Source of the DNA: Candidatus Woesearchaeota archaeon
Lineage (GTDB): Archaea; Nanobdellota; Nanobdellia; Woesearchaeales; ARS49
NCBI GenBank assembly: GCA_014729505.1
Contig: WJJS01000018.1
Location: 1-45,314, forward strand
DNA: 45,314 nucleotides
Direction of reading: 5' to 3'
Part shown: positions 1 through 45,314 of the stretch, piece by piece
Layout of the letters: every line of letters starts with the position of its first letter
Numbering within the stretch: the first letter of the stretch is position 1
Position numbers and translations under genes: made by a program
The notes under the pieces: generated by a model
The model's input: the letters and a program-made list of their open reading frames with translations, nothing else
Told to the model about the DNA's origin: nothing
The model's database searches: none

Positions 1-1010
1 GCTTTAAGTTCCCCACTCAAGAGTTTTCCAGATTTATATTCGTGATAAATCCTTTTTAATTTCTCATCATCGTCCTCAAAATAGGTAAGCCACTGATATG
101 AAACGTCAATATCAGGATTACCGCCATACTCACGATGCTCTTCAACAGTATCACGACCTCCGGAAAACGCGTACTTGTTTATCTTTTTCTTGACCTCTTT
201 TGGAGAATCCGTAAGATAAATAGCATGACCGCCAGATGATGACATCTTCCCTTCTTCACCAAGACCACCAAGACCGGTAAGGAATCGTCCCTGAATCGAC
301 GAGGGTTTGAAGTACCCAAGTTTCGGCAGAATATCTCTTGTTAAACGAAAATGAGGATCCTGATCAATAGCGTGAGGAATCAAACAGGCCATCTTTTTCT
401 TTTTCAACACGCTTGGCAAAAACGCAGGCACTGCCTGCATTGACGTGTAAAAGATTTCGCCTACATTATTGCTGGGAGTAAAACCAAAAGCGGATTTAAC
501 CTGTGAAAACGTCAAGCGCTTAGCGACCTTTATCGCTTCAGGATACAAAAGGTGCGCATGCTTCGTGTTGATAAGAAAATGAGTGCGCTCAGGATCAAAA
601 CCAAGAGCAATCACGTCAAGCATGTTTTCATGCAACCATTGCTGGATCTCCTCATAACTCTTGTCCTTAAAAAGAAATTTTTCATCATCAGTAAACTGAA
701 ACCACAAATCCACGCCAAGCGCGTCCTGCAACCATTTCGTAAAGATCCACACCATAGCATGACCCAAATGAATGGGCCCTGAAGGACCACAACCAGTATA
801 CAGAAATACATTGCCCTTATCATATTCCTTAAGTGCAAACTCAAGATCACGATGTGCAAAAATAAAATGCCTGCGAATCAAATGATGCAAGGGACCGGTT
901 CGCTTTTCAAGTTTTTTTAACAACGCATCATCTAACTTCGAGACACCAAACTCTCTAATAAGCTTGTCATAATCAACCTTACCCTGTACTTCCCATGGCG
1001 TCACTTTCAT
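1..1010 (-). CDS. trpS: Tryptophanyl-tRNA synthetase, archaeal/eukaryotic type (C-terminus cut by window edge)
   Basis: Class I aminoacyl-tRNA synthetase that charges tRNA-Trp in the cytoplasm. The first 336 residues are visible and the frame is open to the window edge. The N-terminus has the TPWEVQG...DYDKLIREFG block typical of archaeal and eukaryotic TrpRS. The first class I signature reads GPSGPIHLGH and the second is a KMSSS-type loop (GKMSSSGG). TyrRS of the same subclass is the main alternative, but the N-terminal block favours Trp. The ATG at 1008-1010 is preceded by GAGGTG four bases upstream and by an A/T box at 1034-1042 shared with the divergent gene on its other side. Confidence 0.93.
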   Translation of the reverse strand, partial: MKVTPWEVQGKVDYDKLIREFGVSKLDDALLKKLEKRTGPLHHLIRRHFIFAHRDLEFALKEYDKGNVFLYTGCGPSGPIHLGHAMVWIFTKWLQDALGVDLWFQFTDDEKFLFKDKSYEEIQQWLHENMLDVIALGFDPERTHFLINTKHAHLLYPEAIKVAKRLTFSQVKSAFGFTPSNNVGEIFYTSMQAVPAFLPSVLKKKKMACLIPHAIDQDPHFRLTRDILPKLGYFKPSSIQGRFLTGLGGLGEEGKMSSSGGHAIYLTDSPKEVKKKINKYAFSGGRDTVEEHREYGGNPDIDVSYQWLTYFEDDDEKLKRIYHEYKSGKLLSGELK

Positions 1011-1033
1011 ACACCTCGAAAAGGACTGCACAC

Positions 1034-1042
1034 TTTAAATAC
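1034..1042. promoter_or_regulatory. Bidirectional TATA box between trpS and the 1065 gene
   Basis: The near-palindromic box TTTAAATAC is centred 27 nt before the ATG at 1065 on the plus strand and 28 nt before the trpS ATG on the minus strand. One element could serve both genes. Position and composition fit an archaeal TBP site; this is inferred from sequence alone. Confidence 0.6.
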
Positions 1043-1064
1043 TTTTGCCGCACGTACACCACGC

Positions 1065-1502
1065 ATGGTAGTCACGATTATGCTGGTGTTTGGCATCATT
1101 TGTCTGCTCCTCGCGTTTTTTAATGGATACTATGTCTATCTCGGATGGCCAGGACTCTATGAAGTCGTACGATCGTGGATAAAAGGCACACACGTCGAAC
1201 CATTAGAACCAGGAACACACCGCACGATCTTATGGACTGTTACAGGAATATTGTTCATTTGGGGCGTCCTCGGCTTGCGACAAGCATTCCCAGACCTTAT
1301 CATTCCCCGCACATTTTTCTTTGTTACAGGAACCCTGCTTTTTGCTATCGGCGTCTATCTCATAAAAACAACAATGGGAACACCTCACACTACAAACCCA
1401 GAGAAACTGCGCAAAGAAAACGCCATACGAGACGAGCGCGCAGCACTTGCAATAGCGCTTCTCCTCCTGGGCGTGTATTTAGCTTTAGCAGGATTCTTTT
1501 AA
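1065..1502 (+). CDS. Small four-TM membrane protein, unknown function
   Basis: A 145-residue integral membrane protein I do not recognise. Hydrophobic segments lie at about residues 3-27, 46-66, 77-99 and 126-145. The last runs to the very C-terminus, and a charged segment rich in Lys, Arg and Glu lies between TM3 and TM4. No catalytic motif is visible. The ATG sits 27 nt after a TATA box, suggesting a leaderless transcript. It lies alone between divergent trpS and the PRC-barrel gene, so context gives no function. Confidence 0.75.
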   Translation: MVVTIMLVFGIICLLLAFFNGYYVYLGWPGLYEVVRSWIKGTHVEPLEPGTHRTILWTVTGILFIWGVLGLRQAFPDLIIPRTFFFVTGTLLFAIGVYLIKTTMGTPHTTNPEKLRKENAIRDERAALAIALLLLGVYLALAGFF

Positions 1503-1547
1503 ATCGTAACGAGTCGGCGATAACAGACTGAAAAGCTCTGACGAAAA

Positions 1548-1556
1548 CTTTAAATA
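1548..1556 (+). promoter_or_regulatory. TATA box of the PRC-barrel gene
   Basis: CTTTAAATA is centred about 27 nt before the ATG at 1579, the spacing seen for most genes in this window. Confidence 0.55.
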
Positions 1557-1578
1557 AACAAGCAGCAACTCTTAGGAT

Positions 1579-1836
1579 ATGACAGACGACAAGCGATCCG
1601 CAAAAGACCTCATCGGCAAAACCGTCACCAGCAAAGGTGGGCGAAAATTCGGCATTGTTGCCGACATCATCTTTGAAACGCAAAACGGTGAACTGATGAA
1701 CCTCGTTCTTAAAGGACCAACACCATATGCGGAAACCGTAGGACTAGAACATAAAGATGGCGAAGTACTCGTACCATTTCACGCCGTCATCGCGATGGGA
1801 GACTTTGTCGTGATCAACGAAGACGATCTTTTCTAA
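1579..1836 (+). CDS. PRC-barrel domain protein
   Basis: An 85-residue protein that is essentially one PRC-barrel domain. It begins with the usual 'DLIGKTVTSKGGRKFG' opening strand pair (about residues 10-26), followed by IVADIIFETQNGELMNLVL and a C-terminal hydrophobic strand with VPFHAVIAMGDFVVI. PRC-barrels are small beta-barrel adaptors. In archaea, stand-alone versions have been linked to RNA metabolism and, for the CdpB proteins, to cell division. Which role applies here cannot be told from sequence. It has its own TATA box and is followed by rfcS with a separate promoter. Confidence 0.85.
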   Translation: MTDDKRSAKDLIGKTVTSKGGRKFGIVADIIFETQNGELMNLVLKGPTPYAETVGLEHKDGEVLVPFHAVIAMGDFVVINEDDLF

Positions 1837-1844
1837 TACCCATA

Positions 1845-1855
1845 ATTATATAAAC
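1845..1855 (+). promoter_or_regulatory. TATA box of rfcS
   Basis: ATTATATAAAC is centred about 30 nt before the TTG start at 1880. This supports that unusual start codon, since no ATG fits. Confidence 0.55.
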
Positions 1856-1879
1856 ACCAGGAATTGATAGTGTAACGGG

Positions 1880-2845
1880 TTGGAATCAACACATCACGTT
1901 TGGATAGAGAAATATCGCCCCGACACATTTGACGATATCAAAGGACAAGACAGTATCGTCGAGAAAGTACAGGCTTTTGTCGAACAACAAAACATTCCAC
2001 ATCTTCTGTTTGCAGGACCTGCAGGCGTGGGCAAAAGCAGCCTTGCACTAGTAACTGCGCGACAACTCTTTGGAGAAGGATGGCGACAAAACTGTATAGA
2101 ACTCAATGCCAGCGATGAAAGAGGTATCGACGTCATCCGTAACAAGATAAAGGATTTTGCGCGCACAAAAGCATTAGGCAATGTCCCGTTTAAAATCATC
2201 TTCTTAGACGAATGCGACAGTTTAACACGAGAAGCACAACAAGCACTACGACGAACAATGGAAAATTACACTCACAGCACACGATTCGTGCTCAGCTGCA
2301 ACTATTTATCAAAGATTCTCGACCCGATACAAAGCCGTTGTGTCGTTTTCAAGTTCAAACCACTTACAAGAGAACACCTGATCACGATTATCAACGGCAT
2401 CGCAACAAAAGAAGAACTAACCATTGATGACGAAGCAAAAGAAGCGCTCTGCGAGATCTCAAACGGCGATTGCCGACGACTCGAGAACATCCTGCAAAGC
2501 TGTGCAGCAGTCAACAAAACAATCACACCAGACCTAGTATTTAGTTTAGCAGCCGTTGCCCGACCGCATGAAATCAAAGAAGTACTCGAACTTGCAGTAC
2601 ATCAAAAATTCATAAGCGCACGAAAAAAATTACTCGATGTCATGCTACAATACGGACTATCAGGCATCGATGTGATCAAACAAGTACAAAAATCCGTCTG
2701 GGACCTCAACATTACAGATCGCACAAAAGTCAAAATCATCGACCGCATCGGCGAAGTCGAATTCAGACTCGTCGAAGGATCAGACGAATTTATACAATTA
2801 GAAAGTTTTCTCGCGCACTTAGGAACGCTTAACGAGCTGCAATAA
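1880..2845 (+). CDS. rfcS: Replication factor C small subunit
   Basis: AAA+ ATPase subunit of the clamp loader that opens the PCNA ring at primer-template junctions. The 321-residue length is normal for archaeal RfcS. Visible motifs are WIEKYRP near the N-terminus, Walker A GPAGVGKSS (residues 46-54), Walker B LDECDSLT, the sensor 1 region SCNYLSKI and the SRC arginine-finger motif (IQSRC). The start is TTG; no upstream in-frame ATG fits, and the TATA box spacing supports it. Its 3' end overlaps the convergent lipoprotein gene by 17 bp. The large subunit is not in this window. Confidence 0.96.
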   Translation: MESTHHVWIEKYRPDTFDDIKGQDSIVEKVQAFVEQQNIPHLLFAGPAGVGKSSLALVTARQLFGEGWRQNCIELNASDERGIDVIRNKIKDFARTKALGNVPFKIIFLDECDSLTREAQQALRRTMENYTHSTRFVLSCNYLSKILDPIQSRCVVFKFKPLTREHLITIINGIATKEELTIDDEAKEALCEISNGDCRRLENILQSCAAVNKTITPDLVFSLAAVARPHEIKEVLELAVHQKFISARKKLLDVMLQYGLSGIDVIKQVQKSVWDLNITDRTKVKIIDRIGEVEFRLVEGSDEFIQLESFLAHLGTLNELQ

Positions 2846-3794
2846 CATTCACTGATTTTTCAATCGTTTCAAAATAACGATACTCAAGGTCAACATTGAC
2901 CGCTTTTACAAAATCCTGTCCTTGAGGCAAGGTTTGCGTACAATAAAAATCTCTGGATTCGCCCTGATCAAGATACACCTTACCCTCAGATACGGTTCCC
3001 TGATTGACCCATTCTCCTCGCGTACACTCAAGTCCATTGACACCAGTATCAATGCGAACTGTAATTTCACGGCCCTCCCTATCATCTTCACAATCAACAT
3101 TGTACGTACCAAAGGGTTTTCCGTTATTTGACGTATCCACGTGCTGTACCTCAAAATTCAAACGCACGGCATTTGCTCCAGAAGTAGATTGACGCACAGA
3201 AGCAATCTGTACAGGACCGGCACTGTTTTGCACACGTTTATCTCCAGAAATTTCACAGATGGCATCATCAGGAGGATTCGTGGGATTAGAAAGCACACAG
3301 AGTTCTGTAATAGCCTGTGTTTTATACAAATAACAAGCATCCAAACGGAAAGTTTTTTGCTGAAGCGAACCAGTAATACTTTCCTTAAAAGAGAAATCAC
3401 TAAACGTTACAAACTCTTCGCCACCCTCCTGCACAAGTCCAGAAGAATCAAGAAACTCTCCAGAAAGCGGACCAGACCATGTACCCCGCAACTCCGAATC
3501 CAGCTTGCCAAACTCGGTAGGATCAATACCTCGAATTTTCAAAAACGCATCTGAGCCCAACACGTCCGCTTCACCATTATTTGCAACCCTTACCTCCACA
3601 TCAAACGATTCAGTATCGCTGTCTAGCACTTCATCAGGCGGCGCTCCATTTTGAAACTCAAAGACAAGAGCTTCAGTACCTCCAATAAATGCCTGACCGC
3701 TCGGCTGTTCAGGAGTCTCACCATTACAACCAGCAATAAATACGAGTGCTATAGTTGCAAGAAACAATGTAGCTATGCGAAGCCCTCTTTTCAT
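2829..3794 (-). CDS. Exported lipoprotein, member A of a local paralogous family
   Basis: A 321-residue predicted lipoprotein. The signal peptide (MKRGLRIATLFLATIALVFIAGC) carries the lipobox FIAGC, and the mature part starts at that Cys. I chose the ATG at 3794 over the one at 3815 because the TATA box at 3818-3826 lies 28 nt before 3794 but only a few bases from 3815. The mature protein is beta-rich. It shares an ordered set of landmarks with the next two genes: a 'PP..V.D.D..F.V.V...N.G' Ig-like strand block, a 'CYLYKT...LCV' segment, a 'GPV.I' block and a C-terminal LEYRY...KSVNV strand. I cannot name a function; adhesion or envelope scaffolding would fit. Confidence 0.85.
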   Translation of the reverse strand: MKRGLRIATLFLATIALVFIAGCNGETPEQPSGQAFIGGTEALVFEFQNGAPPDEVLDSDTESFDVEVRVANNGEADVLGSDAFLKIRGIDPTEFGKLDSELRGTWSGPLSGEFLDSSGLVQEGGEEFVTFSDFSFKESITGSLQQKTFRLDACYLYKTQAITELCVLSNPTNPPDDAICEISGDKRVQNSAGPVQIASVRQSTSGANAVRLNFEVQHVDTSNNGKPFGTYNVDCEDDREGREITVRIDTGVNGLECTRGEWVNQGTVSEGKVYLDQGESRDFYCTQTLPQGQDFVKAVNVDLEYRYFETIEKSVNVIAAR

Positions 3795-3833
3795 GACACA
3801 TAGAAGACCACTCATACATTTAAAGGTTTCGGA

Positions 3834-4769
3834 CTACGTAGCGACGATTTGCACTTGTTTTGTAATACTCTGCATGTATCCATATTCAAGAATCACTGTT
3901 GGCGAAGTAGAATACGCGCCGTCACTGGCAGGAGTATGCGTGCAACGGAAAATCTTTGGTTGAGGCCTCCATTGCTGATCAAAAGACATCGCAAGATAGC
4001 CGCCAGACAATCCCGTACAGGATCCTGTAATATCATCAGCACCAATACTGACCCGAAGCACTTTCACCTTACCAATATCTTGACGTTGCAGATTATTATT
4101 TGCACAACTATTCATCGCATCAGTCGCAAACACAATACCGCCGCCTCCATCACTGACTTCAAACACATACGTGGTCTCACCTTTAGTCGGCGCAATATCA
4201 CGGATATTAACCTTTACTGGTGCCGCACTAGTAAGAGGCAATGAGGAAGGAACAACACAGGACCTGCTTGTCACCGCACGAGGATCAGGATCTACACATA
4301 ACTGCTCTGCAGAAGCGATGGTATCATAAACATAACACACCGTAGCCTGCAGCGGAAACTCATACTTATCCGTTGGCAACCCCACAGAAGACAACGGTCT
4401 TGTAGTACCTGAAAAAGCAAGATAATCAGATCCGCCCTCCACACGCGAAAGGCTAGGAGTAACAGTTACGGGATCCAACAAACCCGTTGTCTTAAACCGT
4501 GCAACACCGGTGATAATGCGCGGATCAAAACCACGCAAGGTTACTGTTCCCGTAGTCTCATAACTACCTCTATTCTCCACAATAACTCCCACGTCAAACG
4601 TTTGGTCATTATCATGCACCTGAGAAGGAGGACTACTAGGATCAAAACTAATAACAAGACCCTGAGTTGATGACAGAGAACCAGAACCACCGCCCCCGCC
4701 TCCGCTTGGAAAATAACCGCAACCAGCAAGAAAAGCAAGTAGCAAAATCATCAACACACTCTTTTTCAT
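3834..4769 (-). CDS. Exported lipoprotein, member B of the paralogous family
   Basis: A 311-residue predicted lipoprotein with lipobox FLAGC and a poly-glycine linker (six Gly) directly after it. The ATG at 4769 is preferred to 4781 because the TATA box CTATAAAAGC (4791-4800) is 26 nt upstream of the former and only 14 from the latter. The domain order matches its two neighbours: 'SPPSQVHDNDQTFDVGV', then CYVYDT...LCVDP, then APVKV, ending in LEYGYMQSITKQVQIV. Sequence similarity is low but collinear over the whole length, which suggests old duplication. Its promoter overlaps the end of the upstream lipoprotein gene, so it may be transcribed both alone and by read-through. Confidence 0.85.
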   Translation of the reverse strand: MKKSVLMILLLAFLAGCGYFPSGGGGGGSGSLSSTQGLVISFDPSSPPSQVHDNDQTFDVGVIVENRGSYETTGTVTLRGFDPRIITGVARFKTTGLLDPVTVTPSLSRVEGGSDYLAFSGTTRPLSSVGLPTDKYEFPLQATVCYVYDTIASAEQLCVDPDPRAVTSRSCVVPSSLPLTSAAPVKVNIRDIAPTKGETTYVFEVSDGGGGIVFATDAMNSCANNNLQRQDIGKVKVLRVSIGADDITGSCTGLSGGYLAMSFDQQWRPQPKIFRCTHTPASDGAYSTSPTVILEYGYMQSITKQVQIVAT

Positions 4770-4800
4770 ATAGCGAGTCATTATCTTGAACTATAAAAGC

Positions 4801-5724
4801 TTAGCGGCGCTCAACCTTAATGGTTTTTTTATCGACAGTCTTATACCCATAACGCAATTCGAGCTGTGCAACAGAATCAAAAATACCTTGACTTTTTGAA
4901 ATACCTTCAGCAAGCGAACAACGAACAACAGGAGGCTTGGCATCACTACCCTGCTGCATAACAATATCAGTCGGCACACAGTTCAATAAGCGCGAACCAA
5001 GAGCAGCCTTTTCCACTCGCACAATGTTAGTAGGTCCCGCAATCCCACCGGCACACTCAAAATCAACAGAACCGCCACCCTTGTTTTCTATTGTAAACAA
5101 CACCTCTGCACCAACCTCGATATCATTAAGAGAATACGGCTTGACCTCCACTTTTGTAACAGCTATAGGTCCTCCCTGCCCGCGCGACACGGTCTCTGTC
5201 GCTTTCTTTTCACATTTTCCAGATAAAGGACTGCCCTGGCCAAGGGTCGTGTCCACACAGACCTGCACACCCGCTTTTGTAGTATATTCATAACACAAGT
5301 TGACCCGCACATCAGCATCCTGAGCCTGTTGTCTTGGCAAATACACATTGCCAGAACGCATATTCAGCGTAATAGGCATTTCTGCACCAACCTCGTCTTG
5401 AAACTCGCGACCGACAAGCTCAAAACGTCCATCAAGCTGATCAGAACTCGACACAATAGGAGGTTGAGGACTGAGCTGCATAGACCATCCTATCAGCGAA
5501 TCAGAAGCGCCAGCATTACGAATAATAAAATTAAGAGCAAAAGGCTGGTCTTCACCAACAGTCTTAGGAGGTTCAGGAACCCACTCAATAATCACCCCCC
5601 TGGTACCAGTGATAGCAGACACATCAATGTGACCGCCACCGCTGACAGTACCGCCCCCACCACCAGGAAGATAAGAACACCCGGCAAGAATCGCAAGCAC
5701 AACAAGTACAGCAAACCACTTCAT
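4801..5724 (-). CDS. Exported lipoprotein, member C of the paralogous family
   Basis: A 307-residue predicted lipoprotein with signal MKWFAVLVVLAILAGC (lipobox ILAGC) and a five-glycine linker. It carries the family landmarks 'EPPKTVGEDQPFALNF', CYEYTTKAGVQVCVD, 'GGPIAVTKVEV' and the C-terminal LRYGYKTVDKKTIKV strand. The ATG overlaps the stop of the upstream polytopic gene in an ATGA arrangement, indicating translational coupling and joint transcription. Function is unknown. The coupling suggests it works at the membrane with the polytopic protein. Confidence 0.87.
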   Translation of the reverse strand: MKWFAVLVVLAILAGCSYLPGGGGGTVSGGGHIDVSAITGTRGVIIEWVPEPPKTVGEDQPFALNFIIRNAGASDSLIGWSMQLSPQPPIVSSSDQLDGRFELVGREFQDEVGAEMPITLNMRSGNVYLPRQQAQDADVRVNLCYEYTTKAGVQVCVDTTLGQGSPLSGKCEKKATETVSRGQGGPIAVTKVEVKPYSLNDIEVGAEVLFTIENKGGGSVDFECAGGIAGPTNIVRVEKAALGSRLLNCVPTDIVMQQGSDAKPPVVRCSLAEGISKSQGIFDSVAQLELRYGYKTVDKKTIKVERR

Positions 5725-7340
5725 GTGTTTACCCCGACAGTGAAATACTTTTGCTCAACAGTGCCAAAAGAATACTCTGCAACAGCACTATACAACACCT
5801 CACCAAAACCAATATTTCCCAAAATAGTTTCCTGAGCAGCACCGGGAAATGTAACCTCTGCAACCAAATTCACAGCTTCGCTTTGTGCAAAAATCGACTG
5901 CTTAGGAATATCTTCACCATGCAGGACATAAAGACTGAACAGTTCATCATCACAACCCTCCTGCAATTTCGTATTCAAATCCAAACAGCTCGCTTCAGAA
6001 AATTCTACATCACCAAGCGTCGGCACAAACACTCTGGTTACCTCAAAACTCTTTGGCAGGTACATTATAAGACTGTGCAATCGACGAATAAAACTATCCT
6101 TATCAATAAACGATTGCTTCTTGAATTCAATATTCAACTCAAATTCATGATCATCATTCTCATTGACAATCACCGGTTGAGAACCGGCAGCAGCAATACC
6201 CAACTCTACAGGACTTGTCGGACCGCGAGCAACAGGATCCTTTGTCACTTTCCACTCAGGATCCTTGTAAATGTCAATACCCTCTGCGAGCAGGTTCGCC
6301 AAAGTCTCTTCTAAAATAAATGATCCCTCACTGTACGAATACGTGACAAACTCATAATCCATAGTGAAATTAATGCGATGACGACCATCAGCAAGCGTTC
6401 CGGCATCATACGTGCACGAAACAGGACGCTCCAATTTCTGACTATTAATAGGGAACTCAATCACACTACGATCATTAAGATATCTCGTCGGCGCCACACC
6501 ATCAACAGAACACGCATAATTAACCGCGATTGGAAGATCAAGCGTAGACCCTACAATAGTTGCAGAAGCCCTAAACGTTGCACCTGACGGTACACTGTCT
6601 GCCTTAAAGTCCTTTAAATCAATACCCAAAATCTTTTTTTCGTTCTCATCAACCTTTGTTTTAACACAGGTTCTGGTTGCCTGACACAATTGGCGCTTGA
6701 CACCCTCTTCAACATACCCAGGAGCGGCATACAAGTACTCAATCGCTTCAACACCTGCCTCCTTGCCTTCAAGCCAGGCCTGACCCAAGGGCGAACCAGG
6801 ATCCAAAAACGGAGTGAACGTTCTGATGAGAACAAGACCAACAATGAGAATAATAATAAGAATAAAACCCTGCTTGCGATTTTCAGACAAAACAATAATG
6901 GGAAACAAAATCAAAGCCATGAAAAACGCAAACCAATGCACAGCAAGCAAGAGAAAAATCCCAAAAGGAATAACACCGTCAACAATCACATACCTGAGAA
7001 CTGTCTTGAATCCCTTAGGCCAAAACACATCAACACTCAACAAGACGATCAACACTGCACACACCATAATAATGCCTGCGAAATTCAAACCAAGCGCATA
7101 ACCAACAGGTAACCCGGCAAAAAAACCGGCAGCCCACATACGAAACAAACGAGGATAAAAGAGTTGAACAGCTACAAACGCCAACGTAATACCTGCAACA
7201 GTCATAACCGCGCCCATTGAAAGACCAAGAAAAAAATAACCAATTGTCAGCGCAATACCCACAATCAATGCCCATGCTGCCTGCTTTGGATTAAGAGGTT
7301 GTTGTTGCGCTACTGGTGCGGGCGGCGGATCGTCAGCCAT
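5721..7340 (-). CDS. Polytopic membrane protein with large exported C-terminal domain
   Basis: A 539-residue protein. The N-terminal 25 residues are Pro/Gln-rich (PPPAPVAQQQPLNPKQ). About seven or eight hydrophobic segments fill residues 22-180, and the remaining 360 residues are predicted to lie outside. The C-terminal half holds two beta-domain blocks, including a 'PVELGIAA...NENDDHEFELNI' stretch and a final AEYSFGTVEQKYFTV strand. Both resemble the start and end strands of the three downstream lipoproteins. It therefore looks like a polytopic membrane version of the same fold. It starts one base inside the upstream gene's stop (TGATG) and overlaps the downstream lipoprotein, so the three form one coupled unit. 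No transporter or enzyme motif was recognised. Confidence 0.8.
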   Translation of the reverse strand: MADDPPPAPVAQQQPLNPKQAAWALIVGIALTIGYFFLGLSMGAVMTVAGITLAFVAVQLFYPRLFRMWAAGFFAGLPVGYALGLNFAGIIMVCAVLIVLLSVDVFWPKGFKTVLRYVIVDGVIPFGIFLLLAVHWFAFFMALILFPIIVLSENRKQGFILIIILIVGLVLIRTFTPFLDPGSPLGQAWLEGKEAGVEAIEYLYAAPGYVEEGVKRQLCQATRTCVKTKVDENEKKILGIDLKDFKADSVPSGATFRASATIVGSTLDLPIAVNYACSVDGVAPTRYLNDRSVIEFPINSQKLERPVSCTYDAGTLADGRHRINFTMDYEFVTYSYSEGSFILEETLANLLAEGIDIYKDPEWKVTKDPVARGPTSPVELGIAAAGSQPVIVNENDDHEFELNIEFKKQSFIDKDSFIRRLHSLIMYLPKSFEVTRVFVPTLGDVEFSEASCLDLNTKLQEGCDDELFSLYVLHGEDIPKQSIFAQSEAVNLVAEVTFPGAAQETILGNIGFGEVLYSAVAEYSFGTVEQKYFTVGVNT

Positions 7341-8509
7341 CAGTCGTACGTAATGAGAAGTTCGACAATATGCAATTCGCTAAGAGGCGTCAAACGAATA
7401 TCATTATTACCCCTTCGCACGACCTCGCTTATGTCTCTCTCATATACCTCTTCTTTTTGATCGATAGAGAAGGCCACACCATTAATTGCGAGTTCTGCTT
7501 CCTTACTGCGACCATCATCAACAAAGCGCATCGTCAAAATCACTTCCCGCGCATCATCTTCAATGTCTGAAAAAAGATCGTCAGTAATGGAAAAGTAATC
7601 AATGAAGGGCTTTGTATCAACGAGTTCAGTGTTTACACGAATAGTATCAAGCAAGGCACCGCCACGATTCAAACGAAAGAAAAGCTCGTTACGATCAGGA
7701 CTAAAATCGTTCTTGAACACATCAATGGTATTCATACTATCACAGACAGGCGTTCCAGAAAAAACCGAACGACGGTTTAACATCACTTCGAGAGTGCCAA
7801 TATCTTGTTGGAAGCATTCAAGGAAAAAAGAAATCCGACCGCGGTCAAGATTTGAAAATTCCTCAGCATCAAGAACAAAAGTGCTGGACGCTTCTTGACT
7901 CGTCGCATCAATAACATCACCAATAACTTTAACATCGTGCAACGAATAACGCTTTGTAGAAAACAAACCGTTACTAACAGAAAAGACCAGCATATTATCC
8001 CGCTGCAACAGACTGCTTAAAATTGGAATAGCAGGCGGCGTTTGCGACTCCACTTCTGCCTGATACAAATCCTGTCCATTCAGCGACACAGTCAAAACAC
8101 CCTGACGGATAGGCGCCTGAAAACTCAAAAACACATTTTCAACAGCTTCAGGATCAAGAGAAAACGACATCGACTTTGTCTCTTCAGAAAATAATCCTTC
8201 AGAAATCTCAAACGGATTGGACTGTGCCAGTACCTGAGCATTCTTACGCTCGTACAAATTAATGTTAGGAAGGCGATGCTCAGTATCAGGATCGCCAACA
8301 TATCCCAACGTACCAATCTGTTTTTCAAGCAAGACATGATCAGCCTGCACCGCACCTCCGGGCATGGTCACATTATCTTCTCCAAGAATGCGCGCACGTT
8401 CCTCTGGAGGTATAAGAACAACATAGAAAATGAAGATCAACAAGATCACACCCACCAAGACCGCAGCGGGCGCTGCACCCGGTGGCTTTTCTCCTCTTTT
8501 TTTAGCCAT
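7340..8509 (-). CDS. Single-TM anchored protein with exported beta domains, unknown function
   Basis: A 389-residue protein with a basic cytoplasmic N-terminus (MAKKRGEKPPGA) and one TM at about residues 15-33. The exported part has repeated jelly-roll-like strand patterns: 'FLSFQAPIRQGVLTVSLNGQ', FFLECFQQDIGTLEVMLN and the C-terminal TPLSELHIVELLITYD. Phrases such as 'GTLEVMLNRRSVFSG' resemble carbohydrate-binding-like beta sandwiches, but that is only an impression. It is the first gene of the envelope cluster, with a TATA box (8531-8538) 25 nt before its ATG. Confidence 0.75.
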   Translation of the reverse strand: MAKKRGEKPPGAAPAAVLVGVILLIFIFYVVLIPPEERARILGEDNVTMPGGAVQADHVLLEKQIGTLGYVGDPDTEHRLPNINLYERKNAQVLAQSNPFEISEGLFSEETKSMSFSLDPEAVENVFLSFQAPIRQGVLTVSLNGQDLYQAEVESQTPPAIPILSSLLQRDNMLVFSVSNGLFSTKRYSLHDVKVIGDVIDATSQEASSTFVLDAEEFSNLDRGRISFFLECFQQDIGTLEVMLNRRSVFSGTPVCDSMNTIDVFKNDFSPDRNELFFRLNRGGALLDTIRVNTELVDTKPFIDYFSITDDLFSDIEDDAREVILTMRFVDDGRSKEAELAINGVAFSIDQKEEVYERDISEVVRRGNNDIRLTPLSELHIVELLITYD

Positions 8510-8530
8510 GACTATTTAATCGTAGAAGAT

Positions 8531-8538
8531 TATATAAA
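8531..8538. promoter_or_regulatory. TATA box between the envelope cluster and pelota
   Basis: TATATAAA is centred 27 nt before the pelota ATG at 8561 and 25 nt before the divergent ATG at 8509, so it could act in both directions. Confidence 0.55.
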
Positions 8539-8560
8539 TGTTTTTCTGATAAGAAGAGTT

Positions 8561-9601
8561 ATGAAGATCATCTTTGCAGATTACAAACATGGAAAGGTCA
8601 AACTGCAAGCGGAAACAAAGGACGACCTCTGGCATTTAAGCCACCTGATAGACCAGGGCGATCACGTTACTGGCAAGACCCAACGAAAGATCAAGAAAAA
8701 CGATGAAGCAGATGCGGTCAAGAGAACAATGACACTCACTATACTAGTAACAACTATCGAGTATGATGCAACCCTTCGCGTCGCAGGAACAGTAAGCCAA
8801 GGACCAGAAGACGTGCCGCAAGGCAGCCATCATACGATAAGCGTGGAACCCGGAACAACCATTTCCATAACAAAACCGAAATGGTACGGTTATCAATTGC
8901 AACGCATTAAAGACGCACAAGAAAGTCAGCACGCACCATTACTCATCGTTGTCTTCGATCGCGAAAACGCAATCATTGCACAAACGAGAGCATCAGGGTA
9001 CAAAGTTCTCGCAGAACTGACAGGAGACGTCGCAAAAAAACGGATCGCAGAACTTCCAAAAGGCAACTTTTATGATATGCTGATTAAAATTATGGAAGAC
9101 TACACTGCACGATTACAACCACGGGCCATCGTACTTGGCAGCCCGTCGTTTTGGAAAGAAGAACTCCTCAAACGATTGCACAACAAAGACATGGAGAAAA
9201 AAATCGTACAGGCCACCTGTTCAGGAGTGAACCGTAATGCCATTGATGAAATTCTGAAACGACCGGAGACAAAAGCAGCACTCGCTCAAGAACGGGCAGC
9301 AAAAGAAATGAAACTCGTCGATGAACTGCTCGTTGCGATCAGTAATGACAGACCTGCCGCGTACGGCACAGAACAAGTTACGCTTGCAGAACAACTGGGC
9401 GCGATAAAAACATTGCTTGTTACTGACGCACTCATTCAAGAACAAAAAAAACAAGGAACGTTCGACACATTGGACGCCATCATGAAAAGCGTCGACACAA
9501 AAAAAGGGGAGATACACATTATCAGCAGCGAACACAGCGGCGGGCAAAAACTTGACGGCATTGGAGGCATTGGTGCATTACTGCGGTTTCCACTGCCATA
9601 A
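8561..9601 (+). CDS. pelA: Pelota (Dom34), mRNA surveillance and ribosome rescue factor
   Basis: A 346-residue eRF1-like protein that, with aEF1A or ABCE1, dissociates ribosomes stalled on broken or non-stop mRNAs. The N-terminal domain opens with 'DDLWHLSHLIDQGDHV' and carries a KPKWYGYQLQRIKDA stretch at its end, both characteristic of Dom34/Pelota. The central domain has LLIVVFDRENAIIA and 'GSPSFWKEEL'; the C-terminal domain has 'HIISSEHSGGQKLDGIGGIG'. The GGQ motif of true release factors is absent from the central domain, as expected for Pelota. I chose the ATG at 8561 because homology begins there and a TATA box lies 27 nt upstream; the frame is open further upstream. Confidence 0.96.
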   Translation: MKIIFADYKHGKVKLQAETKDDLWHLSHLIDQGDHVTGKTQRKIKKNDEADAVKRTMTLTILVTTIEYDATLRVAGTVSQGPEDVPQGSHHTISVEPGTTISITKPKWYGYQLQRIKDAQESQHAPLLIVVFDRENAIIAQTRASGYKVLAELTGDVAKKRIAELPKGNFYDMLIKIMEDYTARLQPRAIVLGSPSFWKEELLKRLHNKDMEKKIVQATCSGVNRNAIDEILKRPETKAALAQERAAKEMKLVDELLVAISNDRPAAYGTEQVTLAEQLGAIKTLLVTDALIQEQKKQGTFDTLDAIMKSVDTKKGEIHIISSEHSGGQKLDGIGGIGALLRFPLP

Positions 9602-9647
9602 ATCATCATCCTGTTGCTTATAGTTCATAAATTTCTCTACAACAATA

Positions 9648-9656
9648 CTTATATAG
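9648..9656 (+). promoter_or_regulatory. TATA box of the trmB-like gene
   Basis: CTTATATAG lies about 140 bp before the ATG at 9793. Transcription would begin near 9678-9682 and give a leader of about 110 nt, unlike the leaderless pattern elsewhere in the window. Confidence 0.5.
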
Positions 9657-9692
9657 ATCAAGCACTTCCCAGTATTCACTAAAGAGTAGGTG

Positions 9693-9780
9693 CCTTTTTG
9701 TTATGAGTCGAGAATCAAAAAAGTAAATCGTAACATATTAATAGCAGTAACGATTTACCTCAGACTAATAACAAAAAAGG
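9693..9780 (+). promoter_or_regulatory. Nested double inverted repeat in the leader of the TrmB-family gene
   Basis: Two nested inverted repeats fill the leader. The outer arms are 9693-9709 and 9763-9780: four pairs, one mismatch, ten pairs, a one-base bulge and two G-C pairs. The inner arms are GTAAATCGT (9723-9731) and ACGATTTAC (9750-9758), nine perfect pairs around an 18-nt loop. The outer 3' arm runs directly into the Shine-Dalgarno sequence GGGGAGGAA (9780-9788), so an RNA hairpin could limit access to it. As DNA, the inner dyad could instead be an operator for the regulator itself. The pairing is seen in the sequence; the role is inference. Confidence 0.6.
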
Positions 9781-9792
9781 GGGAGGAATTAC

Positions 9793-10593
9793 ATGATCGT
9801 TAAAGAAGAGTTTTTGTCCAAACTACGCCGTTACTTTGGGCTCAACCTTTACGAGGTAAAGATTTGGACTGCGCTGCTGTCTCGAGGCATCGCCACTGCA
9901 GGAGAATTGTCAGACATTGCAAACGTTCCGCGCTCACGAAGCTACGACGTCCTCGAAAGTCTGGAACGCAAAGGATTTGTCGTGATGAAGCTTGGAAAAC
10001 CAATCAAGTACATCGCCGTAGCGCCGGGAGAAGTGGTAGGCCGCGTAAAGAAAAATATGAAAGCAGAAGCTGACGAGCGCATCGCACGACTCGACAAGCT
10101 CAAAAGCACAGACCTGCTACGCGAACTCAATACACTACATTCTCAAGGAATAGAACTCATAGAACCAACAGAACTATCAGGCAGTCTTCGTGGACGACAC
10201 AATCTCTACAACCATATGGAACTCGCGATACGTAACGCGCAAAAAAGCGTCACGATCATGACCACCGCACAAGGCCTGCAACGAAAAGTTGAAGGTCTTA
10301 AACCCACATTTGACAAACTCAAAAAACGAGGCGTCAAAATTCGCATCGCAGCACCATTAACAAAAGAAAACAAAGATGCAGTGGACGGTATTAGCAAAGT
10401 AGCAGAAGTCAGACATGCAGACATGCCAGGACGCTTTTGCGTTATCGACGGCAAAGAAGTCATTTTCATGGCACTCGATGACAAAGAAGTACACCCTACT
10501 TACGATGTAGGTATCTGGGTGAACACGCCATTCTTTGCAAACGCACTAGAAAACCTGTTTAATAGTACTTGGAAAGGATTAAAACCCAAGTAA
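9793..10593 (+). CDS. TrmB-family transcriptional regulator
   Basis: A 266-residue regulator. The N-terminal winged helix spans about residues 8-75 (FGLNLYEVKIWTALLSRGI, 'AGELSDIANVPRSRSYDVLE', LERKGFVVMK) and is followed by a short coiled segment. A C-terminal PLD-like effector domain (about 125-266) contains 'KSVTIMTTAQGL', KKRGVKIRIAAP and a final GIWVNTPFF block. TrmB proteins control sugar or central-metabolism genes and respond to small ligands; the ligand here is unknown. A strong Shine-Dalgarno sequence precedes the ATG, and the leader holds the nested inverted repeats at 9693-9780, which suggests self-regulation. It is monocistronic, with a T-rich stretch after the stop. Confidence 0.9.
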   Translation: MIVKEEFLSKLRRYFGLNLYEVKIWTALLSRGIATAGELSDIANVPRSRSYDVLESLERKGFVVMKLGKPIKYIAVAPGEVVGRVKKNMKAEADERIARLDKLKSTDLLRELNTLHSQGIELIEPTELSGSLRGRHNLYNHMELAIRNAQKSVTIMTTAQGLQRKVEGLKPTFDKLKKRGVKIRIAAPLTKENKDAVDGISKVAEVRHADMPGRFCVIDGKEVIFMALDDKEVHPTYDVGIWVNTPFFANALENLFNSTWKGLKPK

Positions 10594-10610
10594 TTTTTTC
10601 CTTTTTCTTC
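10592..10610 (+). terminator. T-rich terminator after the trmB-like gene
   Basis: Two T runs (six and five T) directly follow the stop codon, the usual form of archaeal factor-independent termination. The next promoter box begins at 10619. Confidence 0.5.
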
Positions 10611-10618
10611 ACCACAAT

Positions 10619-10628
10619 CCTTTTATAG
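10619..10628 (+). promoter_or_regulatory. TATA box of pheST
   Basis: CCTTTTATAG is centred 26 nt before the pheS ATG at 10650. Confidence 0.55.
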
Positions 10629-10649
10629 ATTACGAAGGCACGATCACAC

Positions 10650-12170
10650 ATGAACATTGACAAGGTCATTGCAGGACTGCACCCACTTGAACGAGCAGTC
10701 ATCCCAGTACTCAAAGAGCACAAAGAACTACGCTCCATTGCCAAAGCAGCACAACTTCAAGAAGTCAAAGCAATGAGAGCACTGCAATGGTTAGAAAACA
10801 AAGACGTTCTCAAAAGAACAACAGAAGTTCAGAAAATCATTACACTCGACAAAGACGGAAAACAATACAAAAAAGGACAAATTCCAGAACGCATCTTTCT
10901 TGAAGCACTCAGTACCGGAGCAAAAACAAAAGAAGACATCATCAAAGCAGGCATAGCCGAACCAGTACTCAACAGCATAATCGGACTGTTACGACAAGAA
11001 AAACTCATTACCATAACAAAAGAAAAAGAGCTCGTATTTGCCATAACAGACAAAGGAACAAAAGCACTGAACAATCCACTACCGCTTGAGACATTTCTCC
11101 AACACGATTTTCCACAACCAGCAACAGCATTCGACAAACAACTCATCAAAGACTACGCCAAACGACGCATCATCACCATAGAACAACACCGCATTACCAC
11201 CATCACCCTCACAGCGCTAGGCAAAAAACTGGTTGAAGCAAATCTGGAAGACCTGGACGTAATCGAAGCCATCACAAAAGACGTCATCAAAAACGAAACA
11301 TGGAAAGAAAAACAGTTCCGCAATTATGACGTCACCATCAATGTACCAGCGATTCACGGCGGCAAACGACACTTCGTCAAACAAGCAATAGATTCTGCCA
11401 AACGCATATGGCTCGACATGGGATTTGAAGAAATGGAAGGCACGATCGTCAATACGAGTTTCTGGAACTTTGACGCACTCTTTACCGCCCAAGATCATCC
11501 TGTGCGAGAAATGCAAGACACCTTTTACGTAGAAGATCCAGTGCACGGAAAACTACCCAACCTCAAACTGGTACGAGCAGTACAAGAGATGCACGAGCAC
11601 GGCGATGAAATTTCAAGCAAGGGATGGCAGTATCAGTGGGACAAAAACGAAGCTATAAAAAACGTTCTTCGCACACACACAACCGTCTTAAGCGCACAAA
11701 CACTTGCACGACTCAAACAAACAGACCTGCCAGCAAAATTCTTTGCCGTTGGCAAATGCTTTAGAAACGAAGCAGTTGACTGGTCGCACCTTTTCGAATT
11801 CAATCAAACAGAAGGCATCGTGGTTGATCCAAACGCAAACTTTCGCCACCTCCTGGGATATCTCAAACTCTTCTTTAAAAAAATGGGATTTGAACGAGCA
11901 CGTTTTCGACCGGCGTACTTTCCATACACAGAACCATCGGTGGAAATCGACGTGTTCCACCCAGTACACAATACCTGGTTTGAACTAGGCGGCGCAGGAA
12001 TTTTTCGACCAGAAGTCGTCGTCCCATTACTCGGCAAAGATGTACCAGTCCTCGCATGGGGGCCGGGCTTTGACCGCATCATCCTCGAATATTACAAAAT
12101 CAACGATATCCGCGATTTATACCGCAACGATGTCAAACAATTAAGAGAAATGAAAACCTGGAGCCGATAA
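10650..12170 (+). CDS. pheS: Phenylalanyl-tRNA synthetase alpha subunit
   Basis: Catalytic subunit of the class II PheRS heterotetramer, 506 residues, archaeal/eukaryotic size. The N-terminal 200 residues hold winged-helix-like tRNA/DNA-binding modules (such as 'HKELRSIAKAAQLQEVKAMR'). The catalytic core follows, with motif 2 containing FRNEAVDWSHLFEFNQTEG and motif 3 containing 'WGPGFDRIILEYY'. The phenylalanine pocket stretch 'WFELGGAGIFRPEV' is present. The stop overlaps the pheT start (TAATG), so the two subunits are translationally coupled. Confidence 0.96.
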   Translation: MNIDKVIAGLHPLERAVIPVLKEHKELRSIAKAAQLQEVKAMRALQWLENKDVLKRTTEVQKIITLDKDGKQYKKGQIPERIFLEALSTGAKTKEDIIKAGIAEPVLNSIIGLLRQEKLITITKEKELVFAITDKGTKALNNPLPLETFLQHDFPQPATAFDKQLIKDYAKRRIITIEQHRITTITLTALGKKLVEANLEDLDVIEAITKDVIKNETWKEKQFRNYDVTINVPAIHGGKRHFVKQAIDSAKRIWLDMGFEEMEGTIVNTSFWNFDALFTAQDHPVREMQDTFYVEDPVHGKLPNLKLVRAVQEMHEHGDEISSKGWQYQWDKNEAIKNVLRTHTTVLSAQTLARLKQTDLPAKFFAVGKCFRNEAVDWSHLFEFNQTEGIVVDPNANFRHLLGYLKLFFKKMGFERARFRPAYFPYTEPSVEIDVFHPVHNTWFELGGAGIFRPEVVVPLLGKDVPVLAWGPGFDRIILEYYKINDIRDLYRNDVKQLREMKTWSR

Positions 12171-13852
12171 TGCCAACCGTAAACCTTAGCAAAAAAGTCC
12201 TTGAAAAACTCGTTGGAAAGAAACTATCACTTGACATGCTCAAAGATCGCATCAGCATGCTTGGCACAGATCTCGAACACATTAAAGACGACGAGATCAA
12301 AGTGGAAGTCTTTCCCAACAGACCAGACATGTTAAGCGAACAGGGATTCGCACGCGCATTTTCAAGTTTTATCGGTGTGAAAACAGGTCTGCGAGAATAC
12401 AAAGTGAAGAAATCCGGACACCATATTATTGTTGACAATTCCGTTACGATGCGACCATACACTGCATGCGCCATAGTCAAAAATCTGACAATGACCGATG
12501 AGAGAATCCGCGAAATCATGCAAATGCAGGAAAAACTCGCGACGACACATGGACGCGGTCGTAAAAAAAGTTGTTATGGCATTTATCCCGTTGACAAAGT
12601 TCACTTCCCCATCACCTATACTGCAAAAGATCCGGCAACACTCTCCTTTACACCGCTGGGATTTGATCAGAAGATCAAGGCAAGCGAAATCGTGGAGACA
12701 CATCCAACAGGACCAAAATACGCCCACATCTCACAAGACTGGAAAAAATATCCATTCTACATCGACGCACATCATAACGTGATGAGCATGCTTCCATTTA
12801 CCAACAGCAACGATACTGGTCGCGTTGAACTCGACACAAAAAACATCTTTATAGAATGCACAGGAACAGAACAACACAATGTCGAACTCGCACTGCACAT
12901 GTTTTGCGCGATGTTTTCAGATATGGGAGGAGACATCTACAGTCTCGAGATAAGATATCCAGACAATACACTCACCACCCCGCGAATGGACGCAACACCA
13001 ATGGACTTCGACTTGAAATACATCAACAGAATACTCGGACTCTCGTTAAGTGAAAAAGAAGCCACAACACTGCTTAAAAAAATGGGTTATGGTTACAAAA
13101 AAGGAAAAGTACTCGTTCCAGCATATCGAGCAGACATTCTCGGACAAATAGATTTTGCAGAGGACATCGCCATAGCATACGGATATGAACACTTCACTGA
13201 AGAACTCCCACAGGTTGCAACAATAGGAAAAGAATCACCACAAGCAATACTGGAAAGAACCATCGCACACGTGCTTACAGGACTTGGCATGCTAGAATTA
13301 CAAACATATCACCTATCAAACACCGCCCTGCAAACAAGCGACATGTCAGTGAACACAACAAAAACAAACCAGGACGCGAAGAAAAAAACAAAAAGTGCGG
13401 TGATCGAACTGGCCAACAGCGTATCAGAAGATTATCACTGCCTGCGATCATGGATGCTTCCAGGACTCATTGAAGTGCTCTCACACAATAAACATCACGA
13501 GTACCCACAAAAATTATTCGATATGGGAAAAGTATTCAAAAAAGGAAAGACCGAAACAGGCGTTGAAGAGGACACCCACCTAGGCCTCATCATCAGTCAC
13601 GACAAAGCAGACTATACAGACATACGACAAGTCATCGATTACCTCACAACAGCACTAAACAAAGAAATCACCATAGAAGAAACCACTCATCCAAGTTTTG
13701 TGCCCGGACGCTGCGCGCAAGGCATACACAAAGGAAAAGTCATTGCGACATTTGGAGAACTACATCCAGAAATTCTTGCACGATTCAAACTCGAACTGCC
13801 CGTCGCGGCCGGTGAGATCGATCTTTCTGCATTCCAGACCATTTCTCAATAA
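12170..13852 (+). CDS. pheT: Phenylalanyl-tRNA synthetase beta subunit
   Basis: Structural subunit of PheRS, 560 residues, the short archaeal/eukaryotic form without a bacterial N-terminal EMAP domain. The opening 'LGTDLEHIKDDEIKVEVFPNRPDML' region matches the B1 start. A B3/B4 editing-type domain (around residues 90-240) contains 'THGRGRKKSCYGIYPVD', B5 contains RILGLSLSEKEATTLLKKMGY, and the catalytic-like B6/B7 region contains 'RSWMLPGLIEVLSHNKHHEYPQKLFDMGKVF'-type motifs in order. The last 90 bp are overlapped on the other strand by the tail of a damaged membrane-protein gene. Confidence 0.95.
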   Translation: MPTVNLSKKVLEKLVGKKLSLDMLKDRISMLGTDLEHIKDDEIKVEVFPNRPDMLSEQGFARAFSSFIGVKTGLREYKVKKSGHHIIVDNSVTMRPYTACAIVKNLTMTDERIREIMQMQEKLATTHGRGRKKSCYGIYPVDKVHFPITYTAKDPATLSFTPLGFDQKIKASEIVETHPTGPKYAHISQDWKKYPFYIDAHHNVMSMLPFTNSNDTGRVELDTKNIFIECTGTEQHNVELALHMFCAMFSDMGGDIYSLEIRYPDNTLTTPRMDATPMDFDLKYINRILGLSLSEKEATTLLKKMGYGYKKGKVLVPAYRADILGQIDFAEDIAIAYGYEHFTEELPQVATIGKESPQAILERTIAHVLTGLGMLELQTYHLSNTALQTSDMSVNTTKTNQDAKKKTKSAVIELANSVSEDYHCLRSWMLPGLIEVLSHNKHHEYPQKLFDMGKVFKKGKTETGVEEDTHLGLIISHDKADYTDIRQVIDYLTTALNKEITIEETTHPSFVPGRCAQGIHKGKVIATFGELHPEILARFKLELPVAAGEIDLSAFQTISQ

Positions 13853-14148
13853 ACAAGAGCTATAACTTGCCAAAAAAATATGAAAAAGAGCGATAAGCAT
13901 CATAAACACCATCAAGAATACAATCAGTAACACAAAGAGCAAGACACCGCCAATAATCAACCACACAAAAGAAGGAAAAACATAGTTCAACACTACACCC
14001 GCACTCCCTAGAGCAAATCCAGGAATAGCCACGAGAAGCCCGCAAACGCAACAATCAAACCCAGAAAAAACCAGCGCCTGATAGAAACAGGAACAATAGC
14101 CTTCTTTGTACGATCAATACAGTCACTGAGAACATCAGTAGCACTCAT
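13760..14148 (-). pseudogene. Frameshifted and probably truncated membrane protein
   Basis: An ATG at 14148, overlapping the L14e stop as TAATG, opens a frame reading MSATDVLSDCIDRTKKAIV and 'RRWFFLGLIVAFAGF', which stops at TAG after about 46 codons (near 14009). A hydrophobic frame then continues one phase away from about 14032 (AIPGFALGSAGVVLNYVFPS, then 'LIIGGVLLFVLLIVFLMVF') to 13760. One inserted base near 14035 in the CGGGCTTCTC stretch would join them into one protein of about 130 residues. The N-terminal style (a DRTKK...RW..LG.I pattern, then TMs) resembles archaeal multi-TM DUF proteins that are normally about 250 residues, so the C-terminus is probably also missing. It could be a sequencing error, a dying gene or a programmed frameshift. 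Confidence 0.5.
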
Positions 14149-14492
14149 TACTGAGCAGCAACCTTCTTAGGTTTAGACGTCTTCTTCGCCTTTTTAACCG
14201 CCTTTATGCGACCCTTTCGCACACGACGAGGACGGGCCTCAGCTTTTTTAGGCGTAGTCCTTCGAACCTTGAGTCCGATACGCTCACACGCGGCAGCCAC
14301 TTCTTCAGACGACGCCTTTGCTTTCAACTCTACCTTTTGTTCAAGAGGAAGCAAATGAGCAACGCTCACCTTACGGCGGCGCGTCTCCCCATCAACCAGG
14401 ACAAAATGCTTGTCAAGAACATCAACTACAAGACATTTCTGGCCGGCATCACGACCTGCAAGTTTCACACAAACGCGACCGACCTCAAACAT
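14148..14492 (-). CDS. rpl14e: 50S ribosomal protein L14e
   Basis: Large-subunit ribosomal protein found in archaea and eukaryotes, 114 residues. The N-terminal KOW-like SH3 barrel is clear: 'FEVGRVCVKLAGRDAGQKC', LVVDVLDKHFVLVDG, TRRRKVSVAHLLPL. The C-terminal 40 residues are a Lys/Arg/Ala-rich tail (KKAEARPRRVRKGRIK and beyond), longer than in most archaea, where L14e is about 80-95 residues. The start overlaps the L34e stop by 8 bp, so the pair is cotranscribed. Confidence 0.95.
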   Translation of the reverse strand: MFEVGRVCVKLAGRDAGQKCLVVDVLDKHFVLVDGETRRRKVSVAHLLPLEQKVELKAKASSEEVAAACERIGLKVRRTTPKKAEARPRRVRKGRIKAVKKAKKTSKPKKVAAQ

Positions 14493-14748
14493 ATTCCTGC
14501 TTCACCTTCGCCCGCAAACACGCACTACAAAGCACACCACCAAAAGGGCGCTCAGGACGCTTATGCGTTTTAGGCATATTCTGCAACGTCGAAGGAAGCG
14601 CACGAGGCACACCCTTCAACAACGCCCCACAAGGACAATGCGCAGCCTTAGGCGTACGGCGCTTAAATACCCGGGCCTTGGTACCGCCTGGCGTCATTAC
14701 ATGAACGCGGCGAAAGGTCCGTGATTTCGTCTTATGAGGGCTAGTCAT
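14485..14748 (-). CDS. rpl34e: 50S ribosomal protein L34e
   Basis: An 87-residue large-subunit protein with the expected 'SRTFRRVHVMTPGGTKARVF' start and a CPCG...CSAC zinc-ribbon pair (about residues 38-73). The ATG at 14748 is chosen because family homology starts there and the TATA box at 14771-14778 is 27 nt upstream, although the frame is open to 14808. It is first in the L34e-L14e pair. Confidence 0.95.
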   Translation of the reverse strand: MTSPHKTKSRTFRRVHVMTPGGTKARVFKRRTPKAAHCPCGALLKGVPRALPSTLQNMPKTHKRPERPFGGVLCSACLRAKVKQEYV

Positions 14749-14770
14749 GAAACAACCGGAATAGCGTCCC

Positions 14771-14778
14771 TTTAAAAA
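14771..14778 (-). promoter_or_regulatory. TATA box of rpl34e-rpl14e
   Basis: TTTAAAAA on the plus strand (TTTTTAAA on the minus) is centred 27 nt before the L34e ATG. Confidence 0.5.
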
Positions 14779-14810
14779 GGTTTTGCTTGCACAGGCTCCT
14801 ATCCACAACG

Positions 14811-14819
14811 CTTAAAAAC
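14811..14819 (+). promoter_or_regulatory. TATA box of the 14841 gene
   Basis: CTTAAAAAC is centred 27 nt before the ATG at 14841. This is the reason for placing the start there rather than at 14787. Confidence 0.5.
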
Positions 14820-14840
14820 ACGACAACACCGAGCGACATC

Positions 14841-15317
14841 ATGGAAACCTACACTCCACAAGCCTTGCAAGCGATGCGCGAACAATTCCGACGACAACAC
14901 TATCCGGAAATTCACGCAGAAATCGAAGGCATCCCTTTTTCCTATTTTGTCCTGCCACAATCACTCAATCCCGATCTAGAAGATTTTGCCTTTTGCATGC
15001 AGCACGAACAGGACCGCACACAACATCTCTACGGCGTAAGTGATAATCTGCCAGAACACCTGCGACCTTTTTGGGCAGTGCACGAAGTCATAGAGTACCG
15101 CGAACACGAAACAACACGCGGACGATGTCGACGAGCTCTAAAACGAGAATTGACAATGATTCCGCAAACACTGCAAGAAGAATACCTTCCCCGACGAAGA
15201 GCGTTCTTTGCACGACTCATCGCGTACGCCAGTCAGCACGGATATGCACAAGACGATATCAACGAATTTCGCGCAAGCCTAGAACATCTCGAACAGGAAT
15301 GCAAAGATAAGCTTTAA
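14841..15317 (+). CDS. Hypothetical soluble protein, His/Glu/Arg-rich
   Basis: A 158-residue protein I do not recognise. It is predicted to be mainly helical, with no signal peptide or TM. A His-Glu cluster, 'FWAVHEVIEYREHETTRG' (about residues 80-97), stands out and could bind metal, in the manner of HExxE-type helices. A second helix reads LERREL-like charged repeats towards the end (RASLEHLEQECKDKL). The start at 14841 follows the promoter spacing; an in-frame ATG at 14787 would add 18 residues. It is followed after 25 bp by the ThiI-like gene, whose TATA box overlaps this gene's stop. Confidence 0.7.
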   Translation: METYTPQALQAMREQFRRQHYPEIHAEIEGIPFSYFVLPQSLNPDLEDFAFCMQHEQDRTQHLYGVSDNLPEHLRPFWAVHEVIEYREHETTRGRCRRALKRELTMIPQTLQEEYLPRRRAFFARLIAYASQHGYAQDDINEFRASLEHLEQECKDKL

Positions 15318-15320
15318 AAC
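15311..15320 (+). promoter_or_regulatory. TATA box of the thiI-like/ttuA-like pair
   Basis: GCTTTAAAAC overlaps the stop codon of the preceding gene and is centred 28 nt before the ATG at 15343. Confidence 0.5.
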
Positions 15321-15342
15321 TGACGGGTAAAGGACCATATCC

Positions 15343-16134
15343 ATGACCGTTTTTATTGTTCGCTATGCAGAAATAGCACTCAAAGGAAAGAATCGAGGAC
15401 GATTCGAACACCAACTCATTCGCAACATAAGGGATTGTGCAGCCTATCACGGAGCAACAATTGACAAGATCGAGCGATTGTACGGCCGCATCCTCGTCTG
15501 GGGAGAGCGGCTAGAAGTCCTGCGCACCGTGTTTGGCATTTCAAGCATCAGTCCGGCACAGGAATGCGAGCGTAACATCGACAGCATGTACACTGCCGCG
15601 CTGCAACTCGTCAAGAAAAGGGCGCCTGAAACATTCTGTTTGAAAACACAACGATTAGACAAAACCTTTGCCCACACGAGTATGGAAGTGAGTAAAATCA
15701 TCGGCAAAAAAATGGAACAACAAACACACATCCCTGTCAACCTACAACAAGCAGCACTCACCATAGGGATAGAAATCATGCCAAAACACGTGCTTATTTT
15801 TAGCGAAAAAATAGAATGCTTTGGAGGACTTCCCGTCGGCGTTGACAGTATAGCGCACATAATTGTACAACACAAAAAAGACGTCCTGGCAGGACTGCTC
15901 ATGATGAAACGAGGATGCCAGCTTATCTGCCAGGACCATCCATACACCAGAATACTGCAATCCTACGGTCAGCGAGAAATGCACAAAAAAACACCGTTTC
16001 ACATCGCATCTGACAATAACGGTCGCATCACGGACTACCATCCGACCACCTTTTATCCGCTAATCAGTTATACAGACGAGGAGATAACACATGAAGTTGA
16101 CAATTTTCAACAAGTGCTCGACGATCTCCACTAA
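15343..16134 (+). CDS. ThiI-like THUMP protein with degenerate, shortened PP-loop domain
   Basis: ThiI makes 4-thiouridine at position 8 of tRNA, using an N-terminal ferredoxin-like domain, a THUMP RNA-binding domain and a PP-loop ATPase. Here the first two are intact (residues 1-160): FIVRYAEIALKGKNRGRFE, 'RNIRDCAAYHGATIDKIERL', VFGISSISPAQE, 'HTSMEVSKIIGKKMEQQT', then FGGLPVGVDS at 160-169. The PP-loop that should read SGGxDS is replaced by QHKKD while the flanking LPVG and LMMKRGC are kept. Only about 70 residues follow instead of roughly 180, ending with a recognisable YPLISYTDEEI. It is thus catalytically dead by the usual rule but probably still binds tRNA. The next gene, an intact PP-loop thiolase, overlaps it by 44 bp. 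Confidence 0.88.
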   Translation: MTVFIVRYAEIALKGKNRGRFEHQLIRNIRDCAAYHGATIDKIERLYGRILVWGERLEVLRTVFGISSISPAQECERNIDSMYTAALQLVKKRAPETFCLKTQRLDKTFAHTSMEVSKIIGKKMEQQTHIPVNLQQAALTIGIEIMPKHVLIFSEKIECFGGLPVGVDSIAHIIVQHKKDVLAGLLMMKRGCQLICQDHPYTRILQSYGQREMHKKTPFHIASDNNGRITDYHPTTFYPLISYTDEEITHEVDNFQQVLDDLH

Positions 16135-16999
16135 ACGTACAGGAGATGCGAAAACACTCAAAGACATTGAGGACCGCGTAGCCCGCACGATAACAGAACA
16201 CCATATGATCGAACCCCGCGGCAACGTGCTAGTAGCCGTGAGCGGAGGAAAAGACAGCACCGTTCTCCTCTCTATACTTCACAAGCTCGGTTATAAGGTC
16301 ACGGCCATTACAGTAAATTCTCACATCGGATGCTACAGCGACGAGAGCCTATCCTGTATCAAAAAAGTATGCAAAGATCTCAACATCACACTGCACGTCG
16401 CCTCCTTTGTCGATAATTACGGCAGCAGTGTTTGTTACATCACCGACGTGCTTAAGGAAAAAGGAAAACCATGGGGCACCTGCACCGTATGCGGCGTACT
16501 GCGACGGCGGCTCATCAACAAAGCGGCACGGGATCTTGGATCTACAACAATAGCACTAGGCCACAACATGGATGATGAAGTGCAAGCATACCTCATGAAT
16601 GTATTTCGCAACAGAACATCACTCAATGCAAGACTGGGCCCAGTACCAGGCATTGTCGACCATGCACAATTCGTTTCACGCATCAAACCACTCTACTACA
16701 TTACAGAAGAAGAAACCACATACTATGCTCAAGCAAAAGGATTTCCCGTAAGATACGGCGATTGTCCCTGCGCCGTCGACAGTTACCGCTTTGCAATAAA
16801 AAAATTCATAAAAGCAAACGAACAAGCATATCCACATCTTCGCAAACACGTTCTTGAGCATTTGCAACAACATCTTGCAACATATCAACAACACACAGAC
16901 GTACAGACACCAAAAGAATGCACGCAATGCGGAGAACCAAGCTCAAGCACTATGTGCCGCAGCTGTGTTATCCTTAGAGCGTTCAAGGAGTCGCCGTAA
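16091..16999 (+). CDS. TtuA/Ncs6-family tRNA 2-thiolation ATPase
   Basis: A 302-residue adenylating thiolase of the TtcA/TtuA family. The PP-loop SGGKDS sits at residues 51-56 (LVAVSGGKDSTVLL). The cysteines expected to hold an Fe-S cluster are present in GTCTVCGVLRRR and GDCPCAVDSYRF. The 'LGHNMDDEVQAYLMN' substrate-loop motif is present, and a C-terminal zinc finger reads CTQCGEPSSSTMCRSC. The N-terminal zinc finger usual for TtuA is missing; only one Cys lies before the 'IEDRVARTI' helix. The start overlaps the ThiI-like gene by 44 bp, so the two are coupled. The target (U8, U54 or U34) cannot be read directly; the partner favours s4U8 or a merged function. The tail overlaps the convergent pseudouridine synthase gene by 57 bp. 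Confidence 0.9.
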   Translation: MKLTIFNKCSTISTKRTGDAKTLKDIEDRVARTITEHHMIEPRGNVLVAVSGGKDSTVLLSILHKLGYKVTAITVNSHIGCYSDESLSCIKKVCKDLNITLHVASFVDNYGSSVCYITDVLKEKGKPWGTCTVCGVLRRRLINKAARDLGSTTIALGHNMDDEVQAYLMNVFRNRTSLNARLGPVPGIVDHAQFVSRIKPLYYITEEETTYYAQAKGFPVRYGDCPCAVDSYRFAIKKFIKANEQAYPHLRKHVLEHLQQHLATYQQHTDVQTPKECTQCGEPSSSTMCRSCVILRAFKESP

Positions 17000-17668
17000 A
17001 TCATCAACTTCCTTTTTAGACAAGTAACGCCACATACCCCTCTGAAGCTTAGTCAGACGAAGATTGCCAATACGAACGCGCCGAAGCGACAAGACCTTGT
17101 ACCCAATGCGTTCAAAAATTCGTCGAAGAATGCGTTTTCTACCCTCATGAAGTATCACTGAAAATTTCCTTTGAGCACCCCTCACTTTCATCTTCACCGG
17201 CCTGCCATCAAGAGGGACTCCCTTATGCAAACGCAGACGATCACGCTCACTCAAAGATTTGTCAATAACAATCTGATACTCCTTTTCGAGTTCAAAAGAT
17301 GGATGAAGAACCATATTCGCAAGTTCACCATCGTTTGTCAATAACAATAATCCTTCACTATCCTTATCAAGCCTTCCGACGGGAAATACACGAACAGGGA
17401 CCTGTACCAATTCCATCACGGTCGCTCTTCTCTTCTCATCATTAAGCGTCACTACATACCCTTTAGGCTTGTTGAGGATAATATAGACCTTCTTTTCGAT
17501 ACGAATCCTTTTGCCATCAACCATCACGACATCCCTTTTTTCCACCGCGTCACCAAGCGAGGCCACTTTACCATTGACAAGAACATGACCCTGACGAATA
17601 AGATCCTCACAGTATCGACGAGAACCAAAACCTGCCTGGGCAAGAATACTTTGCAAACGCGTAGCCAT
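16943..17668 (-). CDS. RsuA/RluB/RluF-family pseudouridine synthase
   Basis: A 241-residue rRNA pseudouridine synthase of a mainly bacterial family. The S4 RNA-binding domain (residues 2-60) reads RLQSILAQAGFGSRRYCEDL and 'GHVLVNGKVASLGDAV'. The catalytic domain has ILNKPKGYVVT, catalytic Asp101 in VGRLDKDSEGLLLLTNDGEL, and 'HEGRKRILRRIFERIGYKVLSL'. The ATG at 17668 is chosen because homology starts there and a TATA box lies 27 nt upstream. Archaea usually use TruB-, TruD- and Pus10-type enzymes, so this is probably a gene of bacterial origin. Its last 19 codons are antisense to the TtuA-like gene. Confidence 0.93.
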   Translation of the reverse strand: MATRLQSILAQAGFGSRRYCEDLIRQGHVLVNGKVASLGDAVEKRDVVMVDGKRIRIEKKVYIILNKPKGYVVTLNDEKRRATVMELVQVPVRVFPVGRLDKDSEGLLLLTNDGELANMVLHPSFELEKEYQIVIDKSLSERDRLRLHKGVPLDGRPVKMKVRGAQRKFSVILHEGRKRILRRIFERIGYKVLSLRRVRIGNLRLTKLQRGMWRYLSKKEVDDLRRLLERSKDNTAAAHSA

Positions 17669-17690
17669 GCACTGGCAGAACAATTCATAA

Positions 17691-17700
17691 CCTATAAGCG
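17691..17700 (-). promoter_or_regulatory. TATA box of the pseudouridine synthase gene
   Basis: CCTATAAGCG on the plus strand (CGCTTATAGG on the minus) is centred 27 nt before the ATG at 17668. Confidence 0.5.
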
Positions 17701-17713
17701 TTTCGCACGACAA

Positions 17714-17722
17714 CTTTAAATA
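17714..17722 (+). promoter_or_regulatory. TATA box of rnp3
   Basis: CTTTAAATA is centred 27 nt before the ATG at 17745. Confidence 0.55.
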
Positions 17723-17744
17723 GCGATTATATGCTTAAAGCAGC

Positions 17745-18314
17745 ATGCGCGACATAGTCATACCACAAGGAAACGAAAAGGAATTTCTCATCCAGGCACA
17801 AAGCCTTGGTTACGACGAGTTATGGTTTCTCTACGAGAACAAGAAACAATTCTTTACCACTTCGTCTCCAATTCCAATAAAGAACATTCTGATTACCAAG
17901 ACGCGTCAAACACAAAAGACAGCCATGCCCGTCACGATAGAGACCGCAAGAAATGCAGTAGAACATATACGACCAGCAATCATCTACGGCGTAGAAGAAC
18001 ACACACCAAAAGACTATATCCATCAACGAGGAAGCGGACTCAACCACATCATCGCTCGACTCGCGGCAAAAAACAACGTCGCCTTTGGACTAAGCTTTGG
18101 ACAAGTCCTTCGTGCAACTAGCAAACGCCCAGCAATACTTGGACGCCTGAGCCAAAACATACAACTCTGTAGAAAATTCGGCGTATCAATGATTATCGGT
18201 TCTTTTGCCAGCACTCCTGATGAGATGAGATCGCCCGGAGACATTGCAAGTCTCTTCACAGTTTTAGGAATGCATGCTGCAGAGATCCGACAAGCGCAAA
18301 CAAGTAGTCTTTAA
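17745..18314 (+). CDS. rnp3: RNase P protein component 3 (Rpp30)
   Basis: A protein subunit of archaeal RNase P, which trims the 5' leader from pre-tRNA; it pairs with Pop5 in the holoenzyme. The 189-residue protein has the TIM-barrel-like landmarks: MRDIVIPQGNEKEFLIQA, 'LGYDELWFLYEN', HQRGSGLNHIIARLAAKNN, 'AFGLSFGQVL', LGRLSQNIQLCRKFGV and 'ASTPDEMRSPGDIASL'. It is transcribed away from the pseudouridine synthase gene with its own promoter. It ends five bases before the convergent 12-Cys protein gene. Confidence 0.95.
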   Translation: MRDIVIPQGNEKEFLIQAQSLGYDELWFLYENKKQFFTTSSPIPIKNILITKTRQTQKTAMPVTIETARNAVEHIRPAIIYGVEEHTPKDYIHQRGSGLNHIIARLAAKNNVAFGLSFGQVLRATSKRPAILGRLSQNIQLCRKFGVSMIIGSFASTPDEMRSPGDIASLFTVLGMHAAEIRQAQTSSL

Positions 18315-18318
18315 CACA

Positions 18319-18885
18319 TTACGACGAGCGATAAGCAGATTGACAATAATTCTTCACTTCTTCATGTGCAATAAGTTCACAATGTGATTGCTCGCTGTTT
18401 AAAACACTAATAACAACATCAGCACAATCCTGTTGAGCCTGACGACTGGAAAAATACTCAGAATCCAATGACACGATAGCTTTGCATTGCTCGCGATCAG
18501 CAAGATCAAGGAAAGAAATGGCATCACACAGGGAAGGATCATTACTGGCAAATGCACGACAGACAGCATCATCGCCATCACATTGCTCTGGATTTTTATC
18601 GATCATTGCAAGACAAAACCTTTCACCCTGACAACCACCCTTATTACCAGTCACAAGAGCTTCGCACATACTGCGCGGCGTTACTGAAGCACAATCAGCA
18701 GGATCCCTACTTACCAGTGCATCAACAAGAGCGCCCAGATTATCAAGATCGTCAACGCACTCACGATACTGCACCTCAAAAGCAGGAGGAACAACTACAG
18801 CAGGCTGTGAAGTCAACATCCACAGACCTATCGCTGCAGCGAGAATCACTATTACTCCAATTGCAATCGGTAACCATTTCTTCAT
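18319..18885 (-). CDS. Membrane-anchored 12-cysteine exported protein
   Basis: A 188-residue protein with one N-terminal TM (MKKWLPIAIGVIVILAAA, about residues 4-24) and an exported domain with twelve Cys spaced at 5-20 residue intervals. Repeating pieces have the form 'xDPADCASV', 'KNPEQCDGDDAVCRAFASND', DPSLCDAI and 'SEQSHCELIA'. This suggests a helical solenoid pinned by disulphides. I placed the start at 18885 because the TATA box at 18924-18934 is too close for the ATG at 18915. It is divergent from the surface operon starting at 19009, so the two may belong together. No function was recognised. Confidence 0.8.
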   Translation of the reverse strand: MKKWLPIAIGVIVILAAAIGLWMLTSQPAVVVPPAFEVQYRECVDDLDNLGALVDALVSRDPADCASVTPRSMCEALVTGNKGGCQGERFCLAMIDKNPEQCDGDDAVCRAFASNDPSLCDAISFLDLADREQCKAIVSLDSEYFSSRQAQQDCADVVISVLNSEQSHCELIAHEEVKNYCQSAYRSS

Positions 18886-18923
18886 ACCAACACCACTTTT
18901 CAACAATCCCTGCATTGGTCTAC

Positions 18924-18934
18924 GTATAAAATAC
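18924..18934 (-). promoter_or_regulatory. TATA box of the 12-Cys protein gene
   Basis: GTATAAAATAC on the plus strand lies 40-50 nt before the ATG at 18885, giving a short leader of roughly 15-20 nt. Confidence 0.45.
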
Positions 18935-18977
18935 TTACGGTATCGCGGAAATCCATCACCAGCCACTCACGAAAACA

Positions 18978-18987
18978 TTTATATAAT
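18978..18987 (+). promoter_or_regulatory. TATA box of the surface-protein operon
   Basis: TTTATATAAT is preceded by GAAAAC (a BRE-like purine stretch) and centred 27 nt before the ATG at 19009. It is the only clear promoter I see for the next 12.5 kb. Confidence 0.6.
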
Positions 18988-19008
18988 GTATTAGATGTCT
19001 TAAGAGTA

Positions 19009-20877
19009 ATGAAAAAGAGGTTGGTGCTGAGCGTAGTTCTTGTTCTTTGCGCTAGCCTTGCACTTGGAGATATTTTCGATTGGGGCCTGTATTTGCAGGG
19101 CGGCTCGTTTGATGTTACAGGAAGCTTTGGATTCTATCAAAGCGGCACAAAAACACTGCCCTATGTGGCACCGGATAATCAGACACATATCCGCAGTTTT
19201 ACCTATGCAGGACATAAGCGCAATGGGTGCAGCGGAGATATGAGCGCAGCAGTCAATCCAAACCTTATCTCGCACAGTAGCGGACTTGACGGCTCCTACT
19301 CTGAAGACCTGGGATACTCAGTATTTGAGGACCTGCTCATCAGACTCCACGGGTCAGATGATAAAGCCAGCGGATTTAGCAATTTCTTTAAAGGAAAATC
19401 CTGCCATTATACGATGAGTTATACCTACTTGTTAGCACACGAAGAATACGCAGAACAAAGTTTTGTTAACAGACGAAAACAAGCACGATTACTCGGCAGA
19501 GTCAGCAGTTTTCTCGATCCACGATTCACACTTGGAACAGGACAAGAACTCAAAGTCTTCTCACATAACCCGCGCGTATGGATGTTTGTCGGCGATTCAC
19601 AAAGCGAAGAAAACAAAACGACAACAACAGATCCGCGAGACAACGTGTACGCTTGTCAAGACCTAGACCAAAACCAACAATGCGATTACAACCAATTAGA
19701 AGTACAAGACTGTGAAGCAGGAGGAGGCGACTGGCTAGCCGGGCGCTGCTGCGGCGGAGACGAAAGCGACACTGACGCGTGCGAACTCTATCAAGCAGAT
19801 GATTTTGTCACACTAGTGCGTGATCCTTCAGGACTCAGCATACAACAAAACATCACACTACGAGCCCCAGCATACTGCGGCGAAAACCAAAACGGAGATC
19901 CAGAATGGACGTACCTCGAAGACATCGGAGGCATACACCACCTTGTCAACTGTCCACAATTCGATCTCAGCATAGTCAGCGACGGCACAGATTATTATTA
20001 CTGCGGGCCCTCACCAGACAGTGCAGATGAACGAGCATTATCACCACAATCATTTGATTACCTCGCAATACATGCGGGACCACATACACACACCTACACC
20101 TGTCAGAACGGACAGATCTACGAATGTCCTGGAGACGACATTGCGATGGCCATTCCGTATACAAGCGGAGGCATACTCCAAGCAAACGACGGGCGTACAC
20201 GAGCACTCGGACAAATAACAGAAACGCCTGACAATGATCAATACTGCCGTGACGACGGAACATTCGGTCTTGACCTCGACAAGTATCCAAAAGCCTGCAT
20301 GGATGCACCAGACCTCTCAGGAACAGGCACAGAAAAATGGACCGGACACTACTGTTGCTCTGAAGACCTCGATCCTGCAGATACGAACGAATCATACAAC
20401 GATCCTTACGATGACACCGCATTCCTTAATATTACTGAATCATCAAGTGGAGGTTGTTGGCAGGGACAATATACAGAAACCTCGCAAGATCTCGTGCCAA
20501 AACATATTGTGAACGCGCAGGGAGTCTATTATCAATGCGGCGTGACAGACCAAAACATGCTTTCCGTTCAGGACCTTCACACCAACATCGACGTACTCCA
20601 GGACCCAGGCGTGTGCGGTAAACTCATCCTCAGCTCTAACACCTCAGCAATACAGCGACCAGAAGGATCACACGCGGTATGCCAACCGTGGGGAGAATTC
20701 ACCTTTACCGACGATCCAACACCTACCGTTCTCAAGAGCGCACAGTGGAATGTGACCGTCACCAATCAAACACATCAAGAAGGATGCTGTCCAGCAAATC
20801 AATGCTGGAACGGACAGGAATGCCAAGCAAAGAACACGCACATGCGCGTGGGAGATAAAGGATACCTATGTCAATGA
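19009..20877 (+). CDS. Large Cys-rich exported protein, surface operon gene 1
   Basis: A 622-residue protein with a cleavable signal peptide (MKKRLVLSVVLVLCASLALG). The N-terminal domain (about 22-190) opens WGLYLQGGSFDVTG and carries IRSFTYAGHKRNGCSGDMS. It is followed by 'RVWMFVGDSQSEENK' and VYACQDLDQNQQCDYNQ. The rest is a chain of small Cys-rich modules with paired cysteines: GRCCGGDESDTDAC, HYCCSEDLDPAD and 'EGCCPANQCWNGQECQAK'. The protein stops just after the last module. It is a paralogue of the next gene. Dense disulphides suggest an extracellular place; no enzymatic motif was seen. Its stop overlaps the next start by 10 bp. Confidence 0.8.
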   Translation: MKKRLVLSVVLVLCASLALGDIFDWGLYLQGGSFDVTGSFGFYQSGTKTLPYVAPDNQTHIRSFTYAGHKRNGCSGDMSAAVNPNLISHSSGLDGSYSEDLGYSVFEDLLIRLHGSDDKASGFSNFFKGKSCHYTMSYTYLLAHEEYAEQSFVNRRKQARLLGRVSSFLDPRFTLGTGQELKVFSHNPRVWMFVGDSQSEENKTTTTDPRDNVYACQDLDQNQQCDYNQLEVQDCEAGGGDWLAGRCCGGDESDTDACELYQADDFVTLVRDPSGLSIQQNITLRAPAYCGENQNGDPEWTYLEDIGGIHHLVNCPQFDLSIVSDGTDYYYCGPSPDSADERALSPQSFDYLAIHAGPHTHTYTCQNGQIYECPGDDIAMAIPYTSGGILQANDGRTRALGQITETPDNDQYCRDDGTFGLDLDKYPKACMDAPDLSGTGTEKWTGHYCCSEDLDPADTNESYNDPYDDTAFLNITESSSGGCWQGQYTETSQDLVPKHIVNAQGVYYQCGVTDQNMLSVQDLHTNIDVLQDPGVCGKLILSSNTSAIQRPEGSHAVCQPWGEFTFTDDPTPTVLKSAQWNVTVTNQTHQEGCCPANQCWNGQECQAKNTHMRVGDKGYLCQ

Positions 20878-22742
20878 ATCCCCGCATGCAGTATACGATT
20901 CTGCTTCTTCTTCTCATCAGCAGTCTTGGCACTGCCAGTGCGCTCACATTTACCTGGGACACGCATATCGTTGGAGGAAGTCTGAGCAAAGCAGGACAAT
21001 TACGATTTACAGGACAACAAATAGATGGTGATACACAGCGCGCACCACTCTCCGCAGTCATCAGATCAATGAGTTACATCGGACAAGTCAACAATCCACA
21101 GTGTCAAGGACAAATAAGTATGGAAATCACAGGACCAAATGCATCACGATTCCCAAATCTTCGACGAACAGCATGGCTGCCAGATAGTTTCTCAGCAACA
21201 TATCCCAATCATCTCATCGATGAAGTACAATTCGAACTAACAGGACTAACAGACAATGTCTCAAATGTTTCCTGCCTCTATCAAGTTGACTGGTCATACA
21301 CGATGGCCCTGCCACAATTCGTACGATCACATACGGTGACAGGACAACCAACGGACTTAGGATCACTGCAGCAACACGTGAGCACCACGTCACTTGGCAG
21401 CGGGCAAACATACGAAGTAGTATCCCGTGATCCTTCAGCGATGCTATGGGTGGGCACTGCAAGCGACACCAACAGAAAATTCAGCACAAGCACAGCAGAT
21501 CACGTCTGGGCATGCGAAGATCTGGATCGCAACAAACAATGCGATGGCGGCACACAACCGAGCATTCCAGCGAATTATACCTTTGGCACACGACTCAATT
21601 ACACCATACAATACGGACATATCAACCGCACACTCAGACCGCTCGACTTTATGCTTATACCGTCCGCATCTGTCGGAACACCAGCACAATGGGTGCAGGC
21701 CATACTCAAGTTTACCGTCGACAGCATTGTCGCACATGCCGGCTTCTGCCTGACAGACACTGCCTGTCTTGTTACCACCGCAGGCAATCGCAGTTTTGAC
21801 GGACAAGTCCAGCGATTCTTCAGTGCAACTCAAGACAGCGCAAAACCACAGTGCCTCAACGACGGACAATACGCCCTTGATCATCTCTGTCAAGACGGAG
21901 AATGGACAAGCAGATCACTACACGTGTTCCTGCAACTCCTCGATCTTGCACAACAAAACAGTCCAAGTAATTTCAGCATTGTGTGCGGCGATGCAGCACA
22001 AGTATTAAACGATCTCACGTACAGCGCACAAGGAGTGCTCGCTTCACAACGGATAGGACGCTCGTGCAGACCACCAGGCGCGACCAGAGATTACGAATGC
22101 GTCAACAACGTCTGTGTTGCAGAACACGAACAAGGCGTAGCGTTTGGAACAAGCCTCAACACACCAGTCGACGACACCAACAGTTTCCTTCTCGCACTCA
22201 ATGTCTCCAACACGTTTTGTGATAACGTGGGACAAGTCGATTACTTCGCAGAGTGCACTCCAGGACAACTAGCAAAAGATCATATTTACTACAACCCTTC
22301 AATTAACGCGGTAATATACAGCCAAGACACACTGCAACAAATAGTCCCATCACAATTATTCAGCCAACATGTACAACCGCTCTATGACGAGATTAACGAT
22401 TACGTACAACAGGCATCAGCACCAGGACTTGACAAAACATACTTCACAAGACCGCAAGCATTCAGCCAGATCGGATGGATCAAACAAGGAACAAAACAAA
22501 TCTTTGGATTTACTGCAAAACGCAAAACAGCAGGACGACTCGATTATACAGGATTATCATACACGAACATAGATCTGGGAACAAACCCCTGCACTGACAT
22601 GTTCAAACTCTTTGACAGCACTGCAGTATGCGAGCAACAACCAACACCCACCACCTTTTTTGTCGTCGGCCAAAACGCGCCACAAGACAACAGAAGCCTG
22701 TCAGCAGTATGGCTAGATATGATGGCAAAAATACGACCATGA
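20868..22742 (+). CDS. Large exported protein, paralogue of gene 1, surface operon gene 2
   Basis: A 624-residue protein with a signal peptide (about residues 7-25, ILLLLLISSLGTASA). The N-terminal domain matches the preceding gene: TWDTHIVGGSLSKAG, 'IRSMSYIGQVNNPQCQGQIS', PSAMLWVGTASDTN, 'VWACEDLDRNKQCDGGTQ'. The second half differs, with CLTDTACLVTTAGN, 'CLNDGQYALDHLCQDGEWTS' and CVNNVCVAEHEQGVAFGTSL, and a C-terminal region without Cys pairs. In my recollection of uncharacterised DPANN exported proteins, the CCP..QCWNG module (end of gene 1) and the DG.WTSR module (here) occur in one chain; that needs a search. It abuts gene 3 after 3 bp. Confidence 0.8.
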   Translation: MSMNPRMQYTILLLLLISSLGTASALTFTWDTHIVGGSLSKAGQLRFTGQQIDGDTQRAPLSAVIRSMSYIGQVNNPQCQGQISMEITGPNASRFPNLRRTAWLPDSFSATYPNHLIDEVQFELTGLTDNVSNVSCLYQVDWSYTMALPQFVRSHTVTGQPTDLGSLQQHVSTTSLGSGQTYEVVSRDPSAMLWVGTASDTNRKFSTSTADHVWACEDLDRNKQCDGGTQPSIPANYTFGTRLNYTIQYGHINRTLRPLDFMLIPSASVGTPAQWVQAILKFTVDSIVAHAGFCLTDTACLVTTAGNRSFDGQVQRFFSATQDSAKPQCLNDGQYALDHLCQDGEWTSRSLHVFLQLLDLAQQNSPSNFSIVCGDAAQVLNDLTYSAQGVLASQRIGRSCRPPGATRDYECVNNVCVAEHEQGVAFGTSLNTPVDDTNSFLLALNVSNTFCDNVGQVDYFAECTPGQLAKDHIYYNPSINAVIYSQDTLQQIVPSQLFSQHVQPLYDEINDYVQQASAPGLDKTYFTRPQAFSQIGWIKQGTKQIFGFTAKRKTAGRLDYTGLSYTNIDLGTNPCTDMFKLFDSTAVCEQQPTPTTFFVVGQNAPQDNRSLSAVWLDMMAKIRP

Positions 22743-22745
22743 ACT

Positions 22746-24080
22746 ATGCAACACAACAAAGCCCAAGCAACCATCTTCATCTTCCTAGGCATACTGCTCC
22801 TCTTTACCATCGTTGTACTCGTCTTTGTCTATACAGGCGACGAGAACGAGATCGCACCCATACAAACACTCACACAAGCTGAAATGGAACCCATCATAAG
22901 TCATATCGAAACATGTCTGAGACTTGAAACAGATAATGCGCTGCAATTATTGGGAGAACAGGGATTCGCACTGTACGCAGACCAAGGAGGAACACTACCA
23001 TCCCTGGATGCAAACAAAGAATACGAAGAGTTCCTCTACTACGACGAAAAACCAGTACGATACCTTATCAGTCTCAAACCTGAAAACATCGTCCACGAAA
23101 ACCCGGATGGAACAGGAGATATTATCATCAGCAACAGTCTGACAGCCACACAACGATTGACAGACACAACAGTACTAGCATATCCCTGGACCACCTTTCC
23201 TATCAACCCCGCAACAGGACAAGAACAACTCTACCTTTCAAGCGGTTTTGGATGGAATCATCTTCCACCATTACAACCAGTACGAGCACACAGCATCAAA
23301 GAACAAATGGAAGGATTTATCGCAGCAAACCTTCTTACATGCATAGGAACCTGGGACCAGTTCCCCTCATTTACGATCACCACAAACGATCCAACAATCA
23401 CCGTACTCTTTGGACAATCAGCAACCACGGTCAATTTGAACTGGATCGTGAAAATGACGCACGAATCAGGACGGGAAGGAACATTTACCGTCTATCAAAC
23501 AAGAAGACCGGTACGACTTGCCACCATCCACCACTTCATCAACACGTTACTAAGCAATGATGTCAGTCAAGCAGGATTCGACATATACCAAAACGATTCA
23601 GATTTCCACATGTATATCGAACGAAACTACAGCGGAGGAGGCAGCGTTATACGACTCGTGGATCCCAAATCACGCATTGGCTCACTGCCCTACGAAGTTC
23701 GCTTTGCACGACAAAACAGACCCCCAGCACTCTATTACGTCGATCAGGAACGACTCAACACACCAACCGCACAATATGTTATCGGCAGTTGTGAAGATGC
23801 CCGTATACGATTCACCGGCACGTCATTACGAGTGACAGAAGGAGACAATCCCTGTCCACTCAACATCACCATACCATTTCAAGCTATCGATCCAGATGAA
23901 GAACAAGTCACCTTCACCATTACTGGACGGACAGGAGTACCATACGCAGTGACAGCAGCAGACATTGCACAACCACTGCCCTGCATCCCCTACACGGTGC
24001 ACGCGAGCGACGGACACGACGAAGACTGGCAGACCTTTAACATACGATTAAAATCAGTTCAATTCGGAAGATGCGCCTAA
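22746..24080 (+). CDS. Pilin-like N-terminus with exported domain and cadherin-like end, surface operon gene 3
   Basis: A 444-residue protein. The N-terminus MQHNKAQATIFIFLGILLLF has a short basic head, a K-A-Q stretch like an archaeal class III (prepilin) cleavage site, and one hydrophobic helix (about 9-29). The exported body begins with a long helix ('EMEPIISHIETCLRLETDNA'). The C-terminal 115 residues look like a cadherin- or BIG-type beta domain: 'VTEGDNPCPLNITIPFQAID', PDEEQVTFTITGRTG and YTVHASDGHDEDWQ. Cleavage by a prepilin peptidase or simple anchoring are both possible. Its end overlaps gene 4 by 10 bp. Confidence 0.78.
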   Translation: MQHNKAQATIFIFLGILLLFTIVVLVFVYTGDENEIAPIQTLTQAEMEPIISHIETCLRLETDNALQLLGEQGFALYADQGGTLPSLDANKEYEEFLYYDEKPVRYLISLKPENIVHENPDGTGDIIISNSLTATQRLTDTTVLAYPWTTFPINPATGQEQLYLSSGFGWNHLPPLQPVRAHSIKEQMEGFIAANLLTCIGTWDQFPSFTITTNDPTITVLFGQSATTVNLNWIVKMTHESGREGTFTVYQTRRPVRLATIHHFINTLLSNDVSQAGFDIYQNDSDFHMYIERNYSGGGSVIRLVDPKSRIGSLPYEVRFARQNRPPALYYVDQERLNTPTAQYVIGSCEDARIRFTGTSLRVTEGDNPCPLNITIPFQAIDPDEEQVTFTITGRTGVPYAVTAADIAQPLPCIPYTVHASDGHDEDWQTFNIRLKSVQFGRCA

Positions 24081-27000
24081 TACGATTATGCGGACTAAGT
24101 ATTCTGGCCCTCGCACTAGTGTTAGCAGTATCAACTACAACTGTTTCTGCACAATCAACAAGAGGTTGCTGTTGTGACGGGCCATCAGCACAGGCCAGTT
24201 CATCATTTCCCGATAACAGTTTTTGTAATCAAGGATACTATTTTGAACCACTCACGCCACAAGATCAACTCAACCCATCCTTTACCTGTGACGCTAAATG
24301 TGCAGCTGTAGCAAACACACTACCAAATGCCACCTGCGGCGATTCAATATGTGAATCTTCAAAAGGAGAAACAAATGCGAACTGTCCATTTGACTGTTCC
24401 GCCTCACTACCATCCGTGGGCTGCGCTCCAGGCTTTGCACCACCGCCAAGCAATGTCACTCTCGCACCCGTCAAAGGAGAACAGGCTTTTCGCATGGATT
24501 TCACATTGCAATGTCCGACAGACTCAGTGGTTATCTCAAGATGTAAAGGAGCAGGATGCACAAACTTTCAGACTATCGCAACCATACCGCCGACAAACTA
24601 TTATGTCGACAGAGATAACACCCTGGAATTTGATACCAACTACACTTACGAGCTGCGTGCCACGTATCTCGTACAAAACACTACAAGCGTTCCAACAACA
24701 CGAACAAGCAATCTGGGCGACCTCGAATGTCTTGGACAAACAAGTCTCGTACCATTCTGCATAAATGAATTTTACTATACTAAGTATCAACAATACCTTG
24801 AACAATACGGTTATTCAACAGCAGTAAGCCTTGCAACATGGACAAACGCGTTTCCAACAGCAGTACAACAAACATTTAGCAGCCGTTTTGGACAAACATG
24901 GCAGTGCAATAATTTCAACACACTCTTTCAAGCAGCAAACGCAGTGCAATGCCAGCAAGGAGAAGTCTGTGTCAGCGACAATCAAGGATCTCGCTGTGTG
25001 ACACCAAGCGCTTGTCAACTCGGCGACAATCCCTTTGGCCTGTACTATACTGTCGATACCTGTGAAGGCAGTACAAGCCCGAGATACTGTTTTTATGACA
25101 GAAGCCAGGCAAATGTCGACGAATGTTACGATTGTGCACCAAGCATGAACTGTTATGACTACAAAACACAAGGAGCATGCGAGCGCAACAATTGCGGAGT
25201 GGGACAATGCCAGTGGAACGACGTCATCCCCGAACTCGGTATCGGCGTATGCATTGACACCCGCTTTAATAACTGTCCCAACTGCGTGAGCGAAGGAAGC
25301 AGCAACGCGCCAAACGAAGATAGTTTTAATGCACTCTTTGAACAATGCAGCGATGCAAAAGCAGCAGCATTGTCTACACCACAATACCCCTGCTTTTTTA
25401 ACAAAAACACACGACAAGGAACAAGTTGCGATGCCATAAGCTGTGCAGACTACTCACCAAGCCAATGTAACGCGCCAAGTGGAGGCGTCACACTGAATCT
25501 GGACAATTCCCTCAAAACAACAAGTACTGATCCGTGCAACATACGAGTATGTGAATTCACCACCAGTACAGGATGTGTAAAAAATGCAGACGGCAGTGAT
25601 ACAAGCCAGCCGGGATGGCAAGACTGTGTTGCAGGAGATTTTGATTGTGAACGAGACTTCTTGCCGCCAGAGACAACCATAGTACCGACGGGAGCTTCAG
25701 GACGCTACGACAATCTGGCAATAAGAATTCAAGACAAACTCACAAAAGGAGGACTGGCAGTCAGCAAAACCGGAGCGCCAGGATACACCACACATCTGTG
25801 CGTTGTTACAGCCAGCAATCCCTGCACGGACGCAGACCGATTTACCATTAATGTTAATAGCAGTTCACTGCTGATCAAAAACTTAAAACTCAAAGACGGA
25901 CAACGAGAACTCGCACCATTAGCGTTTGGACCAAATACCATACGCTACTACAGTACCGACGCTGCAAAGAATCCCGAAATCATCAAAGAGATAGACATTG
26001 TCGCGTGCGATAATTGTTCTGGACCAACAGTACTCAGCATCGACATCAGCAATGGACAAGAAGTCGACGGAGCATATTACACGCAAGACAGCCAACCAAC
26101 AATTACCATTGTCTTTGACGAGCCAACAACAATACGGTTTGCAGGACTCTCAAGTGGAGGACAGAACATACCACTCAACTCACAAAACCCTGCAGGATCA
26201 TTTAGTCATACGCTTTTACCCGCACAACCATTTACCGGCACATACATCTTTGGACTTGACGCGGTAAACGCGCAAAATGTAGGCATCGATCCATCACTGG
26301 TGTTTAACCTCACCTACGATCCTACCACGCCAATAGTTACCATATCACCGCCCGATGGTATGACAACAAGTCAGGACCGCGTCACGATTACACTGCAATT
26401 CAACGAAGAAGTCCTTTTACAGAACGTCAGCGTCAATGATAACGTACCAGTCACACCCTTCCAGGACAAACTCGTACCTACAGACATCACACAAAGTCTT
26501 AGCACACAAAACAACAAGGACTTCACTTACCAAGTAAGCAATCTAAGACCTGGAAAGAAAACAATCATAGTCGACGCCACCGATTATGCCGGAAACACAG
26601 TACGAAAGACCAGCAGTTTCTTTGTGCAAACCGGAGCAACAACAATACGCATGACCGAGCCAAGCTTTGGCGTGTTTAGCGTCTTCCAATTTCCCGTCGT
26701 CATAGAAACATTCAACAATGCAGAATGCCGATACGTCTGGGACACACCAACAGCTCCAAGTGACAGCGGATTCAACTTTTTTGACAAATTCGACGTGACA
26801 GCAGGACTCACACACCAGATACGGAATTTCAACAAAATAAGTGTGGGAGATACGAGCGTACACCGGTTGCACGTCTACTGCAAAGATCAATACGGCATCT
26901 CACAGGAAACATTTGACATGCGCGCAGATCTCATACAACCACAGATCACCAACGCAAGAGCACATCCAAACCCCATAGCAGAATCCGACGATCCTGTAAA

Positions 27001-29044
27001 AGATATCTTTACAACAAGACTCTACGTCGATGTCAACGAATTGAGCTTCTGCAAGTACAGCGATAGCACACAAAACTTCGATCAGATGCAAGGATATTTT
27101 ACCGGCTTTGGACTCGTACCAAAACAATCACATACCGAAGAACTCACACTCACACAAGACAAAGCATACACATATTTTGTGAAATGCCAAGATCTTGGAG
27201 GAACAGAAACAGCAACATCAACAATCAACTTTGACGTCGACCTTAACGCACCAATGAGCGTGCGCAGCACCACCTCGCCAACAAGCAATTCCACACAATT
27301 CCTCCTCAGAGTTGAAACAAACAAACGAGCCTTTTGCTACTTTGGAGAACAAAACGATAGCATCAACACCTGCTTTGGCACCTGCAATCTTGGAAGAAAC
27401 CATTTGCACCCTCAAACAGCAAATATCAGCGCAGGTACAAAAACATACTATGTAACATGTAATAATCCCATTACAAACGAGCGTACGACAGTCATCAATA
27501 TCAGCGTCTTTATCGACACCACCGCGCCGGTCATGGCCTACACGAATTCCACCAGCGCGTACGAGCCGGATCCTACCAGATCATTTTTCACCGACCGTAT
27601 GCGCGTCGCATTCAAGGGAGAAGATCTGGAAAGCAATGTCACTGCATACGACTACAAAATACGAACACAATTCGATCCGGAATTCATAGCACGCGACTGG
27701 ACACGCACCACAAGACTCGACGGCAAAGCACATTACATCACCGGACTAAACCTCACAGAAGGCGTGCCGTATGTCATACAAGTCATCCCTATTAACGGCG
27801 TAGGACTGCAGGGCACCATGCAACAAAGCGACGGCGTCATACCAGACCTCACTATTTATCCAGGAGTCTGTTCAGACACCATTCTTTCAGGAAACGAAAC
27901 AGATATTGACTGCGGCGGAGAATGCGGGCCCACATGCACGGTTGGCGATTCATGTCAAGGCAATGATGATTGCGTACTTAATATTTGTACCAACAATACC
28001 TGTGCAGCACCGACATGCACAGACGGTATCTTCAGCACAGAAAATAACGAAACAGATATTGACTGCGGAGGAGCTAATTGTGCAGCTTGTGCAGAAGGAC
28101 AATCATGTCTCGCGCACAGTGATTGCACAACAAACTTCTGCAAGAACGGAGCATGCGTCATCCCAGGACCTTGTGAAGATGGTGTGAGAGGAGGTAGTGA
28201 AACAGACATTGACTGCGGCGGCAGTTGCGGTCCTTGCGCAGAAAACCAACAATGCCTAAGCAATGATGACTGTCAGAACAAACTCTTATGCACACTCGAA
28301 GGATTATGCAAACTGGAAAAGGATGAAGACAATGACGGCGTCCATGATGACGACGATCAATGTCCCGGCACCACTCACCGCTATGTCGACAAAACAGGAC
28401 CAAATGCAGGATGTGAAAGCAAAAGCTGTGGAGACAGAATACCGGACTGGTGGCGTGCATCAAAACTCGGAAGCACGAGTTGCACAGGAAACGGTGACAG
28501 AGATGCAGATCCTGATGAGGACGGTCTGACAAACATCGAAGAATATGATGCAAATACCGATCCTCAAAATCCAGATACTGACGGCGATGGATGGCTTGAC
28601 GGTGAAGACGGAGAAAAAGGAGCCGATGCCAACAATCCAGAAGCACACCCCATTTCCAGATTATTGATCGCCTTTGCAGCGCTGCTTATCATCGCTATCC
28701 TGGGAGCCATAGGCATGGGAGGCTATTACGGTTATAACAAATATCAGGAGCATAAAAGGAAACTCGAAGAACAAAAACGAATTCTCGAAGAGAAAAAACG
28801 CAAAGAACAAGCCAAACGAGCTCAAGAAGCGAAAATCAAAGCAGAACAGGAAGCAAAAAGAAGAGAACAACAAGCCAAACTACAACGACTCAAAGAGCTA
28901 AGCAAAAAAGAAAAAATAACAAAAAAAGATTACGTCGAACTCAGCAGCCTAGAAAAAGATATTAAGAAAAAAGAGACCACAAAGAAAAGCGATGATGAAA
29001 TACTCAAGCGACTACAAGCTCTCAAGAAGAAATACAAAAAATGA
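24071..29044 (+). CDS. Giant surface protein with cytoplasmic coiled-coil tail, surface operon gene 4
   Basis: A 1657-residue protein, the largest in the window. The signal peptide is about residues 1-27 (LALVLAVSTTTVSAQ). A Cys-rich head follows (about 30-530; CCCDG, 'CGDSICESSKGETNANCPFDC', and many Cys pairs around 280-420). Next come several Ig/fibronectin-like beta domains (about 540-1260; TPIVTISPPDGMTTSQDRV and others) and three ETDIDCGG Cys repeats (E at 1276, 1327, 1377). Asp-rich calcium-binding-like stretches follow ('DEDNDGVHDDDDQCPG' from 1418; PDTDGDGWLDGEDGEKG near 1500). There is one TM (about 1530-1552) and a highly charged cytoplasmic coiled coil (about 1557-1657, ending LKKKYKK). 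The fold order is that of an outward stalk tied to an inner scaffold. Start and stop both overlap neighbours. Confidence 0.85.
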   Translation: MRLIRLCGLSILALALVLAVSTTTVSAQSTRGCCCDGPSAQASSSFPDNSFCNQGYYFEPLTPQDQLNPSFTCDAKCAAVANTLPNATCGDSICESSKGETNANCPFDCSASLPSVGCAPGFAPPPSNVTLAPVKGEQAFRMDFTLQCPTDSVVISRCKGAGCTNFQTIATIPPTNYYVDRDNTLEFDTNYTYELRATYLVQNTTSVPTTRTSNLGDLECLGQTSLVPFCINEFYYTKYQQYLEQYGYSTAVSLATWTNAFPTAVQQTFSSRFGQTWQCNNFNTLFQAANAVQCQQGEVCVSDNQGSRCVTPSACQLGDNPFGLYYTVDTCEGSTSPRYCFYDRSQANVDECYDCAPSMNCYDYKTQGACERNNCGVGQCQWNDVIPELGIGVCIDTRFNNCPNCVSEGSSNAPNEDSFNALFEQCSDAKAAALSTPQYPCFFNKNTRQGTSCDAISCADYSPSQCNAPSGGVTLNLDNSLKTTSTDPCNIRVCEFTTSTGCVKNADGSDTSQPGWQDCVAGDFDCERDFLPPETTIVPTGASGRYDNLAIRIQDKLTKGGLAVSKTGAPGYTTHLCVVTASNPCTDADRFTINVNSSSLLIKNLKLKDGQRELAPLAFGPNTIRYYSTDAAKNPEIIKEIDIVACDNCSGPTVLSIDISNGQEVDGAYYTQDSQPTITIVFDEPTTIRFAGLSSGGQNIPLNSQNPAGSFSHTLLPAQPFTGTYIFGLDAVNAQNVGIDPSLVFNLTYDPTTPIVTISPPDGMTTSQDRVTITLQFNEEVLLQNVSVNDNVPVTPFQDKLVPTDITQSLSTQNNKDFTYQVSNLRPGKKTIIVDATDYAGNTVRKTSSFFVQTGATTIRMTEPSFGVFSVFQFPVVIETFNNAECRYVWDTPTAPSDSGFNFFDKFDVTAGLTHQIRNFNKISVGDTSVHRLHVYCKDQYGISQETFDMRADLIQPQITNARAHPNPIAESDDPVKDIFTTRLYVDVNELSFCKYSDSTQNFDQMQGYFTGFGLVPKQSHTEELTLTQDKAYTYFVKCQDLGGTETATSTINFDVDLNAPMSVRSTTSPTSNSTQFLLRVETNKRAFCYFGEQNDSINTCFGTCNLGRNHLHPQTANISAGTKTYYVTCNNPITNERTTVINISVFIDTTAPVMAYTNSTSAYEPDPTRSFFTDRMRVAFKGEDLESNVTAYDYKIRTQFDPEFIARDWTRTTRLDGKAHYITGLNLTEGVPYVIQVIPINGVGLQGTMQQSDGVIPDLTIYPGVCSDTILSGNETDIDCGGECGPTCTVGDSCQGNDDCVLNICTNNTCAAPTCTDGIFSTENNETDIDCGGANCAACAEGQSCLAHSDCTTNFCKNGACVIPGPCEDGVRGGSETDIDCGGSCGPCAENQQCLSNDDCQNKLLCTLEGLCKLEKDEDNDGVHDDDDQCPGTTHRYVDKTGPNAGCESKSCGDRIPDWWRASKLGSTSCTGNGDRDADPDEDGLTNIEEYDANTDPQNPDTDGDGWLDGEDGEKGADANNPEAHPISRLLIAFAALLIIAILGAIGMGGYYGYNKYQEHKRKLEEQKRILEEKKRKEQAKRAQEAKIKAEQEAKRREQQAKLQRLKELSKKEKITKKDYVELSSLEKDIKKKETTKKSDDEILKRLQALKKKYKK
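27890..28310 (+). repeat. Three tandem ETDIDCGG cysteine-rich units inside the giant surface protein
   Basis: Units of about 50 residues start near 27890, 28040 and 28190. Each has the pattern ETDIDCGG, then C..C, C...DC, C..G.C. The first two share the 20-base stretch GAAACAGATATTGACTGCGG exactly (27896 and 28049). The third has diverged by silent changes, showing purifying selection on the protein repeat. Similar units occur in extracellular proteins of archaea and bacteria. Confidence 0.8.
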
Positions 29045-29514
29045 GAAACGCACAAGCAGTACAAACAATCTTTATCTATATCGTTTCAGCAGCGATTTTC
29101 CTAACCATACTGCTCTTTGGATATCAAGCAATTAACAGTTTATTATCAAGTACTGAAGATATCGTTCTGGCAGAACTGGAACAATCAATTACAAAAGAAG
29201 TTGAAAGAATACGTATTGTGAACAAACGCAGCGTACCTGTCACATTTCGCATCCCTGAAGGATATGATGAATTCTGCATCGTTGACAGTACCGGCTATAC
29301 AAGCGGAAGCTTACAAGCGGACAAACCACAACTGTATCGCGCATGGAAAACAGGCACAGAAAACGTTTTTTTTACACCCAAACAACCAGTAGCCATGCGC
29401 ATCGAACATGTTGAGATACCCACCGGATATTTCTGCATCAATGCAGAAAACCCCATCGAATTACGTATTGAAGGAACGGGAAGAACGGCAAAGATTTCGC
29501 CGGAGGTCGCATGA
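29041..29514 (+). CDS. Small pilin-like protein, surface operon gene 5
   Basis: A 157-residue protein with a short head and one hydrophobic helix at the N-terminus (MRNAQAVQTIFIYIVSAAIF, then LTILLFGYQAINSL), followed by a compact exported domain of about 120 residues. N-A-Q near the start resembles a prepilin cleavage context. The exported part is a small beta domain (VPVTFRIPEGYDEFCIVDST, 'IPTGYFCINAENPIELRI') with two Cys. The ATG overlaps the stop of the giant gene (ATGA) and its own stop overlaps the next start the same way, so expression is coupled. Confidence 0.78.
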   Translation: MRNAQAVQTIFIYIVSAAIFLTILLFGYQAINSLLSSTEDIVLAELEQSITKEVERIRIVNKRSVPVTFRIPEGYDEFCIVDSTGYTSGSLQADKPQLYRAWKTGTENVFFTPKQPVAMRIEHVEIPTGYFCINAENPIELRIEGTGRTAKISPEVA

Positions 29515-30536
29515 AACAAGGCGTGCAATCCGTCTTTACATGGATTTTTATTCTCCTCGCCGGCGGACTCATACTCGTATTTTTTATCACCGTAGGCTAT
29601 CGCTTCTACGACGGCAGTATTCAAACAGCAAGCATACAGGTAGAACAAAACCTGGAATCAGCACTCAGTCTTGCACTGCAACAAGACCGCTACTCACACT
29701 CAATACTACTTGGGCGCTCAAGCGTCACGTTTTTTTGTTCAAACACCTGCGACTGCACCTTCGATACCGGGTACAAAGGAACAAATTTTAGAGACAACAT
29801 CTTTTTTGCAGAACCACTCATCGACGGCACACTTTATCTCTGGTCACTGCCATGGCTTGTGCCATTTCGCGCAACAAACTTTCTCACCGTAAGCTCGCCA
29901 GAATATACTCACTACATCGTCACAGGAAATGCAGCACGAGGACTGCAAGAAGAACTCGAGGAGAAAAGTCCAAAAAACAGCACGATACGGTTTATCACAC
30001 CAAGTGAAGTCAGCACCATAGAAAACGGGGCCACACAAGAAAAATTCATCTTTCTCAAAAGCGGTATACGCGCACTTCATCCCTCCTTTGCAGATGAAGA
30101 AGTACGAGCAGTAGAATTGCAGGGCAATACCATACAATTCCTCATAAAAAGTGAAGACAGTCCAGGGTTTGAACAACAAGGACAACGCATACCAATACTC
30201 AATGACAACCTCGCCATGATCTCTGCGGCAATGTTTAGCGGACATCCAGACATGTTCACCTGCGGACTGCAAACAGGATATAAAAAACTCAACCTCGTTG
30301 CACAAGTACTGGCCAACAAAGCAAAAAGCATGGACGGCTTTACCAAACCCAATGGTGACAATTGCTACTACGATCCATCAGCAGTCAGTTTACTCAACAG
30401 CATAAGCCAACATGCCAACACGCTATCGACAAATCCCCGAGACAGTCAGAGCGTTTCATCACTCGACCAACTCTACACCCAACTGGAACAATTGAACAAT
30501 GAAAGAGAAATCGAAAGCTGCCCACTCATCTACTAA
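29511..30536 (+). CDS. Pilin-like N-terminus with larger exported domain, surface operon gene 6
   Basis: A 341-residue protein opening MKQGVQSVFTWIFILLAGGL, with a hydrophobic helix at about 9-31. Gly-4 followed by V-Q resembles a prepilin cleavage site. The exported domain has four Cys in two pairs (FFCSNTCDCTF is one cluster) and an alpha/beta pattern; 'STIRFITPSEVSTIENGATQ' and VRAVELQGNTIQFLIK are typical stretches. A helix rich in Gln/Asn/Glu ends the chain ('QLYTQLEQLNNEREIESCP'). The family is unknown to me. The ATGA overlap with gene 5 and the 38-bp overlap with gene 7 keep it in the operon. Confidence 0.78.
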   Translation: MKQGVQSVFTWIFILLAGGLILVFFITVGYRFYDGSIQTASIQVEQNLESALSLALQQDRYSHSILLGRSSVTFFCSNTCDCTFDTGYKGTNFRDNIFFAEPLIDGTLYLWSLPWLVPFRATNFLTVSSPEYTHYIVTGNAARGLQEELEEKSPKNSTIRFITPSEVSTIENGATQEKFIFLKSGIRALHPSFADEEVRAVELQGNTIQFLIKSEDSPGFEQQGQRIPILNDNLAMISAAMFSGHPDMFTCGLQTGYKKLNLVAQVLANKAKSMDGFTKPNGDNCYYDPSAVSLLNSISQHANTLSTNPRDSQSVSSLDQLYTQLEQLNNEREIESCPLIY

Positions 30537-31008
30537 AGGCGCAATCAAGATGTTTGAAACACTTGGTGTGCTCTTTGTTTTTATTATACTCCTCGGCATA
30601 AGCCTGGCACTCTACAGTTTTGTACAACAAGGAAACGTAGAAGATGCACTCTCACAACAAGCAGCCAAAAAAGCAACAGTTCTTGCCACAAAAGCAACAA
30701 ACGTTCCAGAACTCGACTGCAGTCGCATCGGATTTACACGCACCAAATGTGTAGACCTGCTCAAGCTACAATCAATCAATTACGTACTCAACTCCAGCAG
30801 AGCAGCACGAGAATACTATTTTGACGTCTTTCAAACAGCACGGATTGTCATCTACCAATTATGGCCTCAAAGCAATATGAGCGTTACACTCTATGACAAC
30901 CTTGACACGAGAGCAACAGACGTCCTCTACGAGCCACTACTGCTTTACAATCCATTAACAGAAACAAACACATTTGGCATGATGGAAATTAGGGTACCAA
31001 CCACATGA
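30499..31008 (+). CDS. Small pilin-like protein, surface operon gene 7
   Basis: A 169-residue protein. The head is long and polar (MKEKSKAAHSSTKGAIK) before MFETLGVLFVFIILLGISL, a hydrophobic helix at about 20-42. K-G-A-I-K-M-F-E resembles a prepilin site with a Glu near +5. The exported domain of about 120 residues has a Cys pair (LDCSRIGFTRTKCVDLL) and a 'VIYQLWPQSNMSVTLYD' strand pair. An internal ATG at 30550 would start at MFETLG and remove the overlap with gene 6; I prefer 30499 because the K-G motif lies upstream of it, but this is open. It overlaps gene 8 as ATGA. Confidence 0.72.
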   Translation: MKEKSKAAHSSTKGAIKMFETLGVLFVFIILLGISLALYSFVQQGNVEDALSQQAAKKATVLATKATNVPELDCSRIGFTRTKCVDLLKLQSINYVLNSSRAAREYYFDVFQTARIVIYQLWPQSNMSVTLYDNLDTRATDVLYEPLLLYNPLTETNTFGMMEIRVPTT

Positions 31009-31529
31009 AAAAAGGACAAATAGAAATCATGGGACTGCTCCTAATAATATTACTCATAGGAGTATTCATTCTCTTCAGCATTTTATACACAGGTTCTGAC
31101 GACGATCCTACACAAGTCAGTCGGGAAACAGTCCTTGCACGAAGTACTATTTTGAACCTGTTGCAAACCCACACAGACTGCTCACCACAAGCAACCATAC
31201 CACCAACAGTGCAAGAACTCCTCGAAGACTGTGCAACAGGAGCCACCATGAACTGCCCTGGAGGAAACTCTTGTCAACGAGCACACCACATTATTGATCG
31301 CACATTGAAAACAACGTTTCGCGACGTAGATCAACAAGTAGAGGGAGTAATAGCCCGAGATTATTCCTTTCACATCGCGAACATCGGCTACTTCGACAAT
31401 CTCGGAGGAGCTACGAGCGGACTTGATGCATGCCCTCGAGGATCGCGTCAAGAAGGAGCCGTACAAACCCTGCCCATCTCTGCAAGTTACAAAATGGAAC
31501 TAACATTACTACTTTGCATTTCTCGATAA
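31005..31529 (+). CDS. Small pilin-like protein, surface operon gene 8
   Basis: A 174-residue protein with the clearest class III signal of the set: MKKGQIEIMGLLLIILLIGV, where K-G-Q precedes the hydrophobic helix (about 8-28). The exported domain carries two Cys in a CPGGNSC loop and others at DC...CATG (about 60-90), then 'RDVDQQVEGVIARDYSFHIA'. It is the last gene of the operon; the next gene has its own TATA box. KGQ-type starts of this sort are common among short uncharacterised DPANN proteins in my recollection, and they are usually processed by an archaeal prepilin peptidase when that enzyme is present. Confidence 0.78.
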   Translation: MKKGQIEIMGLLLIILLIGVFILFSILYTGSDDDPTQVSRETVLARSTILNLLQTHTDCSPQATIPPTVQELLEDCATGATMNCPGGNSCQRAHHIIDRTLKTTFRDVDQQVEGVIARDYSFHIANIGYFDNLGGATSGLDACPRGSRQEGAVQTLPISASYKMELTLLLCISR

Positions 31530-31538
31530 CTTTTTATC
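31529..31538 (+). promoter_or_regulatory. TATA box of the kinase-fusion gene
   Basis: ACTTTTTATC is centred 26 nt before the ATG at 31560. The T run could also end the upstream operon. Confidence 0.4.
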
Positions 31539-31559
31539 AGAGTACGGTACGTCACCATC

Positions 31560-33512
31560 ATGGGGGGGCGAGTACGAAGGGCACTACAACGCATAGTACC
31601 ATACAACACCGCAATATCATGGAGCAGCGCCTTACTTACCGGCATCATCGCAGCACCCTATTTTGACTGGGATGCGCTGTTTAACGCGTCATCACTGGAT
31701 GCCGGAAGTGTACTGCGCGCTTTTGCACCGATACTAGCACCATGCGCTGCATGGGCACTACCGCGAACAACACTGTCACTGGCAGACCTCATCCTGGACA
31801 ATACTAAAGAAACAAGCGAAACAACACCCCATAGTGAACTACCCTCACTACCTACAGTACCAACACATAAAAACTATCCATTACGAACAGGACTTCTCAC
31901 AGGAGCAGGATATGCAGGATACGTAATGCTTCAGGGTACAGATCTTTCCCATGCACTGCCACCAGCAATACTGTACGCAACACTGTCCAGCTCACTGATC
32001 GGCTGCATACGCGACAGATCGCTTAGCACAATACACCTAAGTATTGCAGCAGGCGGACTAAGCTACCATGCCATCTCATCTGTTACGGATCCGCCCGCAA
32101 ATATGCTTGCCGCACTCATGGCACCTTGTGTGAGCATGTACGCAGGTCTCGGAATAGCACTATGTCGGCAACGACTAAGCAAAGAAGAAAAACAACAACT
32201 GGCTAAATTCTATGTAAACCCTTCAGAAGACAAAGAAGAACATCTTCGCGTTCTTGGATCAAGCGCCGCATGGATATACTCCATAGGAGATCTGACACAT
32301 CAACGCTACGAAAACCTTTTTACCACGTATACGAATTATCTGGAAGAACGACCAGAACATCCGGCATTTTTCTCATTTGTCCTTGGAGGCGTCACCCTTT
32401 TCTATCGGGCAATGACGTGGTTTTCACAAATACTACAACCACAACAAGCCATGCACGAAGTAGCACAGGCAGCACTCGCAGCGTATCAACGTCACGACAA
32501 TGAAGTCCCCATACGATTAGAACGAGCACGATTACTAGCACAAGCCACACAACATCCACAACTCCATGAAATCCGAGTGCTTGAAAGCATCGTCACAGGA
32601 AACTGGTCCGAGTCCCTCACCCCATTACTTGAAGAATTACCTCTTGAACCACTAGGCGCAAGCGATCACCAAGTCTACCGCGTCAGTTCAACAAAAGGCT
32701 ATCTTAGCAGCATGTTTGCCATCAAAACATCCACGCACCACGACGAACTGGAACAGGAAAAAACAACAAGTGAAAGATTTAACACAACCCATGAAGAACA
32801 CAAAGTCGTAACAAGTCTCTATCTGGGACGGCTTGCAGATTCTGAGAGAACAGCATACGTCACCCGTTTTGCAGCAGGACACACTCTAGATCAAAGTACT
32901 AACTTTGCTGATTACATACGCGTTGCGCGTTATCTCGGCGAGATACACCAAATTCTTGAAAGTAAAAGAGATGATAGAGATTACCGGGCTGTACTTGAAG
33001 AACGATTGCAGACTCACCCACTAGGAAAAGAGCTGATCAATGAATGGGACATTCTCTGGCAACATGTCAACGACAAAAAAGTGTTCGACAAGGATCCACA
33101 CGGAAAAAACTGGATACTCACTCCGGATGGTTCGATCGTCGCCCTGGACTGGCACGACAAGGGACGTACAAATCAATGCATTCAACTCGCAAAACTCACA
33201 GAACACAGCAGCATCTTTGGAAATAACATCGATCTTCGCGCACGAGTATACCGAACGTATCAAGAAGAATTTCCCGTCACAGACCTAGACACTCTTCTAC
33301 AAGGAACAATTGCATGTGCTTCGCCCGTTGCAGCAAACAGCCTTTACTTCCATGAACAAGGACGAGCAGACACTCAACTCACAAAAAACTATCTCAACAA
33401 TGCAACCAACGTACTGCGCAGTGCTCGCGAACAATTACACTGGACAGATCCTGCCTATCGCCGTATAGAAGACATCATGCATGCGCTTGCAGAAACTTTC
33501 GACCCGTCGTAG
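31560..33512 (+). CDS. Polytopic membrane protein fused to an APH-like kinase domain
   Basis: A 650-residue fusion. The first 200 residues hold about six hydrophobic segments (near 20-37, 49-66, 105-124, 132-150, 155-170, 180-200), with another near 270-290. A helical region resembling TPR-like repeats lies around 215-350. The last 290 residues have the order of an aminoglycoside-phosphotransferase/choline-kinase fold: a VYRVSSTKGYLSSMFAIK N-lobe with Lys389, the catalytic-loop form D-P-H-G-K-N (Asp512, His514, Asn517), and the metal-binding Asp530 in VALDWHDKG. All key residues are kept, so it is probably an active small-molecule or lipid-head-group kinase at the membrane. The substrate is unknown. 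The 3' end overlaps the convergent AbrB-PhoU gene by 38 bp. Confidence 0.78.
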   Translation: MGGRVRRALQRIVPYNTAISWSSALLTGIIAAPYFDWDALFNASSLDAGSVLRAFAPILAPCAAWALPRTTLSLADLILDNTKETSETTPHSELPSLPTVPTHKNYPLRTGLLTGAGYAGYVMLQGTDLSHALPPAILYATLSSSLIGCIRDRSLSTIHLSIAAGGLSYHAISSVTDPPANMLAALMAPCVSMYAGLGIALCRQRLSKEEKQQLAKFYVNPSEDKEEHLRVLGSSAAWIYSIGDLTHQRYENLFTTYTNYLEERPEHPAFFSFVLGGVTLFYRAMTWFSQILQPQQAMHEVAQAALAAYQRHDNEVPIRLERARLLAQATQHPQLHEIRVLESIVTGNWSESLTPLLEELPLEPLGASDHQVYRVSSTKGYLSSMFAIKTSTHHDELEQEKTTSERFNTTHEEHKVVTSLYLGRLADSERTAYVTRFAAGHTLDQSTNFADYIRVARYLGEIHQILESKRDDRDYRAVLEERLQTHPLGKELINEWDILWQHVNDKKVFDKDPHGKNWILTPDGSIVALDWHDKGRTNQCIQLAKLTEHSSIFGNNIDLRARVYRTYQEEFPVTDLDTLLQGTIACASPVAANSLYFHEQGRADTQLTKNYLNNATNVLRSAREQLHWTDPAYRRIEDIMHALAETFDPS

Positions 33513-34392
33513 AACCAAAACAATCATAAATACGCTGTACAACAACAAAAAGATGTGCAAGCAGCACCCTGTCAGCAGCACTGCGTGTCTCCATTTCCTT
33601 TAATTCACTTGCAAGGCCTGCGTTTTCTTTTCGCAACGCTTCCATATTATCAACACCAGCATCATAAAAATGCGCGTAATACTTACGAAGATGTTGGCCC
33701 ACTTTTTGCAATAGCCCGACGAGTTCTGCACGAGGCAAGGACTCTGCAGTATGCAAAGACAGACAAATGTCTCGAAACTCATCACCAATACTCTCCAAGA
33801 CCGAAAGAATTGTATAAAGAAACACTGTTTGTGAACCACGGCTCTGTTTATTGAGCAAACGATGACAATAATTGGTCAAGCGATTACTGGTCTTTTCCAA
33901 AGGCAATAATGACTGGAGTTCTGATAATTGCCCTTTTGCAATCATTGACGCAACAGATTCCGCAAGCGATAGTGTCACGAGAAAAGTCCGACGAACCATA
34001 CTATCAAGTTCATGAGTAAGATCACCAGACACGTTCTTGATCACCACACGTTTAGGCGTTTGTTCAACAACTTCAAAACCAATTAATTCCTCAGTACGTT
34101 TGCAGACCAGAGCAGCAAGAACAGGATCGTCATAGAGAAATTCAATCTCGTCATAACCTACCTTGTGCAGCACGGAAACAATGCTTTTAACAAAACCTTC
34201 TGTAAGACCGGAAATATCAACAGAAATACTCTCAGGCACTTCAATAGCACCGTCAGTGGAAATCACAAGCGCATTATGCTTTTCCTCGACGCGCAACTCA
34301 TCACTTTTTTGTACACCATACTTTTTAACCCAGGTGGACGGCAAACTCACTACAAACGTTTTCTCTGCCAGCTGAATGACTTTGCGCTTCAT
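33475..34392 (-). CDS. AbrB-PhoU type phosphate-uptake regulator
   Basis: A 305-residue protein. The N-terminal SpoVT/AbrB DNA-binding barrel (residues 1-45) reads KRKVIQLAEKTFVVSLPSTW and 'VKKYGVQKSDELRVEEK'. After a linker come helices of a PhoU-like four-helix bundle, 'RRTFLVTLSLAESVASMIAK' and LHKVGYDEIEF on one side, then 'LLQKVGQHLRKYYAHFYD'. Archaeal proteins of this layout are annotated as regulators of phosphate transport. No Pst transport genes are in the window. A TATA box (34416-34423) lies 27 nt before the ATG. Confidence 0.9.
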   Translation of the reverse strand: MKRKVIQLAEKTFVVSLPSTWVKKYGVQKSDELRVEEKHNALVISTDGAIEVPESISVDISGLTEGFVKSIVSVLHKVGYDEIEFLYDDPVLAALVCKRTEELIGFEVVEQTPKRVVIKNVSGDLTHELDSMVRRTFLVTLSLAESVASMIAKGQLSELQSLLPLEKTSNRLTNYCHRLLNKQSRGSQTVFLYTILSVLESIGDEFRDICLSLHTAESLPRAELVGLLQKVGQHLRKYYAHFYDAGVDNMEALRKENAGLASELKEMETRSAADRVLLAHLFVVVQRIYDCFGSTTGRKFLQAHA

Positions 34393-34415
34393 GACAATTA
34401 TCGTGCATTCATGAC

Positions 34416-34423
34416 TTTTAAAT
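34416..34423 (-). promoter_or_regulatory. TATA box of the AbrB-PhoU gene
   Basis: TTTTAAAT on the plus strand is centred 27 nt before the ATG at 34392. The divergent box at 34436-34444 lies only about 20 bp away, so the two promoters may compete. Confidence 0.5.
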
Positions 34424-34435
34424 GTAGTGCGAAAC

Positions 34436-34444
34436 GCTTATAAC
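34436..34444 (+). promoter_or_regulatory. TATA box of the triple-HTH gene
   Basis: GCTTATAAC is centred 26 nt before the ATG at 34466. This supports that start over the ATG at 34427, which lies upstream of the box. Confidence 0.5.
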
Positions 34445-34465
34445 ACACAACACGCAGGCACGATC

Positions 34466-35638
34466 ATGCGAGACGACAGACCACATTATCGCGCAGTCAA
34501 GCCACGACTCCTACAAGTAGCACACACCCATTTTGTTGATGATGATAACCTAGTCGAGTACCTCAGCGCATGGTGGCACAACGATGCAAGCGAAACAGTC
34601 AAAGGACTGCGACAAGGATATTTTCAGCGACGACTCATCCAAATGGGCGGACGTTACTTCAAACCCTTCTGCGAACATTCACAATCAGAAAATATTCTGC
34701 GGGATTATCTTTCAGCACTAGGAATTACCAGTACAAATGCAGATCAAGTACTTACAGGCATGGAAAAAATTTGGCCACATATCTGGCAACAATCATCATC
34801 TCTGCCACCACATCCCGCACTCGAACACAGAACATGGCAAGAACCGGAACTGCCAGATCAGGAACTCATCAAAAAACGATTGCGCAAGGCCCGTCATAGC
34901 CGCAACATCTCACGAAAGCAATTAGGAGATCATCTGAGCGAACACTCCAATTATTGCGGACAGAGCTTTTGCGATGGACTTGAAAAAGGAACCATTCTGG
35001 AAGGTCTTCGAACAGCGCATACCCGACGATTACCACGCAGTTTCGAACCCTGTATCGGACTATATGAAGAACGAATAGCAGACTATCTTGGCGCATTAGG
35101 ACTCTCAAAACAGGCATATGAGTTACTTGAAGGGATCAATCAGTTACAACCACAATTTCTATTTCTGCATTCAGACATACCCCTTTACAGCAGTCAACGC
35201 CGACAGAGACAACCGACAATCGCGCAACCATATACAGAAGCACAACTGCACGCAAAAAAACTCAAAGAACAACGAAAAGCACGACCACATTCAAGTACCG
35301 CCATACGTGCACAACAATTACTCATTAACGCAAGAGAATCAAAAGGTCTTAGTACCAGAGAAGCAGGAACTCTTATTTGCGAACAAGTACAACTCACCGT
35401 TAAAACGGCTACAAAATACGTTGAAAGCCTCGAAAAAGATCACGTCTTTGATGATATGTCCCGAGCGCACAGACGACGACAACGAGGAAAAGACTGCACA
35501 CATCTGGACATGCACCAAGAACGCATCGCAGTACTCCTAACAGTATATGAACGATTAGACCTGGCAGGAGAACTCGAAAGAATTGTTCAAACAATACAGC
35601 CAGGATTTGATCTTCCAAAAGACATAATCATTAAATAA
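34466..35638 (+). CDS. Protein of three repeated XRE-like HTH units, unknown family
   Basis: A 390-residue basic protein built from three collinear units of about 105-115 residues (about 10-120, 135-245, 285-390). Each unit has an XRE/Cro-like helix-turn-helix (for example 'RLRKARHSRNISRKQLGDHL' and ARESKGLSTREAGTLICEQV), a LE.G/D signature after it (GLEKGTILEGL, SLEKDHVFDDM), and then a helical block with Y/H-E-E/Q-RIA..L.ALG and GI.Q(L/I)QP.F. Unit 1 is the most diverged and may have lost DNA contacts. The next gene is one more unit of the same kind. DNA binding is inferred from the HTH; targets are unknown. The start at 34466 is chosen from promoter spacing. Confidence 0.75.
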   Translation: MRDDRPHYRAVKPRLLQVAHTHFVDDDNLVEYLSAWWHNDASETVKGLRQGYFQRRLIQMGGRYFKPFCEHSQSENILRDYLSALGITSTNADQVLTGMEKIWPHIWQQSSSLPPHPALEHRTWQEPELPDQELIKKRLRKARHSRNISRKQLGDHLSEHSNYCGQSFCDGLEKGTILEGLRTAHTRRLPRSFEPCIGLYEERIADYLGALGLSKQAYELLEGINQLQPQFLFLHSDIPLYSSQRRQRQPTIAQPYTEAQLHAKKLKEQRKARPHSSTAIRAQQLLINARESKGLSTREAGTLICEQVQLTVKTATKYVESLEKDHVFDDMSRAHRRRQRGKDCTHLDMHQERIAVLLTVYERLDLAGELERIVQTIQPGFDLPKDIIIK

Positions 35639-35659
35639 TCATCACACGGTATTCACGAT

Positions 35660-36157
35660 ATGACTCACGACCTCTGCTACGATATTGCACGACGCATTAC
35701 AGAAGCACGAGAAGAACAAACAGGAATAACACAGGAACGACTGGGATGCTATCTGTCATCATTTTGGAACATACAACCACGAGGAGCTGAAGATTACGTG
35801 TATCGCGTCGAACAAGGAACCATCATCATACGGCTTGCCAGAGTATACGAAGAACAACGCAACGGACACCACATGCTGCAATGGCACGAACAACGCATAG
35901 CAGACATGTTCAACGCACTGGGAATAAGACCTGAAGATCGCAAACACATCATGCAAGGCATCGAACAAATACAACCACACTGGCAATACCGCCCGTCAAC
36001 CATTCCCTTATACGTACCTCCCGAACAAGTAACACTTCCACCTCGCTATGCACGACTCGTCAAGAATCTGCAAGAACTAGGAGCACGGTATCCAGAACGA
36101 CTCGAACGCATAGAACAAGACATACTCGACGCAGTCACAGAACTAAGCTGGACATAA
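35660..36157 (+). CDS. Single-unit XRE-like HTH protein, relative of the preceding gene
   Basis: A 165-residue protein. Residues 1-117 form one copy of the repeat found three times in the preceding gene: 'IARRITEAREEQTGITQERL' HTH, YRVEQGTIIIRLARVYEEQ, 'WHEQRIADMFNALGI', MQGIEQIQPHW and STIPLYVP, the last matching DIPLY in the neighbour's second unit. A C-terminal helix pair (about 125-165) follows. A weak A/T box at 35629-35637 could give it its own promoter, but read-through is also likely with only 21 bp between the genes. Probable DNA-binding partner of the larger protein. Confidence 0.75.
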   Translation: MTHDLCYDIARRITEAREEQTGITQERLGCYLSSFWNIQPRGAEDYVYRVEQGTIIIRLARVYEEQRNGHHMLQWHEQRIADMFNALGIRPEDRKHIMQGIEQIQPHWQYRPSTIPLYVPPEQVTLPPRYARLVKNLQELGARYPERLERIEQDILDAVTELSWT

Positions 36158-36162
36158 AACGA

Positions 36163-36420
36163 CTAAAATTCTTTAATCACACACCCAATTGCTCTTGACT
36201 CTACAGCCACACGAACAACCGTACCATCCTTAAAATGCAGATACGTATACCACTGAAATGAATGAGCTCCAGGACCCAATGCTTCTTTATATATCCATAC
36301 AGTACCTTTCCTTTTGGCAGGCTCGCCCGCAATATCGAGCACCTGCTGTTTGGTCTTTCCAAGAAATCGCTCAGCTTCCTGCTGATAACGAGACCGTTGA
36401 ACATCCTTTTTTGGGGGCAT
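36163..36420 (-). CDS. Small BamE/SmpA-like protein without signal peptide
   Basis: An 85-residue protein with the pattern of the bacterial BamE/SmpA-OmlA fold: 'FLGKTKQQVLDIAGEPAKRK' (a G.t..eV....G.P helix), then a VWIYKE strand, a variable loop, and YLHFKDGTVVRVAV (a strand ending in F.dG.v..v). No lipobox or signal is present, and the N-terminus is basic (PPKKDVQRSRYQQE), so it should be cytoplasmic. BamE belongs to bacterial outer-membrane assembly, which archaea lack, so only the fold is suggested, not the role. It is convergent with the HTH gene (5-bp gap) and has its own TATA box at 36445-36454. Confidence 0.7.
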   Translation of the reverse strand: MPPKKDVQRSRYQQEAERFLGKTKQQVLDIAGEPAKRKGTVWIYKEALGPGAHSFQWYTYLHFKDGTVVRVAVESRAIGCVIKEF

Positions 36421-36444
36421 AACACATCAGACACGCGAAGAACA

Positions 36445-36454
36445 CATAAAAGTT
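36445..36454 (-). promoter_or_regulatory. TATA box of the BamE-like gene
   Basis: CATAAAAGTT on the plus strand is centred about 29 nt before the ATG at 36420. Confidence 0.45.
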
Positions 36455-36488
36455 ATGAAATAGTGGCTTTCAGTGATTTCAACGAAAC

Positions 36489-36498
36489 CTTTATAAAC
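36489..36498 (+). promoter_or_regulatory. Promoter of the rps13-rpoN operon
   Basis: CTTTATAAAC, preceded by a GAAAC purine stretch, lies about 84 nt before the rps13 ATG, implying a leader of about 55-60 nt (near 36520-36576). This is one of the few genes here with a real leader. I saw no convincing Shine-Dalgarno or hairpin in it. Confidence 0.55.
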
Positions 36499-36576
36499 CA
36501 GCGGTCGGCTCACACAGCATAGCCCGAGTCGAATGGCGCGTTTAGGGTTGAAGCGTTATTCTAAGGGAACGTATAC

Positions 36577-37044
36577 ATGGCTGAAAAACATCTTATTCGA
36601 ATAGCACAAACGGACATCGTCGGTTCGAAAAATGTTCTCTACGGACTGACAAGAATAAAAGGCGTTGGAAAAATGTTTTCAAACGCGCTTTGCAAGGTCA
36701 CTGGTGTAGAACCAACAAAAAAAATAGGAACCTTAAGTGAAGCAGACGTAAAAAAGATCACAGACACTCTCGCAGATCCCATCAAGGCAGGCATTCCTCG
36801 CTGGATGGTCAACAGACAACGGGATCGCGACACCGGCAACAATCTGCACTTTAACGGCACCAAACTCAAACTTCTCGTCGATGATGATATTAAACGACTC
36901 AAGAAAATAAAGTGTTATCGAGGAATCAGGCACATGTTTGGACTGCCAAGCCGCGGGCAGCGTACAAGAAGCAACTTTAGACGAAACAAAGGAAAAACAA
37001 GCCTTGGTGTAAAAACAAAGGGTAAAACAAGAGGTAGAGTCTGA
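36577..37044 (+). CDS. rps13: 30S ribosomal protein S13
   Basis: A 155-residue S13 of the archaeal/eukaryotic (uS13) form, sitting at the head of the small subunit and touching the P-site tRNA. Visible landmarks are 'NVLYGLTRIKGVGKMFSNAL' (helix-two-turn-helix), GIPRWMVNRQRDRDTGNN, 'CYRGIRHMFGLPSRGQRTR' and a basic tail, GKTRGRV. First gene of the operon; its TGA shares a base with the rps4 ATG (TGATG). Confidence 0.97.
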   Translation: MAEKHLIRIAQTDIVGSKNVLYGLTRIKGVGKMFSNALCKVTGVEPTKKIGTLSEADVKKITDTLADPIKAGIPRWMVNRQRDRDTGNNLHFNGTKLKLLVDDDIKRLKKIKCYRGIRHMFGLPSRGQRTRSNFRRNKGKTSLGVKTKGKTRGRV

Positions 37045-37775
37045 TGGGAGATCCACGACGAATCCGACGAAAATTCTTACGGCCCGGACATCCCTGGCAG
37101 AAAGAACGCATAGAACAAGAAAAAATGCTTCTTCGCGAGTTTGGACTTCGTCGAAAAAACGAGATCTGGAAACATCAAACAACACTGAAGAAATTCGCAG
37201 GTCAAGCAAAAAAACTGATTGCCGCTCGAGGAGCGCAGGCAGAAACAGAAAAACGACAACTCATGACAAAACTCGCAAGTCTGGGACTGCTTGAGCAAGA
37301 AGCAGATCTTGATGACGTACTAAGTCTTGATATCAGAGACATTCTCAGCAGACGATTACAAACACAAGTTGTTGAAAAAGGACTTGCCCGCACACACAAA
37401 CAAGCACGACAATTCATCACACACCGCCATATACAGGTAGGAGATACGATCGTAACATCGCCATCACACCTCATCAGAATATCCCAGGAGAACTCTATAA
37501 GTTTCATACCAAGAAGCGCACTTGCAAATGACGATCATCCTGAACGGGCACCACCTGCAAAAGAAACACCCACAGTAGAAAAGGACATAGAGAAAGTCGA
37601 AAAGGAAGCAAAGAAGAAGGTTGCTAAAAAAGAAGAGAAACCAAAAAAAGAAGAAAAGACAAAAGAAAATAAGGAAGAACCCGTCAGCGAAAAGAAGAAA
37701 ACAGAACCGTCACAAGAAAAAAAGGAAGAAAAATCTGACGAGAAAAAGGAAAAAGCCAGCGAGGATAAGCAATGA
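37044..37775 (+). CDS. rps4: 30S ribosomal protein S4 with long Lys/Glu tail
   Basis: Small-subunit assembly protein. The core (residues 1-160) is normal archaeal S4: [19 protein letters not shown], '[20 protein letters not shown]', and the S4 RNA-binding domain ('[20 protein letters not shown]', [17 protein letters not shown]). After about residue 162 comes an 82-residue tail of almost pure Lys, Glu, Ala and Ser ([17 protein letters not shown] and similar), predicted disordered. Common archaeal S4 is about 170-180 residues, so the tail is an addition. It overlaps rps11 by ATGA. Confidence 0.96.
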
Positions 37776-38167
37776 AAAGAACAATGCGATGGGGAATCTG
37801 TCATATCTACGCTAGCTATAATGATACTATTATTCACATTACAGACATTACCGGATCACAAACACTCGGCATTGTAAGCGGCGGCATGGTTGTTAAAAGC
37901 CACCGACAAGAAAGCTCGCCGACAACCGCGATGACCGCTGCAAAACGATTAGCTGAAATCGCACGAGATAAAGGAATCAATGGCGTACACGTACGCATCA
38001 GAGGACCTGGAGGTCATAACGGACCCACAAATCCAGGACCTGGCGCACAAGCAGCAGTACGAGCACTTTCACGCTCAGGCATTCGCATAGGACAAATCGA
38101 TGACGTCACACCAATACCGCACGGCGGGTGTCGAAAGAAAGGCGGAAAACGAGGTCGAAGACCATGA
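37772..38167 (+). CDS. rps11: 30S ribosomal protein S11
   Basis: A 131-residue S11 (uS11) of the small-subunit platform. It shows [20 protein letters not shown], '[20 protein letters not shown]' and [20 protein letters not shown], and ends in [18 protein letters not shown], all standard. The start overlaps the rps4 stop and its stop overlaps the rpoD start (ATGA in both cases). Confidence 0.98.
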
Positions 38168-38943
38168 CACAATTCGAGCTACTGGATAAAGACAAAACAA
38201 CTGGACGCTACACGTTCTTACTCAAGAACAGCACACCAGCAATGGCTAACGCGATCCGACGAGCTTGTCGAGAACTCGTACCAACCATGGCAGTGGATAC
38301 TGTCGAATTTGCAAAAAATTCAGGAGCACTCTATGACGAAATGGTCGCACACCGAATAGGACTTATCCCGCTCTCGACCGATTTGAAAAGCTACAACGAA
38401 CAGCATAAATGCAAATGCGAAGGAGAGGGATGCCAAAGCTGTACATTAAAGCTCACACTCAAAGAAAAAGGACCTGGCACGGTCATGAGTGATGCACTCA
38501 AAAGTGCAGATCCAAAAGTCATTCCCGTGCACGGCAATATGCCCATTACAAAATTGCTCAAAGGACAAGAACTACAGCTCGTCGCCACCGCACGATTAGG
38601 GACAGGAAAGGAGCACGCCAAGTTCAGTCCTGGACTTGTCTGGTACACGTACAAGGCAAGCATCAAAGTCAATAATAACCATCCTCAATTTGAAGAGTAC
38701 AAAGACAAATTCCCGCCACGAGCTTTCAAAGGAGGAAAGCTTGATGCAAGCTTAATCGAAAAGCACAATCTTTTCGAAGCGTGCGACGGAATCAACAAAG
38801 ACATAGCCGAAGTGACCTATGATGAAAAGAACTTCATCTTTCACGTCGAGCCATGGGGACAACTCAGTCCAAAAGACATCCTGCGCACAGCCATAGACAA
38901 AATCGGCGATCAACTCTCCGAGGTACAAGAACACCTTGCATAA
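38164..38943 (+). CDS. rpoD: DNA-directed RNA polymerase subunit D
   Basis: A 259-residue assembly subunit of archaeal RNA polymerase (alpha/Rpb3 homologue) that dimerises with subunit [21 protein letters not shown] starts the dimerisation domain, and '[20 protein letters not shown]' is the characteristic motif. [12 protein letters not shown] loop replaces the metal-binding loop region. No ferredoxin-like 4Fe-4S insert is present. The ATG at 38164 is used because it overlaps the rps11 stop and matches where family homology begins; the frame is open to 38128. The stop is one base before tRNA-Leu. Confidence 0.96.
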
Positions 38944-38944
38944 T

Positions 38945-39030
38945 GCGGGGGTGGCAGAGTCTGGTCAAATGCGCTAGGTTGAGGGCCTAGTCCCTTAGTG
39001 GGTGCGAGGGTTCGAATCCCTTCCTCCGCA
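38945..39030 (+). tRNA. tRNA-Leu (anticodon GAG)
   Basis: An 86-nt class II tRNA. The acceptor stem GCGGGGG pairs with CCTCCGC (one G-U), followed by discriminator A at 39030; CCA is not encoded. The anticodon stem CTAGG/CCTAG encloses the loop TTGAGGG, giving anticodon GAG (Leu codons CUC/CUU). A long variable arm (CCC...GGG) and the T-loop TTCGAAT complete the fold. No intron is seen. It lies one base after the rpoD stop and 13 bases before the rpl18e start, so it must be cut from the operon transcript or made from its own unseen promoter. Confidence 0.95.
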
Positions 39031-39043
39031 TCGATCACCGAAC

Positions 39044-39397
39044 ATGACAAACACACCAAACGTCCACCTGAGATACCTCATCTCAGAGCTGAAAAAGGAA
39101 GCAAGCGTACAGCAAAGCGCCCTTTGGAAGCGCGTGGCAACGGACCTTGAAAAACCAACACGCCAACGACGCGTGGTCAACATCTCGCGACTAAACAGAA
39201 GTACGAAACCAAAAGAAATAGTCATCGTACCCGGAAAAGTCCTTGGTAGCGGAGCACTCGATCACGAAGTAACCGTCGCAGCATGGGATTTTAGCGCATC
39301 AGCACGTAAAAGTATCAGCGAAAAAGGAAAGGCACTCACTATTCACGATCTACTCAAACTCGAACCAAAAGGAAAAAATATCAGAATCATAGGATAA
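39044..39397 (+). CDS. rpl18e: 50S ribosomal protein L18e
   Basis: A 117-residue L18e (eL18), an archaeal/eukaryotic large-subunit protein related to L15. Diagnostic blocks are 'SALWKRVATDLEKPTRQRRV', VNISRLNRSTKPKEIVIVPG, KVLGSGALDHEVTVAAWDFS and a 'KGKNIRIIG' end. The ATG at 39044 is chosen because homology begins there; the earlier in-frame ATG at 39002 lies inside the tRNA. It overlaps rpl13 as TAATG. Confidence 0.97.
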   Translation: MTNTPNVHLRYLISELKKEASVQQSALWKRVATDLEKPTRQRRVVNISRLNRSTKPKEIVIVPGKVLGSGALDHEVTVAAWDFSASARKSISEKGKALTIHDLLKLEPKGKNIRIIG

Positions 39398-39822
39398 TGA
39401 AAGAACTCATCATAGACGCGGATAAGGCAATCGTTGGCCGTATGGCGACATTCGTAGCTAAGCAAGCACTCTTAGGTCGAAAAGTCAGCGTGATCAACTG
39501 CGAAAAAGCAATTATCAGCGGCAAACCAACACAAGTCATTGCACGCTATCGACAACGACGAGATAAAGGAACGCCTTTTAAAGGACCGTTCCCCTCGAGA
39601 TTACCAGATCGATTTGTACGACGAATTATCAGAGGTATGCTACCATACAAACAAGGTAGAGGAAAAGAAGCGTTTAAGAACATCATGTGCTATCTAGGAA
39701 CACCAGAACAGTTTAAAGACAAAAAAACAGTCAAAGTGGACTATGCACGTTTTGAACAATCACGATTACTCAATTACGTCACCGTTTACGACGTATGCAA
39801 AGCATTAGGAGCAAAAGTATGA
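39397..39822 (+). CDS. rpl13: 50S ribosomal protein L13
   Basis: A 141-residue L13 (uL13). 'IIDADKAIVGRMATFVAKQA', LLGRKVSVINCEKAIISG, 'RYRQRRDKGTPFKGPFPSRL', PDRFVRRIIRGMLPYKQGRG and a conserved 'GTPEQFKDKKTVKV' segment are all present. Overlaps: TAATG with rpl18e, ATGA with rps9. Confidence 0.97.
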   Translation: MKELIIDADKAIVGRMATFVAKQALLGRKVSVINCEKAIISGKPTQVIARYRQRRDKGTPFKGPFPSRLPDRFVRRIIRGMLPYKQGRGKEAFKNIMCYLGTPEQFKDKKTVKVDYARFEQSRLLNYVTVYDVCKALGAKV

Positions 39823-40214
39823 AACCAATACATACCAGCAGCAGTAGAAAACGAGCAATCGCACGCGTCACCCTGCACAAAGGAACAGGACTAGTGCGCA
39901 TCAACAACCAGGAACTCAGCACCATTCCAAACGTGCTATGGAAAGAAAAAATACTCGAACCACTGCGTTTAGCAGGAGACGCAGCAAAAAAAATAGATGT
40001 CTCCATAAAAACAGAAGGCGGCGGAGCAATAGGACAGGCAGAAGCAGCACGCACCGCATTAGCACTGGCAATAACGCAATTTGACAAATCACTTTCAAAA
40101 CCATTTGCAGAATACGACAGAACATTACTTGTTCGAGACGTACGACGCAAAGAAACACATAAGCCCAATAGGCACGGAAAAGCCAGGGCAAAAGTACAAA
40201 AATCTTACAGGTAG
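39819..40214 (+). CDS. rps9: 30S ribosomal protein S9
   Basis: A 131-residue S9 (uS9) whose C-terminal tail reaches the P-site tRNA. 'SRKRAIARVTLHKGTGLVRI', EGGGAIGQAEAARTALALAI and the C-terminal RDVRRKETHKPNRHGKARAK...KSYR are diagnostic. The start at 39819 overlaps the rpl13 stop (ATGA); an earlier in-frame ATG at 39795 lies within rpl13 and is not needed for homology. Confidence 0.97.
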   Translation: MKPIHTSSSRKRAIARVTLHKGTGLVRINNQELSTIPNVLWKEKILEPLRLAGDAAKKIDVSIKTEGGGAIGQAEAARTALALAITQFDKSLSKPFAEYDRTLLVRDVRRKETHKPNRHGKARAKVQKSYR

Positions 40215-40219
40215 TTACC

Positions 40220-40417
40220 ATGATTATACCCATACGATGCTGGACGTGCGGTAAACCAATCGCACAACTCTGGGAAGAATACCAAGAACGAGTCAAAAAA
40301 GGAGAAGATCCAAAAACCGTTATGGATGAACTCGGACTTGAACGTTATTGTTGCAGAGCAGTCTTTGTAGGACACGTCGACTTAATCGATACGATTTCGC
40401 AGTTCAAGAAAGCGTAA
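40220..40417 (+). CDS. rpoN: DNA-directed RNA polymerase subunit N
   Basis: A 65-residue zinc-bundle subunit (Rpb10 homologue). MIIPIRCWTCGKPIAQLWEE carries the first Cys pair; the second is the CC in 'GLERYCCRAVFVGHVDLID'. It ends the canonical operon. RpoK and S2, often next in other archaea, do not follow here. Confidence 0.97.
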   Translation: MIIPIRCWTCGKPIAQLWEEYQERVKKGEDPKTVMDELGLERYCCRAVFVGHVDLIDTISQFKKA

Positions 40418-40419
40418 CA

Positions 40420-40442
40420 TTTTTTATTCCTCTTCTTTCTTT
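40420..40442 (+). terminator. T/C-rich terminator of the ribosomal operon
   Basis: Six T followed by a pyrimidine-rich stretch directly after the rpoN stop fits archaeal termination. The same stretch (TTTTTATT) lies about 25 nt before the next ATG and could double as a weak promoter box. Confidence 0.45.
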
Positions 40443-40448
40443 CACAAT

Positions 40449-41000
40449 ATGCCTATTTACATCATCGAACACCTAGATCGTACGGTCTATCAATGGAGTT
40501 TCTTTGAGTACAGACACATTTCCAAACTCGTTGGCAAGAAAAACTTGTGGATTACGCACACAAAAAGTTCGCGGCTCAAAGAATTTGCAAAAATCATACC
40601 GCAGAGCGTGCTCGATCTAGACTTGAAGAATGCATGTATTCTTGATCCTTTAGCAGAGGAAACCTTAACGCCAGAAGATAACTTTGAGTACTACATTTTT
40701 GGAGGGATACTTGGCGATGATCCACCCACTGAGAAGACCAAGAAATTCTTAAGCAGCAAAAGTTCATTGCCTACAAGAAACCTCGAACCAGAACAAATGG
40801 CTACCGACAACGCGGTGTACATGACAAAATTAATTGCAGACGGCACACCGATCGAGTCCATACCAGTTGTGACCGATGTGGAATTGGATCTTCGCGAAGG
40901 AGAAAGCGTCATACTGCCGTACAAATACGTGCTGGTCAACGGCAAACCGTTGATTTGTAAGGCCATCATGGAAAAACTGAAAAAAGGCGAAAGCTTCTAA
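40449..41000 (+). CDS. Sfm1-type SPOUT methyltransferase (DUF431-like)
   Basis: A 183-residue protein that looks like the Sfm1 family of SPOUT-fold methyltransferases. In yeast Sfm1 methylates an arginine of ribosomal protein S3 (Rps3). Family landmarks visible are 'YIIEHLDRTVYQWSFFEYRH', ISKLVGKKNLWITHTKSS, CILDPLAEETLTPED, FGGILGDDPPTEKTK (the knot region that binds S-adenosylmethionine) and the QMATDNAVYMTKLIADG helix. The substrate is inferred from the yeast relative; S3 is not in the window. Its place directly after the ribosomal operon agrees with a role in ribosomes. Confidence 0.85.
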   Translation: MPIYIIEHLDRTVYQWSFFEYRHISKLVGKKNLWITHTKSSRLKEFAKIIPQSVLDLDLKNACILDPLAEETLTPEDNFEYYIFGGILGDDPPTEKTKKFLSSKSSLPTRNLEPEQMATDNAVYMTKLIADGTPIESIPVVTDVELDLREGESVILPYKYVLVNGKPLICKAIMEKLKKGESF

Positions 41001-41042
41001 CAATTCATACAGATTCGCGACTCTATGTTAAGCAGAATAAAT

Positions 41043-41053
41043 GCTTAAATAAT
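41043..41053 (+). promoter_or_regulatory. TATA box of the TK-like gene
   Basis: GCTTAAATAAT is centred 27 nt before the ATG at 41075. This is the reason for that start rather than the TTG at 41066. Confidence 0.5.
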
Positions 41054-41074
41054 ATCTCAAGACGATTGCCAGGT

Positions 41075-42049
41075 ATGGCAAAAGGGGGAGAAATACTGTG
41101 GCCTGCTCAAGAGAGCAGCATTTTTTGGAAGGACTACGATCTTCTTGGTCGCTCACTAGACCTTGAACAACTCGAAGATCATCTTGGCGAAGTCTTTCTT
41201 GTCTACGGGCCTGTGCGCGCGAGCAAAACAGGAACTACCCTAGCCATGATGAGCAATCTGCATTACTTTGAATCTGCAGGCATCAAATCATGGTGTTTTA
41301 TCCCGCAACTGCTAGAACCATTTATGAAAACAGCAGAGTCACGAACAGGACTTACCTTTAAAGGACGGGTGAAATTCTTCGACAAAGCTGAAAAAATACT
41401 TTCACAAGCGGGAGATCGCGTGAAAAGAGATGCAGTATTATTGCCTGAAGTCATGCTGTGGGACAGCGGTATCATCGATGTGGCCCACGAACTAGCACGA
41501 AGAGGCAAATGCGTTATTGCTGACGGTCTCGATCTTAATTATCGCGGAGAATACTTTCCATTCCAGGACTACAAGAATGGAAAAACAATGGAAGACTTTA
41601 TCGCAACGGTCCCACTGGCAAACCGCTTTCCACGACGAAGCTTTTGCACCGCAGAAATCAATGAGGACGGCGATCGCTGCAGACGAGCAGCGAGATTCAC
41701 CCAACGAAGATATCCTGACGATACGCCAAGCGAATGGTATGACGAACTTGTAAAAATACGTAACTATGAAGAGCGCACAGAAGGCGGTAACACCGGTGAA
41801 GAACAAGAAGACAAATACAGAGTTGCCTGCGCAGAACATCTCGTCGTTCCCTACCGTGAATTACCTGACTTTATCAGAGGAGCAGTCAGACCGGAACCAC
41901 GAATCAACCAACGACAACTTCTAGAACTTGCAAAAACAAGAGGTCTGATCAAAGTTCATGTCAAACGAACACTAGAACGAATGCTTGAAGAACACCAAGT
42001 CGTACTACAAAACGGAAAACTCTACCTTCCCAAACGATACGCCGCCTAA
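41075..42049 (+). CDS. Divergent thymidine-kinase-like ATPase with C-terminal winged helix
   Basis: A 324-residue protein. Residues 35-255 follow the order of type II thymidine kinase: P-loop VYGPVRASKT (residues 43-52), a 'SWCFIPQL' strand, LPEVMLWDSGIIDVAHELARRGKCVIADGL-like Walker B region in order, GLDLNYRGEYF (compare GLD in TK), and Cys at CTAEINEDGDRC and CAEH that could form the zinc site. Two things are odd. The P-loop has Ser50 where Gly is expected before Lys51. Also, an extra C-terminal winged-helix-like domain (about 275-320: RINQRQLLELAKTRGLIKVH, 'KRTLERMLEEHQVVLQNG') is attached. Thymidine kinase is the nearest family, but function is unproved. Confidence 0.7.
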   Translation: MAKGGEILWPAQESSIFWKDYDLLGRSLDLEQLEDHLGEVFLVYGPVRASKTGTTLAMMSNLHYFESAGIKSWCFIPQLLEPFMKTAESRTGLTFKGRVKFFDKAEKILSQAGDRVKRDAVLLPEVMLWDSGIIDVAHELARRGKCVIADGLDLNYRGEYFPFQDYKNGKTMEDFIATVPLANRFPRRSFCTAEINEDGDRCRRAARFTQRRYPDDTPSEWYDELVKIRNYEERTEGGNTGEEQEDKYRVACAEHLVVPYRELPDFIRGAVRPEPRINQRQLLELAKTRGLIKVHVKRTLERMLEEHQVVLQNGKLYLPKRYAA

Positions 42050-42050
42050 A

Positions 42051-42061
42051 CCTTTAAAAAC
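42051..42061 (+). promoter_or_regulatory. TATA box of leuS
   Basis: CCTTTAAAAAC is centred 27 nt before the ATG at 42083, overlapping the end of the preceding gene's 3' flank. Confidence 0.55.
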
Positions 42062-42071
42062 ACACTCATTC

Positions 42072-42079
42072 TTTTTTTT
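42072..42079 (+). terminator. T8 run after the TK-like gene
   Basis: Eight T between the TK-like stop and the leuS ATG could end the upstream transcript. It lies between the leuS TATA box and its predicted start site, so it would not be in the leuS mRNA. Confidence 0.4.
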
Positions 42080-42082
42080 ACC

Positions 42083-44959
42083 ATGACACGTTTTACTGAA
42101 ATAGCACACAAATGGCAACAACGATGGAAAGAAAACAAAGTCTTTGAAGTTGAGCCAAACAAAAAAGAAAAACTCTTTGTCACCGTTCCTTATCCATACA
42201 TATCAGGCAGCCTACACATCGGACATGCGCGGGTCGTCACAGAAATGGACGTGTACTCTCGCTATCACCGCATGAGTGGCAAAAACGTCCTCTATCCCAT
42301 CGCATTTCACATCTCAGGCACTCCAGTGCTTGGCATCAGTCTGGCCATCAAGAACGGCGATGAAAAAACAATACAACTCTTTTCAGGATACGTTGGCGCG
42401 TACATAAAAGACAAGAAAGAAATCGCACGCATCATAAAAACCTTTGAAGATCCACAAGCCATCGTCGACTTCTTTGTTCCAAAGATGATTGCAGAATTCT
42501 CAACGCTTGGTCTTGGCGTTGACTGGAGACGAAGTTTCACATCAGGCGACGTGATTCACCAACGCATGGTTGAATGGTTGTTCCACAAATATAAAGATAA
42601 AGGATATCTTGTACAAGGAAAACACCCTGTGCTGTTTAGCAAGAGCTTGAACAATGCCGTAGGAGAAGATGATATCAAAGACGGTGATACTGACCCTGTC
42701 GAGAAACAAGAATTCACACTCATCAAATTCGCATACGAAGACGGCTTTATTGTTGCAGCAACACTGCGACCGGAAACAATGTTTGGACAAACAAACATGT
42801 GGATCAATCCAAAAATAACGTATGTCAAAGCAAAAGTGGATCACGAAATCTGGTACTTCAGCAAAGAATGCGCAGACAAATTACAATTTCAAGATCACAA
42901 CGTCGACATTATCGAGGAAATCGCAGGAACAACATTCCTGGGGAAAACCTGCTTTGCACCATTTGTCGAACGAGACCTGCTCATACTACCTTCCACATTC
43001 TGCAATCCGGCAATCGGTACAGGAATCGTCACAAGCGTTCCAGCTGACGCACCATTTGACTGGATAGCACTCAAAGAATTGCAAGACAATCCAGAACTAT
43101 GCACACAATACGATATCGATCACACACAAGTCAAAGCGATAGAACTCATTCCCATAATTAACTCAAAAGGATATGGCGACTTTCCAGCCGTCGAGATTTG
43201 CAAGAAGCGAAAGATAACATCGCTCTTGCAGGAAAAGGAACTCAAAGAAGCCACACAAGAAATCTACAAAGTGGGATATCACACTGGTGTGATGCGCGAC
43301 ACGTGCGGCAAGTACGCAGGAATGAAAGTCGAAAAAGCAAAACAAGCAATGAGACAACAATTACTCGAACAAGGACGCGCAACCATCTTTTGGGAGACAA
43401 GCAGACCAGCACTCTCACGAGATGGAGGAGAAGTCATCGTTGCCATCCTCGACAATCAATGGTTCATCGATTTTAACGCAAAAGGGTGGAAAGCAGAAGC
43501 AAAACAATGCCTTGATCATATGAGCATCGTGCCAGAAAAATACCGCAAACGATTTGAAGACGTCTTTGAATGGCTCGATAAAAGACCTTGTGCACGACGA
43601 CGAGGACTAGGCACCACACTACCATTTGACAAAGAATGGGTCATAGAGAGTTTGTCGGACAGCGTTATTTACATGAGCCTGTACCCAATCGCACAATTAG
43701 TTAAGAAATTTAAAATCAGCGGCGAACAGATGACGGTTCCCTTCTTTAATTACGTATTTAACGGGTACGGTGTTGTCGAAAAACTATCAAAGGACGTCGG
43801 CATACCAGTAGAGCAATTACATACGTTACGAGAACATTTCGATTATTGGTATCCAAACGATCACCGACACACGTTTACCGCGCACTTATCGAATCATCTG
43901 AGCTTTATGATCTTTGCTCACGTCGCAGCTATGAAAAAGAAATACTGGCCGCAAAAAATCAGTTTTCATGGTATGATCCTTCGTGAAGGCAACAAAATGT
44001 CAAAGAGCAAAGGAAACACCATACCCCTTCTCGAACTCGATCGCCTCTACGGTGCGGATGTGTTTCGCGCATTCATGTGCAGTGCGACAAGCGTCGAGAG
44101 TACACTCGACTGGCAAACAGAAAAAGTCGAGCATATGAAAAAACACTTACTCAATCTCTATACCATTCTGGAGACTGCAATCAAACACCAAAAAAATGAA
44201 ACGATTGCATCAGAACACGACTGGTTTATCTCCCGATGGGAACAATTGAAACAACAAGCAACTGCAGCACTAGAAGAAATGGATTTGCGAACGTATGCGA
44301 TGACGGTTCTCTACGATATGTTCAGCTTGTACAAAGACGTCTCACGAGAAGCAAAAGAACAACAATTCCACGCTATAAACGGAGCGATCATTACAGAATG
44401 GATACGACTGCTCTGCCCACTTGTCCCACACATTGCAGAAGAACTTTATGAACAAGCAGGAGAAGAAGGATTTGCATCACTAGCGCCATGGCCTAAAAGT
44501 GATCGGGCGAAAATCAACACGATAGCAGAATTCACACACGACATGACAAAACAAGTACAAGACGACGTGCGAAAAGTCATCGAACTAGCAAAAATAGAGC
44601 ATCCGCATCGCATCACCATCGTTATCAGTCATGAATGGAAATATGCACTATTTACCATGCTCAAGGAACTGCTCGAAGATACAAGAGATATGAAATCAAT
44701 CATCAGCAGTATCATGGACACTGACATGAAACAATACAGTAAAGAGATTATGAAAATCATTCCTGCAGTAGTGAAAGATCCAAGCAAACTCCCCCACTTC
44801 GTTCTCGATCAAGAAACAGAATACAAAGTGGTAAAACATCTAGGTGCAAAATTAGGTGAAGACTACAACACACACGTTCTCGTAGAAAAAGCAGAAGTCA
44901 GCACACAACCAAAAGCACGCAACGCCGCACCAGCAAAACCAGCAATTGTCGTTGAATAA
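42083..44959 (+). CDS. leuS: Leucyl-tRNA synthetase, archaeal/eukaryotic type
   Basis: A 958-residue class I synthetase that charges the leucine tRNAs, one of which lies at 38945-39030. PYPYISGSLHIGHARV holds the HIGH motif near residue 45. The editing (CP1) domain follows with ATLRPETMFGQTNMWI. The KMSKS loop is at residues 638-642 (NKMSKSKGN), and the anticodon-binding helical domain and C-terminal extension make up the rest. The last 25 residues are Ala/Lys/Pro-rich (VSTQPKARNAAPAKPA), a tail not needed for catalysis. Confidence 0.96.
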   Translation: MTRFTEIAHKWQQRWKENKVFEVEPNKKEKLFVTVPYPYISGSLHIGHARVVTEMDVYSRYHRMSGKNVLYPIAFHISGTPVLGISLAIKNGDEKTIQLFSGYVGAYIKDKKEIARIIKTFEDPQAIVDFFVPKMIAEFSTLGLGVDWRRSFTSGDVIHQRMVEWLFHKYKDKGYLVQGKHPVLFSKSLNNAVGEDDIKDGDTDPVEKQEFTLIKFAYEDGFIVAATLRPETMFGQTNMWINPKITYVKAKVDHEIWYFSKECADKLQFQDHNVDIIEEIAGTTFLGKTCFAPFVERDLLILPSTFCNPAIGTGIVTSVPADAPFDWIALKELQDNPELCTQYDIDHTQVKAIELIPIINSKGYGDFPAVEICKKRKITSLLQEKELKEATQEIYKVGYHTGVMRDTCGKYAGMKVEKAKQAMRQQLLEQGRATIFWETSRPALSRDGGEVIVAILDNQWFIDFNAKGWKAEAKQCLDHMSIVPEKYRKRFEDVFEWLDKRPCARRRGLGTTLPFDKEWVIESLSDSVIYMSLYPIAQLVKKFKISGEQMTVPFFNYVFNGYGVVEKLSKDVGIPVEQLHTLREHFDYWYPNDHRHTFTAHLSNHLSFMIFAHVAAMKKKYWPQKISFHGMILREGNKMSKSKGNTIPLLELDRLYGADVFRAFMCSATSVESTLDWQTEKVEHMKKHLLNLYTILETAIKHQKNETIASEHDWFISRWEQLKQQATAALEEMDLRTYAMTVLYDMFSLYKDVSREAKEQQFHAINGAIITEWIRLLCPLVPHIAEELYEQAGEEGFASLAPWPKSDRAKINTIAEFTHDMTKQVQDDVRKVIELAKIEHPHRITIVISHEWKYALFTMLKELLEDTRDMKSIISSIMDTDMKQYSKEIMKIIPAVVKDPSKLPHFVLDQETEYKVVKHLGAKLGEDYNTHVLVEKAEVSTQPKARNAAPAKPAIVVE

Positions 44960-44962
44960 AGA
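44955..44962 (-). terminator. T-rich end of the SRP RNA
   Basis: On the minus strand the helix-closing CTTGTCC is followed by CTCTTTATT. The T-rich bases overlap the leuS stop codon on the other strand. Confidence 0.4.
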
Positions 44963-45237
44963 GGACAAGCACGCTGCCCGATGAGCACAAGCCTCCATGA
45001 TCGCGCTACCCTGTTAGCGACTCCTTTCCGCGACCCGTAAAGCGTTAAAGCCAACAGTTAGTGCTGCTCGGTTCCCCGCCTGACACGGTTCCTCTTAACC
45101 CAACCAATACGGACAGAACCTCAACGCCCCTACCAGGACACAATCATAAGACGTGTACCGCTCAAGCAGCTTCAGTTCCACCATAAAGCCGATTTGTGGC
45201 TACAGGATACGGCTAACATCCCAACCTAGCTTGCCCA
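44963..45237 (-). ncRNA. Archaeal 7S SRP RNA
   Basis: Signal recognition particle RNA of about 275 nt, the scaffold for SRP19 and SRP54 that targets ribosomes making exported proteins. The universally conserved helix-8 region GTCAGGCGGGGAACCGAGCA is read on the minus strand at about 45063-45083. The Alu domain shows GGTTGGGATGTT and CCTGTAGCCACA near the 5' end. The ends pair as archaeal helix 1: GGGCAAGC (45236-45229) with GCTTGTCC (44970-44963, one G-U). A TATA box at 45256-45268 places the start near 45237; the ends are uncertain by a few bases. Confidence 0.92.
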
Positions 45238-45255
45238 TTACTCACTGGAACTCGA

Positions 45256-45268
45256 CCGTTTTTAAAGG
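45256..45268 (-). promoter_or_regulatory. TATA box of the SRP RNA gene
   Basis: CCTTTAAAAACGG on the minus strand lies about 25 nt before the predicted 5' end of the 7S RNA. The last 45 bases of the window beyond it show nothing I can assign. Confidence 0.6.
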
Positions 45269-45314
45269 TTGTGGCACAACAGAGAAGGCTATACGACAAT
45301 AATTACGCCAACAC

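Follow-up and report, generated by a model that had tools for sequence, protein, structure and literature searches.

The window analysed here is a stretch of 45,314 nucleotides from a Candidatus Woesearchaeota archaeon, lying on contig C13 of a 1.05 Mb genome assembled into 34 contigs and rated 100% complete. It contains two overlapping genes of the forward strand that are both related to tRNA thiolation. The first (ORF1, 15343-16134) encodes a protein of 263 amino acids that was recognized by Pfam and TIGRFAM profiles, structure alignment and an AlphaFold model (pLDDT 86) as the N-terminal half of ThiI (hereafter N-half). As proposed in the initial annotation, it retains the ferredoxin-like domain (residues 3-70, 15349-15552; PF22025, ThiI_fer, 1.3e-15) and the THUMP domain (residues 76-153, 15568-15801; PF02926, 2.7e-10), which are followed by a shortened and degenerate remnant of the Rossmann-like PP-loop domain (15850-16131), delimited by alignments and the AlphaFold model. 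The loss of the active site was likewise borne out. Alignment to 4kr6, 2c5s and relatives places the sequence QHKKD (15868-15882) where SGGxD(S) is expected, and the PP-loop of ORF1 is considered dead because this segment aligns with the SGGID segment of Thermotoga maritima ThiI (4kr6). Both the intact SGGxDS PP-loop and the GQVASQT motif are absent from ORF1 in the structure alignment, and compared with one-piece ThiI the protein falls short by about 120 residues. Consistently, the ThiI model TIGR00342 covers ORF1 at profile positions 2-199 of 373 only, scoring 126.8 bits where the cut-off is 264.5. The top match in the PDB, both by sequence (5e-25) and by fold (TMq 0.83), is PH1313 (1vbk). 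An ORF of 176 amino acids without assigned function (14787-15317) ends 25 bases upstream of the N-half gene and possibly belongs to the same operon.

The second gene (ORF2, 16091-16999, forward strand) encodes a TtuA/NcsA-like tRNA thiolase of 302 amino acids and overlaps ORF1 by 44 bases. The overlap is genuine, as codon 3, a TTG, is the sole later in-frame start ahead of the conserved region. ORF2 matches the TtuA model NF049949 at 1.2e-50 with 172 bits, below a curated cut-off of 450 that is reached by no genome of the phylum set described below, and the NcsA model with 152 bits. Structures of PH0300/TtuA align to it at 2e-38 over chain residues 30-289. The description of this protein in the initial annotation holds: the profile and structure alignments reveal an intact SGGKDS PP-loop (16241-16258), three cysteines of the Fe-S type (in CTVC and CPC) and a C-terminal zinc ribbon, and the N-terminal zinc finger is missing since the TtuA structures align only from chain residue 30. 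The finger is also absent from many relatives without any ThiI. Both ORF1 and ORF2 are conserved in related genomes, and the family matches are too strong to be due to chance. ORF2 is the sole member of the TtuA family found in a search of the genome. On the basis of its profile and structure matches and of the co-occurrence data, it is judged to be a separate enzyme rather than the missing half of ThiI, most likely the s2U thiolase of the organism acting at position 34 or 54.

Several further genes of the window were read by eye only. An ORF on the reverse strand (16943-17713), which overlaps the 3' end of the TtuA-like gene, reads as a bacterial-type pseudouridine synthase of the RsuA/RluB group, unusual for an archaeon. 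Directly beyond it, an ORF at 17745-18314 resembles the p30 subunit of RNase P, so that RNA-processing genes appear abundant in this region. The segment 19009-31529 encodes a series of large, secreted, cysteine-rich proteins of up to 1657 amino acids and, after these, several small proteins whose N-termini carry pilin-like hydrophobic stretches.

A search of the same genome with the ThiI PP-loop family uncovered an intact stand-alone ThiI PP-loop domain of 207 amino acids on contig C9 (G000:C9:62020-62643), with PF02568 matches of 2.5e-48 and 7.8e-48. The protein consists of the PP-loop domain alone, with SGGFDS, TGESLGQVASQTL and a single retained C-terminal cysteine (GPEMCNILGPKHPAT), a candidate for the catalytic cysteine that aligns near the position of the DCC or single-cysteine motif; the CxxC motif is absent. 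Its best matches in the PDB are the ThiI proteins of Bacillus anthracis (1e-32) and T. maritima (4e-30), its AlphaFold model (pLDDT 92.6) matches 4kr6 with a TMq of 0.93, and TIGR00342 was hit with 164 bits over 174-366. The genome search found neither a one-piece ThiI nor any ThiI-type THUMP protein besides ORF1. The tRNA-Leu encoded within the window has U8. Relatives of the stand-alone protein are annotated just as 'hypothetical protein' (PRK08349/NF006222) and are of more than one type, carrying either the CxxC plus cysteine that is known from the Fe-S ThiI of methanogens (PMC5372739), a DCC motif or, as in the species of the window, a single C-terminal cysteine. In the taxonomic family f1, stand-alone halves come from two clades, one of the DCC type (L048, L050, L054, L057, L058, L059) and one of the single-cysteine type (the copy of the species itself, L003:5021-5644), as if one catalytic partner had been exchanged for another around an N-half that remained in place.

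Relatives were searched as two sets of genomes, the larger of which comprised 279 genomes of the phylum, each at least 85% complete, that were examined for the N-half, the ThiI PP-loop domain and TtuA. The two halves of ThiI occur together almost exclusively: 70 genomes have both, six the N-half only, nine the stand-alone gene only and 194 neither. The stand-alone gene is thus present in 70 of the 76 genomes with an N-half and in 9 of the 203 without one (odds ratio 251, Fisher p = 3.5e-48, counts that ignore kinship). One-piece ThiI and the separate pieces exclude each other, 54 of the 55 genomes with one-piece ThiI having neither piece and the single exception (G267) having both kinds. Counted by taxonomic family, the stand-alone gene occurs in 26 of 28 families with an N-half versus none of the 27 families with one-piece ThiI only. 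The tree offered no more than two supported independent pairs for a phylogeny-corrected sign test, which had no power. Among the six N-half genomes in which the stand-alone gene was not detected, one (G099) is rated 100% complete and the others 87-92%; fragmentation can explain some of these six and of the nine genomes with the stand-alone gene only. The split form of ThiI (70 of 279 genomes) is about as frequent in the phylum as the one-piece form (55 of 279), and most likely recurs, as judged from the sequences, across this whole phylum of tiny archaea. TtuA follows a different distribution. It is found in 70 of the 76 genomes with an N-half and in 153 of the 203 others, an odds ratio of only 3.8, and it also occurs in 51 of the 55 genomes with one-piece ThiI and in 100 of the 140 genomes without any ThiI. 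Four of the six N-half genomes that lack TtuA have the stand-alone ThiI domain (G005, G091, G243, G273). TtuA was therefore rejected as an obligate partner of the N-half.

The best explanation, to which we assign a probability of about 80%, is that ThiI is split in this organism and that the gene in the window encodes one of the two halves: the N-half would bind tRNA and dimerize, and the stand-alone PP-loop protein would thiolate U8. ORF1 is most likely the subunit responsible for tRNA binding and dimerization. With its ferredoxin-like and THUMP domains, it would hold the acceptor stem and the CCA end of the tRNA, and its dead PP-loop remnant may provide the dimerization surface that pairs with the second protein. 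The C9 protein would then adenylate U8 of the bound tRNA and install the sulfur, giving s4U8. In the homodimeric ThiI of T. maritima, the N-terminal ferredoxin-like domain (NFLD) and the THUMP domain of one subunit hold the tRNA by its acceptor stem and CCA end and position U8 at the PP-loop domain of the second subunit, and the dimer interface is formed mainly between the PP-loop domains (PMC4041423). As catalysis by one-piece ThiI already takes place across the homodimer, a split demands little of the mechanism, and for the same reason a tRNA-binding chain with a dead PP-loop shell and a chain with a live PP-loop would together make a workable enzyme. Literature searches among freely accessible papers returned no report of a split ThiI and none on ThiI in connection with DPANN.

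The initial annotation had also envisaged that one protein binds the tRNA and a second one performs the chemistry. This general idea is well supported; it had, however, cast the overlapping TtuA-like protein as the second partner, the pair replacing ThiI, an assignment that we regard as improbable and that the co-occurrence data shift to the stand-alone PP-loop protein. It is true that the two genes overlap in the window and that, in this family, the finger-less TtuA gene overlaps the N-half or directly adjoins it in G007, G020, G025 and G003. Where coordinates were usable, TtuA was located within 3 kb of the N-half in 33 of 52 genomes, compared to 4 of 31 for one-piece ThiI (p = 8.5e-6) and 2 of 51 for the stand-alone half. 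The pair expected by the annotation thus recurs in relatives as neighbouring genes, yet TtuA is widespread without ThiI and missing from six N-half genomes. It also adjoins intact one-piece ThiI in G080, G101, G120 and G129, and the stand-alone half in G117. In the large family f62, linked N-half and TtuA genes are mostly on opposite strands. The complementary losses read from the two genes, a dead PP-loop in one and a missing finger in the other, dissolve in the wider comparison: inspection of the TtuA N-terminus in 47 genomes showed the finger to be lost in 8 of 17 with an N-half versus 16 of 30 without it (p = 0.77), and many TtuA genes linked to the N-half keep it. The search for an intact ThiI elsewhere in the genome, which the annotation had named as a finding that would count against a replacement of ThiI, came most of the way to that outcome with the intact catalytic domain on C9.

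The synteny between N-half and TtuA is nonetheless real and is not explained by the split-ThiI model; it also counts against this model that N-half and stand-alone PP-loop genes are mostly unlinked in Nanoarchaeota. The synteny could be accommodated, together with the co-occurrence of N-half and stand-alone gene, by a shared adaptor that presents tRNA both to the stand-alone ThiI domain for s4U8 formation and to the TtuA-like Fe-S thiolase for a second thiolation; a THUMP partner subunit acting in trans has a precedent in Tan1/THUMPD1 with Kre33/NAT10 (PMC9957541). We consider such a double role unlikely, as most genomes have a TtuA that works without an N-half and the co-regulation of thiolation genes would yield the same gene order. 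Some functional or even direct tie between N-half and TtuA is possible because their genes adjoin each other much more frequently than those of one-piece ThiI and TtuA do. The neighbourhood is best read as a tRNA-thiolation cluster that is conserved but not exclusive, since TtuA also resides beside one-piece ThiI, where no chemistry is missing. Scarcely credible is the notion that the N-half is a decaying, non-functional remnant of ThiI and that the stand-alone protein does something else, for example as a QueC-like or unrelated PP-loop enzyme. The uninformative labels of the stand-alone relatives would be compatible with it, but 15 divergent N-half sequences have preserved their reading frame and RNA-binding domains along with 19 invariant residues, the two genes are present or absent together, and the stand-alone protein aligns best to ThiI and carries the SGGxDS and GQVASQT motifs.

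The split state arose more than once. The well-supported branches require a minimum of five label changes for the N-half and of three for the PP-loop domain, and a single origin is accordingly not favoured; both trees are quick ones, and L189 and L049 resemble one-piece genes cut off at a contig end. An example from outside the Woesearchaeota is a Thermococcaceae genome (G344), in which a PH1313-like dead N-half of 314 amino acids, 65% identical to PH1313 in the N-terminal part, overlaps an intact ThiI PP-loop gene of 194 amino acids. Both halves sit in the trees among the one-piece ThiI of Thermococcus and apart from the Woesearchaeota splits, which argues that this split arose separately. 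Many Thermococcaceae have a one-piece ThiI plus an extra stand-alone PP-loop gene (SSGIDS) nearby, suggesting an order of events in which the PP-loop domain was duplicated as a separate gene and the copy in the fused chain decayed afterwards. In the Thermococcus loci L184, L196, L207, L245 and L340, this extra gene is located closely 3' of the one-piece ThiI. In the regions examined of the Pyrococcus-like Thermococcaceae G336, G360, G364 and G370, the stand-alone gene only was present.

N-halves with a dead PP-loop are also encoded in Thermoplasmata, namely in the Thermoplasmatales chromosome CP070836 (L198, 9989-10873) and in L155, L199 and L202. In one complete Thermoplasmatales chromosome (G334) the dead N-half is present and a stand-alone ThiI PP-loop gene was not found; the best match is a different PP-loop protein, with GQRPMSQ replacing GQVASQT, and the N-half might have another partner there. 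A Thermoplasmata PP-loop protein of 305 amino acids with GQRPMSQ adjoins a ThiF/E1-like gene (L257) and is a possible candidate for this alternative partner.

The split-ThiI reading makes a single predicted enzyme out of two groups of uncharacterized proteins, the PH1313-like dead ThiI proteins and the PRK08349-like stand-alone PP-loop proteins, and suggests a function for 1VBK, whose structure was released in 2005 and whose activity was still unconfirmed when reviewed in 2023. It further implies that a homodimeric enzyme with cross-subunit catalysis came apart on more than one occasion into separate chains for catalysis and for binding. The TtuA neighbourhood is a caution against equating conserved gene neighbours with functional partners.

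Among known systems, PH1313 of Pyrococcus horikoshii (1VBK), described as a ThiI-like protein lacking conserved ThiI residues and with unconfirmed activity (PMC9957541), resembles ORF1 in its NFLD-THUMP architecture, its dead PP-loop motif and its shortened catalytic domain. It differs in belonging to the Thermococcales, where the partner gene overlaps in the clear Thermococcaceae split examined (G344), whereas the two genes are unlinked in the species of the window. The one-piece ThiI proteins of T. maritima (4KR6), B. anthracis (2C5S) and Methanococcus maripaludis possess the same domains as both genes of this species taken together, and the catalytic step of the one-piece enzyme crosses the dimer (PMC4041423) as it would in the split form; here, catalysis and tRNA binding appear to be distributed over two genes, with a dead PP-loop domain in the putative tRNA-binding chain. 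Compared to the methanogen ThiI (PMC5372739), the stand-alone half of the species lacks the CxxC motif. ORF2 shares SGGKDS, three cysteines and the C-terminal zinc ribbon with the 2-thiolases TtuA/NcsA (PH0300, 3VRH/5MKO; Thermus thermophilus, 5GHA; 6SCY) and differs from them by the absence of the N-terminal zinc finger, a loss that is common throughout the phylum with or without ThiI. The Tan1-Kre33 and THUMPD1-NAT10 pairs, finally, resemble the split-ThiI model in that a THUMP protein binds the tRNA on behalf of a distinct catalytic protein (PMC9957541), although they catalyse acetylation instead of thiolation and their catalytic domain is unrelated.

Follow-up and report, generated by a model that had tools for sequence, protein, structure and literature searches.

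A conserved operon of pilin-like and large cysteine-rich surface proteins in Woesearchaeales and related archaea

We analysed a stretch of 45,314 nucleotides (the window) from contig WJJS01000018.1 of a Candidatus Woesearchaeota archaeon (GenBank assembly GCA_014729505.1). The window contains eight genes, here called W1 to W8, that follow one another on the same strand, and the open reading frames were found at the coordinates given in the initial annotation, which had described a row joined by overlaps or a 3-bp gap (Table 1). According to the open reading frame list of the window, the consecutive junctions measure −10, +3, −10, −4, −4, −38 and −4 bp. The visible promoter that had been assigned to this row was retained as a promoter-like element, CGAAAACATTTATATA, its type being corrected to the archaeal BRE/TATA type; a scan for sigma-70-type promoters returned 25 sites where 20.5 (sd 4.0) are expected, which is no excess. 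Because the pattern was itself read off the sequence, its exact match does not count as evidence, and 0.55 matches with up to three mismatches are expected by chance. A terminator scan likewise found no excess over expectation. Downstream of the operon, W9 has kinase-like catalytic motifs and is a possible regulator that we leave out of the surface structure itself. The 305-aa MazE/AbrB-like protein, which has relatives in 14 of 78 operon loci fetched from other genomes (see below), is another possible regulator.

Table 1. Positions of the operon genes, their downstream neighbours and the promoter-like element in the window.
Feature	Position	Strand	Description
Promoter-like BRE/TATA element CGAAAACATTTATATA	18970..18985	+	Read from the sequence; 23 bp before the W1 ATG
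W1	19009..20877	+	622-aa exported Cys-rich protein, 27 Cys, without Pfam family; homologues adjacent in relatives
W2	20868..22742	+	624-aa exported protein, 16 Cys; two-part (N-terminal part W1-like, C-terminal part a separate domain)
W3	22746..24080	+	Pilin-like, 444 aa; class III motif K-A-Q precedes the hydrophobic helix; D-P-D-E in the C-terminal domain
W4	24071..29044	+	Giant surface protein of 1657 aa (83 Cys); TSP3-like and Ig-like parts; membrane segment towards the C-terminus, then basic tail
W5	29041..29514	+	157-aa pilin-like protein; AlphaFold helix 2–59 and small beta head
W6	29511..30536	+	341-aa pilin-like protein; AlphaFold helix 2–57 and large alpha/beta head; operon marker
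W7	30499..31008	+	169-aa pilin-like protein; Glu 20 invariant (33 aligned sequences)
W8	31005..31529	+	174-aa pilin-like protein; K-G-Q motif
W9	31560..33512	+	650-aa neighbour, 30 bp downstream of the operon; near the operon in some relatives
305-aa protein	33475..34392	−	MazE/AbrB-like N-terminal domain, below Pfam cut-off

None of the eight products matched a Pfam family over cut-off and NCBIfam returned sub-threshold matches only, in agreement with the initial annotation, which had called the apparatus undescribed. Pfam searches with 19 W6 and 16 W7 homologues gave matches of single members only and no pilus family, and PDB profile searches with W2, W6 and W7 produced nothing useful. For W7, a match to DUF7262 (E 0.037) was too weak for use.

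W3, W5, W6, W7 and W8 each contain a single hydrophobic segment, located at the N-terminus, and had been described as five proteins with pilin-like starts. We scored the class III (prepilin) motif, defined as K or R followed by G, A or S at the start of the helix, in all scorable homologues from 60 labelled loci (see below). The results showed that the motif is kept in 172 of the 192 homologues (W3 46/49, W5 31/35, W6 41/43, W7 23/32, W8 31/33), compared with 20/81 in the comparison set W1, W2 and W4 (2/11, 2/13 and 16/57, respectively; the 57 scored W4 homologues include some second halves of the protein) and with 2 of 10 further source-genome proteins that have a hydrophobic N-terminus. Under a looser rule all 32 W7 homologues carry the motif, and in the two listed misses the K or R sits a few residues into the helix. 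The prepilin motifs are a direct observation, and they bear out the pilin-like starts together with the models of two subunits. Type IV pilins are built from a long N-terminal helix followed by a head with strands, and in archaea this helix spans about 53 residues. AlphaFold predicted an unbroken N-terminal helix of 56 residues for W6 (43 sequences, pLDDT 93.5, pTM 0.88) and of 58 residues for W5 (36 sequences, pLDDT 93.7, pTM 0.77), each followed by a stranded head; as modelled, both proteins thus possess the extended helix of type IV pilins. In comparisons of the heads with solved structures, the best match reached Z 5.1 for W6 (rmsd 2.6, 72 aligned residues) and Z 3.2 for W5 (rmsd 2.8, 63 aligned residues), neither being a clear PDB match. 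No solved pilin or pseudopilin was among the fold matches listed for the two heads, which does not in itself imply a new fold. Matches suggesting a TssK-like or formyltransferase-like W6 were weak (Z about 5) and were set aside because these are common structural arrangements. First alignments of all five families contain invariant cysteines, consistent with an extracellular head.

The remaining proteins, W1, W2 and W4, each start with a signal-like hydrophobic segment. W1 and W2, initially presented as two disulphide-rich paralogues, are indeed homologous and rich in cysteine, but their similarity is confined to about 200 N-terminal residues (28% identity, E 7e-15), and the C-terminal ~350 residues of W2 form a separate conserved domain. 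W1 and this C-terminal domain are united in one gene in four of 18 loci from the order (L036, L041, L047 and L052), and sequence analysis indicated no second membrane segment in W1 or W2. W4, in contrast, has hydrophobic segments at residues 1–30 and 1524–1556, the second being followed by a basic tail of 97 residues (29 K, 8 R, 15 E, 4 D). The calcium-binding-like repeats and membrane segment ascribed to W4 were recovered as this second segment and as motifs resembling thrombospondin type 3 (TSP3) repeats at residues 1418 and 1502; the Pfam model TSP3_bac (bacterial thrombospondin type 3), however, does not match W4 of the window and matches 5 of 12 W4 homologues at E ≤ 0.01. Ig-like Pfam models match seven of the same 12 homologues at that threshold, and among PDB profiles a W4 profile weakly resembled titin and 2yn3 chains. 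Ig-like and thrombospondin type 3 parts are common in adhesins and stalks, and the C-terminal membrane segment of W4 is easier to reconcile with a stalk bound to the cell than with the tip of a pilus. Neither a PilY1-type domain (e.g., DUF2341), among the Pfam matches of W1, W2, W4 and the 12 W4 homologues, nor PF05124 (S_layer_C), among those of W1–W8 at E ≤ 1, was detected.

We used W6 as a marker of the operon. A single-sequence search matched 43 of 57 genomes, the source genome included, and a profile built from 43 sequences matched 166 of 193 genomes of the order, with a single match in 157 of these 166; among genomes that are ≥90% complete and ≤5% contaminated, 118 of 136 were matched. 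In addition, labelled GTDB contigs were scanned with one peptide pattern followed by a W4 profile, a procedure that confirmed 60 loci from 68 pattern matches and that relatives beyond these 60 can escape. The loci are labelled Candidatus Woesearchaeota (51), Nanoarchaeota (4), Nanoarchaeia (2), Aenigmatarchaeota (1), Euryarchaeota (1) and "archaeon" (1), which fits the DPANN assignment made at the outset, and none of the 60 is bacterial. Across them the gene order W1/W2-W3-W4-W5-W6-W7-W8 is kept, and all core genes of a locus share one strand. The most frequent adjacent pairs are W3-W4 (48), W4-W5 and W5-W6 (35 each), W6-W7 (31), W7-W8 (30), W2-W3 (23) and W1-W3 (18); further pairs include W4-W4 (15), W4-W6 (8), W6-W8 (5), W1-W4 (3) and isolated exceptions such as W3-W1. 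A complete W3–W8 set was called in 24 of the 60 loci, and many of the other 36 are cut by a contig or locus end or contain a missed call. The 18 loci fetched from the order have the same gene order wherever they are complete. Because the two sets overlap (e.g., L054 and L041, each on a contig of 81,069 bases), these 78 loci do not constitute 78 independent samples.

Because open reading frames were called by a simple longest-frame procedure, W5 and W7 were missed in some loci and gene starts often lie too far upstream. The procedure also reads through runs of N, which are present in seven of the 60 labelled loci. Apparent W4-W5 or W4-W6 gene fusions in L046 and L085 were rejected: the join in L046 is an N run that was read through, and L085, a locus with 3351 N, was treated in the same way and not used.

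The operon extends beyond the order. In a phylum-level draw of 147 genomes (≥90% complete), W6 was matched in 119, of which 28 lie outside the order; of the 28 genomes in the draw that are without a match, at least 12 belong to the order and, among those listed, at least eight do not. We fetched 18 of the 28 outside-order loci, mainly those with stronger matches, plus two from the order. Their usual layout is a large protein, W3, a second large protein and then W5, W6, W7 and W8. Exceptions are L166, L167 and L173, in which W5 was not called, and L168 and L175, in which W3 lies downstream of W8; several loci contain intervening frames (e.g., L159, L165, L168 and L170), and some are cut. Gene-order conservation, which the initial annotation had named as a check, is thus directly observed in the 60 labelled loci and the 18 loci of the order, and mostly also in other orders. 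Closely similar gene sets recur across the class, which makes it probable that the operon belongs to a surface machine resembling a type IV pilus.

The initial annotation had stated that an ATPase, a platform protein and a prepilin peptidase are missing. This holds for the 45,314-nt window but not for the genome, in which all three types were found. PF00437 (T2SSE ATPase) has one match in the source genome, at C30:16239-16721, within an 800-aa frame on contig 30. The next gene encodes a 730-aa TadC/PilC-like, platform-like protein with PF00482 (26.1 bits in the whole-protein scan, where the cut-off is 25.2, and 19.7 bits, below cut-off, in the genome search), and a 211-aa protein nearby looks like a coiled coil, as judged by eye. 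Contig 7 encodes a prepilin peptidase (PF01478, E 2.4e-13). The platform-like protein agrees with the earlier proposal that the operon might borrow a platform encoded elsewhere. The other proposal, an ATPase-independent surface complex in which the five helices remain in the membrane as anchors, would be in keeping with the finding that none of the 98 fetched operon loci (18, 60 and 20) contains relatives of the contig-30 ATPase or platform. We nevertheless consider it highly improbable: the ATPase, platform and peptidase are present in the genome, the ATPase accompanies W6 in most genomes of the order, and the prepilin motif is conserved.

Of the 193 genomes of the order, 184 have the long contig-30-type ATPase at E ≤ 1e-36. 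Because W6 is so common and this ATPase nearly universal in the order, their co-occurrence has little power and is no proof of pairing. By reading the tables by eye, we compared the 22 genomes of the order with a single PF00437 match. W6 is present in 19 of them, 18 of which, including the source genome, have the long ATPase at the same threshold (the exception being G091), and two of the three without W6 have it as well (G056 and G151). Where other pilus motors are missing, the contig-30-type ATPase is thus usually what W6 could use, though it is not exclusive to genomes with W6.

Short proteins with the motif K-A-Q-G-L-x-I-N and a long hydrophobic helix were identified in 28 operon loci (43 proteins by motif, 84–137 aa). 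A profile of these short pilins (A10) gave 71 matches in 34 of the 78 fetched operon loci; the profile relies mainly on the hydrophobic start and can catch other pilin-like proteins, such as, weakly, W7 and W8 in L166. In the source genome, two short pilins of this type (E 2.4e-11 and 2.0e-6) are located on contig 20, where they adjoin an Lrp-type regulator, which has relatives in 13 of the 78 loci, and more pilin-like genes. The contig-20 short pilins are candidates for the main filament subunits.

These genes also bear on the idea of a pseudopilus like that of type II secretion, in which the five pilins would act as a piston for the export or release of Cys-rich proteins, W1/W2 among them. 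Several small minor pilins together with the larger W6 recall GspH-K, the minor pseudopilins of type II secretion, and exported proteins without a second membrane segment, W1 and W2, are encoded in the same operon. However, archaea of the source type are not known to have an outer membrane that would have to be crossed. W4 has its own membrane segment, the short-pilin genes nearby suggest a longer filament, and the weak fold matches listed for W5 and W6 include no pseudopilin, so that we regard a secretion piston as quite improbable.

An S-layer-associated envelope complex deserves more weight. The pilin-like helices would then form a short, non-extending pseudopilus or a membrane anchor that fixes the giant Cys-rich proteins in a specialised S-layer patch, or builds such a patch. 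In 14 of the 18 outside-order loci, W8 is followed by an S-layer-type gene in the same orientation, with one small frame intervening in L160; Pfam named this gene PF05124 in the four that were scanned, three over cut-off and one below. The four loci without it are L164, whose contig stops about 400 bases further on, L168, L173 and L175. The membrane segment and basic tail of W4 also accord with such a complex, as does a C-terminal S-layer piece at the start of contig 5 of the source genome. A profile of the S-layer-type gene, on the other hand, had no match in the other 78 operon loci (18 of the order and 60 labelled, 51 more of them being labelled Woesearchaeota). Linkage to short pilins or to S-layer genes is directly observed in relatives, yet the short-pilin matches, in the proportion given above, and the prepilin motifs, which imply a peptidase and an extraction machine, speak against a static patch, and we judge this explanation unlikely on balance.

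In the interpretation that we favour, with a probability of roughly 60%, the lineage has its own type IV pilus-like machine, and W1–W8 encode its complex of minor pilins and adhesins; the role of that machine would probably be attachment. W3, W5, W6, W7 and W8 would enter the membrane as prepilins and be cut after K-G/A/S by the contig-7 peptidase. The contig-30 platform and ATPase would extract them from the membrane, so that they form the start, cap or decoration of a filament, the bulk of which would consist of the short pilins (about 90–130 aa) from contig 20. W1/W2 and W4 may be large disulphide-stabilised surface proteins that accompany the pilins, W1/W2 as a tip-type adhesin and W4 as a membrane-anchored stalk whose basic cytoplasmic tail could contact the cytoplasmic machine or regulators. 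The complex would pass through the S-layer and let the cell stick to its target, other cells or surfaces. Within this scheme we infer processing, assembly by the contig-30 ATPase, the filament, the tip location, adhesion and its target from the genes. Cell-cell attachment in particular, which had been suggested in view of a host-dependent lifestyle, is a guess; the source archaeon has a small genome and probably depends on a host.

Cultivated DPANN archaea need contact with a host cell. A farther-reaching proposal is that W1–W8, the short pilins and the long CpaF-type ATPase make up a class-wide host-contact apparatus, an S-layer-piercing filament with a base complex that would be part of the Nanobdellota attachment organelle (cone, portal and tube); we put it forward as a speculation that is decidedly unlikely to hold. 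The source lineage presumably belongs, in current naming, to the same phylum as the archaea that bear that organelle. Present across the class and mostly in a single copy, the operon offers a candidate set of surface proteins, pilin-like subunits among them, and with it defined genes to seek in existing co-cultures by proteomics and tomography.

Among the papers listed in a search of the open literature, with subscription papers and preprints outside its scope, none describes this operon by title and start of abstract. A study reporting 51 families common to Pacearchaeota and Woesearchaeota, mostly of unknown function, does not use the words "pili" or "pilin" in its main text (PMC8204110). The type IV pili of Nanoarchaeota have been suggested to sense and bind the host (PMC6142677), and thin filaments seen by tomography could be pili (PMC11329633). 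The Nanobdellota attachment organelle was described by tomography in 2024 as a site where the S-layer is locally replaced and where a filament or tube and a cone are present; in their descriptions of the organelle, neither report identifies its proteins (PMC11420986, PMC11104419). Loci with CpaF, TadC and coiled-coil genes have been reported in cluster 2 DPANN archaea (PMC11291902), and contig 30 of the source genome, with its ATPase, platform and coiled-coil-looking protein, looks alike. Those loci, however, centre on the ATPase and coiled-coil genes, and the section of that paper devoted to them contains no set resembling W1–W8.

In Pseudomonas (PMC5979040) and Myxococcus (PMC7541494), accounts of pilus assembly propose that PilY1 and the minor pilins FimU/PilV/W/X/E form a priming complex at the pilus tip. 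W1–W8 resemble that complex in combining small minor pilins with one very large protein; they differ from it in that Pfam detected no PilY1 domain, that W4 has a C-terminal membrane segment and that W1/W2 are additional. In the census of archaeal pili by Makarova, Koonin and Albers (2016; PMC4858521), the part on nanoarchaeal ATPases describes a clade without identified pilins. The same census, where it treats the 4G/4B/4E pilus loci of Thermoproteales, reports several small minor pilins, a large S-layer-like protein with a C-terminal membrane domain, a large signal-peptide protein that is a possible adhesin, many conserved cysteines and an ATPase and TadC that are at times encoded elsewhere. 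Compared by description and in a different lineage, the Thermoproteales type IV pili are thus like W1–W8 in their list of parts.

Three further genes lie next to the W operon, which comprises the eight genes W1 to W8. For the divergent 215-aa protein, a BLASTP search at E ≤ 1e-3 against the 18 first-fetched relatives' loci returned zero relatives. The 650-aa protein carries kinase-like catalytic motifs, and its relatives lie close to the W operon in some loci. Relatives of the protein with the MazE/AbrB-like domain were found in 14 of the 78 fetched loci.

In several of the other-order loci (L159-L176), the PF05124-type S-layer gene is followed by one or two proteins that are ~180-220 aa long and have a hydrophobic segment at the N-terminus; a Pfam scan of two of these matched zero families. 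Very long ORFs that span the giant surface protein W4 plus the pilin-like W5 or W6 occur in two relatives' loci (L046, 11986-17493; L085, 5884-13446). We rejected these as gene fusions because the ORFs read through runs of N, as was demonstrated for L046; L085 contains 3351 N.

The second surface locus, on contig 20 of the same genome, encodes short pilins and larger pilin-like proteins. A regulator of the Lrp type and a protein of 831 aa that contains Cys are encoded there as well.

Features in the window and on contig 20
Feature	Location	Strand	Remarks
215-aa Cys-rich protein	window 18319-18966	-	single N-terminal hydrophobic helix; divergent, immediately upstream of W1
650-aa protein	window 31560-33512		starts 30 bp past W8, the last operon gene
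Protein with MazE/AbrB-like N-terminal domain	window 33475-34392	-	Pfam match under cut-off
Archaeal SRP RNA	window 44963-45236	-	133.6 bits
Second surface locus	L158 (G000 C20) 170-11876		one strand except one gene
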